Below are positions 1 through 64,000 of a stretch of 64,000 nt of DNA, in pieces; the first letter of the stretch is position 1; each line of letters starts with the position of its first letter. Below the pieces are notes generated by a model. That model searched no databases, was not told the DNA's origin, and was given only the letters and a program-made list of their open reading frames with translations. The DNA is from Streptococcus cristatus ATCC 51100 (GTDB taxonomy: Bacteria; Bacillota; Bacilli; Lactobacillales; Streptococcaceae). The DNA is taken from assembly GCF_011612585.1 (NCBI RefSeq), contig NZ_CP050133.1:1116001-1180000 (forward strand). Reading direction: 5' to 3'. A program made the translations under genes and the position numbers.

Positions 1-36
1 TAAACTATCTCTTATTGGTAAGTATTGTTCGCTCAT
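1..36 (-). CDS. 5' end of an unidentified gene (cut by window edge)
   Basis: An ATG on the minus strand at 34-36 opens a frame to the window edge, with a GGAG Shine-Dalgarno about nine bases upstream. Only 12 codons are visible (starting MSEQYLPIRDSL), too few to assign a family. It lies downstream of, and in the same direction as, the immunity-like array, so it may be the next member. Confidence 0.45.
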   Translation of the reverse strand, partial: MSEQYLPIRDSL

Positions 37-142
37 TTATAAGGACTCCACCTATTCCTAAAAATCCTCACTTTTATATCTTTTTCTCTCAAAAAAATCA
101 TTTCATTCTTGAACATTTCATCTTCTATGAAAAAAACTATCC

Positions 143-613
143 TTATAAAACCTTATAGCATCCCTTGGCAAAACCACAAGGAATGTAACCCGCTTGGTAT
201 AAAGCATACAAATCATCATAAAATTTTGATTCGGCTTGAGGAATCTCTTTCTTGATGGTCAAGTAGAGAGCCAAGCCAATGATATCAAATTCAATCTGAT
301 CTTTCATGGATGCTACCAGTTTACCTTCCGTAATCAGGTTATCTAATCGTGCTTCAATTTCAGGAATGATTTCCTCTTTTGCATTATTTGCCAGTTCATT
401 CCAGTGCTTATAAATGTCACTATGATTTTTAAAAAGATAAACACTAAAGTCACCATCTTTTTCTAAGACAAAATTCTCCCATTTTAAACTATTAATATTC
501 TTTTCTGCTTCTTTTACAGTCTTTAACTGAGTAATCGGTAGACCTGTTTCTCTTTCTTCCTTCAAAAAGTCTATACTTATTAATTCATTTATCACATCTG
601 AATGGAGCTTCAT
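143..613 (-). CDS. Hypothetical protein, possible immunity protein
   Basis: A 156-aa acidic, soluble protein with no signal peptide or membrane segment. I do not recognise the family. It contains a central helical stretch (IIPEIEARLDNLI) and ends with a Cys/Gly-rich motif (GYIPCGFAKGC). Size, composition and position as the last complete member of a same-strand run of PoNi, YezG and SUKH genes suggest an immunity protein; that is inference from context only. The 53-bp gap to the PoNi gene upstream allows co-transcription. Confidence 0.55.
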   Translation of the reverse strand: MKLHSDVINELISIDFLKEERETGLPITQLKTVKEAEKNINSLKWENFVLEKDGDFSVYLFKNHSDIYKHWNELANNAKEEIIPEIEARLDNLITEGKLVASMKDQIEFDIIGLALYLTIKKEIPQAESKFYDDLYALYQAGYIPCGFAKGCYKVL

Positions 614-666
614 CTTTATCCCCTTTCTAGAACCAAGCTATTCTTTCAGATAAAAAGCTTCGTTTT

Positions 667-1332
667 CTATTCTCCCTGCACCAATAAATCATAAGGAAAA
701 TACTCTAAATCTTTCAAGCGTTCGTCATAAATTCCTTTGATCTTGCAGGTTGCGGCGGTGTCAAAACTCCAGTAACCATAATAACCACAGTGTTCATATT
801 GATGAGAATTATACCAAGGTTCATCTGAATGACTATAGTACCAGAAACCCTGCGCCTTGGCCACACTCTCATAAGTGTCCTCAATCATATTTTGATACTC
901 TAGAATCGAATGAAAAGGAACTACCGTATCATGGAATAAATAAGTCATGTAATATTCAATCAAGCCATCATTGTGGTCCATCTGCTCATAAATAGCCTTT
1001 AAATCATCCAGAAATTCTCCCTTGCGCTCACTATAAAGGACTTCCAATGCAAAGATGTTAACTGCCAAGTCAAATGGAACCCCCTCTGAGACAATGAGCT
1101 TCAAATTAGAAAGAATCCCTTTATAATAGGGGAAAATCTCCTCTTTCGCAGCCCCTATAGAATAGGAAAGTTTCACTAGTTCTTCATTGAACAAAACCAA
1201 GAATTGGTAATGGACTTGTAGATAATCTTTCATGATATCTTTAGTTTTACTTGTTTTCTTTTTTAAGCGCTCTTGTACACGATTCAATCGTCTTTCAAAA
1301 TACGCATAATCTTTGTGTTTGTCTCTTATCAT
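667..1332 (-). CDS. PoNi-type immunity protein (DUF1910/DUF1911), copy 1
   Basis: A 221-aa protein with the hallmarks of the PoNe-immunity (PoNi) family. The N-terminal helical half corresponds to DUF1910. The C-terminal half has the DUF1911 signature: residues SHSDEPWYNSH, then GYWSFDTAA, then a terminal YFPYDLLV motif. Known PoNi proteins bind and neutralise PoNe DNase toxins delivered by type VI/VII secretion or contact-dependent systems; they act in the cytoplasm. It is a tandem duplicate of the next gene (1354-2019), nearly identical over the last 120 residues and more divergent in the N-terminal third. No PoNe toxin gene is present in the window, so it is an orphan here. Confidence 0.85.
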   Translation of the reverse strand: MIRDKHKDYAYFERRLNRVQERLKKKTSKTKDIMKDYLQVHYQFLVLFNEELVKLSYSIGAAKEEIFPYYKGILSNLKLIVSEGVPFDLAVNIFALEVLYSERKGEFLDDLKAIYEQMDHNDGLIEYYMTYLFHDTVVPFHSILEYQNMIEDTYESVAKAQGFWYYSHSDEPWYNSHQYEHCGYYGYWSFDTAATCKIKGIYDERLKDLEYFPYDLLVQGE

Positions 1333-1353
1333 ATATTAACTCCCTTTCTTAGC

Positions 1354-2019
1354 TTATTCTCCCTGCACCAACAAATCATAGGGAAAATACTCCAACTCCC
1401 TCAAGCCTTCGTCGTAAATTCCTTTGATCTTGCAGGTTGCGGCGGTATCAAAACTCCAGTAGCCATCATAGCCTCTATTGTCATACTTATGGGTTCCATA
1501 CCAAGGTTCATCTGAATGACTATAATACCAGAAACCCTGCGCCTTGACTACGCTCTCATAAGTGTCCTCAATCATATTTTGATACTCTAAAATCGAATGA
1601 AAAGGAACTACCGTATCATGGAATAGATAGATCATGTAGTATTCAATTAAGCCATCTGTGTGGTCCATCTGCTCATAAATAGCCTTTAAATCATCCAGAA
1701 ACTCTTCCTTGTGCTCACTGTAAAGAACTCCCAAAGCAAAGACATCAACTGCACGATAAAAGGGGATTCCCTCTGAAGCAATAACTTTGAGATGAGACAG
1801 AATACCTTGATAATAGGGAAAAATCTCCTCTTTCGAAGCCCCTATAGAATAGGAAAGTTTCACTAGTTCTTCATTATTCAAAACCAAATCTTGATAATGG
1901 AACAACAAATACTCCTCCGCAATCTCATCCGTTATCTTAATATTCTTCTCTAATCGTTTTTGAACAAAAGCTATCCATTTTTCAAAATACGCTTGATCTT
2001 TGTGTTTGTCTCTTAGCAT
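1354..2019 (-). CDS. PoNi-type immunity protein (DUF1910/DUF1911), copy 2
   Basis: A 221-aa paralogue of the gene at 667-1332, read just before it with a 21-bp spacer. It carries the same DUF1911 features: SHSDEPWYGTH, GYWSFDTAA and the YFPYDLLVQGE end. The two copies differ mainly in residues 10-50 and 70-100, the half expected to carry toxin specificity; the shared C-terminal half is nearly unchanged. That pattern fits duplication followed by divergence against variant PoNe toxins (inference). Both genes end with the same bases, and a third copy of this 3' end lies just upstream at about 2045-2107. Confidence 0.85.
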   Translation of the reverse strand: MLRDKHKDQAYFEKWIAFVQKRLEKNIKITDEIAEEYLLFHYQDLVLNNEELVKLSYSIGASKEEIFPYYQGILSHLKVIASEGIPFYRAVDVFALGVLYSEHKEEFLDDLKAIYEQMDHTDGLIEYYMIYLFHDTVVPFHSILEYQNMIEDTYESVVKAQGFWYYSHSDEPWYGTHKYDNRGYDGYWSFDTAATCKIKGIYDEGLRELEYFPYDLLVQGE

Positions 2020-2044
2020 ATATTGACTCCCTTTCTATGCTTAA

Positions 2045-2107
2045 TCTCTCTACACCAACAAATCATATGGGAAGTACTCCAACTCCCTCAAGCCTTCATC
2101 GTAGATA
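2045..2107 (-). pseudogene. Orphan 3' tail of a third PoNi gene
   Basis: The bases after the YezG-like gene repeat the last about 20 codons of the PoNi genes (encoding a form of IYDEGLRELEYFPYDLLV) with only a few substitutions. There is no gene body attached. It is best read as the leftover 3' end of a third PoNi copy whose body was lost or replaced by recombination. Confidence 0.7.
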
Positions 2108-2108
2108 T

Positions 2109-2594
2109 TTAGCCTTGTTTTTTATATTCTTCCATTTCTTTAAAAAGTTGAAGTAAATCATTATTTTCAGGTTCTTCTCCTAAACATTTATGTTTAAAAA
2201 AAGACAATCTTTGATTAGAGGTAAAGGGACTGGCAAACCAATCAGTGTAATCAAACTCAACTTTTAATTGCTTCCGAGATTTTACTATTAAAACCATTGC
2301 ATACCATTTAGGTTGATTATTATTTTCTAAAACCTCTAAAATATTTCTAGAAATACTCATTAATTGATTAAAGGAGTCCATATATTCGGAAAATGGAATA
2401 TCATAAATTACTGGTATATCATGTGAGAAAATATATTTTTCAGGACTTTCTTTCGTATTAAAATAGAAAAAAACTTCTCCGTCCCCTTCCTTTAACTCAA
2501 CATTAAAGTATAAATCATTCCACGTTTCCGGAATCATACGATTTACATTATTTGCTATATCATTAAACAATTGGCTTAATTGATTTTCAAACAT
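2109..2594 (-). CDS. YezG-type immunity protein (DUF600)
   Basis: A 161-aa protein matching the YezG/DUF600 immunity family (TIGR01741-like). It has an N-terminal helix, then MIPETWNDLYF, a beta stretch with VFFYFNT, and the family's conserved C-terminal block EFDYTDWFASPFTSNQRL followed by FFKHKCLGEEP. In Bacillus subtilis, YezG is the antidote to the LXG DNase YeeF/YezP. A Shine-Dalgarno (CAGGAGG) lies ahead of the ATG at 2594. No cognate LXG toxin gene is adjacent, so this is an orphan member of the array. Confidence 0.85.
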   Translation of the reverse strand: MFENQLSQLFNDIANNVNRMIPETWNDLYFNVELKEGDGEVFFYFNTKESPEKYIFSHDIPVIYDIPFSEYMDSFNQLMSISRNILEVLENNNQPKWYAMVLIVKSRKQLKVEFDYTDWFASPFTSNQRLSFFKHKCLGEEPENNDLLQLFKEMEEYKKQG

Positions 2595-2616
2595 TTTTAA
2601 CCTCCTGGTTTATTCC

Positions 2617-2784
2617 TTATCTGATTAATTCTTCAAGAGGAATATCATTTAATTTAGCTTTCCATGCATGCTCCATAGAATACCAAACTCCACCACTCCT
2701 GCTAATATTACTATTCATAGGAAAAAGAATAGTAATATCGCAAGCCACCCATAAATGGAAGCAAACAAGTTCAATGCTTTGATT
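2617..2784 (-). pseudogene. 55-codon open tail without a start, remnant of a larger gene
   Basis: Between the YezG-like gene and the gene at 2854 there is a stop-free stretch of 55 codons ending in TAA. It reads as real protein (contains WVACDITILFP, SGGVWYSMEHAW and ends IPLEELIR) but has only an internal Met and no ribosome-binding site. It looks like the C-terminal end of a deleted gene. I cannot tell whether it came from a toxin or another immunity gene. Confidence 0.45.
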
Positions 2785-2853
2785 TTAAATAATGCTTTAT
2801 TATTTGATTCATTATTGCGATTCACCTTCCTAGGAATAAATAATTTCAGATGA

Positions 2854-3186
2854 TTATTTGAATATAGACACATCCACTATTTTTCCTGAGCTTATATCAA
2901 TTTTGCATCTTCTAGCATAAAAATCCGTCGCATAAAGCCAGCCATCTATCAAAATCATCTGTTCGAACGGATAAATAAGCTTACTGTATCCACTGTTAGC
3001 AATGGTCCAAACTACAGTTCCTCTACAATCAAGTCTGATAATATTATTTTTCTCCAAACTATCAAAAGGTATTTCTAATAAAACAATACACTCCTCATCC
3101 ACTTCTATTAGATCTCGTATAGCAAACTGAAAAATTTTAGTAATTTCACCATTCACTATTAGTTTGTTGTTTTCATATTCTACCAT
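2854..3186 (-). CDS. Hypothetical protein in immunity array
   Basis: A 110-aa predicted beta-rich protein (alternating hydrophobic strands such as VEYENNKLIVNG and GTVVWTIANSG). No family recognised, no signal peptide, no membrane segment. Its ATG at 3184-3186 overlaps the stop codon of an orphan upstream tail (3180-3260), the arrangement expected of translational coupling to a gene that has since been lost. The same-strand context suggests an immunity protein, which remains inference. Confidence 0.5.
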   Translation of the reverse strand: MVEYENNKLIVNGEITKIFQFAIRDLIEVDEECIVLLEIPFDSLEKNNIIRLDCRGTVVWTIANSGYSKLIYPFEQMILIDGWLYATDFYARRCKIDISSGKIVDVSIFK

Positions 3187-3260
3187 TCAAGTAACCTTTC
3201 TATAATCTGTTCTATGCCTTTTCCCATCATCCTTAAAATCTCACTATTGGCACGTCGATA
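3180..3260 (-). pseudogene. Orphan C-terminal tail overlapping the next start
   Basis: A 26-codon open tail (ending IEQIIERLLEW) terminates at a TAG that overlaps the ATG of the 110-aa gene downstream. It begins directly after an in-frame TGA and has no start. The overlap implies that a full gene once stood here and was co-translated with its neighbour. Confidence 0.4.
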
Positions 3261-3300
3261 TCATTCACTAAGAAGGTCGTACATAGAAAGTCTATATTGC

Positions 3301-3711
3301 TTAAAAAAGACTCTCAATTAGACTAGAAAAACTGGAACAAACAAAGGTCGCCTCTTTAAACTCATCATAGTTCTTTTCATGATTCCAAAAAACTACGCTT
3401 TTCTCAGCTGAATAATCAAAACATAATAAATTTCCAAAACCATCTTCCACAAAGGGAATCAGCTGGTCACCAAGTCGATCTTGTAGATCTTCAAGAATTT
3501 CATATATATTATTGTCTTCATTTTCGTCTAGGCTGATTAAATTGTTGAAAATTTCCACCTTCTCACCTACCTTAAAATGATTGGGATTAGGATAACCACC
3601 ATCATATTTCAAAGCGACTTGCTTATAATCATCTGGTAGAGTAATCTGCAATCTATGCTCCACACTTTTTATGATATCCTTAGAAATTCCCTTATAATTT
3701 AACCACTTCAT
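3301..3711 (-). CDS. SMI1/KNR4 (SUKH-1) family immunity protein
   Basis: A 136-aa protein with the SUKH-1 layout: ITLPDDYKQVALKYDGG near residue 25, a central IFNNLISL strand, LIPFVEDGFGNLLCFDY around residue 90, VVFWNHE around 108, and a C-terminal helix ending SLIESLF. SUKH proteins are cytoplasmic immunity factors for diverse nuclease and deaminase toxins. The reading frame stays open for 25 codons upstream of the chosen ATG (to 3786) and that stretch has protein-like content, but the ATG aligns with the usual N-terminus of the family. Confidence 0.8.
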   Translation of the reverse strand: MKWLNYKGISKDIIKSVEHRLQITLPDDYKQVALKYDGGYPNPNHFKVGEKVEIFNNLISLDENEDNNIYEILEDLQDRLGDQLIPFVEDGFGNLLCFDYSAEKSVVFWNHEKNYDEFKEATFVCSSFSSLIESLF

Positions 3712-3860
3712 ATTCGTACTTGATTTCCTTTCCCAAACTTCTCTAAACTGCTCTGGCTCCTGTTTCCTATTAAACTTTGGATTTTTCTAAAATCTTTACA
3801 TAAGACGGTTGAAGCTGAGAAGCATTTGATAAAAGATAGGCAAATTTATGAATTATATAC

Positions 3861-4340
3861 TTATAGAAGTATATCTTGATAGCCAATTTCAGACAAAAGG
3901 CCATTGGTAAATTTTATTCCTATGCCATTTTCTTTGTCCCAATCACAATCACATAAAAAGCCAAATTCTTCAACACCTTCATCAAAGGTTAGAGGAAACA
4001 TGATTTGCTTAGGCTGCAATAGAGAATAAATTTGCTGCTCATCTCCCATTTTATTTAAAAAAGATTGTTTTTCAGCTAAATTTGTAAAACTGGAAACAAT
4101 ATCTGATATTTCTCGATCATAGTACGATAAAATAGCAGAATTAGCTTCTGTTACAATTTCATCCAAATGTTCTTGAAAAAATGTATAGGCTTTTTCTTGG
4201 TTTATTTCAAATTCTGCATCTTCATCTGCATCAATATTTATCTCTAAAACATGCTGCTTACCGAACATCGTTATAGAAATAGGTCTTGTCCAGCCATTAT
4301 TAAATTCTATGTTACCGAAAATTTGATGATTCATTTTCAT
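3861..4340 (-). CDS. DUF6985-type protein, probable immunity protein
   Basis: A 159-aa protein with an N-terminal IFGNIEFNNGW segment and a C-terminal block FLCDCDWDKENGIGIKF followed by GLLSEIGYQDI. I recognise this pattern from DUF6985 proteins found in polymorphic-toxin immunity loci. It is cytoplasmic and acidic. It sits eight bases from the stop of an orphan tail (4349-4429). Family assignment is moderate; the immunity role is inferred from family context and neighbours. Confidence 0.6.
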   Translation of the reverse strand: MKMNHQIFGNIEFNNGWTRPISITMFGKQHVLEINIDADEDAEFEINQEKAYTFFQEHLDEIVTEANSAILSYYDREISDIVSSFTNLAEKQSFLNKMGDEQQIYSLLQPKQIMFPLTFDEGVEEFGFLCDCDWDKENGIGIKFTNGLLSEIGYQDILL

Positions 4341-4348
4341 TGTTCTCT

Positions 4349-4429
4349 TTATTCTCCAAGTTCGTCAACTAGGTAACCGCAAAAATCTTTCTTACCTTCT
4401 ATGCAGTCTTTTTTCACTGCTTCATCAAT
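4349..4429 (-). pseudogene. Orphan C-terminal tail
   Basis: A 26-codon open stretch (contains KKDCIEGKKDFCGYLVDEL) ends at a TAA eight bases before the DUF6985-like start. It begins right after an in-frame TGA and has no start codon. It appears to be the 3' remnant of another lost array gene. Confidence 0.4.
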
Positions 4430-4456
4430 TCAATGCAATTTCGTTGTCGAAAATAG

Positions 4457-4903
4457 TTATTGGCCTTGCATTTCCTCAAACCATTTTTCAAACTCTAGAT
4501 TTGGAAGCAACTCTTCATCCTTGTCATAACGACCTTCATAGCTATAGCGACTGTCAAGGCTGTTTTTCTGAGCATCATAGACAAGCCACATTTCAGTTGG
4601 GTGCTCGCGACCGTATTCTTGGCAGATTTCAATCATGTTTTCTACATCCTTGATACCTTCTCTCAGTAAGATTGATTGGAGACCGATATCAACTTGAGAA
4701 TCATCTGGTAAAAAATTATTCACCAAGTGTTTATGTACAACCTTCCCTTTTATTTCATAAAACAAATTAAAACTATATAAACTATCTGCTATTGCATAAA
4801 TGTATATTTTATCTGCTTGTTCTTGAACATATTCCATTGCTAACGAAATCATGCTAGCCTGAACTTCCATAAATTTGTCTTCAAATTGTGTCATTGTATT
4901 CAT
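4457..4903 (-). CDS. Hypothetical protein, probable immunity protein
   Basis: A 148-aa acidic protein. It starts with a long amphipathic helix (FEDKFMEVQASMISLAMEYV), followed by KIYIYAIADSLYSFNLFYEI and KVVHKHLVN. This FYxIxGKVVHKH pattern looks like a small conserved family in firmicute toxin-immunity clusters, but I cannot name it. No signal peptide or membrane segment. Alternative: a general cytosolic protein of unknown role. Confidence 0.55.
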   Translation of the reverse strand: MNTMTQFEDKFMEVQASMISLAMEYVQEQADKIYIYAIADSLYSFNLFYEIKGKVVHKHLVNNFLPDDSQVDIGLQSILLREGIKDVENMIEICQEYGREHPTEMWLVYDAQKNSLDSRYSYEGRYDKDEELLPNLEFEKWFEEMQGQ

Positions 4904-4930
4904 CCTATCTAATTCTTTTAGCTTTTCAAG

Positions 4931-5258
4931 TTAGTGGACACTATTCATAAAGCGCTCGACTTCTTCAACACGATTATAGAATCGGTATTGATTTCTGTTC
5001 GCCAAAAAAATCCAGCTATATCAAGTCATAATAGAAGGTATCATCTTCCATAAGCCGGTCTAGAAGGTCTACTAAATTAGGAGCAATTTCCTTATCATAA
5101 TAGTAGATTTTCCCCTTATTTTCAGCAGCAAATCCGATAGATAGAAGCGCTACTTCATTGGCTTCAAAGAAAACTAATTTATCATTCTCAAATTGATTGT
5201 AGATTTCAATATCTGGATAAAACTGGTTCAACGGATCTAATTTAATCTTCTCAAACAT
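4931..5258 (-). pseudogene. Disrupted immunity-like gene (possible SUKH relative)
   Basis: The frame from 5258 encodes 80 aa (contains SIGFAAENKGKIYYYDKEIAP) and stops at a TAG at 5016-5018. Protein-like sequence resumes downstream (FLANRNQYRFYN...VERFMNSVH) to a TAA at 4931. That continuation returns to the original frame if one base is removed from a run of seven T (minus strand; 5004-5010). So two lesions, a nonsense codon and a homopolymer indel, appear to break a roughly 108-codon gene. Alternatively the 80-aa product is itself functional. Confidence 0.45.
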
Positions 5259-5294
5259 CTAAGCTCGTCCTTCCAAATTCAATGTCATCTCTCT

Positions 5295-6149
5295 TCAACT
5301 TTTATTTTCTTTTGGTTCACCTATCTGAAAAAATTGCCTAACATCCTCTACGTAACCATACTTGTCATTCAAGTAAGCCAATAATTCTCGGTTATGCCCT
5401 TGGTAATTATCTTCGCGACGTAATTCTTCATACATTTCGATGAAAGGAAGAGCTTTTTCTTTGGCTAATTCTAACTCTGCTTCGTAGTCATAAGCGACTT
5501 TTCGGAATTGGATATTTACCAGTTCCCCGTCTTCAACTTCTAACAAGGCATACTGGGCACGGTGATTTTTCAAGGCCGACCAATCAAAATAGGGCATGCC
5601 AATCGAACCGGGATTGATAATCTGTTGCCCTTGGCTGCCATAACGAAGCAACTGCTTGTGGACATGACCGTAAATTGCCACATCAGTCTCCTCATCCAGT
5701 AGCCGGTCAAATTTGTCCGTATCATTGTCAACCAGTAGGTCACTCCCATAGTTTTTGGCAGGCAAATTATGTGAGAGCGAAAAACGCAGCCCATCAATTT
5801 CTTTCTTCGCAACCATAGGCAGACTCCGCAGCCAGGTGATCTGATCAGGGTCCATTCGCTCCATCAAATACTGCGTCATACGCAAGAGCTGGACTTCCTG
5901 TGGGTCTTCTAAGCCATATTGACCATCTAAAGCCTCTAGGACACAATCATCCCAGTTTCCGCGGACAGTCGCTGTGATAGGAAGGTCTTTTAACAAGGCT
6001 AGCAAGTCATTTTCCCCCGGACCAGGGAGAAAAATATCCCCTAGAAGCCAATACTCCGTCGCTTCCTGCCTTTTAGCATCTGACAGAACTGCCTTCAAGG
6101 CTGTGGTATTCCCATGTATATCAGATAGAATCGCGATTTTATGTTTCAT
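5295..6149 (-). CDS. Calcineurin-like metallophosphoesterase (YfcE/MJ0936-type)
   Basis: A 284-aa protein with the metallophosphoesterase motif series: DIHGN at residues 9-13, LLGD near 35, GNWDD near 65, SHN near 128 and GHVHK near 161, followed by INPGSIGMP. These residues form the di-metal centre of phosphodiesterases. The last 60 residues add a helical extension not needed for the core. The substrate is unknown. The gene is ordinary chromosomal content standing inside the immunity array; its codon use looks less A+T-rich than its neighbours. It probably marks the original neighbour of the island. Confidence 0.85.
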   Translation of the reverse strand: MKHKIAILSDIHGNTTALKAVLSDAKRQEATEYWLLGDIFLPGPGENDLLALLKDLPITATVRGNWDDCVLEALDGQYGLEDPQEVQLLRMTQYLMERMDPDQITWLRSLPMVAKKEIDGLRFSLSHNLPAKNYGSDLLVDNDTDKFDRLLDEETDVAIYGHVHKQLLRYGSQGQQIINPGSIGMPYFDWSALKNHRAQYALLEVEDGELVNIQFRKVAYDYEAELELAKEKALPFIEMYEELRREDNYQGHNRELLAYLNDKYGYVEDVRQFFQIGEPKENKS

Positions 6150-6215
6150 ATTATTACTTTCTATTATTCATTTTCAAATGATTGTATTGATAATTCAAAC
6201 TATTTAATTACAAAC

Positions 6216-7922
6216 TTATTTATCCGCATCGGCATTACTTATATTTGCTTCAATCATTGCTCTGACCTGCTGGCGTTGTTCCTCATTCAGATTCAACTTC
6301 TGTAGTTGTTTTTCAATACTAAATTCTGAGGTACTGTATTTCTTATCATACATCTCTAATAATTTATTACGAAGAATAGGCTCGCTGATCAAATGAATTT
6401 CTTTCAATAGTTCTTCTTCATTTCCTTCCTGCTCCTCTTCTCCATTAAGTCTTTCAATCATAGAATTAATCTTCGCTAAGGCAAAATCACCATAAATATT
6501 CTCAATCAAATTTTCCTTCATGATTTCTTGTATATTTTTAGCGAAAGTATTTTGTAAAACTTTTCCTTCTGAATATCCAGTTTCTTGATTCTTTTCAATC
6601 AAAATCACATTTCCTGGTTTAATATCAGATAACATATAGGGAGAGTGGGTTGTGAAAATAAGCTGTAAATTTACGTCTTCCCGTCGTCTCTCTCTTTTCA
6701 AAAACTCTACGAAGTTATTAATTAACTTTCGTGACCATTCCAGATGCATTCCCATTTCTATTTCGTCAATTAAAAATATATAATCTCTGATATATTCATT
6801 AAATTGTTGTGAAGTCAAAGCATTTGAAAATAATCTAATAAAGTTAGTTTCACCTGCTGACATACAAAAAGAATCAAATTTTAGAATATTAAATCTATAA
6901 TATGAATACTGATTTAAAAAACTACGAAGTGAGTCAAATTCCTTACAAATATCTAAAAACTCTTGATCTTGTAATAAATCTCGTGAAAAGTTCACTAATA
7001 TTTCTTCACCCTCTATAGAGATAATATAATTATTAAGATGCAATAAAAAATCAGAAATCTTTTGAAAAACTTCTACAAAACTTACTTTCCGATTTTCTAC
7101 TTTCAAACTATTCATTAGCGAAGCTAACTCATTATCTAAATAACGCATTTTTTCTAAATAAAATGTAATATCTGACTCACAGTCATCATTATCTTGGTAT
7201 TTGAAATACTCTATCTCGCTCACTGCTTTATCTATCTTTTCTTCATAATCATTTAAATAACCGTATCTATTTGCTTCAAAGTTGGAAATTAAGCTTAAAC
7301 AAACATCTTTAATAAATTCTTTCTTATTATCAATCTTATTAGGTAAATAAGAATTAATTAATAAGATTTTAAATTTGAAATCAGAAAAAATCTCTTTATC
7401 ATAAAACTCTGAGTAAATCCTAAAATAATTTTCTAACGAGGACCAATTGATTTCCATTTCTAATATATTGCTGTTTTCTGGCACCCCTGTCACACCAAAA
7501 AAAGATTGATTATGCAAATTATAATAATTTATTGCTGTGTTTATATTTGGTTTTTGAAATTGTTTATCATCACCATAAACTTCAAAATTCTCATTCTCTT
7601 GTATATCTATATTGTGCCTATCTACTTTGAATTTTTCATTATCCCTAAATACTTTAAAATAAGAACTATTACTTTCTAAATGAGAATCTGATTCCCTCAT
7701 CAATCTCAATAAAGTTGATTTCCCAGTCCCATTTATCCCAACTATTGGTGAAATATTATAAATAGACTCTCCATAAAAGTTTTCAATATAGTCTGGATTT
7801 TTATCAATTTTTAATTCATTTGTTTCAAAGTTAAAATCAACTTTATATTCATCTGAAAAATTAAAAATCTGTTCTTTAAAAAGCTTATCATACTGTTTAA
7901 TCACCAAAGCAATTAATTTCAT
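6216..7922 (-). CDS. AAA/ABC-type ATPase of an HNH-ATPase defence module (Septu/PtuA-like)
   Basis: A 568-aa SMC/OLD-like ATPase. Walker A is GINGTGKST at residues 62-70; a degenerate ABC signature MSAGETNF lies near 354; Walker B IFLIDEIEMGMH near 380; and FTTHSPYMLSDI near 425 matches the conserved THSP box of AAA_21/AAA_15 proteins. Residues 100-340 form a long insertion rich in charged helices, and 450-568 a charged helical tail. No membrane segment, so it is not a transporter. The start overlaps the HNH gene stop by four bases (ATGA), so the two proteins are made as a coupled pair. Such ATPases sense infection and control a nuclease partner in Septu, retron-Ec78 and related systems. Function here is inferred. 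Confidence 0.75.
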   Translation of the reverse strand: MKLIALVIKQYDKLFKEQIFNFSDEYKVDFNFETNELKIDKNPDYIENFYGESIYNISPIVGINGTGKSTLLRLMRESDSHLESNSSYFKVFRDNEKFKVDRHNIDIQENENFEVYGDDKQFQKPNINTAINYYNLHNQSFFGVTGVPENSNILEMEINWSSLENYFRIYSEFYDKEIFSDFKFKILLINSYLPNKIDNKKEFIKDVCLSLISNFEANRYGYLNDYEEKIDKAVSEIEYFKYQDNDDCESDITFYLEKMRYLDNELASLMNSLKVENRKVSFVEVFQKISDFLLHLNNYIISIEGEEILVNFSRDLLQDQEFLDICKEFDSLRSFLNQYSYYRFNILKFDSFCMSAGETNFIRLFSNALTSQQFNEYIRDYIFLIDEIEMGMHLEWSRKLINNFVEFLKRERRREDVNLQLIFTTHSPYMLSDIKPGNVILIEKNQETGYSEGKVLQNTFAKNIQEIMKENLIENIYGDFALAKINSMIERLNGEEEQEGNEEELLKEIHLISEPILRNKLLEMYDKKYSTSEFSIEKQLQKLNLNEEQRQQVRAMIEANISNADADK

Positions 7923-9358
7923 TCTTCTTCTCCTACTAGTCCAATTTCTTTGCTAATATCTGTAACCATTTTTGAAAGTGGTCTATTCCCATAATTTTCT
8001 TTGTCTGTATAATAACCAACTATCATTCTATCTATCTCATATTTTGAAAACTTTTTATCGGACGTAGCTAAAATTTCTTCTAACTTAATTTTATAGCTAT
8101 TACTATAAACTTCCTGCTTCCACAATAATTCTTGGACAACATCTGTGTGTAGTTTATATAGATTTCTTGTGTCAATCACATATTTATCCTTCAATAATTT
8201 CTGTCTGACACTTAATTCATCCTTGCTTTCTAATTGTTTTAACTTCTCCTCTGATATGTCATCCTTTACTATAATATCAATATTTGCTGAATTATTTATA
8301 AAATCAGCTAATTTTGGTTTCCACGAAAACATCAACAATTCATCAACATCAGTTATACTTTCATCATAGGGAGAGATATAAAATTTACTCGTACTCTTTT
8401 TATTATTACAACCATAACAAGAAGGAATTAGATTGTAAAAACATAAAGCGAATAGAGGATATTCATTCTTAGGGAAAAAATGGTCTAACTGACTCGTATT
8501 AGCCTCCTCGGTTACATTTATAAAATTTCTATTACAATATGGACAAACTGTGACACCAGTTATGCGAACTAACTCTTTTTTGTCTATTCTATTGTAAAGG
8601 GTTTCTAATACTCTTTTAAATTCATTTTGGAGATATTTTTTTAAAGGCACCTTGTATTCTATCTTTTCAGGAAATTTCGGGCACCATTTTTTATTAAAAT
8701 CTTCCTGTCCATAAATTTCCAACAAATCCTCAAGCTTTATACTACATTTAGAGGATTCGAGCGCTTTTTCAAAAGATTCTCTGAAACTTATATCAAGTTT
8801 AGAGAGTAGTAACTCAGCAAACTCCTTTTTCTTGTCAATTTTATTTATTAAAATATTTACTTCATTAGTAATCTCTATGTTTTTCTCTTTAACAAAGCTA
8901 TTAATTTTCTTCAATTTTTTATTGGACTTATATTCAAGTAGAATAAGTAGGTTAATATCATCTTTAACCCTGTCTATATTACCAATTTGTTTCTCTTTAA
9001 ACCAACTATTGCATTCCTCAATAAAATCTTTATCCAAATGCTGATAAATAATCCTTAGGAATTTATTGAGTGAGTGGTTACATTTATTGGATTTTATACT
9101 AATGCTTTCATTTATCTCAAACTTAGCTTCACTTTGCCCATCAATTCTTTCTTTTACCTTCTGTAATTCCTTATATTCAAGAGTCATCAATTTTAAAAAC
9201 AACTCCTCATCGTCAGACTGGATTTCTGGAAAAATATCACTAAACTCATCTTTTAAAATATGGTTCAATCTTTCTTTATCATTTTCCGAGATCATTTCAT
9301 AAATATCCTTACAAAATTCATATACTTGTTCAGAATTGCTCTTTTTTATCGGAATCAT
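7919..9358 (-). CDS. HNH endonuclease of an HNH-ATPase defence module (PtuB-like domain)
   Basis: A 479-aa protein with a zinc-finger HNH domain in the middle: CPYCNRNF near residue 271, LDHFFPK near 291, FYNLIPSCYGCNNKK near 305-318. The two CxxC pairs and the DH/N residues are the expected metal-binding and catalytic elements of His-Me-finger nucleases. The first 250 residues are Lys/Glu-rich helices with no recognised domain, and about 150 residues follow the HNH. Septu PtuB proteins are typically much shorter, so the long N-terminal half is notable. The gene comes first in the operon, opposite to the classical ptuA-ptuB order. An extended -10 promoter lies directly upstream. Confidence 0.75.
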   Translation of the reverse strand: MIPIKKSNSEQVYEFCKDIYEMISENDKERLNHILKDEFSDIFPEIQSDDEELFLKLMTLEYKELQKVKERIDGQSEAKFEINESISIKSNKCNHSLNKFLRIIYQHLDKDFIEECNSWFKEKQIGNIDRVKDDINLLILLEYKSNKKLKKINSFVKEKNIEITNEVNILINKIDKKKEFAELLLSKLDISFRESFEKALESSKCSIKLEDLLEIYGQEDFNKKWCPKFPEKIEYKVPLKKYLQNEFKRVLETLYNRIDKKELVRITGVTVCPYCNRNFINVTEEANTSQLDHFFPKNEYPLFALCFYNLIPSCYGCNNKKSTSKFYISPYDESITDVDELLMFSWKPKLADFINNSANIDIIVKDDISEEKLKQLESKDELSVRQKLLKDKYVIDTRNLYKLHTDVVQELLWKQEVYSNSYKIKLEEILATSDKKFSKYEIDRMIVGYYTDKENYGNRPLSKMVTDISKEIGLVGEEE

Positions 9359-9388
9359 TTTTCACCTCTAAAGCTTAGTTTAATCATA

Positions 9389-9397
9389 ATTATACCA
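9389..9397 (-). promoter_or_regulatory. Extended -10 promoter of the HNH-ATPase operon
   Basis: The minus strand reads TGGTATAAT, a perfect extended -10 (TGnTATAAT), about 30 bases ahead of the HNH start codon. No good -35 is present because that position is occupied by a hairpin sequence (9401-9420). Confidence 0.65.
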
Positions 9398-9400
9398 CAA

Positions 9401-9420
9401 AAGACCGTTTGCACGGTCTT
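9401..9420 (-). terminator. Hairpin upstream of the HNH-ATPase promoter (terminator, or operator)
   Basis: Perfect 8-bp arms (AAGACCGT / ACGGTCTT) enclose four bases; on the minus strand the loop is GCAA, a GNRA tetraloop, and the stem is followed by TTTTG. This suits an intrinsic terminator that insulates the module from the upstream immunity genes. The same palindrome covers the -35 position of the module's promoter, so a repressor operator is an alternative. Confidence 0.5.
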
Positions 9421-9430
9421 ACTTTATATA

Positions 9431-9490
9431 TTAACTATCCAACTCTACTAAAGGCCCAGCAACTTCTAACAAATGACGGGATGGATCTAC
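9431..9490 (-). pseudogene. Second, divergent copy of the uvrC 3' end
   Basis: The minus strand encodes DPSRHLLEVAGPLVELDS then TAA, clearly homologous to the C-terminus of UvrC at 17718 ([17 protein letters not shown]). The base-level match is strongest over the CTTCTAACAAA and CGGGATGG parts. No other part of uvrC is here. It is a scar: the 3' end of another strain's or species' uvrC left at the far side of the 8.3-kb immunity block. Confidence 0.8.
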
Positions 9491-9501
9491 CATTTATTTC
9501 A

Positions 9502-9957
9502 TTAAATGACTACATTCAAATCTTTGCCCGAAATACCTTCAAGAAATACTTCATCAATTTCTGGTTTTAATTTTTTTAGTTTAAATTTTTGAATCTTCGT
9601 TATTTCGGGCTGAAAAGAGATAGTCCCACTTGGAAATTGGCCTCTGAGAATTTTAGTATAGACATCTATTACAAAATCTTCCCACTCCTTTGATAGCGGA
9701 TTTTCAAAGGCTGCCTCTCCCTCAAGTAAATACCTGATGCCATCTGCACGATAGAAAGCTAATAAAGCCACTGAAAGACTGCACTTGGAATGATTAAGCA
9801 CTACTTTTGGCACTTCAAATCCATTATCCCAGTTAAAATTGTCCAGCAAGACAAACAGCTCATCTTCAGTTTAAAACTGCTTAAGGCACACCACAGCTTT
9901 AGCATTGCTTTCAGCGTACAAAATATCAGCTATTTGCTGAATTTGTCGATTATCCAT
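9502..9957 (-). pseudogene. DUF4274 gene with an in-frame stop
   Basis: The recognisable DUF4274 domain (LDNFNWDNGFEVPKVVLNH, then CSLSVALLAFYRADGIRYLL) lies in a 115-codon frame beginning at a TTG. The true start is the ATG at 9955-9957, 36 codons upstream in the same frame, encoding MDNRQIQQIADILYAE. A TAA at 9871-9873 (codon 29) interrupts it. DUF4274 proteins occur in immunity clusters. The gene is probably inactive unless translation restarts at the TTG. Confidence 0.7.
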
Positions 9958-9965
9958 TTAAAACT

Positions 9966-10454
9966 TCAACTCCCTCCTAATAATCCTAAGCTTTCCAATT
10001 TTTGCAAGGCGGCATTTTTTGAAGGAGGACAATCATTCTTCAAAAAGCCCTTAATTTCTTCAAGATAATTATAAAAATTCATATTGATTTCTTTTAAATT
10101 CTCAATAAATAAGTCTACTAAGCTTGAATCAATATTTTCCAAAGGAGAAGGCAATTGTTGCTGATTGTCCAGCAGATAGGCTTCCCTAGCAGTTGCACCG
10201 ATTGCATAGCTAAGATTGTCCCACGATGGAACATTAGCCTCATTCTCGTCTAATTGCATGTAGATGAAAATTCCCTTAAAATCCGTTCCATCATCTAGTA
10301 GACTATAAAGCTCTTTGCCCGTTTTGCTGTTATTTTCCACAAAACTCCAGCAAGCGTCCAAGGCAACTCGAATTTGTGGCTTATATTCTGTTTCCATATG
10401 ATTTAGGATGGCTTCTGAGTAGACCAGCATGAGATAAAATTGATTGGTATTCAT
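9966..10454 (-). CDS. Imm6-like immunity protein, copy 1
   Basis: About 162 aa. It has an ALDACWSFVENN segment, a KELYSLLDD segment, then WDNLSYAIGATAREAYLL and LPSPLENIDSSLVDLF, a pattern I associate with the Imm6 family of polymorphic-toxin immunity proteins. All-helical and soluble. The frame can begin upstream at a TTG (10475), but the ATG at 10452-10454 is preferred because it follows the upstream gene's stop closely and matches the family's N-terminus. It follows a related gene (10465-10953). Confidence 0.6.
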   Translation of the reverse strand: MNTNQFYLMLVYSEAILNHMETEYKPQIRVALDACWSFVENNSKTGKELYSLLDDGTDFKGIFIYMQLDENEANVPSWDNLSYAIGATAREAYLLDNQQQLPSPLENIDSSLVDLFIENLKEINMNFYNYLEEIKGFLKNDCPPSKNAALQKLESLGLLGGS

Positions 10455-10464
10455 ATTCTCGCAT

Positions 10465-10953
10465 TTACTCCTCAAACAAAAATTCTAAGTAAGGGCTAAC
10501 AGAGGGGTCTGCGACATAGGCTTCCTCCTCAAGCCATTTCGTTCTCCTTGCAATGTCACTGTAGCTTCTAACCAGTTGCTTATAATGAATAAAATAATCT
10601 TCGAGCGTATCTTCATCCACACACTCTATGGTTTGGGGCAAGTACTGCTGTCCAACTGCTTTGTATGACTGATAAACTACTAACGCAATGAAAGAATCAA
10701 TACATCTCCACACAGCTAGATCGGTGCTTTTATCCAGCTCCGAATAGGTTAAGATGTCTTCCTCGTCTAAATTTTCCAATCTATCATACAGAAAGTCTGG
10801 GTCGGACTCACTAAGCCTATCAATACATCGGCCTGCAATGTCTAACGTTTCATGCACATATTCCTTATAATCCGAGTTTCCTATATATGTTTCTAGCGGT
10901 TCTGTTAATTTTTGCATAAATTGCAAAAGATTGAGGTTAAGAGTAAATTCCAT
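10465..10953 (-). CDS. Imm6-like immunity protein, copy 2 (divergent)
   Basis: A 162-aa helical acidic protein. Its middle, AVWRCIDSFIALVVYQSYKAVGQQYLPQTIE split by charged loops, aligns by eye with the corresponding WDNLSYAI...AY...LP segment of the gene downstream (9966). The two are therefore probably distant paralogues, though this one alone would be hard to place. The stop overlaps the region of the next gene's Shine-Dalgarno, so the two are likely co-translated. Confidence 0.5.
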   Translation of the reverse strand: MEFTLNLNLLQFMQKLTEPLETYIGNSDYKEYVHETLDIAGRCIDRLSESDPDFLYDRLENLDEEDILTYSELDKSTDLAVWRCIDSFIALVVYQSYKAVGQQYLPQTIECVDEDTLEDYFIHYKQLVRSYSDIARRTKWLEEEAYVADPSVSPYLEFLFEE

Positions 10954-11037
10954 TTTGATTCCTTTCTGAACCTAGGACGCTGCAAAAGCTATCATGGCTC
11001 TAGAAAATTGACTTTACATTAAAGCTAGTGTCTAATT

Positions 11038-11517
11038 TCATTCTTCATCTCCTGTAGTAGCCTTCAAAAATGCTTGTTTGAAATCCTCGTACATATCAAA
11101 GGCGATTTTCATGACATCTCTAAAATCAACATAATCAGAAATTACGGGATCCAAAATGATATAGTCTCTTGAGATTAGCCATTTGGCATAAGATGCAAAG
11201 GGGCTACCCATGATGGCTTTATTTCCCTCATAGATGACCCAGATCAATTCTAATCTTCCTCGTTCAAAAGCAAAATGAAAGCCAAAGCGAAAAGGTCCGA
11301 TTTCCTCCAAATCAATATGGAAAAAGCGCTCTCGTTTATCATACTGCACTTTGTAGCCTAATAATTCCACAATTTCCATCAGAAAATCGCCGTCAAAATA
11401 ATCCAATTCTTGGCCTTTTGGGGTTCTGTTCTGACTATAATACGCTGATAATTCTTCATATCTCTCTACAAAGTTAATTTCTTTTAAAGCCTGTTTAATT
11501 CTAGTGTCTAAGTTCAT
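11038..11517 (-). CDS. Paralogous immunity-like protein, copy 1
   Basis: A 159-aa protein of a family I cannot name. It begins MNLDTRIKQALKEINFVERY, has YFDGDFLMEIVELLGY in the middle, and a C-terminal VISDYVDFRDVMKIAF helix. It is a tandem duplicate of the gene just upstream (11514-11993); start and stop overlap by four bases (ATGA). The two copies are near-identical in residues 1-70 and in the last 35, but differ in the middle strands (EEIGPFRFGFHF versus ESVEKFQFGFHF and the following loops). An immunity role is inferred. Confidence 0.55.
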   Translation of the reverse strand: MNLDTRIKQALKEINFVERYEELSAYYSQNRTPKGQELDYFDGDFLMEIVELLGYKVQYDKRERFFHIDLEEIGPFRFGFHFAFERGRLELIWVIYEGNKAIMGSPFASYAKWLISRDYIILDPVISDYVDFRDVMKIAFDMYEDFKQAFLKATTGDEE

Positions 11518-11993
11518 CCCTCATCTCCTGTAGCAGCTTTCAAAAATGCTTGTTTGAAAGCTTCATACATTTCAAAAGCGATTTTCATGACGTCACGAAA
11601 ATCTACATAGTCGGAAATAATTGGCTGTTTGATAATATAATCACGCGCAATCATCAACCTTGGATACCTAGTCCAAGGAGAACCAAGGACAACTTTATCT
11701 CCTTCATAAACAACCCAAATCAATTCTAAGCGACCATACTCAAGAGAAAAATGGAAACCAAATTGAAATTTTTCGACTGATTCCAAATCAATATGGAAAA
11801 AACGTTCTCGTTTATCATATTGAGCTTTGTAACCTAATAATTCCACGATCTCCATCAGAAAATCACCATCAAAATAATCTAATTCTTGACCTTTCGGAGT
11901 TCTTTTCTGACTATAATATGTCGATAATTTTTCATATCTCTCTACAAAGTTGATTTCTAGTAAAGCCTGTTTAATTCTAGTATCTAGCTTCAT
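11514..11993 (-). CDS. Paralogous immunity-like protein, copy 2
   Basis: A 159-aa tandem paralogue of 11038-11517. It shares RTPKGQELDYFDGDFLMEIV and the FRDVMKIAFEMYEAFKQAFL end. Its stop overlaps the downstream start by four bases, and its own start overlaps the stop of the upstream 129-aa gene (11990-12379) by four bases, giving a three-gene translationally coupled chain. This tight packing is typical of an array grown by in-place duplication. Confidence 0.55.
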   Translation of the reverse strand: MKLDTRIKQALLEINFVERYEKLSTYYSQKRTPKGQELDYFDGDFLMEIVELLGYKAQYDKRERFFHIDLESVEKFQFGFHFSLEYGRLELIWVVYEGDKVVLGSPWTRYPRLMIARDYIIKQPIISDYVDFRDVMKIAFEMYEAFKQAFLKAATGDEG

Positions 11994-12379
11994 TCTTCAT
12001 CTCCTGCATCAACTATTTCTACATTTAAAATACCATCATCCAAGAATTCTTCCTCGAATATTTCTCCACTTTCAAACATAAAGTGTTTATTCATTGCTAT
12101 TGACATGTGTTTTAGTTCAGAAAATGCATCCTCCAGGCCGTCCAGAGCTAAAAAGATATCTACAAATCCATATGTATAAGAGGGATCTTGAGATGATGAA
12201 ATTTCATTTTTCTTTTTTTCTAACAAGCCAAGCCCGCTATTTAATTGATTCAAACATTCATTTATAGCTTTTTCACAGCTTTTTAAATCGTCTAGCCCCT
12301 CCTCACTTAAAAGCTTTCCATTGTAGTTCTGATTTAAGTTCTCACAAAAGCTGATATATCTCGTTACTAGCTCATTCAT
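11990..12379 (-). CDS. Helical array protein, family A, copy 1
   Basis: A 129-aa acidic helical protein. It shares with the genes at 13274 and 14150 an N-terminal LNxxxxGKLL segment, a central helical GLxxLE segment, and (with 13274) an identical C-terminal KHFMFESGE / EEEFLDDGILNV type ending. No known domain recognised. The repeated association with the L7/L12-like family B genes suggests that A and B work together, but here copy A follows the Imm22 gene instead. Confidence 0.55.
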   Translation of the reverse strand: MNELVTRYISFCENLNQNYNGKLLSEEGLDDLKSCEKAINECLNQLNSGLGLLEKKKNEISSSQDPSYTYGFVDIFLALDGLEDAFSELKHMSIAMNKHFMFESGEIFEEEFLDDGILNVEIVDAGDEE

Positions 12380-12389
12380 TTTCCTCTAC

Positions 12390-12770
12390 CTATCTATAAT
12401 TGACGGTCGCAATAAATTTGATATTGGGCTGCTCTTTGACTTGCCCACAATATTTATAATTATAAAGCAAAATAATGGAATTACTTTCAGGTATGGCTAA
12501 GTCATCTTCAATCTTCTTTAAATTATCTATGACAACATCTGCATATGAGGCTCCGATTAAATGGTCATATACATTTAAAAATCTGGAATCGCAATATTCT
12601 TTTTCAATTAGGTAGTCGTCAATATCATCAATATCAATTTGAAAAGCGTCATAAAACTTGGAACTGACGATTTCTCCGTCATCATCATACCTTAAGTCGA
12701 TATAGCTATCCAGCTCTTCCCTACTTGCAAAATTTCCAACCCAAATTGATACTGTATTTTCAGTCTCCAT
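12390..12770 (-). CDS. Imm22 family immunity protein
   Basis: A 126-aa protein matching Imm22: it opens VSIWVGNFASREELDSYI, continues with a YDAFQIDIDDIDDYLIEKEY segment, then IGASYADVVIDNL and a C-terminal SIILLYNYKYCG...IKFIATVNY strand pair. Imm22 proteins are cytoplasmic antidotes encoded beside polymorphic toxins. The gene lies ten bases from the next start (12379), so it is probably co-transcribed with the family A gene and the tandem 159-aa genes. Confidence 0.8.
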   Translation of the reverse strand: METENTVSIWVGNFASREELDSYIDLRYDDDGEIVSSKFYDAFQIDIDDIDDYLIEKEYCDSRFLNVYDHLIGASYADVVIDNLKKIEDDLAIPESNSIILLYNYKYCGQVKEQPNIKFIATVNYR

Positions 12771-12858
12771 ATTCTCACCTCTATTTATACTGAAAGTCGC
12801 GCTATTAAAAATTTTAAGCTTATTCTAAAAATGCTACTGATGCTAGAACTTATAGCTT

Positions 12859-13212
12859 TTATCCCTCACTATCGAACATGAGTTCATCTAGTTTTTCTCT
12901 ATCAGCAGCAATATTTTTATAGGTTTCAATGGTATTATTTAGAAATCCCATATCCACTTCAGCTTGTTCTTTGTACAAGTTAATTTCTGCACCTAAACTT
13001 ATGAGACTGGCAAGAATTTCTTGCATAACTATTAACTGGTCTAGATCCAGATAATCACTTTCTAACAAAGTCTCATTTCTCTCTATTCTCGTCTTGATTT
13101 CACCAATTGGCAAAGTGCTATGTTTCCTCATTATTTTACATGCCTGTAAGATATTATCTGACATTTTGACATTTGCGTAGATTATTGACACCACTCGCTC
13201 CTTTATAAACAT
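12859..13212 (-). CDS. Family B array protein with L7/L12-C-terminal-like motif, copy 1
   Basis: A 117-aa protein. The segment LPIGEIKTRIERNETLLESDYLD split by loops, followed by LASLISLGAEINLYKE, resembles the ribosomal L7/L12 C-terminal (ClpS-like) fold, where a Gly-Glu-Ile-Lys turn precedes a helix and a Leu-Gly-Ala strand. It is a paralogue of 13777-14109. Each B gene directly follows a family A gene. The role is unknown; immunity or an adaptor for immunity is plausible. Confidence 0.55.
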   Translation of the reverse strand: MFIKERVVSIIYANVKMSDNILQACKIMRKHSTLPIGEIKTRIERNETLLESDYLDLDQLIVMQEILASLISLGAEINLYKEQAEVDMGFLNNTIETYKNIAADREKLDELMFDSEG

Positions 13213-13273
13213 CTTCCATTAAAAGCATTCCTTCACTCGGTCACCCCATCTTTAGTTATGCGAGAAAATTGAT

Positions 13274-13669
13274 TTAATTTGAGTCACCATCTTCATCCAG
13301 ATATTTAACATTTAGGATTCCATCATCTAGGTATTCTTCCTCGGATGTTTCTCCGCTTTCAAACATCAATTTCTTATTCAAGGATAGCAGCAAGTCATCC
13401 GCATCATCCAATAAAACCTCTAGTCGTCTCAGTCCCCAAAAAATTTCAAGAATCCCTTTTGTATATGCCCTGTTTCTTGAAGATTCAATTGATTCAGCCT
13501 GACTTTCCAAGATCTGAAGGCCACCTCTTAACTGTTCGAAACTTGAATCCCAGTCATCACGAATGTCCTCCAGAAAATCATCTAACTTCTCCTGATCAAG
13601 CAGTTTTCCACTAAATTTATCATTGAGTCTTGAGCATACCTGATGCAAATTTTCTAGTACTTCTTTCAC
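13274..13669 (-). CDS. Helical array protein, family A, copy 2
   Basis: A 131-aa acidic helical protein. LHQVCSRLNDKFSGKLLDQE starts the shared family A pattern, and it ends with KKLMFESGETSEEEYLDDGI, nearly the same as the end of 11990-12379. The next gene in the direction of transcription is a family B gene (12859), with a 61-bp spacer. The A-B pair recurs at 14150 and 13777. Confidence 0.55.
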   Translation of the reverse strand: MKEVLENLHQVCSRLNDKFSGKLLDQEKLDDFLEDIRDDWDSSFEQLRGGLQILESQAESIESSRNRAYTKGILEIFWGLRRLEVLLDDADDLLLSLNKKLMFESGETSEEEYLDDGILNVKYLDEDGDSN

Positions 13670-13776
13670 TTTCTACTTTCCTTATATATTTATCATCTAC
13701 TTCTATCTTCAAAGGCCACAATCTTGACTGAGAGGGAACAATTTCGCAATATTACTATGTTGGGAAGTCGGAACCA

Positions 13777-14109
13777 TTACTTCGCATCATCGAACATATA
13801 GAAATCGTCTTCCTCAATTTGATTTTTGGTATCTTCTTGTGACTCAATGACATGGCTCAAAAATTGCATGGTTACCTTTTCATCATCAAGGAATAATTGA
13901 AGCTCCCCACCCAATTCGGTTATCTCTTCTACTGTCTTTTTAAAGTTCTTTAGGCGCTCTAAATTCAAATATTCTGTTTCAAGCACAGCCATATGATGAG
14001 TCATTTTTTCCTTGATTGCTCCGATTGGCTCATGACTGAAATCTCTAATTATTTTCAAAATTTTCGTATCGCTATTATCTGACTTTATTTTGGCCATAAA
14101 TTTATGCAT
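13777..14109 (-). CDS. Family B array protein with L7/L12-C-terminal-like motif, copy 2
   Basis: A 110-aa protein. It contains HEPIGAIKEKMTHHMAVLE and EEITELGGELQLFLDD, matching the L7/L12-like pattern of the paralogue at 12859. It follows a family A gene (14150-14515) by 40 bp. No catalytic residues can be pointed to. Confidence 0.55.
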   Translation of the reverse strand: MHKFMAKIKSDNSDTKILKIIRDFSHEPIGAIKEKMTHHMAVLETEYLNLERLKNFKKTVEEITELGGELQLFLDDEKVTMQFLSHVIESQEDTKNQIEEDDFYMFDDAK

Positions 14110-14149
14110 GACTGCTCCTTTCTAAAATCGATCCATTCGCCGAGTAAAC

Positions 14150-14515
14150 TCATTTTCTATCTTCTTTGCCAATCACATCTTCATCAACAATTTCGCCATT
14201 GATTTCTCTAATCTTCTTTGAAATTTGAATGTGAATCTCCCTTAAATCGGCTACATAATTTTCAATATTTAGCAATGAAGTATAGATATCATACATCCCA
14301 CTTAGGTAGGCTTGATTAGCAGTATCATGTATTGATTCTAAGTCTAAATTTTTCATTGTAGCAAGCCCTCTGGCAAGATTATCGACGTCTTCTTGGAAAT
14401 CTTCATGAATGTCATCATAAACATCCGATATCTTTTCTGGATTTATTAAATGCTCATTATAATGGGAATTTAACTTTGAATAAAGGGTTGTTAATTCTTC
14501 CAATAATTGTTTCAT
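14150..14515 (-). CDS. Helical array protein, family A, copy 3
   Basis: A 121-aa helical protein with the family A layout (LYSKLNSHYNEHLINPEKI, then LARGLATMKN, then YLSGMYDIYTSLLNIENY). It lacks the MFESGE ending of the other two. It is the first gene after a conserved terminator-promoter block (14620-14673) that follows a SUKH gene, so it begins its own transcript. Confidence 0.55.
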   Translation of the reverse strand: MKQLLEELTTLYSKLNSHYNEHLINPEKISDVYDDIHEDFQEDVDNLARGLATMKNLDLESIHDTANQAYLSGMYDIYTSLLNIENYVADLREIHIQISKKIREINGEIVDEDVIGKEDRK

Positions 14516-14619
14516 AAGTGTCCTTTAGTTCATTCTATTCAGGAAAGTATTTGACTTCAAAACAATATCTGCCTCTCGCAAAATAGGCAGGTTGTTAAAA
14601 ATCAATGTCCAATAAAACT

Positions 14620-14628
14620 AGTATAACA
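14620..14628 (-). promoter_or_regulatory. Extended -10 promoter, array block 1
   Basis: The minus strand reads TGTTATACT, a TGn-type extended -10, about 105 bases ahead of the family A gene at 14515. The same element, embedded in matching sequence, occurs at 15729-15737 behind the other SUKH gene. Recurrence supports function. Confidence 0.5.
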
Positions 14629-14652
14629 AAAACTCTAGGAAAAATGAAAATG

Positions 14653-14673
14653 CGATAACAGTAGGTTATCACA
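14653..14673 (-). terminator. Intrinsic terminator after SUKH gene (block 1)
   Basis: Arms GCGATAAC and GTTATCAC enclose five bases; on the minus strand the stem is followed by a T-rich run (ATTTTCATTTTT). It lies 15 bases after the SUKH stop at 14689 and is copied at 15761-15781. Confidence 0.7.
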
Positions 14674-14688
14674 TTAAACAAAATAAGA

Positions 14689-15255
14689 TTACAACTTAAC
14701 AATCACTTGCTCTCGACCAGCATACCTATCGATTTCTTCTTGCCAGATTGCTTTCAATTCATCATCAACAATGACTGGACTATTTACCTCTTTCATTTTT
14801 TGAATTCTTTCGTCAATAGATTTAATCTTACATACCTTACTTTTAATGGTGGCTATAAATTCTTTAAACGAAAGATGGAAGGGAATAATTTTTTGTTTTT
14901 CATGATCAAAAAATGCTATGAGATTATAATTTTGTTTAGAAATTCCCAAAAGAATATAATTTCCAAAACTATCCTCTGCAATCGGTAGGTAGCCAGCTTG
15001 GATATAATCGGATAGAAAATCATGGTCAAGAAAATACTGGAAATTGTACTCATAATCAGCATTTTCAAAGCCATAAAAGGCTCGAATATCCCAACTCTCT
15101 TTCTTTATTTTAAAGCTTGTCTGTAAGGCATTTCCACCATTATAGTTTATTAAAAAGGTTCTATATTCTTCCGGCAACAAAATGTCATGATTTTTTTCAA
15201 ATTGAGCCACTGCCTCTGAAACACCTGTTTTATCAAATGGAAAAATTCTTAACAT
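14689..15255 (-). CDS. SMI1/KNR4 (SUKH) immunity protein with C-terminal tail, copy 1
   Basis: A 188-aa SUKH protein. ILLPEEYRTFLINYNGGNALQ lies at residues 20-40 in pieces, then IRAFYGFENA, AEDSFGNYILLG near 105 and IAFFDHEKQK near 122. After the domain come an SIDERI linker and a conserved tail (IWQEEIDRYAGREQVIVKL) shared with 15798 and 17097. The start MLRIFPFDKTGV is also shared. SUKH proteins neutralise toxins in the cytoplasm. The three copies form a subfamily distinct from the SUKH genes at 3301 and 16489. Confidence 0.8.
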   Translation of the reverse strand: MLRIFPFDKTGVSEAVAQFEKNHDILLPEEYRTFLINYNGGNALQTSFKIKKESWDIRAFYGFENADYEYNFQYFLDHDFLSDYIQAGYLPIAEDSFGNYILLGISKQNYNLIAFFDHEKQKIIPFHLSFKEFIATIKSKVCKIKSIDERIQKMKEVNSPVIVDDELKAIWQEEIDRYAGREQVIVKL

Positions 15256-15297
15256 TTTTCTCCTTTTTTGTTCTTGAATAGCCAGTATACTTGAATT

Positions 15298-15609
15298 TCA
15301 GCTATTTCTATCTATTTCATCGGAAAGTTTAAGAAATATGTCACATAATTCCTCAAAATCCAAAGATAGATTGCGTAGACCTATTATCATCTGTGAAATT
15401 GCTTCTCTGTCCAACTGATTGTCTTTTGTAAGAGACTGAACCAGCTTTTCATTTCCCTTTTGTATCCAACCTACATGATTTGGAATGTAGTCCCTTAAAT
15501 AGTCTGTGAAATCTTCTAGAACATCTTCTGAAAACGGCATCTCAGCTTGACTCGTTTGAATCAATGAAATGCTTTCTACTATTTTATTTAACTCTTTCTC
15601 AATTGTCAT
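15298..15609 (-). CDS. Small helical protein, distant family A relative
   Basis: A 103-aa helical acidic protein. The segment SEDVLEDFTDYLRDYIP followed by WIQKGNEKLV aligns by eye with the KLDDFLEDIRDDW...GGLQIL part of the family A gene at 13274. It is followed by a SUKH gene (15255), so the order here is A-like then SUKH. It is read from the conserved promoter at 15729-15737. Confidence 0.5.
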   Translation of the reverse strand: MTIEKELNKIVESISLIQTSQAEMPFSEDVLEDFTDYLRDYIPNHVGWIQKGNEKLVQSLTKDNQLDREAISQMIIGLRNLSLDFEELCDIFLKLSDEIDRNS

Positions 15610-15610
15610 T

Positions 15611-15697
15611 TTATTCTTCTTTCATGATAGAAATATGTTCCGATAAATTATCCATCTTTGACTGAGATAGATTAACAGTGCCAGTTCCATCAGGAGT
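15611..15697 (-). pseudogene. Orphan C-terminal tail
   Basis: A 28-codon open tail (contains TPDGTGTVNLSQSKM and ends HISIMKEE) stops one base before the next gene's stop-distal region and two bases from the ATG at 15609. It begins after an in-frame TAG and has no start. Probably another 3' remnant of a lost gene. Confidence 0.4.
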
Positions 15698-15728
15698 CTA
15701 GCTTAGAAGGTCAATGATGAACAACTCT

Positions 15729-15737
15729 AGTATAACA
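15729..15737 (-). promoter_or_regulatory. Extended -10 promoter, array block 2
   Basis: The minus strand reads TGTTATACT in the same context (CTCTAGTATAAC on the plus strand) as the copy at 14620-14628. It lies between the SUKH terminator and the 103-aa gene. Confidence 0.5.
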
Positions 15738-15760
15738 GAAACTCTCCAAAAAATAAAAAT

Positions 15761-15781
15761 GTGACAACATCAGGTTATCAC
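15761..15781 (-). terminator. Intrinsic terminator after SUKH gene (block 2)
   Basis: Arms GTGACAAC and GTTATCAC enclose five bases and are followed on the minus strand by ATTTTTATTTTTT. It lies 16 bases after the SUKH stop at 15798. Confidence 0.7.
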
Positions 15782-15797
15782 ATTAAACAAAATAAAA

Positions 15798-16364
15798 CTA
15801 CAACCTAACAATCACTTGCTCACGGCCGGCATACTTATCAATTTCTTCTTGCCAGATTTCCTTTAATCTAGGTGTAATTTCTTTTTTGCTGCCGACGGCT
15901 CTCATATCGGCGATTCTTTCTTCAATCGTGCGAATCTTTTTCTTTTTGCTTTTAAGTTTAGCCACCCAGTCTTCAAAATTGATTTCTAAAGACTGCACAA
16001 GCTGGCCTTCATGATCAAAAAAAGCTATCTGATTGAAATTTTTGTCTGTAACACCAAGAAGGATAGAGTTCCCAAAACTATCCTTGGCTATGGGAATGAA
16101 GCCTCTGTCTAAAACTTCTTCTAAAAAACCACTCTCAATCAAATATTGGAAATTATTGTATTGACTCGCTTTATTAAAACCATAAAATGCTCGTATGTCT
16201 GAAGTTTTACGATTTATACTAAAACTAGTTTGTAAGCTATTCCCACCATTATATTTAAGTAGAAATTCTTTATATTTTTCTGGAAACTTGATTGTAAACC
16301 TATCTTCAAAATCCGCTATAGCCTGCTCTACACCTTCTGTATCGTAAGGAAAAATTCTTAACAT
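15798..16364 (-). CDS. SMI1/KNR4 (SUKH) immunity protein with C-terminal tail, copy 2
   Basis: A 188-aa SUKH protein. The ATG at 16362-16364 (MLRIFPYDTEGV) is chosen over the longer frame because GGAG lies seven bases upstream and both paralogues start with MLRIFPF. Domain features: IKFPEKYKEFLLKYNGG, IRAFYGFNKA, AKDSFGNSILLGV and IAFFDHEGQ. The tail IWQEEIDKYAGREQVIVRL is shared with copies 1 and 3. It is followed by its own terminator and a promoter for the next gene. Confidence 0.8.
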   Translation of the reverse strand: MLRIFPYDTEGVEQAIADFEDRFTIKFPEKYKEFLLKYNGGNSLQTSFSINRKTSDIRAFYGFNKASQYNNFQYLIESGFLEEVLDRGFIPIAKDSFGNSILLGVTDKNFNQIAFFDHEGQLVQSLEINFEDWVAKLKSKKKKIRTIEERIADMRAVGSKKEITPRLKEIWQEEIDKYAGREQVIVRL

Positions 16365-16488
16365 TTCTAACTCCAAATTTTTTACTATTTTGTAAAGTTT
16401 CAATTCGATCAATCTACCATTTTTAAAATAAGTACTAAATAAAAGAGGGACTACACATTCTCACATTCTAATCCCTCCCATTTTAACA

Positions 16489-16947
16489 TTAATTTTGGAC
16501 TAATTCTAGAAATTCGGTAAAAGTGCGAGCCAGAAAATAGGCATTATTTTCATCACTTGAAGCTTCTAGATTATATGTATCATCATAGTAATAAATACCT
16601 TCATCCTCATCACCACTCAACCAGAAAATAAGAAAACCATGTTGCAAGGAATCGCCTATAATGATTGAATTAGAAAAAAGATCATCCAAGTATTCATCAG
16701 TCCACTCTTCTATATCAGAGTTTTTTACGCCAGTCTTAATCCCATATAAAACAGCAACATTAATTTCTTCATTGATGTTCTTTATCTCAATAGAATTTTC
16801 AAACTCATAGGAAGGACATCGTCCACCATTGTTTTCTTTCAAAAAGTTTTTATAGTCTTCTGGAAGAGTTAGCATGTACTTCTCTTCCAAATCTTTTATT
16901 TCTTGATCACTGGCATGACCTAGTGGTCGAATCATTAAGCTCATCAA
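16489..16947 (-). CDS. SMI1/KNR4 (SUKH) family immunity protein
   Basis: A 152-aa SUKH-1 protein of a different subfamily from its neighbours. LTLPEDYKNFLKENNGGRC lies near residue 27 and VLYGIKTG near 67; IIGDSLQHGFLIFWLSG near 102 replaces the usual DSFGN motif, and GIYYYDDTYNL follows. The terminal ARTFTEFLELVQN helix is standard for the fold. It has no C-terminal tail. Cytoplasmic antidote function is inferred from the family. Confidence 0.75.
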   Translation of the reverse strand: MMSLMIRPLGHASDQEIKDLEEKYMLTLPEDYKNFLKENNGGRCPSYEFENSIEIKNINEEINVAVLYGIKTGVKNSDIEEWTDEYLDDLFSNSIIIGDSLQHGFLIFWLSGDEDEGIYYYDDTYNLEASSDENNAYFLARTFTEFLELVQN

Positions 16948-17016
16948 ATTTTCCTCTTCTTTTAAATATCACAATCTTTGGTTTACGATTTTGTTGAACA
17001 TGCTCCCCTTTTGGTT

Positions 17017-17035
17017 AAAAGGCTTGATGCCTTTT
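17017..17035 (-). terminator. Hairpin after SUKH copy 3
   Basis: Perfect arms AAAAGGC and GCCTTTT enclose five bases. It lies 62 bases downstream of the SUKH stop at 17097 and ends in TTTT on the minus strand. A modest terminator. Confidence 0.45.
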
Positions 17036-17096
17036 AGACTTTCTTGTCCATCTATCGCAAAATCAGAGTCAACTCAGAAAGTCAGTAAAAATAGTA

Positions 17097-17603
17097 TTAC
17101 AGCTTAACAATCACTTGCTCTCGGCTTGCAAATTCATCGATTTCTTCTTGCCATAAAGCTTTTAACTCATCATCAACTACAACAGGACTTTTTATCTTTT
17201 TTAGAAATTCAGTAAAATCGATAGTAAATGGAATATACATTTGCTTTTCATGTTCATAAAATCCTATTTTATTATAAGTACTAGCGCCGACACCAATTAG
17301 GATACTGTTACCAAAACTATCTTTAGCTATGGGTAGATAATGATTGTCAATAAAATCTTCTAAAAAGTTTCTTTCGATTAAATAGTTAAAATTACTATAA
17401 TAGTTAGCTAATGAAAAACCATAAAAGGAGTGGATATCCGAACAAACTTTCTCTACTTTAAAGGTTATATCAATCGTATCTCCGCCATTGTACTTTAATA
17501 AAAAATCTTTATATTTTTCAGGCAATGAAATAGAATAATTTTTCTCCAATTGTTCTATTTCATCTAAGACACCATCGGTTTTAAATGGGAAAATTCTTAA
17601 CAT
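17097..17603 (-). CDS. SMI1/KNR4 (SUKH) immunity protein with shortened linker, copy 3
   Basis: A 168-aa SUKH protein that starts MLRIFPFKTDGV and ends LWQEEIDEFASREQVIVKL like copies 1 and 2. It is about 20 residues shorter: the linker between the domain and the tail (the SIDERI part) is missing, and the sequence passes from LKKIKS directly to PVVVDDELK. That looks like an in-frame deletion. Core motifs ISLPEKYKDFLLKYNGG, AKDSFGNSILIGV and IGFYEHEKQM are intact. It is the first array gene after uvrC. Confidence 0.8.
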   Translation of the reverse strand: MLRIFPFKTDGVLDEIEQLEKNYSISLPEKYKDFLLKYNGGDTIDITFKVEKVCSDIHSFYGFSLANYYSNFNYLIERNFLEDFIDNHYLPIAKDSFGNSILIGVGASTYNKIGFYEHEKQMYIPFTIDFTEFLKKIKSPVVVDDELKALWQEEIDEFASREQVIVKL

Positions 17604-17618
17604 ATCTGTCTCTTTTCA

Positions 17619-17717
17619 TTACTGGCACCAAAAATATTCTCTATCAATCTGGTTGAGCATATCTCCCAGTATTGAAAGCTGCATACGAGTCTCTTTAATA
17701 TCAAATGATTTTTTCTT
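17619..17717 (-). pseudogene. Orphan C-terminal tail immediately after uvrC
   Basis: Starting at the base after the uvrC stop, a 32-codon stop-free stretch in the uvrC frame reads as protein (contains FDIKETRMQLSILGDML, ends DREYFWCQ) and terminates at 17619. It has no reliable start. It looks like the 3' end of a lost gene abutting uvrC. Confidence 0.35.
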
Positions 17718-19550
17718 TCAATCTATATCTACAATCGGCTCCGCCACTTCTAACAAAGGTCGGGATGGCTCTGTTTGATTGAGTTTTGCCTGCACAGCTT
17801 CTGCCACCGCTCGCGGTACGCCCACTTCGACGATTTCATCGACACTGGCTTCTTTAATCTTGGTCAGTGATTTGAAATGTTTCATGAGATTTTGCTTACG
17901 TTTTGGCCCCAAACCTTCGATGCCATCGAGTTGCGATGAGAAGGAATTCTTAGATCGAAGCTGGCGGTGGAAGGTAATGGCAAAGCGGTGCACCTCATCT
18001 TGGATGCGCTGGAGGAGGAAAAATTCCTGAGAATTACGGGACAGTTCTACGACTTGAAGAGGATCGCCAAAGAGCAATTCATGGGTCTGGTGCTTGTCAT
18101 TTTTTTGCAGTCCAGCGATAGGAATATCCAATCCCAACTGCTCCTGAATAACTTCTTTAGCGACATTGACCTGGCCTTGCCCACCATCAATGACAATCAG
18201 ATCTGGTGGCGTCAGCCCGTCACGAATGACCCGACTATAGCGGCGCTTGATAACCTCTCGCATACTGGCGTAGTCGTCCGGCCCTACCACGGTCTTGATC
18301 TTGTATTTGCGGTAATCCTTCTTGCTCGGCTTACCATTGACAAAGACCACCATAGCCGATACGGGACTAGTTCCCATGATATTTGAGTTGTCGAAAGACT
18401 CAATCCGAACGGGTGTCGGAATATTGAGGAGCTTCCCTAGATTTTCTATAGCCCCCTGCGTTTTCTCAACGGATTTCTCCAAAAGATCAAATTTCTGCTG
18501 GAGGCTGACCCGAGCATTCTTAATAGCCAGATTGACCAACTGCTTCTTCTCGCCTCGCTGAGGCTTGACTACTTTAGTATCCACAATCGCTCGGACGGCT
18601 TCTTCGTCAATATATGCTGGAATTAGGATTTCATTGGGCTTGAGGTGGGACTTTTCTTGGTAAAACTGGCCAATATAGGTCAGAAAATCTTCGTCGGGAT
18701 CATTGTAATAGGGGAAAAGATTGACATCACGCTCAATCAACTTGCCCTGGCGCACAAAGAAGACCTGCACACACATCCAGCCCTTATCCACATAGTAACC
18801 AAAAACATCACGATTCTGCAAATCCTTAGCCATGACCCGCTGCTTAGTACGCAAGGTTCCAATAGCTTGAATCAGGTCACGGTATTCGGCCGCCCGTTCA
18901 AACTCCATGGCTGCAGCTGTTTTATTCATCTTCTCACGTAGCTCATCGATAATCTTATCGTCCTGTCCCTTGAGAAAATCCGACACTTCCTGAGCCATAT
19001 TCTTGAAATACTGGCTATCCCGCTTGCAAATCGTATGGGCTTCACATTGCCCCAAGTGATAATAAAAGCAGACTTTTGCAGGTGGATTGGTACATTTTTT
19101 GAATGTAAAAATGCGATCGAGCAGGCGTTTGATTTCATTGGCTGCACCGACATCTGGATAAGGCCCAAAATAAAGACCACCATCCTTTTTGACTTGGCGA
19201 GTGATAATCAGACGCGGATAAACCTCGTTGGTAATCTTAATAAAAGGATAGGACTTATCGTCCTTGAGCATGATATTGTACTTGGGCTTATTTTCCTTGA
19301 TTAGATTGATTTCTAGGAGGAGAGCCTCAATGTTGGACTCGGTGACAATAAACTCAAAATCCTCAATCTCGGAAACCAGAGCCTCCGTCTTGGTATCGTG
19401 GCTGCCACGAAAATAAGAGCGAACACGATTGCGGAGATTCTTGGCCTTTCCGACATAGATAATAGTCCCGTTTTTGTCCTTGTGAATGTAACAGCCGGGA
19501 CTGGTCGGCAACAGTTCCAGCTTGGATTGAATTAGCTTGTTTGTAGACAT
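17718..19550 (-). CDS. uvrC: Excinuclease ABC subunit C
   Basis: About 610 aa, normal length for UvrC, which makes both incisions in nucleotide excision repair with UvrB. The N-terminal GIY-YIG domain shows GCYIHKD and [18 protein letters not shown]. The UVR helix that contacts UvrB ([15 protein letters not shown]) lies near residue 220. The RNase H-like 3' domain has [10 protein letters not shown] and [12 protein letters not shown]. Helix-hairpin-helix motifs ([19 protein letters not shown]) sit near the end. The ATG at 19548-19550 is preferred over a TTG three codons upstream. The immunity array starts right at its 3' end. Confidence 0.95.
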
Positions 19551-19670
19551 AATTTCCAAAACCCTATCTTTTCAATAGAAATTTTCATTTTCCTAGAACA
19601 TGCACTTTCTTAACAATTCATTATCATTCTTCGTTGCAAATGTTTCTTTCTAGGCTGGTAGATCTTAGAC

Positions 19671-20765
19671 TTACTTTGATTCTTGCGCCCTTTTTTCTAA
19701 CATCTTCTTTATGAAATAAGGCATTTTGACATTCTCTCTACCCTTTTTCTCTATCAACTTTTTGACAAATTCAGGCATTTGAAGTTCTTCCGTTTCGCTT
19801 AAGATTTGATTACTTTCTTCTGAAGGGGCCAATTCGTCAAAGGTTGTTTCTTCTGGATGCATGTATCGAAGCTCTTCTGTTTCATGCTGACGAATAGTTG
19901 CTAATAATGCATCAATCAAACGGGAGTCTGTGTTCGGCATTGGTGGACGATGATAAGCCACACCGAGTTCTTGGCACAATTCCTGACACTCCACATCATT
20001 ATCGAACAGTACCTCGATATGTTCGCTGATGAAACTAATTGGGACAAAGATATAATGTTGCGGATGAGTCGTCTGATCTCGGAGATATTCTAGGACATCT
20101 GGCTTGATCCACGGCAAGCCAATATCGCTTTCGCTCTGCCAGGTATTGGTATACTCAGATGGAGCAAGGCCTAGCCGATGGGCAATCAGCTGTGAGTTTT
20201 CAATAATCTGATCAATATATGGATCTTCAAAATCAAGCGCTAAAACTGGGACACTGTGAGCTGAGAAGATGACCTTAAAACTTTCATCTTTGACTTGTGT
20301 TTGCAAGATTTTCCTGATTTCTTCCTCCCAAAAGCCAAGCAAATCCTCAGCCTGATACCATTCTTTGATAATATGGAATTTAATTGTCTGGCTCGTAATA
20401 AATTTTTCATACCCCATAACAGAGTAAAAGGAATAATGCGGTTCTAAAATCAAGCAGATACATTCCTCAATCCCGTCATCCTCCATCTGCTTAATAACAT
20501 CTGGAATAAAAGGGCGAGAAAATTTATTAGCAAAATAGACAGCATACTCTCCCACTAAAGCTTCTTTCACCAGCTCAACTTCTGCCCGCGTGATGCGTTG
20601 CAGGGGACTGCCACCAATACGCTGATAATTATCATGAAGGTGCTGAATCTCCTGATCAGTAGGCCGCACACCACGACGGATATTCGTGAAAAATTCTGCA
20701 ATATCTTCAAAAGTATAGCCCTCTGGCGATCCAAAGGTCATCATTAGAATAGCTTTTTTAGTCAT
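19671..20765 (-). CDS. hemH: Ferrochelatase (coproporphyrin III / protoporphyrin) with C-terminal extension
   Basis: A 364-aa HemH/CpfC protein that inserts iron into a porphyrin. It starts at the ATG 20763-20765 ([17 protein letters not shown]), with GAGGAA six bases upstream, not at the longer frame. Conserved features are the [10 protein letters not shown] loop near 55, the active-site His in FSAHSVP near 169, and the Glu in FISEHIEVL near 248. After about residue 300 comes an acidic extension containing two short repeats of the form MPxFxKKxxEK. Streptococci generally lack the rest of haem synthesis, so it is a stand-alone ferrochelatase. Confidence 0.9.
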
Positions 20766-20924
20766 AAGTTCCTCTTTTTGTATAAAATCCTCTGCTATTA
20801 TAACATGATATCCCCTGAAAAGCAGATAAAAGGAATGTTTTCTAGCCAAATTTAAGAATTATTTGAATCACAAAAACTTCTCTTCCTAAATTTGATTCAA
20901 TCAATCTAATTCACCAATAAAAAA

Positions 20925-20950
20925 TGAAGTGAGATGTAACACTCACTTCA
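20925..20950 (-). terminator. Intrinsic terminator of the LPXTG surface protein gene
   Basis: Perfect 9-bp arms TGAAGTGAG and CTCACTTCA enclose eight bases, followed on the minus strand by TTTTTTATTGG. It lies ten bases after the stop codon at 20961. Confidence 0.85.
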
Positions 20951-20960
20951 CTGTTATATA

Positions 20961-23405
20961 CTATAAAGTTTTTCTGCGGCGATGTTTCACTGCACCTGCG
21001 AGAAGAGCTGCACCGAGAGTCATTCCAAGGAAGGCTAATTGTTCCGCTTCCGTTCCTGTATTAGGAAGGACAACTGACTGGCTAGGAGAAGCTTTAGGAG
21101 TCGCTGGAACATTAGTATTATTATCAGTCTTTGGCTGAGCTTGAGTAGCTATGTTAGCCAATGTTTCAACCGATGCATCCTTCTCATCTTGAGAAGCTGA
21201 ACTTGCATTCGAAGCCAGAAGCGTTTGACTTCCTGCACCCGCTGCTGCAAAATTAAGTCCACCATTTGCTTGATAAGTAGTTGTAGTGGCCGATGCTAGG
21301 GCTTGGCGCACTTCTTTTGGAAGCAGATCTAGCAAATAATTGTAATTTGCTAGCAATTCATTGTAGACTGTTTGCAAATCAACTAATTTTGCATTCTCAG
21401 TCTCAGTCACAGCTTGTTTAGCCTTCAGGTCAGCCTCTGCTGCAGCCAATTCTTGCTTAGCTCTTTCCAATTGTTGTGGAGCTGTTTTGAGATCTGCAAC
21501 TTTCTTCTGAGCCGCTGCTACACGATTTTGAGCAGCGACCAATTCAGCTTTAGCTGCTTCTAAGGCCTTATTCTTGTTTTCCTCAGCCGTCTTCAAAGCT
21601 GCGAGCTGATTCTTAGCCTCTACTAAGGTTGCCTGAGCTTTTTGCAATTTAGCTTGATATGGAGAAATTGCAGACGCGATTCTTGCTGTTGCTGACTTCA
21701 AAGCAGCCTTTTTATCTGACAAGTTTTGTTGAGTCAGAGCTAGGGCTTTCTCAGCAGCTTCAAGATTCTGTTTAGCTTTTACAACAGCAGCCGCACGATC
21801 TTTCTGTGCTTGGTATGAATCTGTCAACTGATTATTTAAAAGATTCAAGCTAGACTCTTGACTAACTTTTTGCGCTTGTAACTCTGCCAAACGATTCTTC
21901 AAGGCTGTCACATTGGCACTTGAAGCAGCCCCACGACTGCCGCCGCTGCGAAGAAGTTTCTCCATGGCCTCAACAGTTAGCAATGTGCCATTATTAACTC
22001 TTTGATTGAAATTCCGAACATTATGGAATCCAACTTCTGAAGTTCCGTATGGAGTTCCAAACTGATTTGGATGAGTGTCATAAGCAGCAGAAATAGCATT
22101 GGCCTTGTTATCCATCATTTGGACATAGTGACCGATTTGCGCAAAGACGTTAGGCCCTACCTTCATATAAATGGCATTGGCATCCAGTTGTCTTTCATCA
22201 GTTGGCAGGCCGTATTGAGCAGCAATCTTTTGATACAAGTCTTTTTCACTATGCCAGAAATTAACCGCACCTTGAGGATTGAAGCTGATGGCCACGTTTT
22301 CATTGCCAATCAGCTTGCCCATGTGCCAGTTAGCCTTCTCAAAGTACAAGGTCTGAATTTGGCTGGCAACATTAGCATATGGATCCACCAAAAGCTCTGG
22401 GAGACCCGCATTACGACGGTAAGCATTGATAGCCTTAACCAATTCCAAAGCCTGCAAGTTATTTTCCAAGCTGGCTGGGCTAGATGGATCTGAACCAACC
22501 GTGATCTTGAATTCATTCTGACCACGTTTGTAAAGAGCTAAAGCATCAGCTGCAGCATTTCTTACAGCTTCGTTGTTCGAATTATCTCGAAGATTCTCTA
22601 AGAATTGCGAATAGGTCGTATTCCGTAAATCAACCGGTGCTGTACTTGCATTTTTCTGTTCATGCACCAACTCTGTATTTGTTGCAGCAATCAATTGCTT
22701 GGTCTGCTCTAACTTGGCCTGAGTTTGATTGATTTTGTTTCGGATTTCTGCTTGATTTTGTGGCGCAGCAGTTGCTGCTTGGTCTGCTTTTGCTAGTTCA
22801 TTTTTAGCATGCTCCACAGCTGTTTGAGCTTGATTCTCCTGATTTTTAGCAGTTTCTACAGCAGCAGTTTCTGCATGAACTGGTTCCTTAGCTTTGTTTA
22901 GTTCAGATTCTGCCACATCCACCAATGATTGCTGGCCAGCAATTGTATTTTCTTGGTCTTTAACTGCTTGACTTGCTCCCTGAACTGCAGTTTCTGCTTC
23001 TTTGACAGTTTCTGATTTTGCTGTTACTTCTTCTTCAGCTTTTTTAACACTGGTCTCTGCTTGAGAAATGTTTTCTTCAGTTGCTGCTTTTTCATTCTCA
23101 GTAGCAGTAGCCACTTTCTCTTGAGCCTCTGAAACTGCAGCTTTAGCTCCTTCAAGGTCTGCTTCAGCTTTCTTAGTTTGCTCTTGTTGCTGATTTACAT
23201 TTTTCTTGGCAGCATCTGCTTTTTCCTTCGCTTCTGCTACATCCGCTGTCGTAATTGGTTTCTCGGTAACTGCTGTTGCCTTTGGTTTCGTAGCCGTTGA
23301 CTCAACGAGTTCATCCGCTTTTACCTGATGGCTAAGCGCACCAGAAATAATCGTTGTCGCTGCAATGCCAGTTGCTACAACGGATTTACCAATTTTCTTG
23401 TCCAT
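20961..23405 (-). CDS. LPXTG-anchored surface protein, SEC10/PgrA-like
   Basis: About 814 aa. The ATG at 23403-23405 is chosen because AAGGAG sits six bases upstream, while the ATG two codons earlier touches it. A signal peptide (to about residue 33, VKADE) is followed by a Lys/Glu/Ala coiled coil (about 60-215) and a globular CAP/SCP-like domain (about 310-455: INAYRRNAGLPELLVDPYA, FEKANWHMGKLIGNENVAI split by loops, NFWHSEKDLY). A second coiled coil follows (about 500-700). The sorting signal is LPNTG near 781, a hydrophobic span and a KHRRRK tail. It resembles SEC10/PgrA surface-exclusion proteins; sortase A should anchor it to peptidoglycan, probably as an adhesin. A palindrome overlaps its promoter. 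Confidence 0.85.
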   Translation of the reverse strand: MDKKIGKSVVATGIAATTIISGALSHQVKADELVESTATKPKATAVTEKPITTADVAEAKEKADAAKKNVNQQQEQTKKAEADLEGAKAAVSEAQEKVATATENEKAATEENISQAETSVKKAEEEVTAKSETVKEAETAVQGASQAVKDQENTIAGQQSLVDVAESELNKAKEPVHAETAAVETAKNQENQAQTAVEHAKNELAKADQAATAAPQNQAEIRNKINQTQAKLEQTKQLIAATNTELVHEQKNASTAPVDLRNTTYSQFLENLRDNSNNEAVRNAAADALALYKRGQNEFKITVGSDPSSPASLENNLQALELVKAINAYRRNAGLPELLVDPYANVASQIQTLYFEKANWHMGKLIGNENVAISFNPQGAVNFWHSEKDLYQKIAAQYGLPTDERQLDANAIYMKVGPNVFAQIGHYVQMMDNKANAISAAYDTHPNQFGTPYGTSEVGFHNVRNFNQRVNNGTLLTVEAMEKLLRSGGSRGAASSANVTALKNRLAELQAQKVSQESSLNLLNNQLTDSYQAQKDRAAAVVKAKQNLEAAEKALALTQQNLSDKKAALKSATARIASAISPYQAKLQKAQATLVEAKNQLAALKTAEENKNKALEAAKAELVAAQNRVAAAQKKVADLKTAPQQLERAKQELAAAEADLKAKQAVTETENAKLVDLQTVYNELLANYNYLLDLLPKEVRQALASATTTTYQANGGLNFAAAGAGSQTLLASNASSASQDEKDASVETLANIATQAQPKTDNNTNVPATPKASPSQSVVLPNTGTEAEQLAFLGMTLGAALLAGAVKHRRRKTL

Positions 23406-23457
23406 AGACATCTCCTTCTAATAGCACATGTATCATTTCATATTTTAGTCCTACGCT

Positions 23458-23463
23458 ATAATA
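23458..23463 (-). promoter_or_regulatory. -10 element of the LPXTG gene
   Basis: The minus strand reads TATTAT 53 bases ahead of the start codon. The -35 position falls inside the palindrome at 23476-23492 and is poor (TTTAAC), so transcription may depend on or be blocked by whatever binds there. Confidence 0.45.
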
Positions 23464-23475
23464 CTAACATAAAAT

Positions 23476-23492
23476 GACTGGTTAAACCAGTC
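23476..23492. promoter_or_regulatory. Palindromic operator, AdcR-like, over the -35 of the LPXTG gene
   Basis: GACTGGT TAA ACCAGTC is a perfect inverted repeat with 7-base arms. Twelve of its bases and flank (23474-23485) match the streptococcal AdcR zinc box (TTAACYRGTTAA) at 10 of 12 positions. Its position over the -35 suits a repressor. AdcR control is possible given the adjacent zinc operon, but another regulator with a similar dyad is not excluded. Confidence 0.5.
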
Positions 23493-23635
23493 AAAACCAT
23501 ATCATTTAAATAGAAATTTTATTACAATTCTATGACAAAAATCGAACGCTTCATCCTAATAAAGTGGAAATAGAGCGGATTTAAAGCGTTTTCTAGCTTC
23601 TTCCGCTCCTTATTCCATTTATTTCGAAAAAATCT

Positions 23636-26600
23636 TTACTGTTTATTTTCTTCTGGTGTCACTTGACTTTCAGCCTCTTTTTCTGAAGGAGCTGGTGCAT
23701 TCGCTTCTTCTACTTTAGGAGTGGCTGGTGAGCTTAACTCTTCCACTGTTTCTTTAGGAGACTCGCTAGTTTTTTCTTCCTTAGTCTCCTCAGTCGGACT
23801 AGCCTCCGTCTCAATTTTAGCTTCAGTTGGAGCCGGCTTGTTGGCTTGAAGTTGATTAAAGAACGCTTCTGCTTCGGTTAGCAGAGCTGCTTTGTCCTCA
23901 TTAGGATCAGATAATTTATCCAATAGAGCATCTACCTTGGCAAATTGCTCATCTGTCCCCTGTTGTTCCTCAAGCATCTTGTGGGCAGACATCAGCAAAT
24001 TGTAAATTTTCAGATAGGTCTCTTTATCCTTGAGCGCTGCAGATGCTTGCTGTTCTTTTAAGGTTTCAACGATTTGAGTCAAGAGCGTTTTCGTTTCTGC
24101 TAAGATTGTTTCTCTATCTTTGCGAGATTCTTGCAAATCAGTTCGAAGTGCTGCGAGTTGCTTTTGATAATTTTCTTGCACAGTCGAATCCGTTACTTTT
24201 TCCAAAAGTTCTTGCCCTTTTTGGAAGAGAGCTTGGAGAGTTGCTTCTGAGATTTCCTCTGTAGGCTGCGGTGCAAATTCTCCATACAATTCTTTCAAGA
24301 AACCATAGATAGCCGTCTTATAACTGTGATCGTCCACCTTTTCGGTATCCAGAACCGTTTTATCCTTGGCCGAAGCTGCCTCGCCACTTGCCAGAGCCTT
24401 ATCAACTTCGAGCTTGGTTTGATAGAGTTCCAAGAAAAGAGCTTTCAGGTCGACCGCTTCAATAAACGCCTGAGATTTATAAAGCTTGAGCGTCAAATCA
24501 GCAACTTTCTTACGAAGTTCTGGCTGCAAACGAGCATCATCAACCGCAAGATAGAAAGCTTTGAGATACTCAACGGAGGTCACTCCTGTCCGATCTTGAT
24601 AATCTTGCAGACTTGCCAATAGCTGCTCAATCTCAGCCATCTTAGCTTCATTTTTTTCTACCTTAGCTGTCTGCAATTCACCGAGCAAGTTGGTTTTATT
24701 CACATTGTAGCTGTCTGTTTCCAAACGTTTGATCTTGTCAACCAATTCTTGATATTTTTTATCAACTTCTGTCAGCTCTTCCGTTTTCGCTTTTTCATCA
24801 ACATGAATGTAGTGCTTATCAAATTGATCCAGACTTGCCAGATAGCCCTCTGTTGAGTTGCTTGGCAATTGCTTCATGGTTTCTACAAAATTACCGAGAG
24901 CTAGCTCGATTCGACGCTGCATGAGCAAGTCTTTAGCATAAATGGTTCGGCTAGCTGCCAAGAGGGCATCCACCTTTTCAAGAACGGCTTTTTCATCATA
25001 TGCCCCTGCTTGATAAGCTGATTGCAAAGCTGGGATTTTGTTCTTCAAACCTAGATTCAATCCTTTGGATTGGACACGGATGTAGTGGTTGTGATCGCCA
25101 TGCGGAATGACAAACTGACCATTTTCCACCTGAATACTGTATGGAGACAGACCTGAACGCAGGGCTGTTGTATAAAGCTCGTTCAGGAAGTCCAGCTCTG
25201 GATTTCCAGTTTCTAGAGGAATCCGAACGTGCTCTTTTCGAACAGCGTATGGATGGATATGTGTCGGATCGTAGTCTTGATCTGGATTATTAAAGACAAA
25301 GAAGCCTTTTGAAATCTTAATCGCTTCACGCGGTACGCCATAAGTCTTGGAAATATAAGCGATTTTCTCTTCGTCACTTGCGTCACGAGAAAAACGATCA
25401 TATTCTGTGCTGACTTGACTAGACTGGCTTGAATCTTTGTGCTTGGCAAGATTAGCTTCTGCCGCTGCAATCTGATCTTTGGTCAAATCTTTTTTGAAGA
25501 AATAATGTGCATGGCCGCCGTGTTGGACAACGTAACCTTCCTCATCTTTTGAGATGACATGTTCAGCATGGAAACCATGATCGTGCTCATCTTTATCAGC
25601 TGGTTTGGCTGGCTGACTTGGATTTGCTGGTTGACTAGGCTGGCTTGGTGTACTTGCAGTAGCCTTAGGATAAGTCTTCTGACCAGCAACAGGAATGTTC
25701 CGAGCTATTTCTTCTTCTAGGGCAGACAGTTTGTTGTAAGGGATAAAGTGGTAGTGATTTCCGTGTGGAATGGCCACTCCCTCTGCGGTCCGTCTAACAA
25801 TTTTACTTGGATCAAAGACAAGACCATCTTTTTCAATATAGCGTTTTTCTTTTGGAGTACGATAGAGTTTCTCAAGTAAGGTTTGGTAACTTGATGGTGC
25901 ATCTTCTGCTTTTTCAGATGGTTTAAATCCGTGCCCAGCATCTGATTGGGCAGGTTTGGACGCTTGAGCTGGCTTAGCAGTCTGTCCCTTGTCAGCTTGA
26001 TGCGCTGGCTTAGTCACAGTTCCTGCATTTTGATTTTCTGATGCCTTACCTGTAGGAGCAGAAGCCTCTCCTCCTGTATTAGGATTTTCAGCTGGACTAG
26101 CTGCTTGCTTGCCTCGCTGCAAGGAATCCCAGTAGGCTTGGGCAGCCGCTAATTCACCTGGCGACAGATCACTTTTAGGAATATAATGTATATGACCGCC
26201 ATGTGGCACAAGGAAGCCATCTCCTGTATCCGAAATCACATCAGATGGACTGAAAACATAGCCGTCATCTGTTGTATAGGCGCCATTGCTCCGACTCGAT
26301 GCAGTGCCTTCTGCTTGATAGGTCCTCTTTCCTGCAGCATAAGCGGCACTTGGACGACTGAAGTCTTGCGTTTTTCTGCTAACAGTTTGGGTCGATTTAG
26401 CTTCTGAACCGCCTTCGCCTTCTTCCTTGCTAGGATGAATTTGTCTTTGCCGTGCGATTTCATCAACTGAACGAACATTGCTAGTTTCTTTGGCATTGGT
26501 CAGATAGAGATAATATTTTCCTGCAACCTTGATAATATAGCCATCTTTCACTTGGTTGACAATATCTGATTCTTGCAATTGATAATTTTGATCCCGCATA

Positions 26601-26932
26601 ATCAACTCTTCACTCAGAATTGCATCAAAGGGAACCTTGCCATTATAGTAATGATAGTGATCACCATGTGAAGTCACATAGCCTTGTTCCGTAATCTTGA
26701 CAACGATTTGCTCAGCAGTAATGCCTTCTTTAGCCTGAATCTGCTCAGGTGTCAATTTCTCGGCTTTTTGAGATTTATTGTCCTGCTTATTTGTAGATTT
26801 CTTTTCTACATAAGCCACTCGATTTGTTGCTTGTTCTTGTGGCTTATCTGCTTGATACTGCATGATCGCATAACCGCACACACCTAGTGTAGCTAGTACC
26901 GCAACTGAACTAATAATATATTTCTTTTTCAT
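23636..26932 (-). CDS. Polyhistidine triad protein (Pht/Sht family)
   Basis: About 1098 aa, among the long members of the family. The ATG at 26930-26932 (MKKKYIIS) follows GAGGTGG; it is nine bases after the adcAII stop. Five His triads are visible near residues 89, 242, 390, 471 and 609 (HGDHYH, HGGHIH, HGNHYH, HGGHAH, HGDHNH). Each lies in the repeat pattern where zinc is bound. The signal ends in LGVCGY, the atypical lipobox seen in Pht proteins. The C-terminal 450 residues are helical and end in a Pro/Glu/Thr-rich tail. Pht proteins scavenge zinc at the surface and hand it to AdcAII; they also bind complement factor H. Confidence 0.9.
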   Translation of the reverse strand: MKKKYIISSVAVLATLGVCGYAIMQYQADKPQEQATNRVAYVEKKSTNKQDNKSQKAEKLTPEQIQAKEGITAEQIVVKITEQGYVTSHGDHYHYYNGKVPFDAILSEELIMRDQNYQLQESDIVNQVKDGYIIKVAGKYYLYLTNAKETSNVRSVDEIARQRQIHPSKEEGEGGSEAKSTQTVSRKTQDFSRPSAAYAAGKRTYQAEGTASSRSNGAYTTDDGYVFSPSDVISDTGDGFLVPHGGHIHYIPKSDLSPGELAAAQAYWDSLQRGKQAASPAENPNTGGEASAPTGKASENQNAGTVTKPAHQADKGQTAKPAQASKPAQSDAGHGFKPSEKAEDAPSSYQTLLEKLYRTPKEKRYIEKDGLVFDPSKIVRRTAEGVAIPHGNHYHFIPYNKLSALEEEIARNIPVAGQKTYPKATASTPSQPSQPANPSQPAKPADKDEHDHGFHAEHVISKDEEGYVVQHGGHAHYFFKKDLTKDQIAAAEANLAKHKDSSQSSQVSTEYDRFSRDASDEEKIAYISKTYGVPREAIKISKGFFVFNNPDQDYDPTHIHPYAVRKEHVRIPLETGNPELDFLNELYTTALRSGLSPYSIQVENGQFVIPHGDHNHYIRVQSKGLNLGLKNKIPALQSAYQAGAYDEKAVLEKVDALLAASRTIYAKDLLMQRRIELALGNFVETMKQLPSNSTEGYLASLDQFDKHYIHVDEKAKTEELTEVDKKYQELVDKIKRLETDSYNVNKTNLLGELQTAKVEKNEAKMAEIEQLLASLQDYQDRTGVTSVEYLKAFYLAVDDARLQPELRKKVADLTLKLYKSQAFIEAVDLKALFLELYQTKLEVDKALASGEAASAKDKTVLDTEKVDDHSYKTAIYGFLKELYGEFAPQPTEEISEATLQALFQKGQELLEKVTDSTVQENYQKQLAALRTDLQESRKDRETILAETKTLLTQIVETLKEQQASAALKDKETYLKIYNLLMSAHKMLEEQQGTDEQFAKVDALLDKLSDPNEDKAALLTEAEAFFNQLQANKPAPTEAKIETEASPTEETKEEKTSESPKETVEELSSPATPKVEEANAPAPSEKEAESQVTPEENKQ

Positions 26933-26940
26933 ATACCACC

Positions 26941-27873
26941 TCAATGTTTTAATTCTTTCGCTAAAATTTCTAAATTATCTTCTAAATTTTCAAGATAAGT
27001 CTTATCATTTTCAGGATCTGCTTCGAGAGGATTTAGCACCTTTAGGTTGACTCCTGTCGCCTTCTTTAAGGTTTCAGCCAACTTAGAAGAAGCATTGCTC
27101 TCGACAAAAATCGTCTTGACTTTATAGGTCTTGATAAAGTCTTGTATCTCGGTCAACTGCCTTGGACTAGGCTCTTGGTCTGGCGAAATTCCTGAAATCC
27201 CTAGTTGCTTGAGACCGAAACGCTTGGCCAGATAAGAAAAGGCCGTATGCTGTGTCACAAATGTTTTTTCATCTAGGCCGCTAAAGACTCCTTGATATTT
27301 TTGGCTTAGGGCCTTTGCCTTCTCTGCAAATTTTTGAGCATTTTCCTGATAGGTATCCGCATTTTTACTATCTAGCTTGGACAATGCTTGAGCAATGAGC
27401 TGCGCTTCTTCTGCCACTTTTTCAGGATCCAGCCAAGTATGTGGATCATAGAGGGTCTTTTCATCAATCCCTCCCTCAGCAGACACTTCTTCTAGGCCGG
27501 CCACCTTGTCCAACTGCATCCCATTGCTGGCTTCTACGACCGCTACTTTAGACTTTTGTAAACTGGGATCCAGACTACCAGCCCAAGACTCCAAAGTCCG
27601 CGAATGATACACAAAGACATCTGCTTCATAAATAGCCGCTACATCACTTGCTGACGGCTCAAATTCATGAATTCCTGCACCCGACTGAATCATCCGTACA
27701 TCATTCAAATCTCCTGAGACTTCTTTGACCATCGAATAAATCGGGTAAAAACTCGTGACAATATTGAGCCCGCGTTTGCTACCAGCACCGCTTGCTTCCT
27801 TTTTACTACAAGCGGCAAGGCCAAGTCCCAGTAAGACTAGACTTAAGGCTATCAAAACTTTTTTGATTTTCAT
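26941..27873 (-). CDS. adcAII: Zinc-binding lipoprotein AdcAII (Lmb family)
   Basis: A 310-aa ZnuA-type solute-binding lipoprotein. The signal peptide ends in the lipobox LAAC. Zinc ligands expected for AdcAII/Lmb are visible: His in AGIHEFEPS (about 67), His in YDPHTWLDPE (about 143), His in TQHTAFSYLAKRF (about 206). It lacks the long His-rich loop of AdcA, as AdcAII should. It delivers zinc to the AdcBC transporter encoded elsewhere. It starts a two-gene operon with the Pht gene, the known adcAII-pht arrangement. Three AdcR-type boxes lie upstream, one touching the Shine-Dalgarno AAGGAG. Confidence 0.93.
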   Translation of the reverse strand: MKIKKVLIALSLVLLGLGLAACSKKEASGAGSKRGLNIVTSFYPIYSMVKEVSGDLNDVRMIQSGAGIHEFEPSASDVAAIYEADVFVYHSRTLESWAGSLDPSLQKSKVAVVEASNGMQLDKVAGLEEVSAEGGIDEKTLYDPHTWLDPEKVAEEAQLIAQALSKLDSKNADTYQENAQKFAEKAKALSQKYQGVFSGLDEKTFVTQHTAFSYLAKRFGLKQLGISGISPDQEPSPRQLTEIQDFIKTYKVKTIFVESNASSKLAETLKKATGVNLKVLNPLEADPENDKTYLENLEDNLEILAKELKH

Positions 27874-27882
27874 TTCAACTCC

Positions 27883-27894
27883 TTAACCAGTTTA
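27883..27894. promoter_or_regulatory. AdcR-like box next to the adcAII Shine-Dalgarno
   Basis: TTAACCAGTTTA matches the AdcR consensus TTAACYRGTTAA at 11 of 12 positions. It abuts the AAGGAG ribosome-binding site, far downstream of the promoter, where a bound repressor could act as a roadblock. Confidence 0.55.
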
Positions 27895-27913
27895 GCAATC
27901 ATTCAAAGAAATA

Positions 27914-27959
27914 ACTATTTTCAAAACATTCTTTGCCAAGAATTGCTTTCAAAAATAGT
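27914..27959 (-). promoter_or_regulatory. Long imperfect hairpin in the adcAII leader
   Basis: Outer arms ACTATTTT / AAAATAGT and inner arms ATTCTT / AAGAAT enclose a four-base loop, with a small asymmetric internal loop between. In the transcript this folds as a stem of about 17 pairs between the promoter and the start codon. Possible mRNA-stability or attenuation element; function not known. Confidence 0.45.
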
Positions 27960-27967
27960 CTCTTTTG

Positions 27968-27991
27968 TTAACTGGTTTATTAACTAGTTAA
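27968..27991. promoter_or_regulatory. Two adjacent AdcR boxes at the adcAII transcription start
   Basis: TTAACTGGTTTA (11/12) and TTAACTAGTTAA (12/12) match the AdcR zinc-box consensus and lie end to end directly downstream of the -10. With zinc bound, AdcR represses such operons in pneumococcus; this layout predicts the same. Confidence 0.8.
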
Positions 27992-27992
27992 G

Positions 27993-28021
27993 ATAATACT
28001 CCTTTTTATTTTTTCTGTCAA
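27993..28021 (-). promoter_or_regulatory. Promoter of the adcAII-pht operon
   Basis: The minus strand has TTGACA (28016-28021), a 17-base spacer and TATTAT (27993-27998). The AdcR boxes begin one base after the -10, covering the start of transcription. Confidence 0.8.
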
Positions 28022-28072
28022 GAAGGAAGTTTGAATTTTTTCAAAAATTTTCCAACCCTTCATCCAAATAAA

Positions 28073-28092
28073 AAAGCCACAAACGTGGCTTT
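28073..28092 (-). terminator. Intrinsic terminator after trmD
   Basis: Perfect arms AAAGCCAC and GTGGCTTT enclose four bases and are followed on the minus strand by TTTTTATTTGG. It lies 40 bases after the trmD stop and separates it from the adcAII promoter. Confidence 0.85.
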
Positions 28093-28131
28093 GAGAAATC
28101 GATATCTAAATTTTGCTATTTATAGAAAGGA

Positions 28132-28863
28132 CTAGTGTTCACTATCCCTACTATTGGCTCGAATTTCTTCCAACATTTTGGCTTCTTCAGCTGTACATTC
28201 ATAGTTTTCCAGCAAGTCCGGACGACGCTCATAGGTTTTTTTCAGACTTTCATAGAGACGCCACTTGCGGATATTTTCGTGGTGGCCACTCATGAGAACT
28301 TCTGGAACAACCATACCCCGATAGTCGTAGGGACGAGTGTACTGAGGATACTCCAAAAGTCCAGACGAAAAGCTGTCATCCGTGTGACTGACTTCCTTGC
28401 CAATAACCTCTGGAATCAGGCGAACTGTCGCATCAATCATGGTCATAGCCGCCAATTCTCCTCCGGTCAGGACATAATCACCCAGCGAAATCTCGTCCGT
28501 CACCAAGGTCTTGATCCGCTCATCATACCCCTCATAGTGACCGCAGATGAAGATCAATTCCTCTTCCTGAGCCAGCTCCTCAGCATATGCTTGATCAAAG
28601 GTTCGCCCAGCAGGATCCAGCAAAATCACGCGCGGCTGCTTCTTTTCAATGGCATCATAGGCATCAAAAATTGGCTGAGCCCGCAGCAGCATGCCCTGAC
28701 CGCCACCATAAGGCTCGTCATCCACATGCCGGGATTTTTCCGCATTTTCTCGGAAATTGTGATAATTGATCTCCAAGAGACCTTTTTCTCGCGCCTTGCC
28801 AACAATCGAGTGCTCCAAGGGCGCAAACATCTCCGGAAAGAGGGTCAAAATATCAATCTTCAT
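28132..28863 (-). CDS. trmD: tRNA (guanine-N1)-methyltransferase
   Basis: A 243-aa TrmD, normal length. It methylates G37 of tRNAs to prevent +1 frameshifting. The N-terminus [13 protein letters not shown] is typical; the SPOUT-fold knot residues are seen in [13 protein letters not shown] near 110 and [14 protein letters not shown] near 130. The start overlaps the rimM stop by 11 bases, so the two are translated as a coupled rimM-trmD pair, as in most firmicutes. Confidence 0.95.
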
Positions 28864-29371
28864 CGTCCAGTCCTTCCGGTATCTCTACATCAACCCTACC
28901 TTGCTCGATGTCAATCCCCAGCACCACTGGCGGAATGTAAGGCAGTAGCAAGTCGCGCTTGCCCTTACGTTTGACCACCCAGACATCATTGGCTCCTGGC
29001 TGGAGAATCTCCTTAATCGTACCTAGCAGAACATCATTTTCATAGACTTCAAGGCCGATAATCTCATGGTAGTAAAATTCCCCATCTTCCAAATCAGCCA
29101 AGTCTTCTTCGGCTACTTTCAGACTAAAGTCACGAAATTTCTCGATGTCATTGATATGATACATCCCCTTAAACTTGATAATATCAAAGTTCTTGGCCTT
29201 GCGGTGGCTGGCAATTTCCACGTCCATAACAAACTGGTCTTTCTTATCGAAAAGAGCCAATTTATTGCCTTTTTTAAAACGCTCTTCCGCAAAATCTGTC
29301 ACTGATAAAACCCGCATCTCGCCTTGCAAACCTTGGGTATTGACGATTTTACCAACATTAAAATAATTCAT
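28853..29371 (-). CDS. rimM: Ribosome maturation factor RimM
   Basis: A 172-aa RimM that assists 30S head assembly. The ATG at 29369-29371 ([19 protein letters not shown]) is chosen; the frame is open 86 codons further upstream but only this start matches the family and has TGGAG ahead of it. The N-terminal domain has the GLQGEMRVL motif and the C-terminal PRC-barrel ends with [19 protein letters not shown] and [16 protein letters not shown]. It is followed by trmD. Confidence 0.93.
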
Positions 29372-29465
29372 TTTTACTCCAGTTAATCTTTTTACTATTC
29401 GTTTTATTGTATCATTTTGCTGGCTTTTTCTCAAGGCAGGCAGCTGGCTCAGACAGCGGAAAAGC

Positions 29466-29828
29466 TTATAAGTCAATGCCTTTTTCTTTGAGATTTTGCA
29501 GGCATTTCTCATAGTAAGCCGCATCATGCTCGGAGTAAATAGGGCTCGCGACAGCCACTTCTTCCAGATGCACATAGGCCGGACAAGTCTTGCCACGATA
29601 ATCTCGCTCCAGCCACTCTGGGGACACACGATAACCTCGCTTGCTCATCTCCTCCATAATCAGCTCATGGTAGCGATAAAGCAAGTAAGGAGAGTGAGTA
29701 AAAACATAATCAACGGTCGCATGTTTCTTGCCCCAGCCATTGCCACGAAGAGCGCAGCATTCCCGATGCTGGCCAAGCAGTTGCGGACGGGGAAGCTTGG
29801 GAATCAATGCTTGATGCCAGAGTCTCAT
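29466..29828 (-). CDS. Pyrimidine dimer DNA glycosylase family protein (T4 endonuclease V-like)
   Basis: A 120-aa protein starting at the ATG 29826-29828 ([19 protein letters not shown]). It has [20 protein letters not shown] and the YHELIMEEM helix; this matches the TIGR02328/PF03013 group related to T4 endonuclease V. The T4 enzyme cuts DNA at UV-induced dimers. The R and E residues of the QHRE motif are the likely catalytic pocket. Activity on dimers is not proven for the short bacterial members. It stands alone between a GNAT gene and rimM. Confidence 0.75.
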
Positions 29829-29903
29829 TCTAACCTCCATTTAGTAAAAACAAAGCAATCTTTTATTGCGCCAAATCGTAATTGAGCTCCAGAGAACTTC
29901 CTT

Positions 29904-30458
29904 TTAATAATCGCTGAAACGTCTATGTTTGATTTCAAAGTCGAAATAATTCTCTTCCTGAAGTCGGTGGAATATGTCCCGATAGGCCTCTTCGTCAAAA
30001 GACTCCCCTCGATAAAGGATTTCAAAGCTAAGATCCTCATATTCCAGAAAGGCATTGGCTGAGCGGAAGCCCTTGCTGTGATAGAAATCCCAGCGAGCTT
30101 GACGCTGCTCAAGATTGTCACAGGGCTCATCAAGGCGCTCGATTTCTAAAAGCATGGTTCGCTGATAAAAATTGACCAGCTTTTCAATGATTTCACCGCC
30201 ATAGCCATGGCTGCGCAGGTGAGGCATAATCGCAAAGAAACTAACATAAAAGGCTTGATCGTTGGAAATGGCAAAGGCAAAACCAACAAACTCCTTTTCA
30301 TGATAAAAGGCGAAAAAATTAGCATCTTCCTGATCCTCATATCGTAAAAATTCACTGAGTGGTATCCTTTCCTCTTCGGGGAAAGCTTCATTATTCAAGG
30401 CTTCTACCTTATCCAAATCTGGAAAATCTGCTGTAATGATCTGGCTGGTTAAGCTCAT
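29904..30458 (-). CDS. GNAT family N-acetyltransferase
   Basis: A 184-aa single-domain GNAT. The acetyl-CoA-binding A motif is visible as MPHLRSHGYGGEIIEKLV (R-x-x-G-x-G, around residue 80), after beta strands FVGFAFAISND and FYVSFFAI. Substrate unknown. The last 60 residues include WDFYHSKGF, the usual beta6-beta7 region. No operon partner is clear. Confidence 0.8.
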   Translation of the reverse strand: MSLTSQIITADFPDLDKVEALNNEAFPEEERIPLSEFLRYEDQEDANFFAFYHEKEFVGFAFAISNDQAFYVSFFAIMPHLRSHGYGGEIIEKLVNFYQRTMLLEIERLDEPCDNLEQRQARWDFYHSKGFRSANAFLEYEDLSFEILYRGESFDEEAYRDIFHRLQEENYFDFEIKHRRFSDY

Positions 30459-30512
30459 AAAATCACTCCTTTTCTAGTGATAGTATAACAAATTTTACAA
30501 AAGGGTTCAAAA

Positions 30513-30533
30513 AAGAGCCCTGAAAGAGCTCTT
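30513..30533 (-). terminator. Terminator after ktrA
   Basis: Arms AAGAGC and GCTCTT with additional internal pairing (CCTGAAAGA loop), followed on the minus strand by TTTTTTG. It lies about 83 bases after the ktrA stop. Confidence 0.6.
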
Positions 30534-30615
30534 ATGTATTTATTTTTATGAAATGATGTAAGGTGCCGAGTTCCTAAGAACTACTGATAGTTGGTCACGA
30601 TTGGACTCCCAGCCG

Positions 30616-31281
30616 TTACTTTACTATTTCACGTAATTTATCCAAATGCTGGTTATCCGTCACAGCCATAATGCTGACTCCTGCTGGCCAGACAAAGTCT
30701 GGAGTAAACTGACTTTCTAAGGGCTGATTCTTTGTTAGACGATAGCCGATAATATTGAGATGATACAGCCTACGAGCATCTACTTCACGAACTGTTTTCC
30801 CGACCCAGCTAGCAGGCAGCTCAAACTCAGCCACGACTACATCGTCATCCAGCTGGAAAACCTCAATCGAATGGTTAAAGAGAATGGTCTTAGCCAATGA
30901 AATGCCAGCCTCCACTTCAGGCAGGATAACCAAATCAGCTCCCACCTTTTCGAGTACCTGCTGGGTTACTTCATCCTTGACCTTGGCAATGACATTTTTA
31001 ACACCCAATGCCTTACAGTGCATGACCGCTAGGACACTGGATTCCAAACTTTCTCCAGTCGCCACGACGACCGTATCACAGGAACCAACGTCTGCCGCCT
31101 CTAAAAGCTCCATATCGGTAATGTCCCCGATTACACCGACAGCAATCATGTCTTCATACTGATTGATTGTCTCTTCGTGATTATCAATCGCAATGATTTC
31201 TACATCTTGAGAAATCAAGGCCTCAATGATACTCTGTCCAAAAATCCCCAAGCCGAGGATTCCAACTGTTTGATTTGCCAT
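30616..31281 (-). CDS. ktrA: Potassium channel regulatory subunit KtrA/TrkA (RCK)
   Basis: A 221-aa RCK protein. The ATG at 31279-31281 (MANQTVGILGLGIFGQSII) has AGGAG eight bases upstream and lies ten bases after the ktrB stop. Rossmann fold features: GxGxFG at residues 10-15, the acidic end of the second strand (AIDNHEE), and the GDITDMELLEAA segment. The C-terminal RCK_C domain starts near residue 135 (VFQLDDDVVVAEFELP). It gates the KtrB pore in response to nucleotides. Confidence 0.9.
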   Translation of the reverse strand: MANQTVGILGLGIFGQSIIEALISQDVEIIAIDNHEETINQYEDMIAVGVIGDITDMELLEAADVGSCDTVVVATGESLESSVLAVMHCKALGVKNVIAKVKDEVTQQVLEKVGADLVILPEVEAGISLAKTILFNHSIEVFQLDDDVVVAEFELPASWVGKTVREVDARRLYHLNIIGYRLTKNQPLESQFTPDFVWPAGVSIMAVTDNQHLDKLREIVK

Positions 31282-31291
31282 TTCTTTTCTC

Positions 31292-32641
31292 CTATCCAAT
31301 CATAATGTCCGCCTTGCTGTAGTGCAAGGTAGTCGCCTTCTTCGGTTGATAATGGCTCAGACTGACCATAAGAGTCAGTGGCCCCACCCGTCCAATAAAC
31401 ATCAGCAGCATAATCACAATCATACCAGCTGTATTGAGGCTAGTAGTGATATTGGCCGTCACACCAACTGTAGCCAATGCCGACACAGTCTCAAATATCA
31501 GGTAAATAAAGCGATGACTGCTATCGGTCACTAGCCCAAGAGCCAAAAGACCAAGCAGAAATGTCATCTGAAAAATCACTGTCACACCAAAAGCCTTCTG
31601 CACCAGCTGAGGAGACAGTGTTCTCCGACCGATATTAGTATGTGGCAAGCCCAGAATTTCCTTTCGGGCAAACAGCAAAAGAACTAAGAAGGTCGTAATT
31701 TTCAGACCGCCCGCTGTACCACCCGGAGCTCCTCCTAGAAACATCTGGAGCAGATAGATAAACAGGGTTACTGGACGAGCAGCCGTATAATCTATGGAAG
31801 CAAAGCCAGCTGTCCTCATGCTGACTGTCTGGAAAAAGCTGACCAGTAGCTTATCGCCAAAGGAAAGATTCCCGATCGTTCCAGGATTATTATACTCCGT
31901 CCAAAGACTCGCAACCGTCCCAAAAACGAGGAGACCAGCAGTCAGCAGCAAGACTACCTTGGTATGAAAGTGCAGCCCCTTCTGTTTTCCTCCTAATTTG
32001 GTCGCCAAGTCAAACCAGACCATAAAACCAAGTCCGCCAGTAATGATAAGGAGAGCCAAGGTGATATTGACCAAAACATCTGTCTGCAAGCCTAGTAGGC
32101 TATCATTGCCAAAATTATCAAATCCTGCATTACAAAATGCAGAAACAGCTAAAAAGATAGAATTAAAAATCCCTTTCCCCAAGCCAAACTTAGGAATGAA
32201 GCGAATCATAAGAAGGAGAGCGCCCAGTCCTTCGATAGTAAAAGTCGTGATAAAAATCGAACGGACAAATTGACCCAAGGTACGATTGTGCCCATAACTA
32301 AAACTATCCCGCAGAATGCAGCGATCCTTGAGACTGAGCTTTTTCCGACTTTCCATGGTGAAAAATCCGATAAAGGTCAGGATTCCCAAACCACCAATCT
32401 GAATCAGCAGCATGCAAAGGAGCTGCCCCCAGACATTGTATGTATCTACAACCGATCGTGTAAAAAGCCCTGTCACACAGACCATGGAGACAGCTGTAAA
32501 AAGATGATCCAGATAGCCCGCTTGGGAACTTGCCGTCTGCACCCAAGGCAGACTGAGTAGCAAGGAACCACAGAATATCACCAGAAGAAAAGACAAGATA
32601 ATCTTTTGCGCTGGCGACAAGCGTGAAAATAAATGCTTCAT
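31292..32641 (-). CDS. ktrB: Potassium uptake membrane subunit KtrB/TrkH
   Basis: A 449-aa membrane protein with about ten transmembrane helices. The four selectivity-filter segments characteristic of TrkH/KtrB are seen as MVCVTGLFT, FCNAGFDNFGN, MRTAGFASID and ALATVGVTANIT. Together with KtrA it forms a potassium/sodium-coupled uptake system. Its start overlaps the upstream Imm-5-like gene by four bases (ATGA), so all three are one operon. Confidence 0.92.
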   Translation of the reverse strand: MKHLFSRLSPAQKIILSFLLVIFCGSLLLSLPWVQTASSQAGYLDHLFTAVSMVCVTGLFTRSVVDTYNVWGQLLCMLLIQIGGLGILTFIGFFTMESRKKLSLKDRCILRDSFSYGHNRTLGQFVRSIFITTFTIEGLGALLLMIRFIPKFGLGKGIFNSIFLAVSAFCNAGFDNFGNDSLLGLQTDVLVNITLALLIITGGLGFMVWFDLATKLGGKQKGLHFHTKVVLLLTAGLLVFGTVASLWTEYNNPGTIGNLSFGDKLLVSFFQTVSMRTAGFASIDYTAARPVTLFIYLLQMFLGGAPGGTAGGLKITTFLVLLLFARKEILGLPHTNIGRRTLSPQLVQKAFGVTVIFQMTFLLGLLALGLVTDSSHRFIYLIFETVSALATVGVTANITTSLNTAGMIVIMLLMFIGRVGPLTLMVSLSHYQPKKATTLHYSKADIMIG

Positions 32642-33189
32642 AAAGTTTCCTTTCTTGATCTAATAAAAGCAGAGGCTAGCTCTATCTGCCCTTCTCTTTC
32701 CTTGACAGCCAGCTGTAAATCATCTGGACTCTGCAAGTTTCTGACTTTGATGGCATAATCCGATGCGACAATAGCATGGCCCCGCATGTGGCCTGTTGCG
32801 ACTGCTTGGGCAAAGACACGCGCAGCATATTTACCGATTTGTGATTGGGCTTGCTGCGACAATTTGTTAGCCAAGAAACCAGCCTGCCTTACTTCATAGG
32901 CAGATGCCCTCCCATCAAGTCGAGCCTGAAAAACCTCTATTACCTGAGTCAAAATCTTCTGCTTCTCAGACTCATCTTCCGCATCAATCAGAGCTATAAA
33001 GCTTGACGCCATTTTCATAGCCCATCGTGCCAGTTGCCCCTGAGGAAGTTCCTCCAAAACAAGCTCCAATTCCAATCTCTTCTCACTATCATCCAGAATT
33101 TTTAGCTTATAAGGGCTCGGTAAAATCACTTGATCATTCTCATAAGACTTGCGCTCATGAGCGTTCCAAGCATAATCTTCTGACTTCAT
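32638..33189 (-). CDS. Imm-5-like helical repeat protein, first gene of the ktr operon
   Basis: A 183-aa soluble helical protein. The segments LARWAMKMASSFIAL, VIEVFQARLDGRASAYEVRQAGF, and ARVFAQAVATGHMRGHAIVASDYAIK (each broken by loops) match the Imm-5-like domain of proteins annotated as putative immunity proteins, with the family's Ala/His-rich final helices. The 4-base overlap with ktrB shows translational coupling to the potassium system. Whether it acts in immunity at all is open; a regulatory role for KtrAB is equally possible. Confidence 0.65.
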   Translation of the reverse strand: MKSEDYAWNAHERKSYENDQVILPSPYKLKILDDSEKRLELELVLEELPQGQLARWAMKMASSFIALIDAEDESEKQKILTQVIEVFQARLDGRASAYEVRQAGFLANKLSQQAQSQIGKYAARVFAQAVATGHMRGHAIVASDYAIKVRNLQSPDDLQLAVKEREGQIELASAFIRSRKETL

Positions 33190-33256
33190 ATGTCCTCCGG
33201 TTTCGAATTTCTCTAAACTCGCCCCTGCATTTCGTGTTTATCTTAAATGAAGTACC

Positions 33257-33497
33257 TAGTTCTCGCGAAGCTTGAACTGCATCAATGGCCCTAAATTCAA
33301 CTACGCCTAACGGCTTGTTTTATTAAGGAGAATAAGGAACGTAGTTCTCGCGAAGCTCGAACTGCATCAATGGCCCTAAATTCAACTACGCCTAACGGCT
33401 TGTTTCATTAAGGAGAATAAGGAACGTAGTTCTCGCGGAGCTCGAACTGCATCAATGGCCCTAAATTCAACTACACCTAACGGCTTGTTTCATTAAG
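33257..33497. repeat. 85-bp tandem repeat, nearly three copies
   Basis: The sequence beginning TAGTTCTCGCG repeats with a period of exactly 85 bases (TCTCG at 33261, 33346 and 33431). Copies differ by only a few bases (for example CGCGAAG versus CGCGGAG). Each contains CGTAGTT and AACTACG as inverted arms about 43 bases apart and a palindromic TCGCGA core. No coding frame fits. It fills the whole gap between the Imm-5-like gene and khpA. Confidence 0.9.
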
Positions 33498-33525
33498 GGC
33501 CATAGAAAAACGGGACACATGGCCC
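33497..33525 (-). terminator. Hairpin after khpA
   Basis: Perfect arms GGGCCAT and ATGGCCC enclose 15 bases, ten bases after the khpA stop. There is no T-run beyond the stem, so it is a weak terminator or an mRNA end stabiliser. Confidence 0.4.
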
Positions 33526-33534
33526 CGCTGCTTC

Positions 33535-33774
33535 TTATTTCTCATCAATGACGATGCGAACTTTTTTGTACTCGGTTGGGACAGAGTAAACAATCGTCCT
33601 TATAGCGGAGATAGTACGACCTTTACGACCGATCACACGTCCAACATCGCTTGGATCAAGATCAAGATGATACTCTAAAAACTCAGGCGTATCTTCAATC
33701 TTGATAGTTAAGGCATCTGGCTGTGAAATCAAAGGTTTCACTATCGCAATAATGAGATTTTCAATCGTGTCCAT
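33535..33774 (-). CDS. khpA: KH-domain RNA-binding protein KhpA
   Basis: A 79-aa protein that is a single KH domain. The GxxG RNA-binding loop is GRKG in the segment [15 protein letters not shown] near residue 45. KhpA forms a complex with KhpB/Jag and affects cell elongation and division in streptococci. It is 19 bases downstream of rpsP, the conserved firmicute arrangement. Confidence 0.92.
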
Positions 33775-33793
33775 ATATCAACCTGCACTTCTA

Positions 33794-34066
33794 TTATTTA
33801 GAGTATTTTGAATCGTGGAATTTCTTCAAAACACCTGCTTTTGAAAGGATGTTGCGAACTGTATCTGAAGGTTGAGCTCCATCAGCCAACCATGCAAGAA
33901 CGCGATCTTCTTTCAAAGTCACTTGGTTTTCTTCAACAAGTGGGTTGTAAGTTCCAACTGTTTCGATGAAACGTCCGTCACGTGGTGAACGTGAGTCTGC
34001 AACGTTGATACGGTAGAAAGGTTTTTTCTTAGAACCCATACGAGTCAAACGGATTTTTACTGCCAT
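33794..34066 (-). CDS. rpsP: 30S ribosomal protein S16
   Basis: A 90-aa S16, full length. [20 protein letters not shown] is the classic N-terminus, and [14 protein letters not shown] follows. It is essential for 30S assembly. Co-transcribed with khpA. Confidence 0.97.
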
Positions 34067-34153
34067 TTTTAAAATTTCTCTTTTCTTATTTTTTATTTCG
34101 GTGAAATAGCTAAGCTATTTAGCACATGTTCTATTATAGCAGATTAAAAACAG

Positions 34154-34176
34154 CTGTCAAGTTTTTTTCTTGACAG
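34154..34176 (-). terminator. Terminator after the HAD phosphatase gene
   Basis: Perfect arms CTGTCAAG and CTTGACAG enclose seven bases, with TGTTTTTAA beyond on the minus strand. It lies 15 bases after the stop at 34191 and ahead of rpsP. Confidence 0.7.
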
Positions 34177-34190
34177 ACTTAAAAATTTTT

Positions 34191-34877
34191 TCAAAGTAGT
34201 AATTTTTTAATTTCTTCATAGGAAGATACCCTATAAGTCGGCTGCGCACTGCTATTATTAATCAACTTTTTGGGATTGTACCAGATAGAGTCCATTCCTG
34301 CATTATTGGCGCCAGCAATATCTGCCGTCAAGGAGTCTCCAATCATCAAAGTCTGAGACAGATCAAAATCTGGTATCTGCTCTGCTATTTTTTCATAAAA
34401 TAAAGCTTCAGGCTTCTGAGTCCCCATCTTTTCTGAGATGAAAATATGGTTAAAATAGGGCGCAATATCGGAATGGGCCATGCGGCCGGTCTGAATAGCC
34501 GTGATGCCATTGGTCGCTCCGTAAATCTCATAATCAGCTGCTGTCAGACTGTCCAAAAGCTCGCTTGCACCAGCGTAGGTTTGTCCTTGCTGAGCAATAT
34601 GCTGCTGATAAAGGAAGGCTAACTCGGCGCCATCCTTCTCAATGCCAAAATGAGCGAAAAGACGAGAAAAGCGAGTGTTGACCAGCTCCGGCTTGGTAAT
34701 TTTTCCCTGTTCCAAATTCCGCCAAAGTCCCTTGTTCATGGGAATATAATAGTCTTTGTAGGTCTGAATCTCCGTCACGCCCTGCTCCTTCAAAAAGTGA
34801 GTCAAGGCAATGTCTTCTGCCGTATCAAAATCCAGTATCGTATGATCAAGGTCGAAAAGTAGAAATTTGTATGACAA
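34191..34877 (-). CDS. HAD-superfamily hydrolase, YjjG-type nucleotidase
   Basis: A 228-aa HAD phosphatase. Motif I is FDLDHTILDF at residues 8-17, motif II GATNG near 120, motif III the Lys in GTQKPEALFY near 153, motif IV GDSLTADIAGA near 178. The DFDTAE beginning and IWYNPKK end fit the TIGR02254 YjjG/YfnB group, which dephosphorylates pyrimidine (including non-canonical) nucleotides. The substrate is inferred from the family. Confidence 0.85.
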   Translation of the reverse strand: MSYKFLLFDLDHTILDFDTAEDIALTHFLKEQGVTEIQTYKDYYIPMNKGLWRNLEQGKITKPELVNTRFSRLFAHFGIEKDGAELAFLYQQHIAQQGQTYAGASELLDSLTAADYEIYGATNGITAIQTGRMAHSDIAPYFNHIFISEKMGTQKPEALFYEKIAEQIPDFDLSQTLMIGDSLTADIAGANNAGMDSIWYNPKKLINNSSAQPTYRVSSYEEIKKLLL

Positions 34878-34916
34878 AATCGAAATCCTTTCTGCAATTG
34901 TAGTAGATTTATTATA

Positions 34917-35147
34917 TCATACTGTACCCAGACTGTACCCAGCAGTCCAATAGCTAAAGTAAACGCTAAGCTCAACTAAAAAAGTAACCTCAAAGGCGCT
35001 TTTTAGGCTCTGATTAAACCAATCAAATACAATACCTTTGGATTTGATAACTTTGGTAACTTTAAGAAATAAATCTTTCTCACTCTGAACATAAGAAAGG
35101 AGAGGACGTCGATTACCTTCTACAGGTTTTAAAATTTCATTAATCCA
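34917..35147 (-). pseudogene. 76-codon gene remnant with no start
   Basis: A stop-free minus-strand stretch between a TAA (35148-35150) and a TGA (34917-34919) encodes convincing protein (INEILKPVEGNRRPLLSYV, then SEKDLFLKVTKVIKSKGIV). It contains no ATG, GTG or TTG near its beginning. The last codons run over a tandem 11-base repeat (ACTGTACCCAG twice, 34921-34942). I read it as a fragment of a lost gene; the family is not recognised. Confidence 0.45.
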
Positions 35148-35206
35148 TTATAGTTGACAAAGATACCTAACTTTTGGGATTTAGATTATTTTTTGCAAAG
35201 TCTCTT

Positions 35207-35962
35207 TTATAATAAATTACGAATTTTTTCTTTTATAAATGTGTTAAGAGGATAGTGTTTTTCAAGATATTCTAGGAGTGCCTGAGCAGATTCAGAAATT
35301 CGTTCGTAACCTTGCAAAAAGTAGGGTAATTGTTTGGCATCATTTGGATAACCTTTTTCAAATCGTCTGTTGCTGTTAAAAATATCTATAAAATTAGATT
35401 TAGAAGTTTTTTCCAAATTGATTAGTTCAGTCCAGAGCTTGACAGATCTGTTTTGGATGAAATCATAAGCAGCCAATTTTTCGCCTCGTTGATAACGACC
35501 TAGTCCTATATATAGATTGCATAAAATTTCTCCCAACAGCCATTCACGGTCTCTATTTTCTTTTGATGGCAATCTTTGTGGCTGGCAGATTGTTCCATCA
35601 AAACCGACCTCCTTCCAGATAATCTTGCCTTCAGCGAAGGGAATGTTTACTAGTTCATGAGCTTCAAAGACAGCAAATTCACAAAAAACATCATCTTCAA
35701 ATAGAACTTTATGTCCGTCCACTGTATTTTGGTAGTGAAATACAATTGGTTCTAGCTTACTTAACCAGGTTAGGTCCTGGATATAGGCCTGCTTGTAGCC
35801 ATCTTTTACAATAACAAAGAAGTCTAAATCTGAGTACTGATCCAATCGTTCTCTTTCTGCTCCGCAAGAACCAAGTGCCAGCAAAGCTAGTGCTTGGTTC
35901 GAATCTTTTAGAGACTGACCAATCTCATCTAGTCTTTGTAACAGTAATTCTGTTTTATTCAT
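35207..35962 (-). CDS. Nucleotidyltransferase-fold protein (MNT / Lnu-like)
   Basis: A 251-aa protein. The Pol-beta nucleotidyltransferase motif is clear: LGSCGAERERLDQYSDLDFF around residue 30-50, with the G-S and D-x-D signature, and a third acidic residue likely in CEFAVFE near 95. A helical C-terminal domain follows (LCNLYIGLGRYQRGEKLAA). This architecture is that of aminoglycoside or lincosamide nucleotidyltransferases and related housekeeping proteins; resistance cannot be claimed. It stands alone, flanked by two gene remnants. Confidence 0.7.
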   Translation of the reverse strand: MNKTELLLQRLDEIGQSLKDSNQALALLALGSCGAERERLDQYSDLDFFVIVKDGYKQAYIQDLTWLSKLEPIVFHYQNTVDGHKVLFEDDVFCEFAVFEAHELVNIPFAEGKIIWKEVGFDGTICQPQRLPSKENRDREWLLGEILCNLYIGLGRYQRGEKLAAYDFIQNRSVKLWTELINLEKTSKSNFIDIFNSNRRFEKGYPNDAKQLPYFLQGYERISESAQALLEYLEKHYPLNTFIKEKIRNLL

Positions 35963-36059
35963 ATCGTTACCTCATTCTTTCTTGTTTAACAAAAATTATA
36001 CATTTAGCGCTTTCAAATGTCAATTTCATTTAATCCTAACTCTATAGATTGTATATTTT

Positions 36060-36068
36060 TGCTATAAT
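36060..36068 (+). promoter_or_regulatory. Extended -10 promoter of a decayed plus-strand gene
   Basis: TGCTATAAT is a perfect extended -10, about 30 bases ahead of the Shine-Dalgarno ACGGAG and the ATG at 36098. It is one of very few plus-strand signals in the window and now drives only a broken frame. Confidence 0.6.
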
Positions 36069-36097
36069 AAATTGAATCATTTTACGGAGATTTTCTC

Positions 36098-36336
36098 ATG
36101 TTATCAAGAGTTGAAAAATTTAAAGTAGTCTTTGATTAATTAGAAAGCGGTTCTTATCTTTAAAAAGATTAAATGATTTAGAAAATATTTGAGAAGGAAG
36201 AATATATCGACTTAACCATCAATTTGCAAACGGTAAGATCTTCCCTCAAACGATGAAAATATAAATACGACCGCGCGAAGAATGGCTAATTTACCTAATT
36301 AGGCATGAAACAATCATCGAAAAATATATTTTTTAA
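36098..36336 (+). pseudogene. Decayed plus-strand gene with multiple lesions
   Basis: The ATG at 36098 opens MLSRVEKFKVVFD and then meets a TAA that looks like a mutated Gln codon, with LESGSYL continuing in frame. Further on another frame reads FANGKIFPQTMKI, a TAA, then RPREEWLIYLIRHETIIEKY to a TAA at 36334-36336. Several stops and at least one frameshift therefore split one small gene of about 75-80 codons. The family is not recognised. The rest of the gap, 36337-36478, shows nothing I can support. Confidence 0.5.
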
Positions 36337-36478
36337 ATTACTCATAAAACAATGAGTCGAAGCGAGTTATTCAAAGTCATATGTATTGCTGATATTTAAA
36401 AGAGCGATCTGAGACTCAATCTATATATAAAATTAGGACTGCTAAGTAAAGTGTGGACATTATACCACAATGCACAAA

Positions 36479-36510
36479 AAATCAACCGCTCAAAAATGAA
36501 CGGCTGATTT
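36479..36510 (-). terminator. Terminator after the AraC/GyrI regulator
   Basis: A long hairpin: AAATCA..CCG..TCA pairs with TGA..CGG..TGATTT, followed on the minus strand by TTTTTTG. It sits directly after the stop at 36516. Confidence 0.75.
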
Positions 36511-36515
36511 CTAAT

Positions 36516-37349
36516 CTATTTCACCACTGGAATCCAGAGTTCCATTTGATAATCTGGGGAGGACATATCTCCCTCGGTGTAAACTTCAAAGTCTGGTGCT
36601 CCTGAGTGACAATAACCTGTTTCTGGGAAGAAGACTTCCAAAACATATTTCCAAGCATGGTGGATGCTGGCAGGTATAGCCCCCTTGACTGGTACGATGG
36701 CATATTCAGCTGCTGGGATTTCCTTGATAGAAAGGCCTAGGGCTTCTGCTTTCGCTTTATCCGTCACATCATAAGCCGCCATGTAGTTAATGATTTCACC
36801 CTCTTTGACATCAGAGCAGAGGCCAAAGGATTGGCCACTGCCCATACTTTCTAAGCTTTCAAAGCTGTGATTTGCATAGAGCTGCTCCCAAGCAGATGGG
36901 CACTGGCTATTGTCGATAGCTTCCAATAGGACGCCTGCTACAGTAAAAGCAGGTTTCTTTTGAATCTTGATATCCATATTCTTTCCTCCTGTAATCTTTA
37001 AGGATAATTGAAGTCTAGGAAAGACCCGATAAGGTTTTCCATTTCGAACTTCTGAGGGGGTTGCACCATGGAATTTCTTGAAAGCTGCGCTAAAGGCATC
37101 CGCAGACTCATAGCCGTATTTCAGTGCTATATCAATGACTTTCTCAGAGCTTTCCTGCAAGTCCGTCACAGCTTCTGACAGCCTGCGATTGCGCAAGTAT
37201 TCTGCTAAAGTCATATCTGCCAGAATGGAAAAGAGCCTGCTAAAGAGAGCATAAGAATAGCCCGATATCTGCTGAAATTTTTGCAAATCCACTTCTGCGT
37301 CCAATTTGCTTTCCAGATATTCCATGGTTCGATTGAATTGATGCATCAT
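36516..37349 (-). CDS. AraC-family regulator with GyrI-like ligand-binding domain
   Basis: A 277-aa regulator. The ATG at 37347-37349 is preferred to an upstream GTG because AGAGGTG lies nine bases before it. Residues 1-105 form the two helix-turn-helix motifs of AraC/XylS (IALKYGYESADAFSAAFKKFHGATP is the second, here spanning two motifs). From about 120 the GyrI-like effector domain follows (PAFTVAGVLLEAI, MAAYDVTDKA, ending MELWIPVVK). This is the Rob/BltR-type design that responds to small hydrophobic ligands. No target gene is evident next to it. Confidence 0.85.
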   Translation of the reverse strand: MMHQFNRTMEYLESKLDAEVDLQKFQQISGYSYALFSRLFSILADMTLAEYLRNRRLSEAVTDLQESSEKVIDIALKYGYESADAFSAAFKKFHGATPSEVRNGKPYRVFPRLQLSLKITGGKNMDIKIQKKPAFTVAGVLLEAIDNSQCPSAWEQLYANHSFESLESMGSGQSFGLCSDVKEGEIINYMAAYDVTDKAKAEALGLSIKEIPAAEYAIVPVKGAIPASIHHAWKYVLEVFFPETGYCHSGAPDFEVYTEGDMSSPDYQMELWIPVVK

Positions 37350-37434
37350 ATTCTTTTTCACCTCTTGACTATAGTCTAACAGATATAAGATACTTCTGCC
37401 CTAGAATTTTTGTACAAGATTTAAAGGAGGATTT

Positions 37435-37929
37435 TTACAACCTATCCCGCAGCTTCTCCACAAAAAGATAAGCTGCTGGACAGGTCAGGGTATTTTTGAT
37501 TGTCAGATGGTTAATCTGATGAATCTTCTTACGGTCTGTGTGAGGGAACTCTCGGCAGGCCTTGGGACGGACATCGTAAATCGAGCAGAGATTGTCTCCA
37601 CCTAAAAAAGGACAAGGCATAGCCTTGAAGACCTTGTCACCGTCTTCGTCTACCTGCAGAAATTCCTCTTCAAAAGCCGGCAGCTTCATCTTGAAATACT
37701 TGGCAATACGGACAATATCGGCTTCCTTAAAGTCTGGCCCTAAAGTCTTACAGCAATTGGCACAGGCTGTACAGTCAATCTCCTCAAAGACCTCATCATG
37801 GATTTGCTGGGCAATCTTATCGAGGTTTTTTGGTGGCTTTTTCTTGAGACCGGCTAAAAATTTCCGGTGCTCTTTCTGCTTTTGCAAAGCTAGCTGATGG
37901 TACTTTTCAAGGTCAATTTCTTGAGTCAT
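37435..37929 (-). CDS. YkgJ-family cysteine cluster protein
   Basis: A 164-aa cytoplasmic protein with the YkgJ/CxxCxxCC zinc- or iron-chelating pattern: CTACANCCKTLGPDF near residue 55, MPCPFL near 105, CSIYDVRPKACREFP near 117, and LTCPAAYLF near 148. The eight or so cysteines are all in place. The function of the family is not settled. A single gene between two terminators. Confidence 0.8.
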   Translation of the reverse strand: MTQEIDLEKYHQLALQKQKEHRKFLAGLKKKPPKNLDKIAQQIHDEVFEEIDCTACANCCKTLGPDFKEADIVRIAKYFKMKLPAFEEEFLQVDEDGDKVFKAMPCPFLGGDNLCSIYDVRPKACREFPHTDRKKIHQINHLTIKNTLTCPAAYLFVEKLRDRL

Positions 37930-37984
37930 AAACTACTTTCTAATCAGTTGATTTTCGTTAGCATTATATCATAAATCTCAAAAA

Positions 37985-38015
37985 AATGAGACCTACTTTC
38001 AGGTAGACCTCATTT
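37985..38015. terminator. Bidirectional-looking terminator after the lipoprotein gene
   Basis: AAATGAG and CTCATTT with inner CCTAC / GGTAG arms form a long stem with runs of A before and T after; on the minus strand TTTTTTT follows. It ends the lipoprotein transcript (stop at 38024). Confidence 0.75.
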
Positions 38016-38023
38016 TCTTTGTT

Positions 38024-38668
38024 TTAAATATTGTTAGTTGGGCCTTTTTCATCAAGGCTCCATGTTTCCTCTATATATGAGATGACAGAAGCCAGAGTTT
38101 TTCGGTCGCCTTCAAAAGAGATCAAATATACTTTGTCGTCTTTTTGGAAAACCCAAGAAACAACTAGCTGCCCTGATTTCATAATTACATTCAGTTGGAA
38201 AGCTTCATTGCCAGAAACAGTGGATTTTGCTCCCCACATTTTTTCTACATCTTTATTATCATTCCAACTATAGGCTAGTCGCTGGGCGATTAACTCAGCA
38301 TTGAAAGTTTCTCCATCTTGGACATGAGCTTTTTCTCTAGTATAGCCATTCATGGTAACGATATTATAAGCTGAACCATCCGTAAACTGAACGCTGTCGC
38401 CACCATCTAGGTCGGTGAACTTGATCCAATTACTTGGAATATCGATATAGCCGTAATCAGCCGAGCCAATGCGTTTAGTCTCGGTTGTAGTGGAAACATC
38501 TTTGTCACTAGCTTTATCAGATTTGCTGCTATCTTTTTGAGAAACTTGACTAGTTGTACTACTAGAAGTAGACGATTTCCGATTACCATAATTTTTAATA
38601 AGGCCACAAGAAGCCAGAGACAGACCAACCAAAACTGTCAAGAAACTAAGAAAATATTTTTTTGCCAT
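38024..38668 (-). CDS. Putative lipoprotein
   Basis: A 214-aa predicted lipoprotein. The signal peptide ends in the lipobox LASC (about residue 21). A Ser/Thr/Lys-rich linker (about 30-65) follows, then a domain beginning GYIDIPSNWIKFTDLDGGD, which resembles PsbP/MOG1-like folds in small streptococcal lipoproteins. Function unknown. It is alone in its transcript. Confidence 0.75.
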   Translation of the reverse strand: MAKKYFLSFLTVLVGLSLASCGLIKNYGNRKSSTSSSTTSQVSQKDSSKSDKASDKDVSTTTETKRIGSADYGYIDIPSNWIKFTDLDGGDSVQFTDGSAYNIVTMNGYTREKAHVQDGETFNAELIAQRLAYSWNDNKDVEKMWGAKSTVSGNEAFQLNVIMKSGQLVVSWVFQKDDKVYLISFEGDRKTLASVISYIEETWSLDEKGPTNNI

Positions 38669-38839
38669 AACAAATCTCCTTTTTAGACTACATGAGCCCG
38701 AACTATCTAGATTTCTATACTATCGAAACATTATAGATAACATAGAACGTTTCAAGATTGCTTCCATATCTTATTTTTAGGAACAGATCGATTTTTTCCT
38801 TCGCTTTGTAATGCTGAGCTCAGACGATTAATGTCAACT

Positions 38840-40663
38840 TTATTCCTCATCCATACTTAGGACGCTGAGGAAGGCTTCTTGTGGGACTTCAACAGAGCCG
38901 ATCGCTTTCATCCGTTTTTTACCGGCCTTTTGTTTTTCTAGGAGTTTGCGCTTCCGAGAAACGTCACCACCATAACACTTGGCCAAGACATTCTTACGCA
39001 AAGCCTTGATGTCAGTCCGAGCCACAATCTTGTGTCCAATGGCTGCCTGAATGGGTACTTCAAACTGCTGACGAGGAATGATTTTCTTGAGCTTGTCTAC
39101 AATCAGCTTACCACGCTCATAGGCAAATTCCTTGTGAACGATAAAGCTGAGAGCATCGACCTTGTCGCCATTGAGGAGGATATCCATCTTCACCAGCTTG
39201 GATGAGCGATACTCAGAGATTTCGTAGTCAAAGCTAGCATAGCCACGAGTAGAGGACTTGAGCTTGTCAAAGAAGTCAAAGACGATTTCAGCAAGCGGAA
39301 TCTGATAGATGACATTGACCCGATTGTCATCAATATAATCCATGGTCACAAAGTCACCGCGCTTACGCTGAGCCAATTCCATCACCGCTCCGACAAATTC
39401 CTGCGGCACCATAATCTGCGCCTTGACATAAGGCTCCTCGATGGAATCAATCTTGGTCGGATCCGGAAACTCGCTTGGATTAGAGACATCAATGGCTTCA
39501 CCATCTGTCAGATTAACCTTATAGATAACAGACGGCGCCGTCATAATCAAATCAATATTAAACTCACGCTCCAAACGCTCCTGAATAACGTCCATGTGCA
39601 GCAAGCCTAAGAAACCACAACGGAACCCAAACCCAAGCGCCTGTGATGTTTCTGGTTCAAATTGCAAACTAGCATCGTTTAGCTGGAGCTTTTCGAGAGC
39701 CTCACGCAGGTCATTGTATTTATTAGACTCGATTGGGTAAAGACCAGCAAATACCATCGGATTCATCTGCTTGTAGCCGTCCAAGGGCTCAGATGCTGGA
39801 TTGTCCGCCAAAGTTACTGTGTCTCCGACCCGAGTATCCTGAACCGTTTTGATAGAAGCTGCGATATAACCAACATCCCCTGTTGCTAGGAAATCGCGGC
39901 CAATGGCCTTAGGCGTGAAGATGCCAACCTCAGTCACGTCAAAGGTCTTGCCATTGCTCATGAGCTGAATGGTATCTCCCGGCTTGACCACACCGTCCAT
40001 CACCCGCACTTGCAGGATTACCCCACGATAGGCATCGTAGACTGAGTCAAAAATCAAGGCTTTGAGCGGTGCTTCAACATTTCCAGTCGGAGCTGGAACT
40101 TTTTCTACAATCTGCTCTAAAATATCTTCAATTCCGATACCAGCCTTGGCAGAAGCCAATACGGCTTCGCTAGCATCCAGTCCAATCACATCTTCAATCT
40201 CTGCCCGCACCCGCTCTGGATCCGCAGCTGGCAGGTCAATCTTATTGATAACTGGCAGGATTTCCAAGTCATTGTCCAACGCCAGATAGACATTAGCAAG
40301 GGTCTGAGCCTCAATCCCTTGGGCCGCATCAACCACCAAAATAGCCCCTTCACAAGCCGCTAGCGACCGCGATACCTCATAGGTAAAGTCCACGTGTCCC
40401 GGCGTGTCAATCAAGTGGAAGATATAGGTTTCGCCGTCCTTGGCAGTATAATTGAGCTCGATAGCATTGAGCTTAATGGTGATACCGCGCTCCCGCTCCA
40501 AGTCCATGCTGTCTAAAAGTTGGGCCTGCATTTCCCGGCTGGAAACCGTCTCCGTCGCCTCCAAAATCCGGTCAGCCAAGGTTGATTTCCCGTGGTCGAT
40601 GTGGGCAATGATGGAGAAATTGCGGATTTTCTCCTGACGTTTTTTTAAATCTTCTAAATTCAT
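38840..40663 (-). CDS. lepA: Elongation factor 4 (LepA)
   Basis: A 607-aa GTPase, standard size. The ATG at 40661-40663 is used because the upstream ATG has no space for a Shine-Dalgarno. G motifs: [13 protein letters not shown] (G1), RGITIK (G2), DTPGHVDF (G3), NKIDLP (G4). The C-terminal LepA-specific domain ends with [20 protein letters not shown]. It acts on the ribosome, probably during back-translocation or initiation. Confidence 0.97.
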
Positions 40664-40721
40664 TTTTCTCATCCTTTTAGGGTATTCTATTTATTATATC
40701 ATGATTTTTCGAAAATAAAAA

Positions 40722-40742
40722 CGACTGTAACCAAGACAGTCG
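40722..40742 (-). terminator. Terminator after rluD
   Basis: Arms CGACTGT and ACAGTCG enclose seven bases and are followed on the minus strand by TTTTTATTTTCG. It ends the cpsY-lspA-rluD operon. Confidence 0.8.
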
Positions 40743-40786
40743 ACTTAATTTTCCATTTATCTAGAGTCTCATAAATACGGAGACGA

Positions 40787-41689
40787 TTAGTCATGGACTT
40801 TTCTGAGTTTTTCAAGAGTTTCTAGGAAAATAGCTGGCGCTTCAGCCGTAAATTCCAGCACTTCGCCAGTCCGAGGATGGGTGAAGCCCAGTGTTCGCGC
40901 GTGCAGAAATTGGCCATGTCCCTTCAGGGTCTTACGTGGTCCATAGGCCTCATCTCCAGCGACTGGATGGCCGATATAAGCCATGTGAACACGGATTTGA
41001 TGCGTCCGCCCCGTCTCCAACTGCAGCTCAACCAAGGTGTAATCCCCAAAACGTTCCAAGACTTGGAAACGTGTCAGGGCTGGCTTACCTTTAGCCGTTA
41101 CGGCCTGCTTCTTGCGGTCTTTTTCACTACGGCCAATCGGCGCCTCAATCACTCCACGGTCGTTAGGCAGATTTCCATGGACAATCGCCCAGTATTTACG
41201 GAGGGATTTCTTATCCTTGAGTTCGTCTGCAAGTGCCAGATGGGCTTGGTCATTCTTGGCAATCATCAAAAGGCCAGAAGTGTCCTTATCAATCCGATGG
41301 ACAATCCCTGGGCGCAGCACACCATTGATGCCAGAGAGATCTTTGATGTGGTACATGAGGGCATTGACCAGAGTACCGCTGGTATGCCCAGCTGACGGGT
41401 GGACCACCATGCCTTGCGGCTTGTTAACGACGGCTACATCCTCATCCTGATAGACGATTTCTAGTGGAAGATTCTCTGCCACATACTCAACTACCTCTGG
41501 CTCAGGTACTTCATAGGAAATGACATCATCCTCTTTGACGGCATACTTGGCTTTTTTTGCCAATCCATTAACCAAAATCTGGCCATTTTTTATCTGTTCA
41601 TTGGCTAGACCACGGGATAGCTCCGTCAAGTCCGCCACTGCCTTGTCCAAACGCAGGCCTGCGGCTGCTGCATCAATTTTCAATTCCAT
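40787..41689 (-). CDS. rluD: RluD-family 23S rRNA pseudouridine synthase
   Basis: A 300-aa enzyme. An N-terminal S4 domain ([15 protein letters not shown]) precedes the catalytic domain, with the motif [16 protein letters not shown] near residue 137 holding the catalytic Asp. [20 protein letters not shown] is the second family motif. It is translated directly after lspA with a 17-base overlap. Whether its target is RluD-type or RluC-type sites cannot be told from sequence alone. Confidence 0.9.
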
Positions 41690-42140
41690 TTGTTTCTTCC
41701 TTCAACATCACCAGTAATAAAATCGCTACTCCAACAGTCAAGTACATATCTGCTACGTTAAAAATAGCAAAATTGACAAAATCTAGCTGGAACATATCCA
41801 CTACAAATCCTTGCTGAATCCGGTCAATGAAATTGCCCAAGCCACCAGCAATAATTAGAATGAGTCCCGTCAGCATCCACTTAGAAGCTTGGATATTTTT
41901 AATCAAATACCAAACAGCAACTCCAATCACGGTACAAGTTATCAAGGCGAAAAACCACTGCTGATTTTCCAAGATAGAAAAGGCTGCACCAGTATTTCGC
42001 AGGTAGGTCAAACTGATAATCTTAGGAATAAACTTTCTAACTTGGCCCAATGAAAAATTGGAAACAATATAATACTTGACTGCCTGATCAAGAGCAATCA
42101 AAAGAATAACTAAAAAAGGAATCGCAATTTTACGTTTCAT
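41673..42140 (-). CDS. lspA: Lipoprotein signal peptidase II
   Basis: A 155-aa membrane aspartyl protease with four transmembrane segments. It cuts prolipoproteins before the lipid-modified Cys. Catalytic Asp residues are in [15 protein letters not shown] and [11 protein letters not shown]; the Asn-rich LRNTGAAFS motif is present. Start overlaps the cpsY stop by four bases. It would process AdcAII, Pht-like and other lipoproteins of this strain. Confidence 0.95.
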
Positions 42141-43045
42141 ACTTCTCTTTTCTGTGCAAAATATTCTTTCATAACAGCTACAAAAGCTTCGCCGACCTGA
42201 CTCAACTCTACATCTTCCCTCTTGACATAGACCATGTGATTGTCTAAATTGTCTCGTAGTTTGATGACAGTGATTCCATTTACACTGTTGCTATCCAAAA
42301 AGCCAGATCCAGTCGCATAAGCATCCGTCCGCTCCAAAATCCCATTCAGCGTAGCTCGATCCGTCACATTAAACATCTGGGAGCTAGCGCTGGTATCGAC
42401 AAAATTATCAGAATAATAGAGGTACTCATCCTTTTCCTGAGTGAAGCGAACGGTTGGCAAAGTGGCCAAATCTTCCATGACCAGTTCCTCCTTTTGAGTC
42501 AGAGGATGATCTTCCCGCAGATAAATGTGGGTCTGGAAAGGGATTAGCTCAATGACCTCCAAGCCGAGCTTCTCCACCCGCTGCATAATGCCCTTACTAT
42601 TCTGATTGTTGAGATAAATAATCCCAATCTCGCTGTGGCCTTGGGCCACCTCGTCCAAAATCTGCACGGTTGTTGATTCAAAAATCCGGAAATTCTTATA
42701 TTCTGGATACTTTTGAGAAAACTCCGTAATCAATGGCGGCAAAAAATCATAGTGTTGACTGGCAATGGAAAATTCATCCTTTTCCTCTTCAGGATTGGCA
42801 TACTGATTTTGAAAGACATCAAATCCTTTGACCAATTCCTGAGCTCTCTCGTAAAATTCCATACCACGGCGGGTCAAGAAGGTTCCACTACTGGTTCGAC
42901 GAAAAACTTTAAATCCCAGCTCCTTTTCCAAATCTCGCACCGCGATAGATAGACTGGGCTGGCTGACATACATCTTTTCTGCTGCTTCGCGGAAAGTTCC
43001 GCTGTTGGCAATAGCCACTACATAACGCAATTGTTGAATATTCAT
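42137..43045 (-). CDS. cpsY: LysR-family regulator, CpsY/MtaR type
   Basis: A 302-aa LysR regulator. The HTH is [20 protein letters not shown] followed by [19 protein letters not shown]. The effector domain follows from about 90. The conserved gene order cpsY-lspA-rluD identifies it with the CpsY/MtaR group, which controls methionine and capsule or metal-related genes in streptococci. The exact regulon is not derivable here. Confidence 0.85.
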
Positions 43046-43087
43046 ATCTTTTTCCTTTTACAAATACTCCTAATTATACCATAAAAT

Positions 43088-43106
43088 CTGCCTTCCTCAA
43101 AGGCAG
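43088..43106 (-). terminator. Terminator after the TDT transporter
   Basis: Arms CTGCCTT and AAGGCAG enclose five bases with ATTTTAT beyond on the minus strand. Forty bases after the stop at 43148. Confidence 0.65.
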
Positions 43107-43147
43107 GCAGCGACTTTCCTCTTGGAAATACATCTCTGAAATCTGCA

Positions 43148-44062
43148 TCATTTGCCTAAAATGTCCTTTGTGTATAAGAAGGTGACATAAAGAACGACGA
43201 GCAAGGCTATTAAGACCTCAAAAGCAAGCAGAATTTGCCCAGCTAGACCAAGATTCAACACGTTCAAAGACTGCTTCAAGGCTACAGCCGAAATAACCAA
43301 AGGGAAGGTAAAGGCAGAAAATCCTGCTGAAAAAGGACGCTTGATCAAACGAGGCAGTCGCCACAAAATAAAGGCATAAAAGCATTGACCCGAAATCAAG
43401 AGCAAGCTCAACAAGACAGGATTTGGCTGAGGAAAAGTAGCTACATAAGCCGCTGTCATCAAGGAAATAGGCGCACAAATCGTTGTTGTATTCGGGCGTA
43501 CATTCTCTGCTAAGCCGATTTTATAGGTCTTATAAAGAACGATTGGCAAGACCAAAATAGTCGCTAAAAGCCCGTACCAGAAGACCAGCTGCCCCAAAGC
43601 TAACTGCTGGGGAACAGCAATGGTCAGAGGAGCGACACCAATCCCGACAAATAAGACCGTCCAAGCGGGAAAGACATTCTCCCACTTGAAAGGGAACACA
43701 AAGGTCAGGATATAATAGACCATCAAGAAAACCAGTCCGCTAAAGCTCAGCCACCACAGCACTTGCGCACTAATTTGGGCAAAATTCCCCAAGAAAGTCC
43801 AGCTCGCTAGATAAGTCGAAGCTACCATTCCCTGCATAAAAAAGGTCGGGAAGACCGAGGCCACTAGCGCTTGACCTAGTTGCTCTTTGACTTGCTTGGT
43901 ATGCGTCAGCATTCCCATCACTAGATGGAGGAAAAACAAGAATGCCAGACTTGCTAAAAGATAACGCAAGAGTTGACTAACATCACCAACTAAATTTCCC
44001 AAGGCTAGTAATCCTAGTACCAAGCCCGCCTGAACTAAGAATGGCTCTTTTCTCTTTATCAT
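43148..44062 (-). CDS. TDT (TehA/SLAC1)-type transporter
   Basis: About 304 aa with about ten transmembrane helices, the layout of the tellurite-resistance/dicarboxylate transporter family. The ATG at 44060-44062 (MIKRKEPFLVQAGLVLGLL) is used because AGGAG lies eight bases upstream; the longer frame runs into the neighbouring GNAT gene. Motifs such as VFPTFFMQGMVAS and GVAPLTIAVPQQ fit pores of this family. The substrate is not known. Probably co-transcribed with the double-GNAT gene upstream. Confidence 0.8.
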   Translation of the reverse strand: MIKRKEPFLVQAGLVLGLLALGNLVGDVSQLLRYLLASLAFLFFLHLVMGMLTHTKQVKEQLGQALVASVFPTFFMQGMVASTYLASWTFLGNFAQISAQVLWWLSFSGLVFLMVYYILTFVFPFKWENVFPAWTVLFVGIGVAPLTIAVPQQLALGQLVFWYGLLATILVLPIVLYKTYKIGLAENVRPNTTTICAPISLMTAAYVATFPQPNPVLLSLLLISGQCFYAFILWRLPRLIKRPFSAGFSAFTFPLVISAVALKQSLNVLNLGLAGQILLAFEVLIALLVVLYVTFLYTKDILGK

Positions 44063-44111
44063 CAACAGATCTCCTAACCTTAAAAGCACTTTTCTCCAAA
44101 GGATAATTCTT

Positions 44112-44972
44112 TTATTTTCTCTTAAAATAAACTGTTTCCGATTTTCGTTTAAAGCCCAATCTTTCATACAGCCTTAGGGCACCTGTATTCTGGGCTTCTA
44201 CTACGATTTGACAGACTTGTCCATTTCGGCTAGCAAGGTCATTCAGGATAGATCTGACTAGGTGACTCCCTAAGCCCTGTCCCTGAAAGGTCGGATCCAC
44301 AGCTAAGGCAAACAGATAATTACTTCCAAAACTTGTATCCACTGAGCAAGACGCCACGATATGACCGTCTTTTTTCAGTACATAGAGCAGGCTATCTGGG
44401 CTCTCCAGCGCTTGACTGGCATAGTGAAGCGCAGTCTCCATCGGCATTTCAAAAATCTGCGACTGAAACGCTGCAATCTCCGCAACCATTTCCTTTATCC
44501 CAAGTAAAACTTCCACGCCTTCTTTTTCTTCTTCAGGGAAAGTTCCTGCAGCCTGCTCCAGCCAGATTTCCGTTTCTTTCAAATCATAGTCAAACTTCTC
44601 AGCAAAGGTCGGATGGTCTGCTAAAAACTTGACTTCACTGATGTATTCAATTTGAGATAAATCGTATTTCTCTGCAATTTTGAAAAATTCCTGCAAAAGA
44701 GCGCTCGCTATGCCCTGTCTGCGATAGTCAGGCAACACATAGACAGATACCTCTGCTTGCCCCGGCTCATCCGCATAAACTGATAAAAAACCGACCGTTT
44801 GATGATCTAGGTTGGCCAGAAAAAAGGCTGGCATATCCCCATCAAAATTATAGGCGTTGTCCAGATAAGGAAGACGATAAGTCCCATCTATAACGTGGCA
44901 GTTTTGAACCAGCTCAAAGAGCTGATCTTTGATTTCCTGACTAGGCTTGCTATAAATCTGTATTTCCATCAT
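44112..44972 (-). CDS. Double-GNAT acetyltransferase
   Basis: A 286-aa protein with two GNAT domains. The N-terminal one has LPDYRRQGIASALLQEF near residue 85; the C-terminal one has VDPTFQGQGLGSHLVRSIL near 225 and the family end NTGALRLYERLGFKRKSETVY. Both A motifs (R/Q-x-x-G-x-A/G) are intact, though in such proteins often only one domain is active. Substrate unknown. Confidence 0.85.
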   Translation of the reverse strand: MMEIQIYSKPSQEIKDQLFELVQNCHVIDGTYRLPYLDNAYNFDGDMPAFFLANLDHQTVGFLSVYADEPGQAEVSVYVLPDYRRQGIASALLQEFFKIAEKYDLSQIEYISEVKFLADHPTFAEKFDYDLKETEIWLEQAAGTFPEEEKEGVEVLLGIKEMVAEIAAFQSQIFEMPMETALHYASQALESPDSLLYVLKKDGHIVASCSVDTSFGSNYLFALAVDPTFQGQGLGSHLVRSILNDLASRNGQVCQIVVEAQNTGALRLYERLGFKRKSETVYFKRK

Positions 44973-45018
44973 TCTCCCTCACAAACTTGTATCCATAACA
45001 AATGTGCTACGTACTATT

Positions 45019-46884
45019 CTACTCCAACTCACTCAGATACTCATAGCGCTCATACTTTTCAAGAAGCTGGTCATTCTTGTCATCCAGCTCCTTCTGAAGT
45101 TCCGATAGCTTGGTAAAGTCCGAACCGTTCTGCTCCATCTCCGTCTCAATGGTGGCGATGCGTGCTTCCAGCTTCTCGATATCCGCCTCGATGGTCTCCC
45201 ACTCTTGCTTTTCAAAGTAGCTCATCCGCTTCTTCTGCTCCCGCGCCTTGACGGACTTTTCCTTTTCTTTCTTTTGGGAAATAGCTGCGCTGGATTGTCT
45301 AAAAGCCTTCTCATCCAGATAGTCCGTGTAGTTGCCAAAGAACTCTCTGACCTGACCATCCTCAAAAGCTAAAATCTTGCTGGCTACCTTATCGAGGAAA
45401 TACCGATCGTGACTAACTGTAATCACCGGTCCTGCAAAGCCCTGTAGGAAATTTTCTAAGACCGTCAAGGTTGCGATATCCAAATCATTGGTCGGCTCAT
45501 CCAGAAGCAGGACATTAGGCTTTTCCAAAAGAAGCTTGAGAAGGTAAAGCCGCTTCTTTTCTCCACCAGACAATTTCTCAATCAAAGTGCCGTGGCTTGA
45601 GCGAGGAAAAAGAAACTGCTCCAAGAGCTCAGCAATGGATGTTGTGCCGCTCCCACTCTTAACTTCTTCTGCGACTTCCTGCAAATAATTGATGACCCGC
45701 TTGGACTCATCCAGCCCTTCAATCTGTTGAGAAAAATAAGCCACTCGAACTGTCTCACCGATTATGACCTGACCAGACTGAGGCTGCAACTGACCAGCAA
45801 TTAGGTTAAGCAGAGTAGACTTACCCACTCCATTATCTCCGACGATACCTAGTCGATCTTTGTTTTGCAACAAGAGATTGAAATGCGACAAAATCTGCTT
45901 GTCTCCGTATGCAAAATCCACATCTCTAAACTCGATGACCTTCTTCCCAATACGACTGGTTTCAAAGTTCATCTCTAAGTCCGTCTGATTGGTCTGACCA
46001 GCCAAATCACTTTTGAGGTCATGGAAACGATTGATACGTGCTTGCTGCTTGGTCGCTCGCGCCTGAGGCTGACGGCGCATCCAAGACAGTTCCTGCTTGT
46101 ATAGCTGCTGTTTCTTGTGTAGCAGGGCAGCATCGCGCTCATCCTGCTCAGCCTTGAGCCGAACATAGTCCTGATAATTGCCCTGATACTCAACCAAGCT
46201 CCCGCCGTCCAATTCAAAAATCCGCGTGGAAATATTATCCAAAAAATAGCGGTCATGAGTAATAAAGAGAACTGTCTTCTTTGAATTTTTCAGGAAATTT
46301 GTCAGCCATTCAATCGTATCAATGTCCAGATGGTTGGTCGGCTCGTCCAGCAGCAGCAAGTCTGCCTCTGAAAGCAAAACCTGCGCCAACTGAACCCGCC
46401 GGCGTAGACCACCGGAAAGCTGGCTGATTTTTGCTGACAAATCCGAGATACCAAGCTTGGATAGGACGGTTTTTACCTGACTTTCAATCTCCCAAGCATG
46501 CAGCGAATCCATTTCTGCCATGACCTTGTCTAGACGAGCTTGCTTGGCTTCATCATAAGCTGCCATGAGCAACTCGTATTCTCGAATAAGCTGCATTTCT
46601 CGCCAATCGCTGGACAAAACAGTATCCAAGACTGTCTTTTCTTCATCGAAGTCTGGTTCCTGAGTCAAATAGGAGATTTTATAGTCAGATTTTGCTGAAA
46701 AGGGATATACATCACCATCAAAGCCTGATTTGCCAGACAAGACATCCAGAAGGGTTGTCTTTCCTGTCCCATTGACTCCAATCAGCCCGATCCGATCCAA
46801 GTCGTGAATGATAAAAGAAATCTCTTGAAAGACTGTCTTATCCCCGACAGACTTACTCAGCTTTTCAACGATAAAGTCACTCAT
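45019..46884 (-). CDS. ABC-F family ATPase (Uup/YdiF-like)
   Basis: A 621-aa soluble protein with two ABC domains. Walker [10 protein letters not shown] near 37 and GDNGVGKST near 347. Signatures: [12 protein letters not shown] and [12 protein letters not shown]. Both Walker B motifs read LLLDEPTN. A coiled coil ends the protein, as in Uup. ABC-F proteins act on ribosomes or DNA, not as transporters. Start overlaps the cca stop by four bases. Confidence 0.92.
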
Positions 46885-48086
46885 CCAACTTGCTCCTTAA
46901 TAAAGTTCATAATCTCTTCCTTGCTATTTGCCAATTCTCCGTCGACAATGGCCCATTCAATTTTATTCAGGATTTTTCCCAATTCTGGCCCTGGTTTAAA
47001 GCCATAATCTCGGATCAAATGACTGCCCGTCATCACAATCTCATGTTTGTCATGAATGGTCAGAGCAGCATGTGTCACTTCAATAGCCTCAAACTCAACT
47101 GGTAAGCCTGCTGCTTGCCTCAAACTTTCCGCCTGTAGAATCAAATCCAAATCATACTGATAGCAATCACGCTTAGAAAGACTCCGCTCCTGCCGAATCT
47201 CATAAACAGCCACTAGCTGATTTACTCGCTTTTGAAATTCATTGGACGTTTTCCAATGCTTCAAAAACTTGCGAACATCTTTTACCTTCAAAGCCAGCAA
47301 AAGCGCAGCCCAAGCCTGCTCAGAACTAGAAAATTGAAAATCTTCTTCTAAACCGTCTAGTAGTTCCTGCAAAGCTTCTGCTGAATGTTTCATATCAGGA
47401 AGAAAGTCGTAGGCAGCAGCTTTGAGCAGGCTCTCCAGACCTTTTCGCCAGAAAGGTGCCATCAAGAGCTTGTCAAACTCGATAAAAATCCGCTCTACCG
47501 ATATCTTCTCCAAAAGCGGCGCGCAATCTGCCATAGCCTGAAAGGTCAACTCTTCCAAATCAAAGTCTAAACCAGCCTGAAAACGGAAGCCCCGCATGAT
47601 GCGGAGAGCATCTTCATTGAAACGCTCTGAAGCCACTCCAACTGCCCGCAGAGTGCGATTTTTCATATCTGCCAAACCGTTAAAGAGGTCCACAATCTCC
47701 CCCTCTTGGTTTAAAGCAAGTGCATTGATTGTAAAATCCCTACGCTTCAGGTCTTCTTCCAAAGAGCGCACAAAAGAGACCTGACTAGGCCTGCGGTAGT
47801 CCACATAGACATCCTCAGTCCGAAAGGTCGTTATCTCGTATTCCCCCTGGCCTTCCAAGACCAGAACCGTTCCATGCTCAATGCCAACATCGACAGTCCG
47901 AGGAAAGATGGTTTTGATCTCCTCGGGATAGGCCGAGCTGGCAATGTCCACATCGTGAATCGGCCGATTCAACAGAGCATCTCGTACAGAACCGCCGACA
48001 AAATAAGCCTCAAAACCGGCCTCTTTAATCTTCTCTAATACTGGCAAAGCCTCCTGAAACTCAGAAGGCATCTTCTCTAATCTCAT
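46881..48086 (-). CDS. cca: CCA tRNA nucleotidyltransferase
   Basis: A 401-aa class II CCA-adding enzyme, Bacillus-type length. Head domain: [20 protein letters not shown] with the catalytic DVD, then [11 protein letters not shown]. The neck R-helix [14 protein letters not shown] is clear. It adds or repairs the 3' CCA of tRNA. Four-base overlaps with dapB and with the ABC-F gene show a tightly coupled operon. Confidence 0.95.
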
Positions 48087-48850
48087 AGTAAATGTTCCAA
48101 TCCATAGACCAATTCAGAGCGCTTCACTACCTCTTTGATACCCAGATTTACCCCAGTCATAAAGGAAACCCGGTCATAGGAGTCATGCCGCAAAGTCAGC
48201 CCTTCTCCTTGACTACCAAAGATAACTTCCTGATGGGCCACTAAGCCCGGCAAACGCACTGAGTGAATCCGCATGCCGTCAAAGGCAGCTCCACGGGCGC
48301 CAGCCAACGATTCTTCTTCATCAGCCGCTCCCTGCTGCTTGCTCGTCCGAACTTGACTGATTAATTCAGCTGTTTTGATAGCCGTACCACTCGGTGCATC
48401 TTTTTTATTGTCATGATGCAGTTCGATAATCTCCACGTCTGGGAAATACTTGGCTGCTTGGGCTGCAAACTGCATAAGCAAAACAGCTCCCAGAGCAAAA
48501 TTCGGCGCAATCAAACCGCCCAGACGCTTTTGACGAGATAATTGGGTCAAGTCTTCAATCTGCTCAGGCGTGAAACCAGTCGTTCCGACCACCGGAGCAA
48601 ATCCATTCTCAAGAGCGAAGCGAGTATTTTCATAAGCCACTTTGGGAGTCGTAAAGTCAATCCAGACATCTGCCTGAAGACCAGCAAGTTCTTCTTTGGT
48701 ATTGAAAACTGGAACTCCCGCTACTTCCTTTTCCTCTGTGAAAGGATCTAGCAGACCGGCCAATGCCAACTCAGGATCTTCTGTTACCATCTTATAGGCT
48801 GCTTGTCCCATCTTTCCCTTGAAACCAGCAATAATGACTTTTATACTCAT
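48083..48850 (-). CDS. dapB: 4-hydroxy-tetrahydrodipicolinate reductase
   Basis: A 255-aa DapB in the lysine/diaminopimelate pathway. NAD(P)H-binding [10 protein letters not shown] lies at residues 9-18. The catalytic motif [15 protein letters not shown] near 148 and the [18 protein letters not shown] stretch are intact. Lysine is part of the streptococcal peptidoglycan stem. Confidence 0.95.
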
Positions 48851-48892
48851 CTAGAACCTCTCTCTATTCTTGACTAACCGCCCTGCAAAACT

Positions 48893-49744
48893 CTAGACCA
48901 GCGGAATGTAGGCCAAAGCGACACTACCCTCGCCCAAGTGAGTTCCAATTACACTACCAAAGGTAGCCAGAGGAATATCATCCGCTATGCCAGCCGCTAT
49001 CAGCTGCTGGCGTAAGCTTTCCGCCTTCTCTTCAGCATTCCCATGAATCACTATGATCTGATAAGAAGCGGAGGCAGTTTTTTCCTCGACTACTTCAATC
49101 AATCTCTTAATCGCTTTCTTTTCCGTCCGAATCTTTTCAAAGACTTCGATGACCCCTGCATCGTTAAAATACAGAATCGGCTTGATACTTAGGAGATTTC
49201 CCAAAATAGCTGCGCCATTGGACAAGCGACCGCCCTTAACCAGATGATTGAGATCGTCAACCATGATAAAGGCACTGGTTCCATCGATTTGTCTCTGAAT
49301 CTTGAGCAAAATCTCTTCAAAATCCTGTCCTTCCGCAGCCCAAGTTAAAGCATTTTCAACCATGAGCCCCAGCGGAGCACTGGTGATTTTTGAATCAGGA
49401 AAGGCGATTTTCAAGTCAGCAAACTCGTCCTTGAGATACTGGATATTTTGATAAAATCCTGAAATCCCACTGGATAAAAAGAGCCCCAGCACATGCGTGT
49501 AATCCTCGCTGGCAAGGCGCGTCAACGTCTCCTCCAACTCTGCCACACTAGGCTGACTTGTCTTTGGCAAATCATCTGCAGCAGCCATTTTCTCATAAAA
49601 CTCACTGGCTGTCAGATTTTTTCCTTCCACATAAGTCTCTCCAGCAATCACTACTGGAATATCGAGCACAAAAAGATGGTCATTTCCACGAAGGCTATCA
49701 GGTAAAAAAGCGGACGAATCCGTTATAACCGCTAATTTCATCAT
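48893..49744 (-). CDS. DegV-family fatty-acid-binding protein
   Basis: A 283-aa DegV protein that binds fatty acids and serves the FakA/FakB kinase system. ITDSSAFLP near residue 7, TSQPSVAEL near 60, [12 protein letters not shown] near 90 and the ligand-loop [17 protein letters not shown] near 162 are family marks. It is translated 1 base apart from the DUF1149 gene. Confidence 0.9.
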
Positions 49745-50118
49745 TAGAACTCCAAATTAATACCTGGCAAATCTAGCGCAATCTCAGTCACTTCATAAGT
49801 CAAGCGATTGAGCATAGTCAAACAAGGACGCGCCAATTCTTCCACTTCTTCATGCTCAAACTCACTAGGTTCCTGCACCAAACGTCCTTGAATATGATTT
49901 GTCTGCGTGATCGTTCCACTAATTACAAAACGATCAAACACAATCATGAAAGTCAAAATCACAATCATGGATGTTGAATTCTTTTCTTCATTTCTTTCAA
50001 TCAGCTGAAAATTCACGTCAACTTTTGTTTCAGGTGTTCCATTCTCTTTTTCCCATTCAAAATTGCGTGCATCAAAATGATACTGGCTGACAAATTCTTG
50101 TTCACGTTGTAATTCCAT
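49744..50118 (-). CDS. DUF1149 family protein (SecB-like fold)
   Basis: A 124-aa protein matching DUF1149, common ahead of degV in streptococci. It shows [16 protein letters not shown], an FRVISG-like strand ([12 protein letters not shown]), and [21 protein letters not shown]. Structures of the family resemble SecB chaperone subunits, but the role is unknown. It starts the operon that reads degV, dapB, cca and the ABC-F gene. Confidence 0.8.
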
Positions 50119-50227
50119 TACTATTCTCCTAAAAATATACGATAGTCCATTATAACATAATTTGATGTATCTTTCTAGCGATAATTGTTTTCAGGGCTCT
50201 ATCCGGATAGGAAATGGTAACGGATTC

Positions 50228-50671
50228 TCACAAAGTCTGAAGCTGATTCTGGGCGTAATTTTTCCATACTTCCAAGTACTCACTCGTTTCACCTGTTTCT
50301 CTACGCTTAAAGAATAGATTAAATAAAAATCCAACAAAGCCTGGATAAGATTGTATTCTTACCAATTGGCAGGTCGAAGAAGTCAAAGGAATCACTTGAC
50401 AATTTAAAATCGAATGCAGAAGAGAGTGTCTCGCATGTATCTCAATCAAAAAGGCTTCCTCATTGACCTCGCTTATTTCGCAAGACATTTTTATTCCTTC
50501 TTTTGTCACAATATCGTATTTTCTTCCTTCGTAGAAAAAGTCTTCTCCGCCCTCAAAGTGAATGGCTTGATTTGTTGATAAATTAGGAAGCCATTTATCC
50601 ATCATTTTCAATGATTCCCAAGCAATTTTTGCATTCATATTCACAACTAACTTATCTGTATATGTTTTCAT
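50228..50671 (-). CDS. SRPBCC (START-like) small protein
   Basis: About 147 aa; the ATG at 50669-50671 (MKTYTDKLVVNMNAKIAW) is preferred to an earlier start inside the fru terminator. The N-terminal strand, the WESLKMMDKWLPNLS helix and the final amphipathic helix fit the polyketide cyclase/START fold, which binds hydrophobic ligands. Function unknown. It is monocistronic. Confidence 0.65.
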   Translation of the reverse strand: MKTYTDKLVVNMNAKIAWESLKMMDKWLPNLSTNQAIHFEGGEDFFYEGRKYDIVTKEGIKMSCEISEVNEEAFLIEIHARHSLLHSILNCQVIPLTSSTCQLVRIQSYPGFVGFLFNLFFKRRETGETSEYLEVWKNYAQNQLQTL

Positions 50672-50702
50672 AATCTTATCCCATCTATTCAAATTATGGC
50701 AA

Positions 50703-50733
50703 AAAGAATCTTGATAAAGCATCAAGATTCTTT
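50703..50733 (-). terminator. Strong terminator of the fruRKA operon
   Basis: Perfect 13-bp arms AAAGAATCTTGAT / ATCAAGATTCTTT enclose five bases and end in TTTTTG on the minus strand, ten bases after the fruA stop. Confidence 0.93.
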
Positions 50734-50743
50734 CGCATATGTT

Positions 50744-52705
50744 TTATTTTTCAAGTGGTTTACGCAAATATCCGAAAAGAATACCGCTGACAACTGCACC
50801 AATCAAGACATAGACAAGGTAAAGGATTGGGTTGTTTGTCAAACCGATGACGAAGATTCCTCCGTGAGGAGCCATAAGTTTGATGCCAGACAGACCAACA
50901 AGTGCACCTGTAAGAGCTGAACCGACGATAAAGCTTGGGATTGCACGGGCTGGGTCAGCAGCTCCAAATGGAATCGCACCTTCTGTGATGAAAGAAAGCC
51001 CCATAACGATATTTGTCAAACCAGAATCACGTTCTTCGGTAGTAAATTTATCTTTGAAAAGCAGAGTTGCCACGAATACTGCAAGCGGTGGAACCATTCC
51101 GGCTGCCATAACCGCTGCCATGACTGGAGAACCACCAGTTGAAACAGTGCTTGCCAGTGTACTTGTACCAAATACATAAGCTGCTTTGTTGACTGGTCCA
51201 CCCATATCGACAGCCATCATACCACCGACTAAGAGACCGAGAAGAACCGCAGAGCTTCCGCTTAGACTAGCAAGGAAATCGTTGAGGGCTGTATTGATTG
51301 CTGACATAGGGATATTGACTGCCAGCATAAGGAATCCAGTCACAAGAACACCAAGAAGTGGCAAGAGCAAGATGGAACGAATACCTTCAAGTGAGCGAGG
51401 CAGACCTGCAAGTAATTTGCGAAGGACTAAAATCACACCACCAGCTAAGAAACCACCGACCAGAGCTCCAAGGAAACCAGATGATACACCCGCTAGAGAG
51501 AGTGTCTTCTCACCACCTGCAGCATAGGCAACACCACCAAATGATGCACCGCTGCTAGCAATTGCACCGGCTACGAAACCAGAAACCAAACCTGGCTTTT
51601 CAGCGATTGAGTAGGCGATATAACCAGCCAATACTGGCAACATGAAGCCAAAGGCTGCACCACCAATTGCCTTAAATTGAGCTGCAATCTCATGATAGCT
51701 TCCCAGATTAGAAAGCTGATCTTTTGGTACACCTAAGATCTGATCCAGCAAGAAGGCAATGGCAATCATAATCCCGCCACCAATAACGAATGGCAACATT
51801 TGAGAAACACCGCTCATCAAGTGCTTGTAGAAAGCACCACCCAAGCTAAGTTTTTCATTGCTGCTAGCTACTGCAGCGCCACCGTTAGCAGCCTTGTAGA
51901 CTTCGGCATTGCCAGAAAGAGCTAAATTGATGAGTTCTTCTGTCTTGCGGATACCGTCTGCAACCGGGCGACTGATTAAAGGTTTGCCGTCAAAACGATC
52001 CATTTCAACAGCCTTGTCTGCTGCGATGATGACCGCTTTAGCTTTTTTAATGTCTTCTGCTGTCAGTTTGTTGCCGACACCGCTGGCACCATTGGTTTCA
52101 ACCTTGATGCCGACACCCATTTCAGCAGCCACTTTTTGAAGGGCTTCTTGAGCCATGTAAGTGTGGGCAATCCCTGTTGTACAAGCTGTAACAGCTACGA
52201 GGAAGTAGCCAGATTCGTTGGCAGGAGCAACAGTTGCAGGCTCTTCTGCTTTTTCTGAAGCTTGGTCAAAAAGAGCAATAACTTCATCTGGCGAAGATAC
52301 TTTACGCAATTTGTCAGCAAAACCGTCTTTCATCAAGTATTGAGACAATTCTGCCAAGGCAGCCAAGTGGGTGTCGTTAGCACCTTCTGGAGCTGCAATC
52401 ATGAAGAAGAGGTCTGTTGGTTTACCATCCAAGCTTTCATAGTCAACACCCTTATTTGACTTGGCAAAGAGAACGGTTGCTTCTTTGACAGCAGAGTTCT
52501 TACTGTGCGGCATAGCGATTCCGTCACCCAAACCAGTTGAAGTCAAGGCTTCACGCGCCAAAATGCCTTCTTTAAATGTTTCAAAATCCGTCACATAACC
52601 GTGATCGACCAAGCTTTTGATCATCTCTTCGATGACGGCTGTTTTTTCAGTTGCCTGCAAATCTAGCAACATGACATCTTTTCTCAATAGGTCTTGAATT
52701 TTCAT
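50744..52705 (-). CDS. fruA: Fructose-specific PTS EIIABC
   Basis: A 653-aa fused permease. IIA (residues 1-145) has the phospho-His in GIAMPHSKN near 67. IIB (about 165-265) has the phospho-Cys in VAVTACTTGIAHT. IIC (about 290-650) has about nine to ten transmembrane segments, including GYIAYSIAEKPGLV and VDMGGPVNKAAYVFG. It imports fructose as fructose-1-phosphate. Start overlaps the fruK stop by four bases. Confidence 0.95.
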   Translation of the reverse strand: MKIQDLLRKDVMLLDLQATEKTAVIEEMIKSLVDHGYVTDFETFKEGILAREALTSTGLGDGIAMPHSKNSAVKEATVLFAKSNKGVDYESLDGKPTDLFFMIAAPEGANDTHLAALAELSQYLMKDGFADKLRKVSSPDEVIALFDQASEKAEEPATVAPANESGYFLVAVTACTTGIAHTYMAQEALQKVAAEMGVGIKVETNGASGVGNKLTAEDIKKAKAVIIAADKAVEMDRFDGKPLISRPVADGIRKTEELINLALSGNAEVYKAANGGAAVASSNEKLSLGGAFYKHLMSGVSQMLPFVIGGGIMIAIAFLLDQILGVPKDQLSNLGSYHEIAAQFKAIGGAAFGFMLPVLAGYIAYSIAEKPGLVSGFVAGAIASSGASFGGVAYAAGGEKTLSLAGVSSGFLGALVGGFLAGGVILVLRKLLAGLPRSLEGIRSILLLPLLGVLVTGFLMLAVNIPMSAINTALNDFLASLSGSSAVLLGLLVGGMMAVDMGGPVNKAAYVFGTSTLASTVSTGGSPVMAAVMAAGMVPPLAVFVATLLFKDKFTTEERDSGLTNIVMGLSFITEGAIPFGAADPARAIPSFIVGSALTGALVGLSGIKLMAPHGGIFVIGLTNNPILYLVYVLIGAVVSGILFGYLRKPLEK

Positions 52706-53613
52706 CGTTTTTCTACCTCAACTTTTTCATATGTTTCTTTAATAAATTCCGCAGTTGCCAAGTCATCTGAGAAGGTAGTTGCTGTTCCACAAGCGACTCC
52801 CCATTTGAAGGCTTCTACTGCATCTTTGGATTTGACAAATTCACCTGTAAATCCAGCGACCATAGAGTCGCCAGCTCCAACTGAATTTTTCACTGTCCCC
52901 TTGATTGGTTTTGCGAAGTAGGCTCCCTCAGATGTGACAAGGAGTGCACCGTCCCCAGCCATAGAGATGATAACGTTTTGGGCACCTTTAGTCAGCAATT
53001 CTCGAGCATATTTCTCGATTTCATCTAAACTTTCGATTTTCACTCCAAAGATGGCTCCAAGTTCGTGATTGTTTGGTTTGACCAAAAGTGGCTGGTAGTC
53101 TAAACTATCAATCAAGCTCTGTCCTTCAAAGTCGCACACTACTTGCGCACCAGTCTGGCGCGTCAAGGCAATCAGCTCCTTGTAGATGATATTACCTAGG
53201 TTCTTGGCACTTGAACCTGCAAACACAACTGTATCTTCGGCAGTCAAGCTGGATAAAATAGCTTTCAATTCTTCTAACTGTGCTGGTTCGACAGTTGGAC
53301 CTGTTCCATTGATTTCTGTTTCTTGGTCTGCTTTAATCTTGACATTGATACGCGTATCTTCTGCCACTTGGACAAAGCGTGTCTCGATTTCTTCCTCTGC
53401 CAATGTATCTGTGATAAATTTACCAGTAAAGCCTCCGATAAATCCAGTCGCTGTGTTTGGAATATCCAAGCGTTTCAAGACACGACTGACATTGATTCCT
53501 TTCCCACCAGCAAACTTATCATCACTGTCCATCCGATTAACACTACCGATCTCTACTTTATCTAAGCGGACGATATAGTCAATGGATGGATTGAGTGTGA
53601 CTGTATAAATCAT
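52702..53613 (-). CDS. fruK: 1-phosphofructokinase
   Basis: A 303-aa PfkB-family kinase converting fructose-1-phosphate to the 1,6-bisphosphate. Motif 1 is KFAGGKGINVSRVLKRL near 35; motif 2 is NSVGAGDSMVAGF near 245 with the catalytic Asp. It is coupled by 4-base overlaps to fruR and fruA. Confidence 0.95.
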   Translation of the reverse strand: MIYTVTLNPSIDYIVRLDKVEIGSVNRMDSDDKFAGGKGINVSRVLKRLDIPNTATGFIGGFTGKFITDTLAEEEIETRFVQVAEDTRINVKIKADQETEINGTGPTVEPAQLEELKAILSSLTAEDTVVFAGSSAKNLGNIIYKELIALTRQTGAQVVCDFEGQSLIDSLDYQPLLVKPNNHELGAIFGVKIESLDEIEKYARELLTKGAQNVIISMAGDGALLVTSEGAYFAKPIKGTVKNSVGAGDSMVAGFTGEFVKSKDAVEAFKWGVACGTATTFSDDLATAEFIKETYEKVEVEKR

Positions 53614-54353
53614 GCTTCTATTACCTCCGTTTTTTCTTTAATCTTTTGAATCACTTCAGATTCAGTTTGGTTTGTAATGAGCCTTGCGCGCGATACTGGT
53701 GCCACTTTTGCAAAAGATGTATTGCCCAACTTTGAGGCATCAGCCAAAACATAAGTTCTCTTAGCATTTTCGAGAATAGCGCGTTTCACTGCTCCTTCTT
53801 CCATATCCGGAGTCGTGAAAAATCCATCGTCAATTCCATTCATTCCGATAAAAGCCTTGTCAAAATTTAGTTGTCCGATTTGATTTAGAGCGACACCGCC
53901 GATACTGGCATCTGTCGACCGTTTCACGACACCACCAATAATCACAGTGGGAATGTTGCGCTCCACCAGCTTAGTCGCATGGTGGATAGAGTTGGTCACC
54001 ACTGTCACGCTTGGATCATGCAATTCATTGACTAAGAGTTCATTGGTTGTCCCTGCATCAATAAAAATGACATCGTATTCTTGAATCAAGCTGGCTGCTT
54101 TTTGAGCAATCCTAGTTTTTTCTTGAATGTTTTTGATAGATTTTTCTTGATTGCTTTCTTCCTCCTGCAAGAAGTGAAGACTCTCGGCACCGCCATGCAC
54201 ACGCCTCAACTTCCGCTCGCTTTCAAGCTCATCTAAATCTCTTCTAACAGTTGATTCTGAAGTGTTTAAAGCTTTTACTAGATACTCTAAAGAAACAAAT
54301 TTATCTTTCATAACTTTCTCGAGAATCAGCTGCTTTCTTTTCGACTTCAGCAT
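53610..54353 (-). CDS. fruR: DeoR-family repressor of the fructose operon
   Basis: A 247-aa DeoR regulator. The ATG at 54351-54353 (MLKSKRKQLILEKVM) follows AGAGGAGG. The HTH is VSLEYLVKALNTSESTVRRDLDELE split by turns; the sensor domain has FIDAGTTNELLV and VVTNSIH, the sugar-phosphate loop. First gene of fruRKA. Fructose-1-phosphate is the likely inducer. Confidence 0.92.
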   Translation of the reverse strand: MLKSKRKQLILEKVMKDKFVSLEYLVKALNTSESTVRRDLDELESERKLRRVHGGAESLHFLQEEESNQEKSIKNIQEKTRIAQKAASLIQEYDVIFIDAGTTNELLVNELHDPSVTVVTNSIHHATKLVERNIPTVIIGGVVKRSTDASIGGVALNQIGQLNFDKAFIGMNGIDDGFFTTPDMEEGAVKRAILENAKRTYVLADASKLGNTSFAKVAPVSRARLITNQTESEVIQKIKEKTEVIEA

Positions 54354-54386
54354 AGAATACCTCCTCTGCAATCGATTACAGTTCTA

Positions 54387-54414
54387 TTATATAAGATTAA
54401 ATTTCAAAGTCAAG
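54387..54414 (-). promoter_or_regulatory. Promoter of fruRKA
   Basis: The minus strand has TTGACT (54409-54414), a 16-base spacer and TATAAT (54387-54392), about 34 bases ahead of the fruR start. Confidence 0.8.
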
Positions 54415-54416
54415 CA

Positions 54417-54436
54417 TTTTCTATCATTTTCTATCA
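54417..54436. promoter_or_regulatory. Direct repeat upstream of the fru -35
   Basis: Two exact 10-base copies (minus strand TGATAGAAAA) lie end to end just upstream of the -35. Position and repetition suggest the FruR operator. Confidence 0.6.
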
Positions 54437-54465
54437 AAATAAATTATTTGTTTGAATATAGAAAA

Positions 54466-54481
54466 AAGAAGCCTATTAGGC
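54466..54481. repeat. Left 16-bp target duplication of the IS
   Basis: AAGAAGCCTATTAGGC occurs exactly at both ends of the element (copy 2 at 56021-56036). Together with the flanks it is one arm and loop of a terminator hairpin that existed before insertion. Confidence 0.85.
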
Positions 54482-56020
54482 CAGATTGAAGACAAACATT
54501 CCAAATGGTGTTTGTCTTTTTCTGTTTGTCAGGCTAATATTTCATCTTTTGATAGAATAATGGTCATTTGAACAAAATAAAAAGGCTTGTCCACCCTCAT
54601 TTTTACTAGTTTTTTAAGATTCAAACACGCCAAAGTAAGCCCAACCTTATCTTCCATTTTGGACTTTCCTTTCTCTCTGGTGTATCTCAAGTTATGATAT
54701 TCCTTAGCAGTCCCAAAGAGTCGCTCAATTGTTTCCTTGCGCTTCTTATAAAGCTCCTTCATCCCTCTTTTGTGGCGAATCTCTTCACAAAATTCAAGGT
54801 CATCTTTCCATACATGTCTTGTGATGACTTTCTGCTGATTCTGGCTCTGGGTACAAACTGATGATAGGGGACAGGCGACACATACTTTTGGATCACTCTT
54901 ATACTCACGGTAGCCTGCTCGGGTCGTCGTGCGATAGGTTAACACTTGGTTCTCTGGGCAGAGGTAACAGTCATAGAAGGCATCATAAACAAAATCACCG
55001 GGCCTTAAGTTCCCTTTTACACCCTTGGGGCGGGTATAGGGAAAGACAGGGATGATGTTTCGCTCTAATAAATAATGAGCAATAGCTGGGGTCTTATAGC
55101 CTGAGTCCGCAATAATGTAGCGTGGGGAGAAAGCTTCTATCTTTGAAAAAAGGGCAGGGAAAGCCTGACTATCGTGTACATTTCCTGCTTCAACACTATA
55201 AGCTAGTGCCCAACCATGCTTGTCACAAGCTACCTGGGCAGAATAGGCAAATACTTCCTTGTGTTGACCCTTGTGGAACCAGCCACTCTCTGGGTCTGTC
55301 CTTGAGATTTTCTTTTCTTTAGCCTCGCTTTCTTTTGCGGGCTTTAAGGACTTTTTTTCATGTTTCCTCCTATCTAAATCAATCTCAACTTCCAATTGCT
55401 CACTCATAAATTTAGCTTGTTGGGCAACCATTTTCTTACGATATTTGTGACTGTTAGCTGCCGCTTTGATGTGAGTACCATCCACAAATAGTTCCGAAGG
55501 ATCAATTAAGCCAGCACATAAAGCTTGATGGAGCACTCGCGAAAATATCTCTGAAATTAATTCTTTATCTTGAAAACGACGACTGTAATTCTTTCCATAG
55601 GTGGTAAAATGAGGGACCTTGTCATCCAAGCTTAGTCCAAGAAACCAACGATAAGCTACATTTACTTCAATATCTTTAATGGTTTGGCGCATGGAGCGAA
55701 TGCCATAAAAACATTGAATCAAAGAGATTTTGACTAACATGACAGGATCGAGACTAGGACGACCATTATCTGGACTATAGGTGTCTTCTACCAAGTCATA
55801 GATAAAATCAAAATCAAGCTTTGAATCCACTTGGCGAAGAAAGTGATCCTCTGGGACCAATTCGTCGATCGTATAGAAGCCATATTGGCAGCGATGATAA
55901 TCAGGTTTTTCTTTGTGAAACATAGAGAATACCTCACAATTCTTCTCACCTCTATTATACGACTTTACAAAAAGAAAAGCCCTTAGAAAAGTGTCTTCTA
56001 AGGACTTTGTCTTCAATCTG
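54482..56020 (-). mobile_element. IS1182-family insertion sequence, complete
   Basis: A 1539-bp element bounded by perfect 15-bp terminal inverted repeats (CAGATTGAAGACAAA at the left, its complement at 56006-56020) and flanked by a 16-bp direct repeat. It carries one intact transposase gene. Each end has a hairpin followed by a T-run pointing inward: GACAAACA/TGTTTGTC then TTTTTC near the left, and TCCTTAGAA/TTCTAAGGG then TTTTC near the right. It lies 67 bases upstream of the fru -35 and leaves that promoter intact. Confidence 0.9.
54529..55923 (-). CDS. IS1182-family transposase
   Basis: A 464-aa transposase starting at the ATG 55921-55923 (MFHKEKPDYHRCQYGFYTI) behind GTGAGGT; the frame is open further upstream but would start outside the element. 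Residues 1-80 are the DUF772-type N-terminal region (RPSLDPVMLVKISLIQ). DDE residues are expected in ELFVDGTHIKA, IIADSGYKT and KRKETIERLFGTAKE, all present. A zinc-binding cluster CYLCPENQ...CVACPLSSVC lies between the second and third. A promoter with TATAAT (55954-55959) is just upstream. It appears functional. Confidence 0.92.
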   Translation of the reverse strand: MFHKEKPDYHRCQYGFYTIDELVPEDHFLRQVDSKLDFDFIYDLVEDTYSPDNGRPSLDPVMLVKISLIQCFYGIRSMRQTIKDIEVNVAYRWFLGLSLDDKVPHFTTYGKNYSRRFQDKELISEIFSRVLHQALCAGLIDPSELFVDGTHIKAAANSHKYRKKMVAQQAKFMSEQLEVEIDLDRRKHEKKSLKPAKESEAKEKKISRTDPESGWFHKGQHKEVFAYSAQVACDKHGWALAYSVEAGNVHDSQAFPALFSKIEAFSPRYIIADSGYKTPAIAHYLLERNIIPVFPYTRPKGVKGNLRPGDFVYDAFYDCYLCPENQVLTYRTTTRAGYREYKSDPKVCVACPLSSVCTQSQNQQKVITRHVWKDDLEFCEEIRHKRGMKELYKKRKETIERLFGTAKEYHNLRYTREKGKSKMEDKVGLTLACLNLKKLVKMRVDKPFYFVQMTIILSKDEILA

Positions 56021-56036
56021 AAGAAGCCTATTAGGC
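56021..56036. repeat. Right 16-bp target duplication of the IS
   Basis: Second exact copy of AAGAAGCCTATTAGGC. Here it is followed by TTCTTTTTATT, which completes the hairpin that formerly terminated the CPBP gene transcript. Confidence 0.85.
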
Positions 56037-56053
56037 TTCTTTTTATTCCTTTA

Positions 56054-57025
56054 TTATCTTGTAGTGATATAGACAAGAAGGATCGGTAAAAAGGCAGCAA
56101 GTACACATAAGATTGAAAATACCCAGAACCAGACTGATTTAAGAGCTTGCTTATATGTTCCCGGCTGAGATCTATTTTCAGTAATATAAGCTTTAATTTT
56201 CGACCTATTTAGGATGAGTACAATCAATACAACCGTTGTTCCTGCAGTCATCAATCCATAATTTATGAGATTCACGATACTTTTTGGAATATAGTTGGTC
56301 AGGAAATCAAGCCCCTCTGCGATGACCAAATTATTGAAAATATGGAAGAAGATCACCCAGAAAATAGAATATTCAAAAGCGATGTAACCAAATCCCAGAC
56401 CAATCAGAGCTGCAAAATACACCTGATAGAGATTTTCATGAAACAGTCCGAAAAGAAGAGCCGTCATGACAATGGCAAAAACTTTTCCGTGTTTTTCCAA
56501 GGCTCGCAATCCTGCTCCTCGAAAAATAATCTCCTCCGTAATCGGTGCCATGATCGTTGTATAGATAAACATGGTGATTGAATGAGAACTAAAATCCTGT
56601 GATAAAATCTCAGAAAGATCCAAACCAAAGAGCGACAAAATAGCATTCATGATCTGACTCGTCAAAGTGCTAAACAGCTGAGAGAAAAACAAAAAACAAA
56701 TCATGAAGAAGAAGACTTTGGCTGTCATTTTTTTATTTTTCTTGCGCAAATCTCGAGTAAAAAGCTGCTTGCCTCGGAAAATCGTGAAAATAAGCACTCC
56801 CACACAAGAAGCGATAATGTAGGAACCGCCATCTTTATCCATAAAACTTTTTACAAATTCCTCAGTCTTACCTATATCAAAGCCCTGCTGAAAAAGAACA
56901 AAGAAATAGGAAAAGATAGTATAAAGGATAACGACCACAAGCATCACGATAGAATAAGTGAAGCAGCTTGCTGAAAATCTCCCCAAATCTTTCTTGGGAT
57001 TTAAAGGTTCAGGTAACGTATTCAT
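56054..57025 (-). CDS. CPBP-family intramembrane metalloprotease
   Basis: A 323-aa membrane protein with about eight transmembrane segments. CPBP (CAAX protease / bacteriocin-processing) motifs: ITEEIIFRGAGLRAL near residue 163, FGLFHENLY near 200 and FHIFNNLVI near 235. Such proteins mature or protect against bacteriocins or act in regulation. It is the last gene after DUF1461. Its terminator was interrupted by the IS. Confidence 0.88.
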   Translation of the reverse strand: MNTLPEPLNPKKDLGRFSASCFTYSIVMLVVVILYTIFSYFFVLFQQGFDIGKTEEFVKSFMDKDGGSYIIASCVGVLIFTIFRGKQLFTRDLRKKNKKMTAKVFFFMICFLFFSQLFSTLTSQIMNAILSLFGLDLSEILSQDFSSHSITMFIYTTIMAPITEEIIFRGAGLRALEKHGKVFAIVMTALLFGLFHENLYQVYFAALIGLGFGYIAFEYSIFWVIFFHIFNNLVIAEGLDFLTNYIPKSIVNLINYGLMTAGTTVVLIVLILNRSKIKAYITENRSQPGTYKQALKSVWFWVFSILCVLAAFLPILLVYITTR

Positions 57026-57044
57026 AAATTCTCCTTTGGTATTA

Positions 57045-57671
57045 TTAGCTACGAGTCTTTCTACTGAAAAAATACAAACTTAAAAAGATTCCCTCGTAAA
57101 GAAGAGCAAAAAGAATAAAGGTGTGCATGAAAAATTCTTCTGGCAAAATCCAGATGACTGGATCCTTGGCTGGATCAAATAGCCATGTATTGTCTCCCAC
57201 AAAAAGCACTTGATGAAAGAGCGTAAAAAAGCTGTCAAAACCAATCAAGCCAGCCAAACAAATCATGACAAATGGCAATACGCTCAAGATAAATAAGCTT
57301 CTTTGATAAAGAGCTAAAAATCCTTTTTTGACCACTTTTTTGATAAAGAAGATCAAAGCAGGCAGAGTAACTAGAAAAATAGCTTGCGCCAAGTGAAAAA
57401 GATACTTGACCGCTTGAAAATGATGCAGACCTGCTGCCGAAGAGCGAAAATCCGGCATCGACAGCTTCTGACTAAAAGGATTTGTCAAGTAATTCATCAA
57501 AATGTTGAAATTATACTGGATAGTCTCTGCTTTCAAATGAACCTTATCGGACAAAGCGAAATAGGAAATTTCCAGCGGGTAAAACAACCAAGCTAGATAA
57601 ATGGTCAACAAAATGGCTACTGCCAGCAAGCACAAAACGCTGGCTGAAAATCTCAACTTATCACGCATCAA
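57045..57671 (-). CDS. TIGR01906/DUF1461 integral membrane protein
   Basis: A 208-aa protein with about four transmembrane segments and an extracytoplasmic loop ([20 protein letters not shown]). The NxxMNYL and [17 protein letters not shown] motifs are those of DUF1461. Function unknown. It is 11 bases overlapped with the HAD gene, the conserved streptococcal order. Confidence 0.8.
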
Positions 57672-58431
57672 AGTCCCACTCCGCTAGGCTAGACAAGACA
57701 TGCGTCGGTTGGATAGGCAGATTTGGCACCTCTTCTGGCAGGGTAAAGCCTGTCGTAACCAAAAGAGTCGGAATGCCATTGTCGATTCCCGCTCGAATAT
57801 CTGTCAGGTAGTTATCGCCGACCATAACCACATCCTCACGCGCCAGCCCTAGATGCTCAATGGCTTTTTCCATAATGATGGCATTGGGCTTGCCGATAAA
57901 GGTCGGCTCAACACGAGTAGCGGCTTCCAAGAGAGCATTGATAGCACCCGCTCCCGGCTGCAGTCCTCGCTCAGTCGGAATATTGAGATCGGGATTGGTC
58001 CCAATAAAGTGAGCACCCTTTTGAATGGCCAACGTCGCTATTGTCAGTTTCTCATAATCCACTTCCCAGTCCAGACCCACTACCACATAGTCGGGATTTT
58101 CTGTATCTTCCTCATAGCCAGCTTCTTCAATGGCATGTTTCAGTCCGACATCACCGATAACGTAGACTTTCTTGCCCAGATTTTTCTCCTGCATATAATC
58201 AATGGAAGCTAAAGTCGCTGTGTAAATAGTTTCAAGCGGCGTCTCAATGTTGAAATTCTCAGCCAACATGGTCTGAACCATTTCTGGCGTGCGCGTAGTA
58301 TTATTGGTCACGAAAAGATAGGGAATCTTGCGCTTCTGCAACTCATGCACAAAAGCTTCGCCAGCCGGAATCCGGCTCTTTCCCTTATAAATCGTCCCAT
58401 CTAAATCAATCAAATATCCTTTATAAGTCAT
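57661..58431 (-). CDS. HAD-superfamily hydrolase, NagD/TIGR01457 type
   Basis: A 256-aa class IIA HAD. Motif I is [11 protein letters not shown] at residues 8-18; motif II VTNNTT near 41; the Lys in [10 protein letters not shown] near 175; motif [13 protein letters not shown] near 200. The cap domain lies between. It belongs to the YutF/NagD group of sugar or nucleotide phosphatases. Confidence 0.9.
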
Positions 58432-58441
58432 ATATTACTTT

Positions 58442-59179
58442 CTAATCTTTTTCAATCTCTTGCCAAGTGATTATAGCCTGAGCATTGACTTCACCGTCAC
58501 TGGAAATCTGGTGATTACTCTGCAGACCGTCTAGGTCGTAGCTAGAAGCAATCATGCCGCCTGGTCGGACTTCCTTAACATACTTCAGGTTGATTTTCTG
58601 AGGAATATGCTGGGTAAGGAAATCTGCTCCCATGACCTCAAAAATCCAGTCCAGATACTTGCTATTGTTGACATGTCCATTCATATCCAAGTCGTAAAAG
58701 CGCACATGATAGTCCTTGCTGACAGGATTTTCTAAGTTTGGATATTTAGGGCCACGCAGCAATTTCTTGGAAAACTCTGATTGATATGGTGCTACAATCT
58801 CTGGTTCAACTGCATGAACCTTGCGACTATCCCGATCCATAAGGACAAAGGTTGCCATCATCTGGATAATAGCCTCGCCCGCTTCATCAAAAATCGTAAA
58901 GCGACGGTAGCAAAAAAGCCGATTGTAAGTCAATGCTTCTGTCTCAATGGTAATTTCCTCTGCAAAGCGAGGAAGACGAGTAACATCGATATCATAGTCC
59001 GTGATAATCCAGACTAGATTATACTGCTCCAGCATGTCCTTGTCGCTGACGCCGAGCTCAATCGACTGCATGCCTGATACCTGCAAAGACAGTAAGATGA
59101 CATCAGGCAGCTTGATATGGCCGTTCATATCTGCCATATCAAAAGGAATTTTCATTTTCATTTGATAAGTTAAGCCCAT
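58442..59179 (-). CDS. Acyl-ACP thioesterase
   Basis: A 245-aa double hot-dog enzyme. The N-terminal fold has DMADMNGHIKL, with FLYRF-type core strands (NRLFCYRRFTIF); the second fold has FYDLDMNGHVNNSKYLDWI. It releases fatty acids from acyl carrier protein. It lies between hemW and the HAD gene with 3- and 10-base gaps. Confidence 0.88.
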   Translation of the reverse strand: MGLTYQMKMKIPFDMADMNGHIKLPDVILLSLQVSGMQSIELGVSDKDMLEQYNLVWIITDYDIDVTRLPRFAEEITIETEALTYNRLFCYRRFTIFDEAGEAIIQMMATFVLMDRDSRKVHAVEPEIVAPYQSEFSKKLLRGPKYPNLENPVSKDYHVRFYDLDMNGHVNNSKYLDWIFEVMGADFLTQHIPQKINLKYVKEVRPGGMIASSYDLDGLQSNHQISSDGEVNAQAIITWQEIEKD

Positions 59180-59182
59180 GAT

Positions 59183-60313
59183 TTACTCCAATATAAATTT
59201 CTCAGCAACCGTATCGCCCCAAAAGAGGCCTTGTTTGGTCATGCGCACGATGTCTCTGTCAGGCACTAGCAAGCCCCGCTCAGTCAGCTCAGACACAACA
59301 GCTCCGTATTGATCTTCAAAGGAGAGACCGAATTTTTCCTCAAAACGCTTTTTAGAAACACCTGACTTCTTGCGCAATCCCAGAAACATCTCTTCTTCCA
59401 TCTGTTCTTTCAGCGTCAGCACTTCTTCCTGCACACGGGCATTACCCGCTTCCACCGCCTGCAGATAATGACGAATGGGGCCGTGATTTTTATAGCGAAC
59501 ACCATCAACATAGCCAGACGCTCCCGCTCCGATACCATAATACTCCGCATTGTCCCAGTACATGAGATTGTGGCGGCTCTCAAAGCCTGGCTTGGAAAAG
59601 TTTGAAATCTCATAATGCTCAAAGCCAGCCTTTTCCAGCTCAGCTATAATGTATTCAAACATCTCCGCTTCCAAGTCTTCCTTGGGCAGAGGCAACTTCC
59701 CACGCCGCATCCGATTCATGAAGACCGTATGATTTTCCAAAATCAAGCTGTACAGACTCATGTGGGGAATATCCAGAGCAATGGCCTTGGCTACATTGGT
59801 TTTCACATCCTCCATAGTCTGCTTGGGAAGGGCATAAATCAGGTCAATCGAGATATTATCAAAACCTGCTTTTTTGAGATTGGCAATGTTCTCATAGATA
59901 TCCTTTTCCAAGTGACTGCGGCCAATCTGCTTGAGCATGCGATCATTAAAGGTTTGCACGCCCAGCGAAACCCGATTGACAGGCGAGTCTTTAAGTACAG
60001 CAATCTTCTCCTGATCCAAGTCCCCAGGATTGGCTTCAATGGTCAGCTCCTCAAGATAAGACAAGTCCAGCTTGTCCGTCAGCTTTTCCAGCAAAAAAGC
60101 CAACTGAGGCGCCGATAGAGCCGTCGGAGTCCCTCCTCCGATATAGAGGGTGCGGAGCTTTTTGATGTCGTAAGAATGATATTCCTCAATCAAATGCTCC
60201 AGATAACTATCTACCGGCTGATTTTTGATAAAAACCTTTGAAAAATCGCAGTAATAACAAATCTGAGTACAAAAAGGGATATGCACATAGGCAGAAGTTG
60301 GTTTAGTTTGCAT
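59183..60313 (-). CDS. hemW: Radical SAM haem chaperone HemW
   Basis: A 376-aa HemN-like protein. The 4Fe-4S motif CTQICYYCDF (CxxxCxxC) lies at residues 15-24, YIGGGTPTAL near 58 and EANPGDLD near 92. The short N-terminus and GAGASGYVDGVRYKNHG fit HemW, a haem-binding protein, not coproporphyrinogen oxidase. Start of the hemW-thioesterase-HAD-DUF1461 operon. Confidence 0.9.
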   Translation of the reverse strand: MQTKPTSAYVHIPFCTQICYYCDFSKVFIKNQPVDSYLEHLIEEYHSYDIKKLRTLYIGGGTPTALSAPQLAFLLEKLTDKLDLSYLEELTIEANPGDLDQEKIAVLKDSPVNRVSLGVQTFNDRMLKQIGRSHLEKDIYENIANLKKAGFDNISIDLIYALPKQTMEDVKTNVAKAIALDIPHMSLYSLILENHTVFMNRMRRGKLPLPKEDLEAEMFEYIIAELEKAGFEHYEISNFSKPGFESRHNLMYWDNAEYYGIGAGASGYVDGVRYKNHGPIRHYLQAVEAGNARVQEEVLTLKEQMEEEMFLGLRKKSGVSKKRFEEKFGLSFEDQYGAVVSELTERGLLVPDRDIVRMTKQGLFWGDTVAEKFILE

Positions 60314-60370
60314 AGTATTTATTATAGCATAAAATTAGCGACAAAGCCCCCTTGGAAAATAGAATAAAAA

Positions 60371-60400
60371 AACTCAAGAAATAGAAAAATTCCTTGAGTT
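60371..60400 (-). terminator. Terminator after the cupin gene
   Basis: Arms AACTCAAG and CTTGAGTT enclose 14 bases, followed on the minus strand by TTTTTTATTC. Thirty bases after the cupin stop. Confidence 0.8.
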
Positions 60401-60429
60401 AATGTTGAAAGAGCATCTGTTCGAGCAGA

Positions 60430-60723
60430 TCACGGATAAAGCAACTGCTGAATCACTAAAACATGGCTCTCTTCTACGCCATATAAACTATGAAGTTCAT
60501 TCGGCTCCATTGTCAGAAAACTTCCCGGCACCAATTGTACAGTTTCTCCTAAGGCAGTAAAATCCACCTTCCCTTCTAGACAGACAACTGTAACAAGAGC
60601 ATCTGCGCTATGTTCAGGAATTTGTTTTCCTTTAGCAAGGTACAAATGGCGGATAAGACGTCCTTGCTCTTCGACCGGAGTTTCAACCATATCAACATTT
60701 GGATCTATTGAGTAAAATTTCAT
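60430..60723 (-). CDS. Small cupin-domain protein
   Basis: A 97-aa single cupin. Metal-binding residues are partly degenerate: HSADALVTVVCLEGKVDF holds one His, and MEPNELHSLYGVEESH supplies the second motif. It may bind a small ligand or regulate. Monocistronic. The 210-bp gap upstream shows nothing I can support beyond A+T-rich DNA. Confidence 0.75.
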   Translation of the reverse strand: MKFYSIDPNVDMVETPVEEQGRLIRHLYLAKGKQIPEHSADALVTVVCLEGKVDFTALGETVQLVPGSFLTMEPNELHSLYGVEESHVLVIQQLLYP

Positions 60724-60933
60724 CGTTTTCCCTCCTTTTCTTCATTTTAGCATAATTCCGAAGAATTGTCTGAATTTTTTAATATTCCTAATTACTACCT
60801 ACAAAGTTACAAAATATGGTATTTTCATCATGCTCTGTTAAATTAATTTCTTAAATATAAAAAGATTTAAGAACGTCATCTAAAATAGATCTTTTCTTCA
60901 ATCTAGAAATTTGGTTTAAATTAGATTTCAAAA

Positions 60934-61536
60934 TCATTGAATTCCATAAGCCATACTGATCTGGATTTTAGCAACTCCATTCTGCAGGCTGATTTTGTCA
61001 ATGCTGAATGGACTCTGCGGCAGAGATAGAAGGAAACTATCTCCCTCCGTTGTGATAGTCGAATTAGAGGTCTGCAGTTGCTGCTTCAGCATGCCAGTCA
61101 CCCAGGATTTAGGGATAGGAAGGATGCCTAGCTTGGCGCTATCAATTGTGATGTACAAGGCACTCCCCTTCACCGTCACATCCACTTCTAGATCCAGCTT
61201 ACTATCAATAAAAAATAGCTTAACCGGATACTGGATGCGCAGCTTATTGCCTTCAATGCTGTAAGCACTGTTCAGCAGCTCCTGATTCTCGCTATCAGTC
61301 AGCGAAGACTTGAGAAGCTGATTAAGCTGAACACTATTGAGAGAGACCTCAGTGCTGACTCCCTGAGCTGTTGCATTAGCATTGTTCAAAGTCGGCTCAA
61401 TCATACTTTCCCACGAAGTATTCGCTTGAACATTTTTTAGTTGTTCATTCGGATTGATAGAAGAAGGAACCAGAAATAGCACTGCTGCAAGCAACAGCAC
61501 CAAGACAATTCCCACCAATCTTTTGATCAATTTCAT
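60934..61536 (-). CDS. YpmS/DUF2140 family membrane-anchored protein
   Basis: A 200-aa protein with one N-terminal transmembrane segment (IVLVLLLAAVLFLVPS) and an extracytoplasmic domain. Motifs VSLNSVQLNQLLKSSL near 65 and LGILPIPKSWVTGML near 135 match DUF2140 (YpmS). Role unknown; family members sit near cell-envelope genes. Confidence 0.8.
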   Translation of the reverse strand: MKLIKRLVGIVLVLLLAAVLFLVPSSINPNEQLKNVQANTSWESMIEPTLNNANATAQGVSTEVSLNSVQLNQLLKSSLTDSENQELLNSAYSIEGNKLRIQYPVKLFFIDSKLDLEVDVTVKGSALYITIDSAKLGILPIPKSWVTGMLKQQLQTSNSTITTEGDSFLLSLPQSPFSIDKISLQNGVAKIQISMAYGIQ

Positions 61537-61663
61537 ATCTGTCTTCCTTTACTTTGAGAAATCTCCTTAGCTGAAAACACAGAAAGGATTTATCTCATTT
61601 TACACTATTTTTACATCATTTTCTGTAACAAAGAGATTAAAAGACTAACAATCCTATGAAAAA

Positions 61664-61686
61664 GGCTGGGACAAATAATCCCAGCC
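61664..61686 (-). terminator. Terminator after rfbB
   Basis: Perfect arms GGCTGGGA and TCCCAGCC enclose seven bases and are followed by TTTTTC on the minus strand. It ends the rfb transcript. Confidence 0.9.
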
Positions 61687-61737
61687 TCTTAGTCGCATAT
61701 CGCCTGTATAACAAGGCTTAGCATAGATAGCCTATTT

Positions 61738-62793
<1,056 letters not shown>

Positions 62794-62808
62794 TTAAACT
62801 TTTTTATA

Positions 62809-62939
62809 ATTGCCTTAAGTGGTGGGGACGCAAGCAAACCTCCGGTTTCATTGCTTATTTTTGAGCCTAATGTCTCAAAAATCCCCTGTCATGTAACAAA
62901 CTAAACAATTTGTTACATGACTTACACCACAGTGGCAAT
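62809..62939 (-). ncRNA. Structured spacer/leader between rfbC and rfbB
   Basis: An outer helix (ATTGCC/GGCAAT at 62809-62814 and 62934-62939, continued by GTGGTG/CACCAC at 62819-62824 and 62925-62930) encloses three hairpins. Going up the plus strand these are AAGCA..AACC/GGTT..TGCTT (62832-62856), ATTTTTGAG/CTCAAAAAT (62857-62882) and a perfect 12-bp TCATGTAACAAA/TTTGTTACATGA (62889-62920). This is a closed multi-branched fold ending 25 bases before the rfbB start. It could be a leader RNA of rfbB or a small non-autonomous mobile element. Confidence 0.5.
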
Positions 62940-63025
62940 CATTTCTTTAATTCGCTTCGCTCGGATTAGAGCTGAGGTAAATCATATATTTCAGTATCAA
63001 TTAATGAATCAGAAAAGAAATCTTC

Positions 63026-63619
63026 TTACAGATCTTCTTTTCTTAATGGTTTGACATCCTTAAGTAATGGATGGTTCTTGTCTGCTTCTGAGACTTCTGC
63101 TGCTTCTAGGTTTTCCCACTGGATGCCTAGAGCTGGGTCTGCATAGTTGACAAAGGCATACTTGGGTTTGAGTTCCAAAGCCCAGTAGTCATTGACCAGA
63201 TAGCTATAAGAAACTGTGTCAGAAAGGACTTGGAAGCCATTGGCTACGCCTCGAGGTACAAAAATTCCCTTGCTGGCATCGATTACTGTCTGGTAAGTAT
63301 TACCAAAGGTCTCACCTTCACGCAGGTCTACCCAAGAACCAAGCACCTTACCGTCATCTGCAACAGAAATGTACTTGTCCCATGGTTCAGCATGAAGACC
63401 ACGCAGGACATTTTTACGAGAAAAGCTGACATTATTTTGCAGTTTTCCTTCTGCAAAGAAGCTTTCAGGAAAGCCTAGCGGCAGCATTTTTTCCTTTTGA
63501 AAATTTTCCTTAAACCAGCCTCGGTTGTCTCCACGAACAGGAATATCAAATTCTAGCATTCCAGGAATTCCGGGAACCTCACGCGCTGCTAATTCCTTAT
63601 CAAAAAATTGTTCTGTCAT
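63026..63619 (-). CDS. rfbC: dTDP-4-dehydrorhamnose 3,5-epimerase
   Basis: A 197-aa RmlC. The ATG at 63617-63619 (MTEQFFDKELAAREVPGIP) lies four bases after the rfbA stop; an earlier TTG in frame is less likely. Family marks: RGDNRGWFKENFQ, LRGLHAEPWDKYI with the catalytic His, and YLVNDYWALELK with the Tyr. Middle gene of rfbACB. Confidence 0.93.
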   Translation of the reverse strand: MTEQFFDKELAAREVPGIPGMLEFDIPVRGDNRGWFKENFQKEKMLPLGFPESFFAEGKLQNNVSFSRKNVLRGLHAEPWDKYISVADDGKVLGSWVDLREGETFGNTYQTVIDASKGIFVPRGVANGFQVLSDTVSYSYLVNDYWALELKPKYAFVNYADPALGIQWENLEAAEVSEADKNHPLLKDVKPLRKEDL

Positions 63620-63623
63620 CTTC

Positions 63624-64000
63624 TTATGCTTCTCCAATCAAACGGAGCAAGTATTGTCCGTATTCATTCTTCTTCAACGGCTGCGCCAATTCGTGCACTT
63701 GCTCTTTAGTGATATAGCCCATACGATAGGCAATTTCTTCCAGATTTGCCACCTGAACGTTCTGCATCCGCTGAACTGTTTCGATATATTGAGCGGCCTC
63801 TAAGAGACTTTCATGGGTACCTGTATCCAACCAGGCAAAACCACGTCCCATGAGCTCAACAGACAAGTCACCACGATCCAAGTAAGCCTTGTTAACATCA
63901 GTGATTTCCAATTCTCCGCGAGGACTTGGCTTGATGTTCTTGGCAATTTCTACAACATCATTATCGTAGAAATACAGTCCTGTAACTGCATAGTTAGATC
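63624..64000 (-). CDS. rfbA: Glucose-1-phosphate thymidylyltransferase, C-terminal part (cut by window edge)
   Basis: The frame continues past the window edge. Visible sequence: [55 protein letters not shown] and the RmlA C-terminus ending YLLRLIGEA. It makes dTDP-glucose, the first step of the rhamnose pathway. The first Met that could be taken as a start (63911) is internal; about 125 of 290 codons are present. Confidence 0.95.

Follow-up and report, generated by a model that had tools for sequence, protein, structure and literature searches.

Septu defence systems carry the ATPase gene first. In the window, as we call the stretch of 64,000 nucleotides from Streptococcus cristatus ATCC 51100 analyzed here, an HNH nuclease gene leads the gene for an ABC/SMC-type ATPase, which raises the question of whether this pair is a system of its own or a known one in reversed order. 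In our reading, it is probably a two-protein module of the Septu-like PDC-M62 kind, with a predicted role in defence, that belongs to a nuclease-first streptococcal branch and itself diversifies by homologous recombination. The main features of the pair are as follows.

7919..9358, minus strand: HNH nuclease gene (479 aa, ATG start; PtuB-like, PDC-M62B)
6216..7922, minus strand: ABC/SMC-type ATPase gene (568 aa, ATG start; PtuA-like, PDC-M62A)
8369..8581, minus strand: HNH core, nuclease residues 260–330, with C272, C275, D292, H293, N309, C314 and C317
9389..9397, minus strand: extended –10-like element TGGTATAAT, recognized by sequence only

The two ORFs overlap by four bases (ATGA), and all motifs named in the preliminary description are present: CPYC at residue 272, DH at 292–293 and CYGC at 314 of the nuclease, and GINGTGKST at 62, MSAGE at 354, LIDEIE at 384 and THSP at 425 of the ATPase. 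The GC contents of the two genes are 27.3% and 28.5%, versus 40.2% for the whole window. The pair had also been credited with its own extended –10 promoter; a –10-like element exists by sequence, but a promoter scanner listed no –35/–10 pair at this element. A terminator-like hairpin (9401–9420, plus strand) lies just past it.

We searched 284 Streptococcus species genomes and found ATPase matches (E ≤ 1e-10) in 26 and nuclease matches (E ≤ 1e-5) in 29, distant families included. Thirteen distinct pairs, that of the window included, share the conserved anchor segments described below; five pairs first found in a separate search of contigs were identical to pairs from the 284 genomes, and one genome (G024) was left out as it holds only ATPase and nuclease fragments on separate contigs. 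The catalytic residues are kept. All seven nuclease residues checked (C272, C275, D292, H293, N309, C314 and C317) are invariant in 13 of 13 pairs, as are Walker A (G62/G65/K68), signature (S355/G357/E358) and Walker B (D386/E387/E389) residues of the ATPase, and the H-loop column (H426) departs only in L002, which has a tyrosine. The ATGA overlap recurs in 12 of the 13, L016 having a short gap.

Among PADLOC profiles, the nuclease was best matched by PDC-M62B (E = 2.6e-44) and the ATPase by PDC-M62A (E = 1.3e-52), and the two proteins are adjacent, as the PDC-M62 definition asks of an M62A ATPase and an M62B HNH protein. The M62B profile matched 40 of 40 aligned nuclease homologues. PtuA and PtuB profiles scored lower on the pair; that of PtuA on the ATPase (E = 1.1e-16) was about equal to AbiLi (E = 2.2e-16) and AriA (E = 2.8e-13), and neither protein came near its NCBIfam cut-off (PtuA, 37.9 of 500 bits; PtuB, 25.5 of 150). 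The HNH core also resembles PDC-M01B (E = 1.4e-13), but this match is far weaker than that to M62B and largely confined to the core. The closest structural relatives of the pair are retron I-A/Ec78 complexes, with PtuB- and PtuA-type matches to type I-A effectors (Ec78/Eco7, Ec83). Foldseek with the ATPase model returned PtuA at TM-scores of only 0.14–0.22, the model being poor (mean pLDDT 56.6); when the nuclease alignment was searched against PDB profiles, PtuB was not among the matches, and plain Foldseek with the nuclease gave no match at E ≤ 0.001. The relationship to PtuA and PtuB, proposed earlier, finds support in the PADLOC profiles and the PtuA/PtuB-type structural matches. The pair shares with Septu the ATPase plus HNH composition, an H–N spacing of 16 residues and PtuA-type fold matches, but differs in its weaker scores, below the NCBIfam cut-offs, its reversed order and its longer nuclease. 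An excerpt of a published survey (PMC11811056) states that PADLOC gave 203 pairs both names, PDC-M62 and Septu, and that PDC-M62 is among the PADLOC names to which DefenseFinder gives another; this kind of pair is therefore already listed.

Is the reversed order, then, a lineage trait? Our nuclease tree held 47 proteins from fetched loci, the duplicates L020 and L035 having been removed beforehand: 18 are nuclease-first, 21 ATPase-first and eight of unreadable order. All 18 nuclease-first proteins, each from Streptococcus, fall together on one side of a single branch (support 99/95). The ATPase-first proteins comprise 10 from streptococci and 11 from elsewhere, so that relatives outside Streptococcus with a readable order are ATPase-first without exception (11/11). 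M62B was found in 11 of 398 genomes of the phylum, the window's included; seven of the other ten are ATPase-first (L072 showing no more than an 82-aa piece of the ATPase), none is nuclease-first, and three are of unreadable order. Since nuclease-first pairs make up one streptococcal branch and the readable orders elsewhere are ATPase-first, the reversed order is, in the sample examined, a derived trait of that branch. Unlike the ‘ATPase gene first’ trait of Septu type I, the nuclease leads here, and the preliminary description was right to treat this order as real and lineage-marking. Its proposal of a separate subtype stands in part: the branch is well supported, but the candidate system PDC-M62, the best profile for both proteins, already covers the pair. 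The streptococcal branch differs from PDC-M62 in other genomes of the phylum, which is ATPase-first where readable, by being nuclease-first and mosaic. By sequence, the pair appears to be a gene-order-reversed, module-shuffling lineage within known PDC-M62/Septu-like systems. Additional nuclease-first pairs with nucleases of 296–310 aa occur in other Streptococcus genomes on the same branch as the uvrC-site pairs (L022–L025 and L042).

The pair occupies a fixed chromosomal site near uvrC, with empty alleles, and its borders in the window are the following.

5295..6149, minus strand: metallophosphoesterase gene, which borders the site downstream and immediately follows 10 of the 13 pairs
17718..19559, minus strand: uvrC, upstream border, with ~8 kb of immunity-type genes between it and the pair

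Upstream of 10 of the 13 pairs, no more than one listed ORF (of at least 110 aa) intervenes before uvrC; the contig ends before uvrC in L002 and L003. At ten pair-less sites, chosen for a well-matching phosphoesterase gene, uvrC abuts that gene in six, other genes lie upstream in three, and immunity-type genes in one (L094, from genome G023). An accessory island had been described here. The surroundings are indeed accessory, but the recognizable neighbours are toxin-immunity-like: among those scanned, several of which had no match, Pfam identified Imm6, Imm22, SUKH, YezG-like, PoNi and DUF6985 genes and no defence gene, and there is therefore no defence-gene association at this locus. The immunity-like array flanks the pair at 143–5258 (PoNi, YezG-like, SUKH, DUF6985, Imm6 twice and Imm22 occur over the two flanks) and 9502–17603, with similar tandem copies at 11038–11993 and 667–2019.

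The nuclease carries an N-terminal extension, which had been taken for a 250-residue helical region, perhaps a new sensor domain.

8654..9118, minus strand: helical insert, nuclease residues 81–235, missing in short (322–341 aa) relatives

A helical extension does exist, but it is an insert of ~155 residues; residues 1–60 can be aligned with the short relatives at 20–40% identity. The insert matched no Pfam family and varies strongly among the long forms. It is present in four of the 13 same-site pairs (the window, L002, L003 and L012). The L003 nuclease reaches only 304 aa from a contig edge and is counted as long because a second contig end in that genome carries a 168-aa N-part (L065). Because the other nine pairs have no insert, it does not define the branch, and its proposed use as a subtype mark falls. 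The variable ATPase arm, described next, is at least its equal as a candidate sensor.

Comparison of the 13 pairs brought out a mosaic structure that the preliminary description had missed: nuclease bodies and ATPase arms are exchanged around shared anchors.

7713..8017, minus strand: shared anchor 1, nuclease residues 448–479 and ATPase residues 1–70 (Walker A)
6783..7712, minus strand: exchangeable ATPase arm, residues 71–380, type I, ABC signature included
6216..6782, minus strand: shared anchor 2, ATPase residues 381–568, Walker B and H-loop

The arms of the 13 pairs fall into four types, with 20–32% identity between and 60–94% within types: I (window, L004, L009 and L010), II (L002, L012, L013, L015, L016 and L018), III (L003 and L006) and IV (L005). 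Long nucleases occur with arms I, II and III and short ones with all four, that is, seven of eight combinations. The nuclease N-parts of L006 and L016 are identical, their arms 26% alike. Anchor 1 of the window is 92–93% identical in nucleotides to that of L110 or L006 despite unlike modules on both sides. In blastn comparisons of nine cassette pairs, unlike pairs matched from about nuclease residue 448 (or from an earlier residue where the nucleases resemble each other) to about ATPase residue 70, and again from about ATPase residues 353–386 to past the gene end; at the settings used, no match crossed the arm between unlike types. Third-position identity to the window is 80–95% in ATPase 1–66 and 73–93% in ATPase 416–540 (12 comparisons), 68–93% in nuclease 448–479 and 57–88% in the phosphoesterase gene (nine comparisons), versus 50–57% in unlike arms (nine comparisons) and 48–52% in uvrC of 9 of 10 strains (84% in L004). 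As these values are high in the anchors and low in uvrC and unlike arms, the anchors look younger than the uvrC divergence and the modules old. GC content is similar across modules (window arm 25.2%, anchors 23.2% and 32.1%).

Tree tests agree with exchange. AU tests rejected a long-nuclease clade on arm data, where the tree has long branches, and arm types I, II and III as clades on nuclease-core data; common descent of the nuclease and arm modules is, on these tests, rejected. Arm types I and II are recovered as groups in trees of the ATPase ends (55/96 and 87/96); arms and ends are therefore partly linked, and exchange appears freest between nuclease and ATPase. The N- and C-parts of the nuclease seem to recombine too: P0001 and P0002 are 99% identical in the N-part (residues 26–240) and 73% in the C-part (residues 338–445), P0001 and P0003 are 28% and 100% identical, respectively, and P0040 has a C-part like that of P0002 (96%) and an N-part closest to that of P0003 (67%). 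Assembly joins are possible for P0002 and P0003, of which the mosaicism between genome pairs is independent.

How might such a pair work? An excerpt reports that one E. coli Septu loses immunity when its Walker and HNH motifs are substituted, and that tRNA-Tyr is cleaved there at its variable loop (PMC13096335). Part of another paper describes depletion of tRNA-Tyr for retron Eco7 PtuAB as well, and a further Septu reported as DNA-cutting (PMC11555353); a review table gives phage SSB as the Septu trigger and DNA cleavage as the effect (PMC12904381, in part). The analogy leads us to expect an ATPase that holds the nuclease and then lets it go. An ATPase oligomer would keep the nuclease inactive through ATP-dependent docking on the shared anchors, the variable arm, perhaps also the nuclease insert, would respond to phage, and the released HNH domain would cut tRNA or DNA and stop the infected cell. 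From the contrast of shared with exchanged parts we infer a possible phage-sensing role for the arm and a possible docking surface in the shared tail and head; the shared anchors are no proof of the sensor role. Some reports give tRNA and others DNA as the target of Septu-like nucleases, and natural recombinants that keep one part and replace another, such as L006/L016, are ready controls for telling phage-range from target segments.

Type I restriction HsdS subunits have their target domains shuffled by recombination between conserved anchors. The streptococcal pair is alike in swapping variable modules in this way, but the proteins are others and there is no sign that the arms read DNA sequence. 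A bolder, HsdS-like reading, possible but in our view the lesser prospect, would make the uvrC-site pair a two-part immune receptor with a cross-species allele pool, in which nuclease bodies, N-inserts and arms are swapped between docking anchors, plausibly after natural transformation, to give new trigger/weapon combinations. The pair would also exemplify immune diversification through module exchange in a system other than restriction and CRISPR.

Could the pair instead be an ordinary Septu-family pair, its modules differing through old divergence and its anchors preserved because the ATPase head and docking tail are under purifying selection? Walker A, Walker B and the H-loop all lie within the anchors, and PDC-M62 is already listed under names overlapping with Septu (PMC11811056, in part). 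Nevertheless, third-position data contradict most of this explanation, with ATPase anchors at 73–95% and unlike arms at 50–57% at similar GC; co-descent is rejected by AU tests, and recombination extends to the nuclease N- and C-parts. We regard it as unlikely. A role in competition between bacteria, as part of a toxin-immunity array rather than in phage defence, is slightly less likely still: Imm6, Imm22, SUKH, YezG-like and PoNi genes lie near the pair, yet at most one listed ORF separates 10 of 13 same-site pairs from uvrC, and the near relative G023, with a 96% identical phosphoesterase, keeps the array and lacks the pair. Least probable by some distance is a retron I-A effector pair whose reverse transcriptase (RT) was lost or is distant. 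It would fit the structural relatives and three RT matches elsewhere in the genome, but the closest of these lies ~624 kb from the pair, and the window locus lacks the adjacent RT and ncRNA that are the hallmark of retron type I-A/Septu type II, and no Rfam family passed its gathering threshold anywhere in the window. On the sequence evidence, the most likely explanation is abortive defence by a Septu-like pair diversifying through recombination.

Of the three RT-like matches (L066–L068), located at 1.75 and 1.84 Mb, two fall in adjacent, divergent genes; one adjoins a gene that by eye resembles a restriction specificity subunit. The ATPase of L004 (624 aa versus 568) shows overlapping 41-nt matches in 8-residue steps at residues 524–554, which suggests that its C-terminal part was enlarged by a tandem repeat. 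Some alleles look inactive, with one internal stop in the ATPase gene of L010 and two fragments in L023. Lastly, in a 615-aa protein (P0083) the HNH part is continuous with an ATPase part bearing Walker A, either a fusion or an assembly join.
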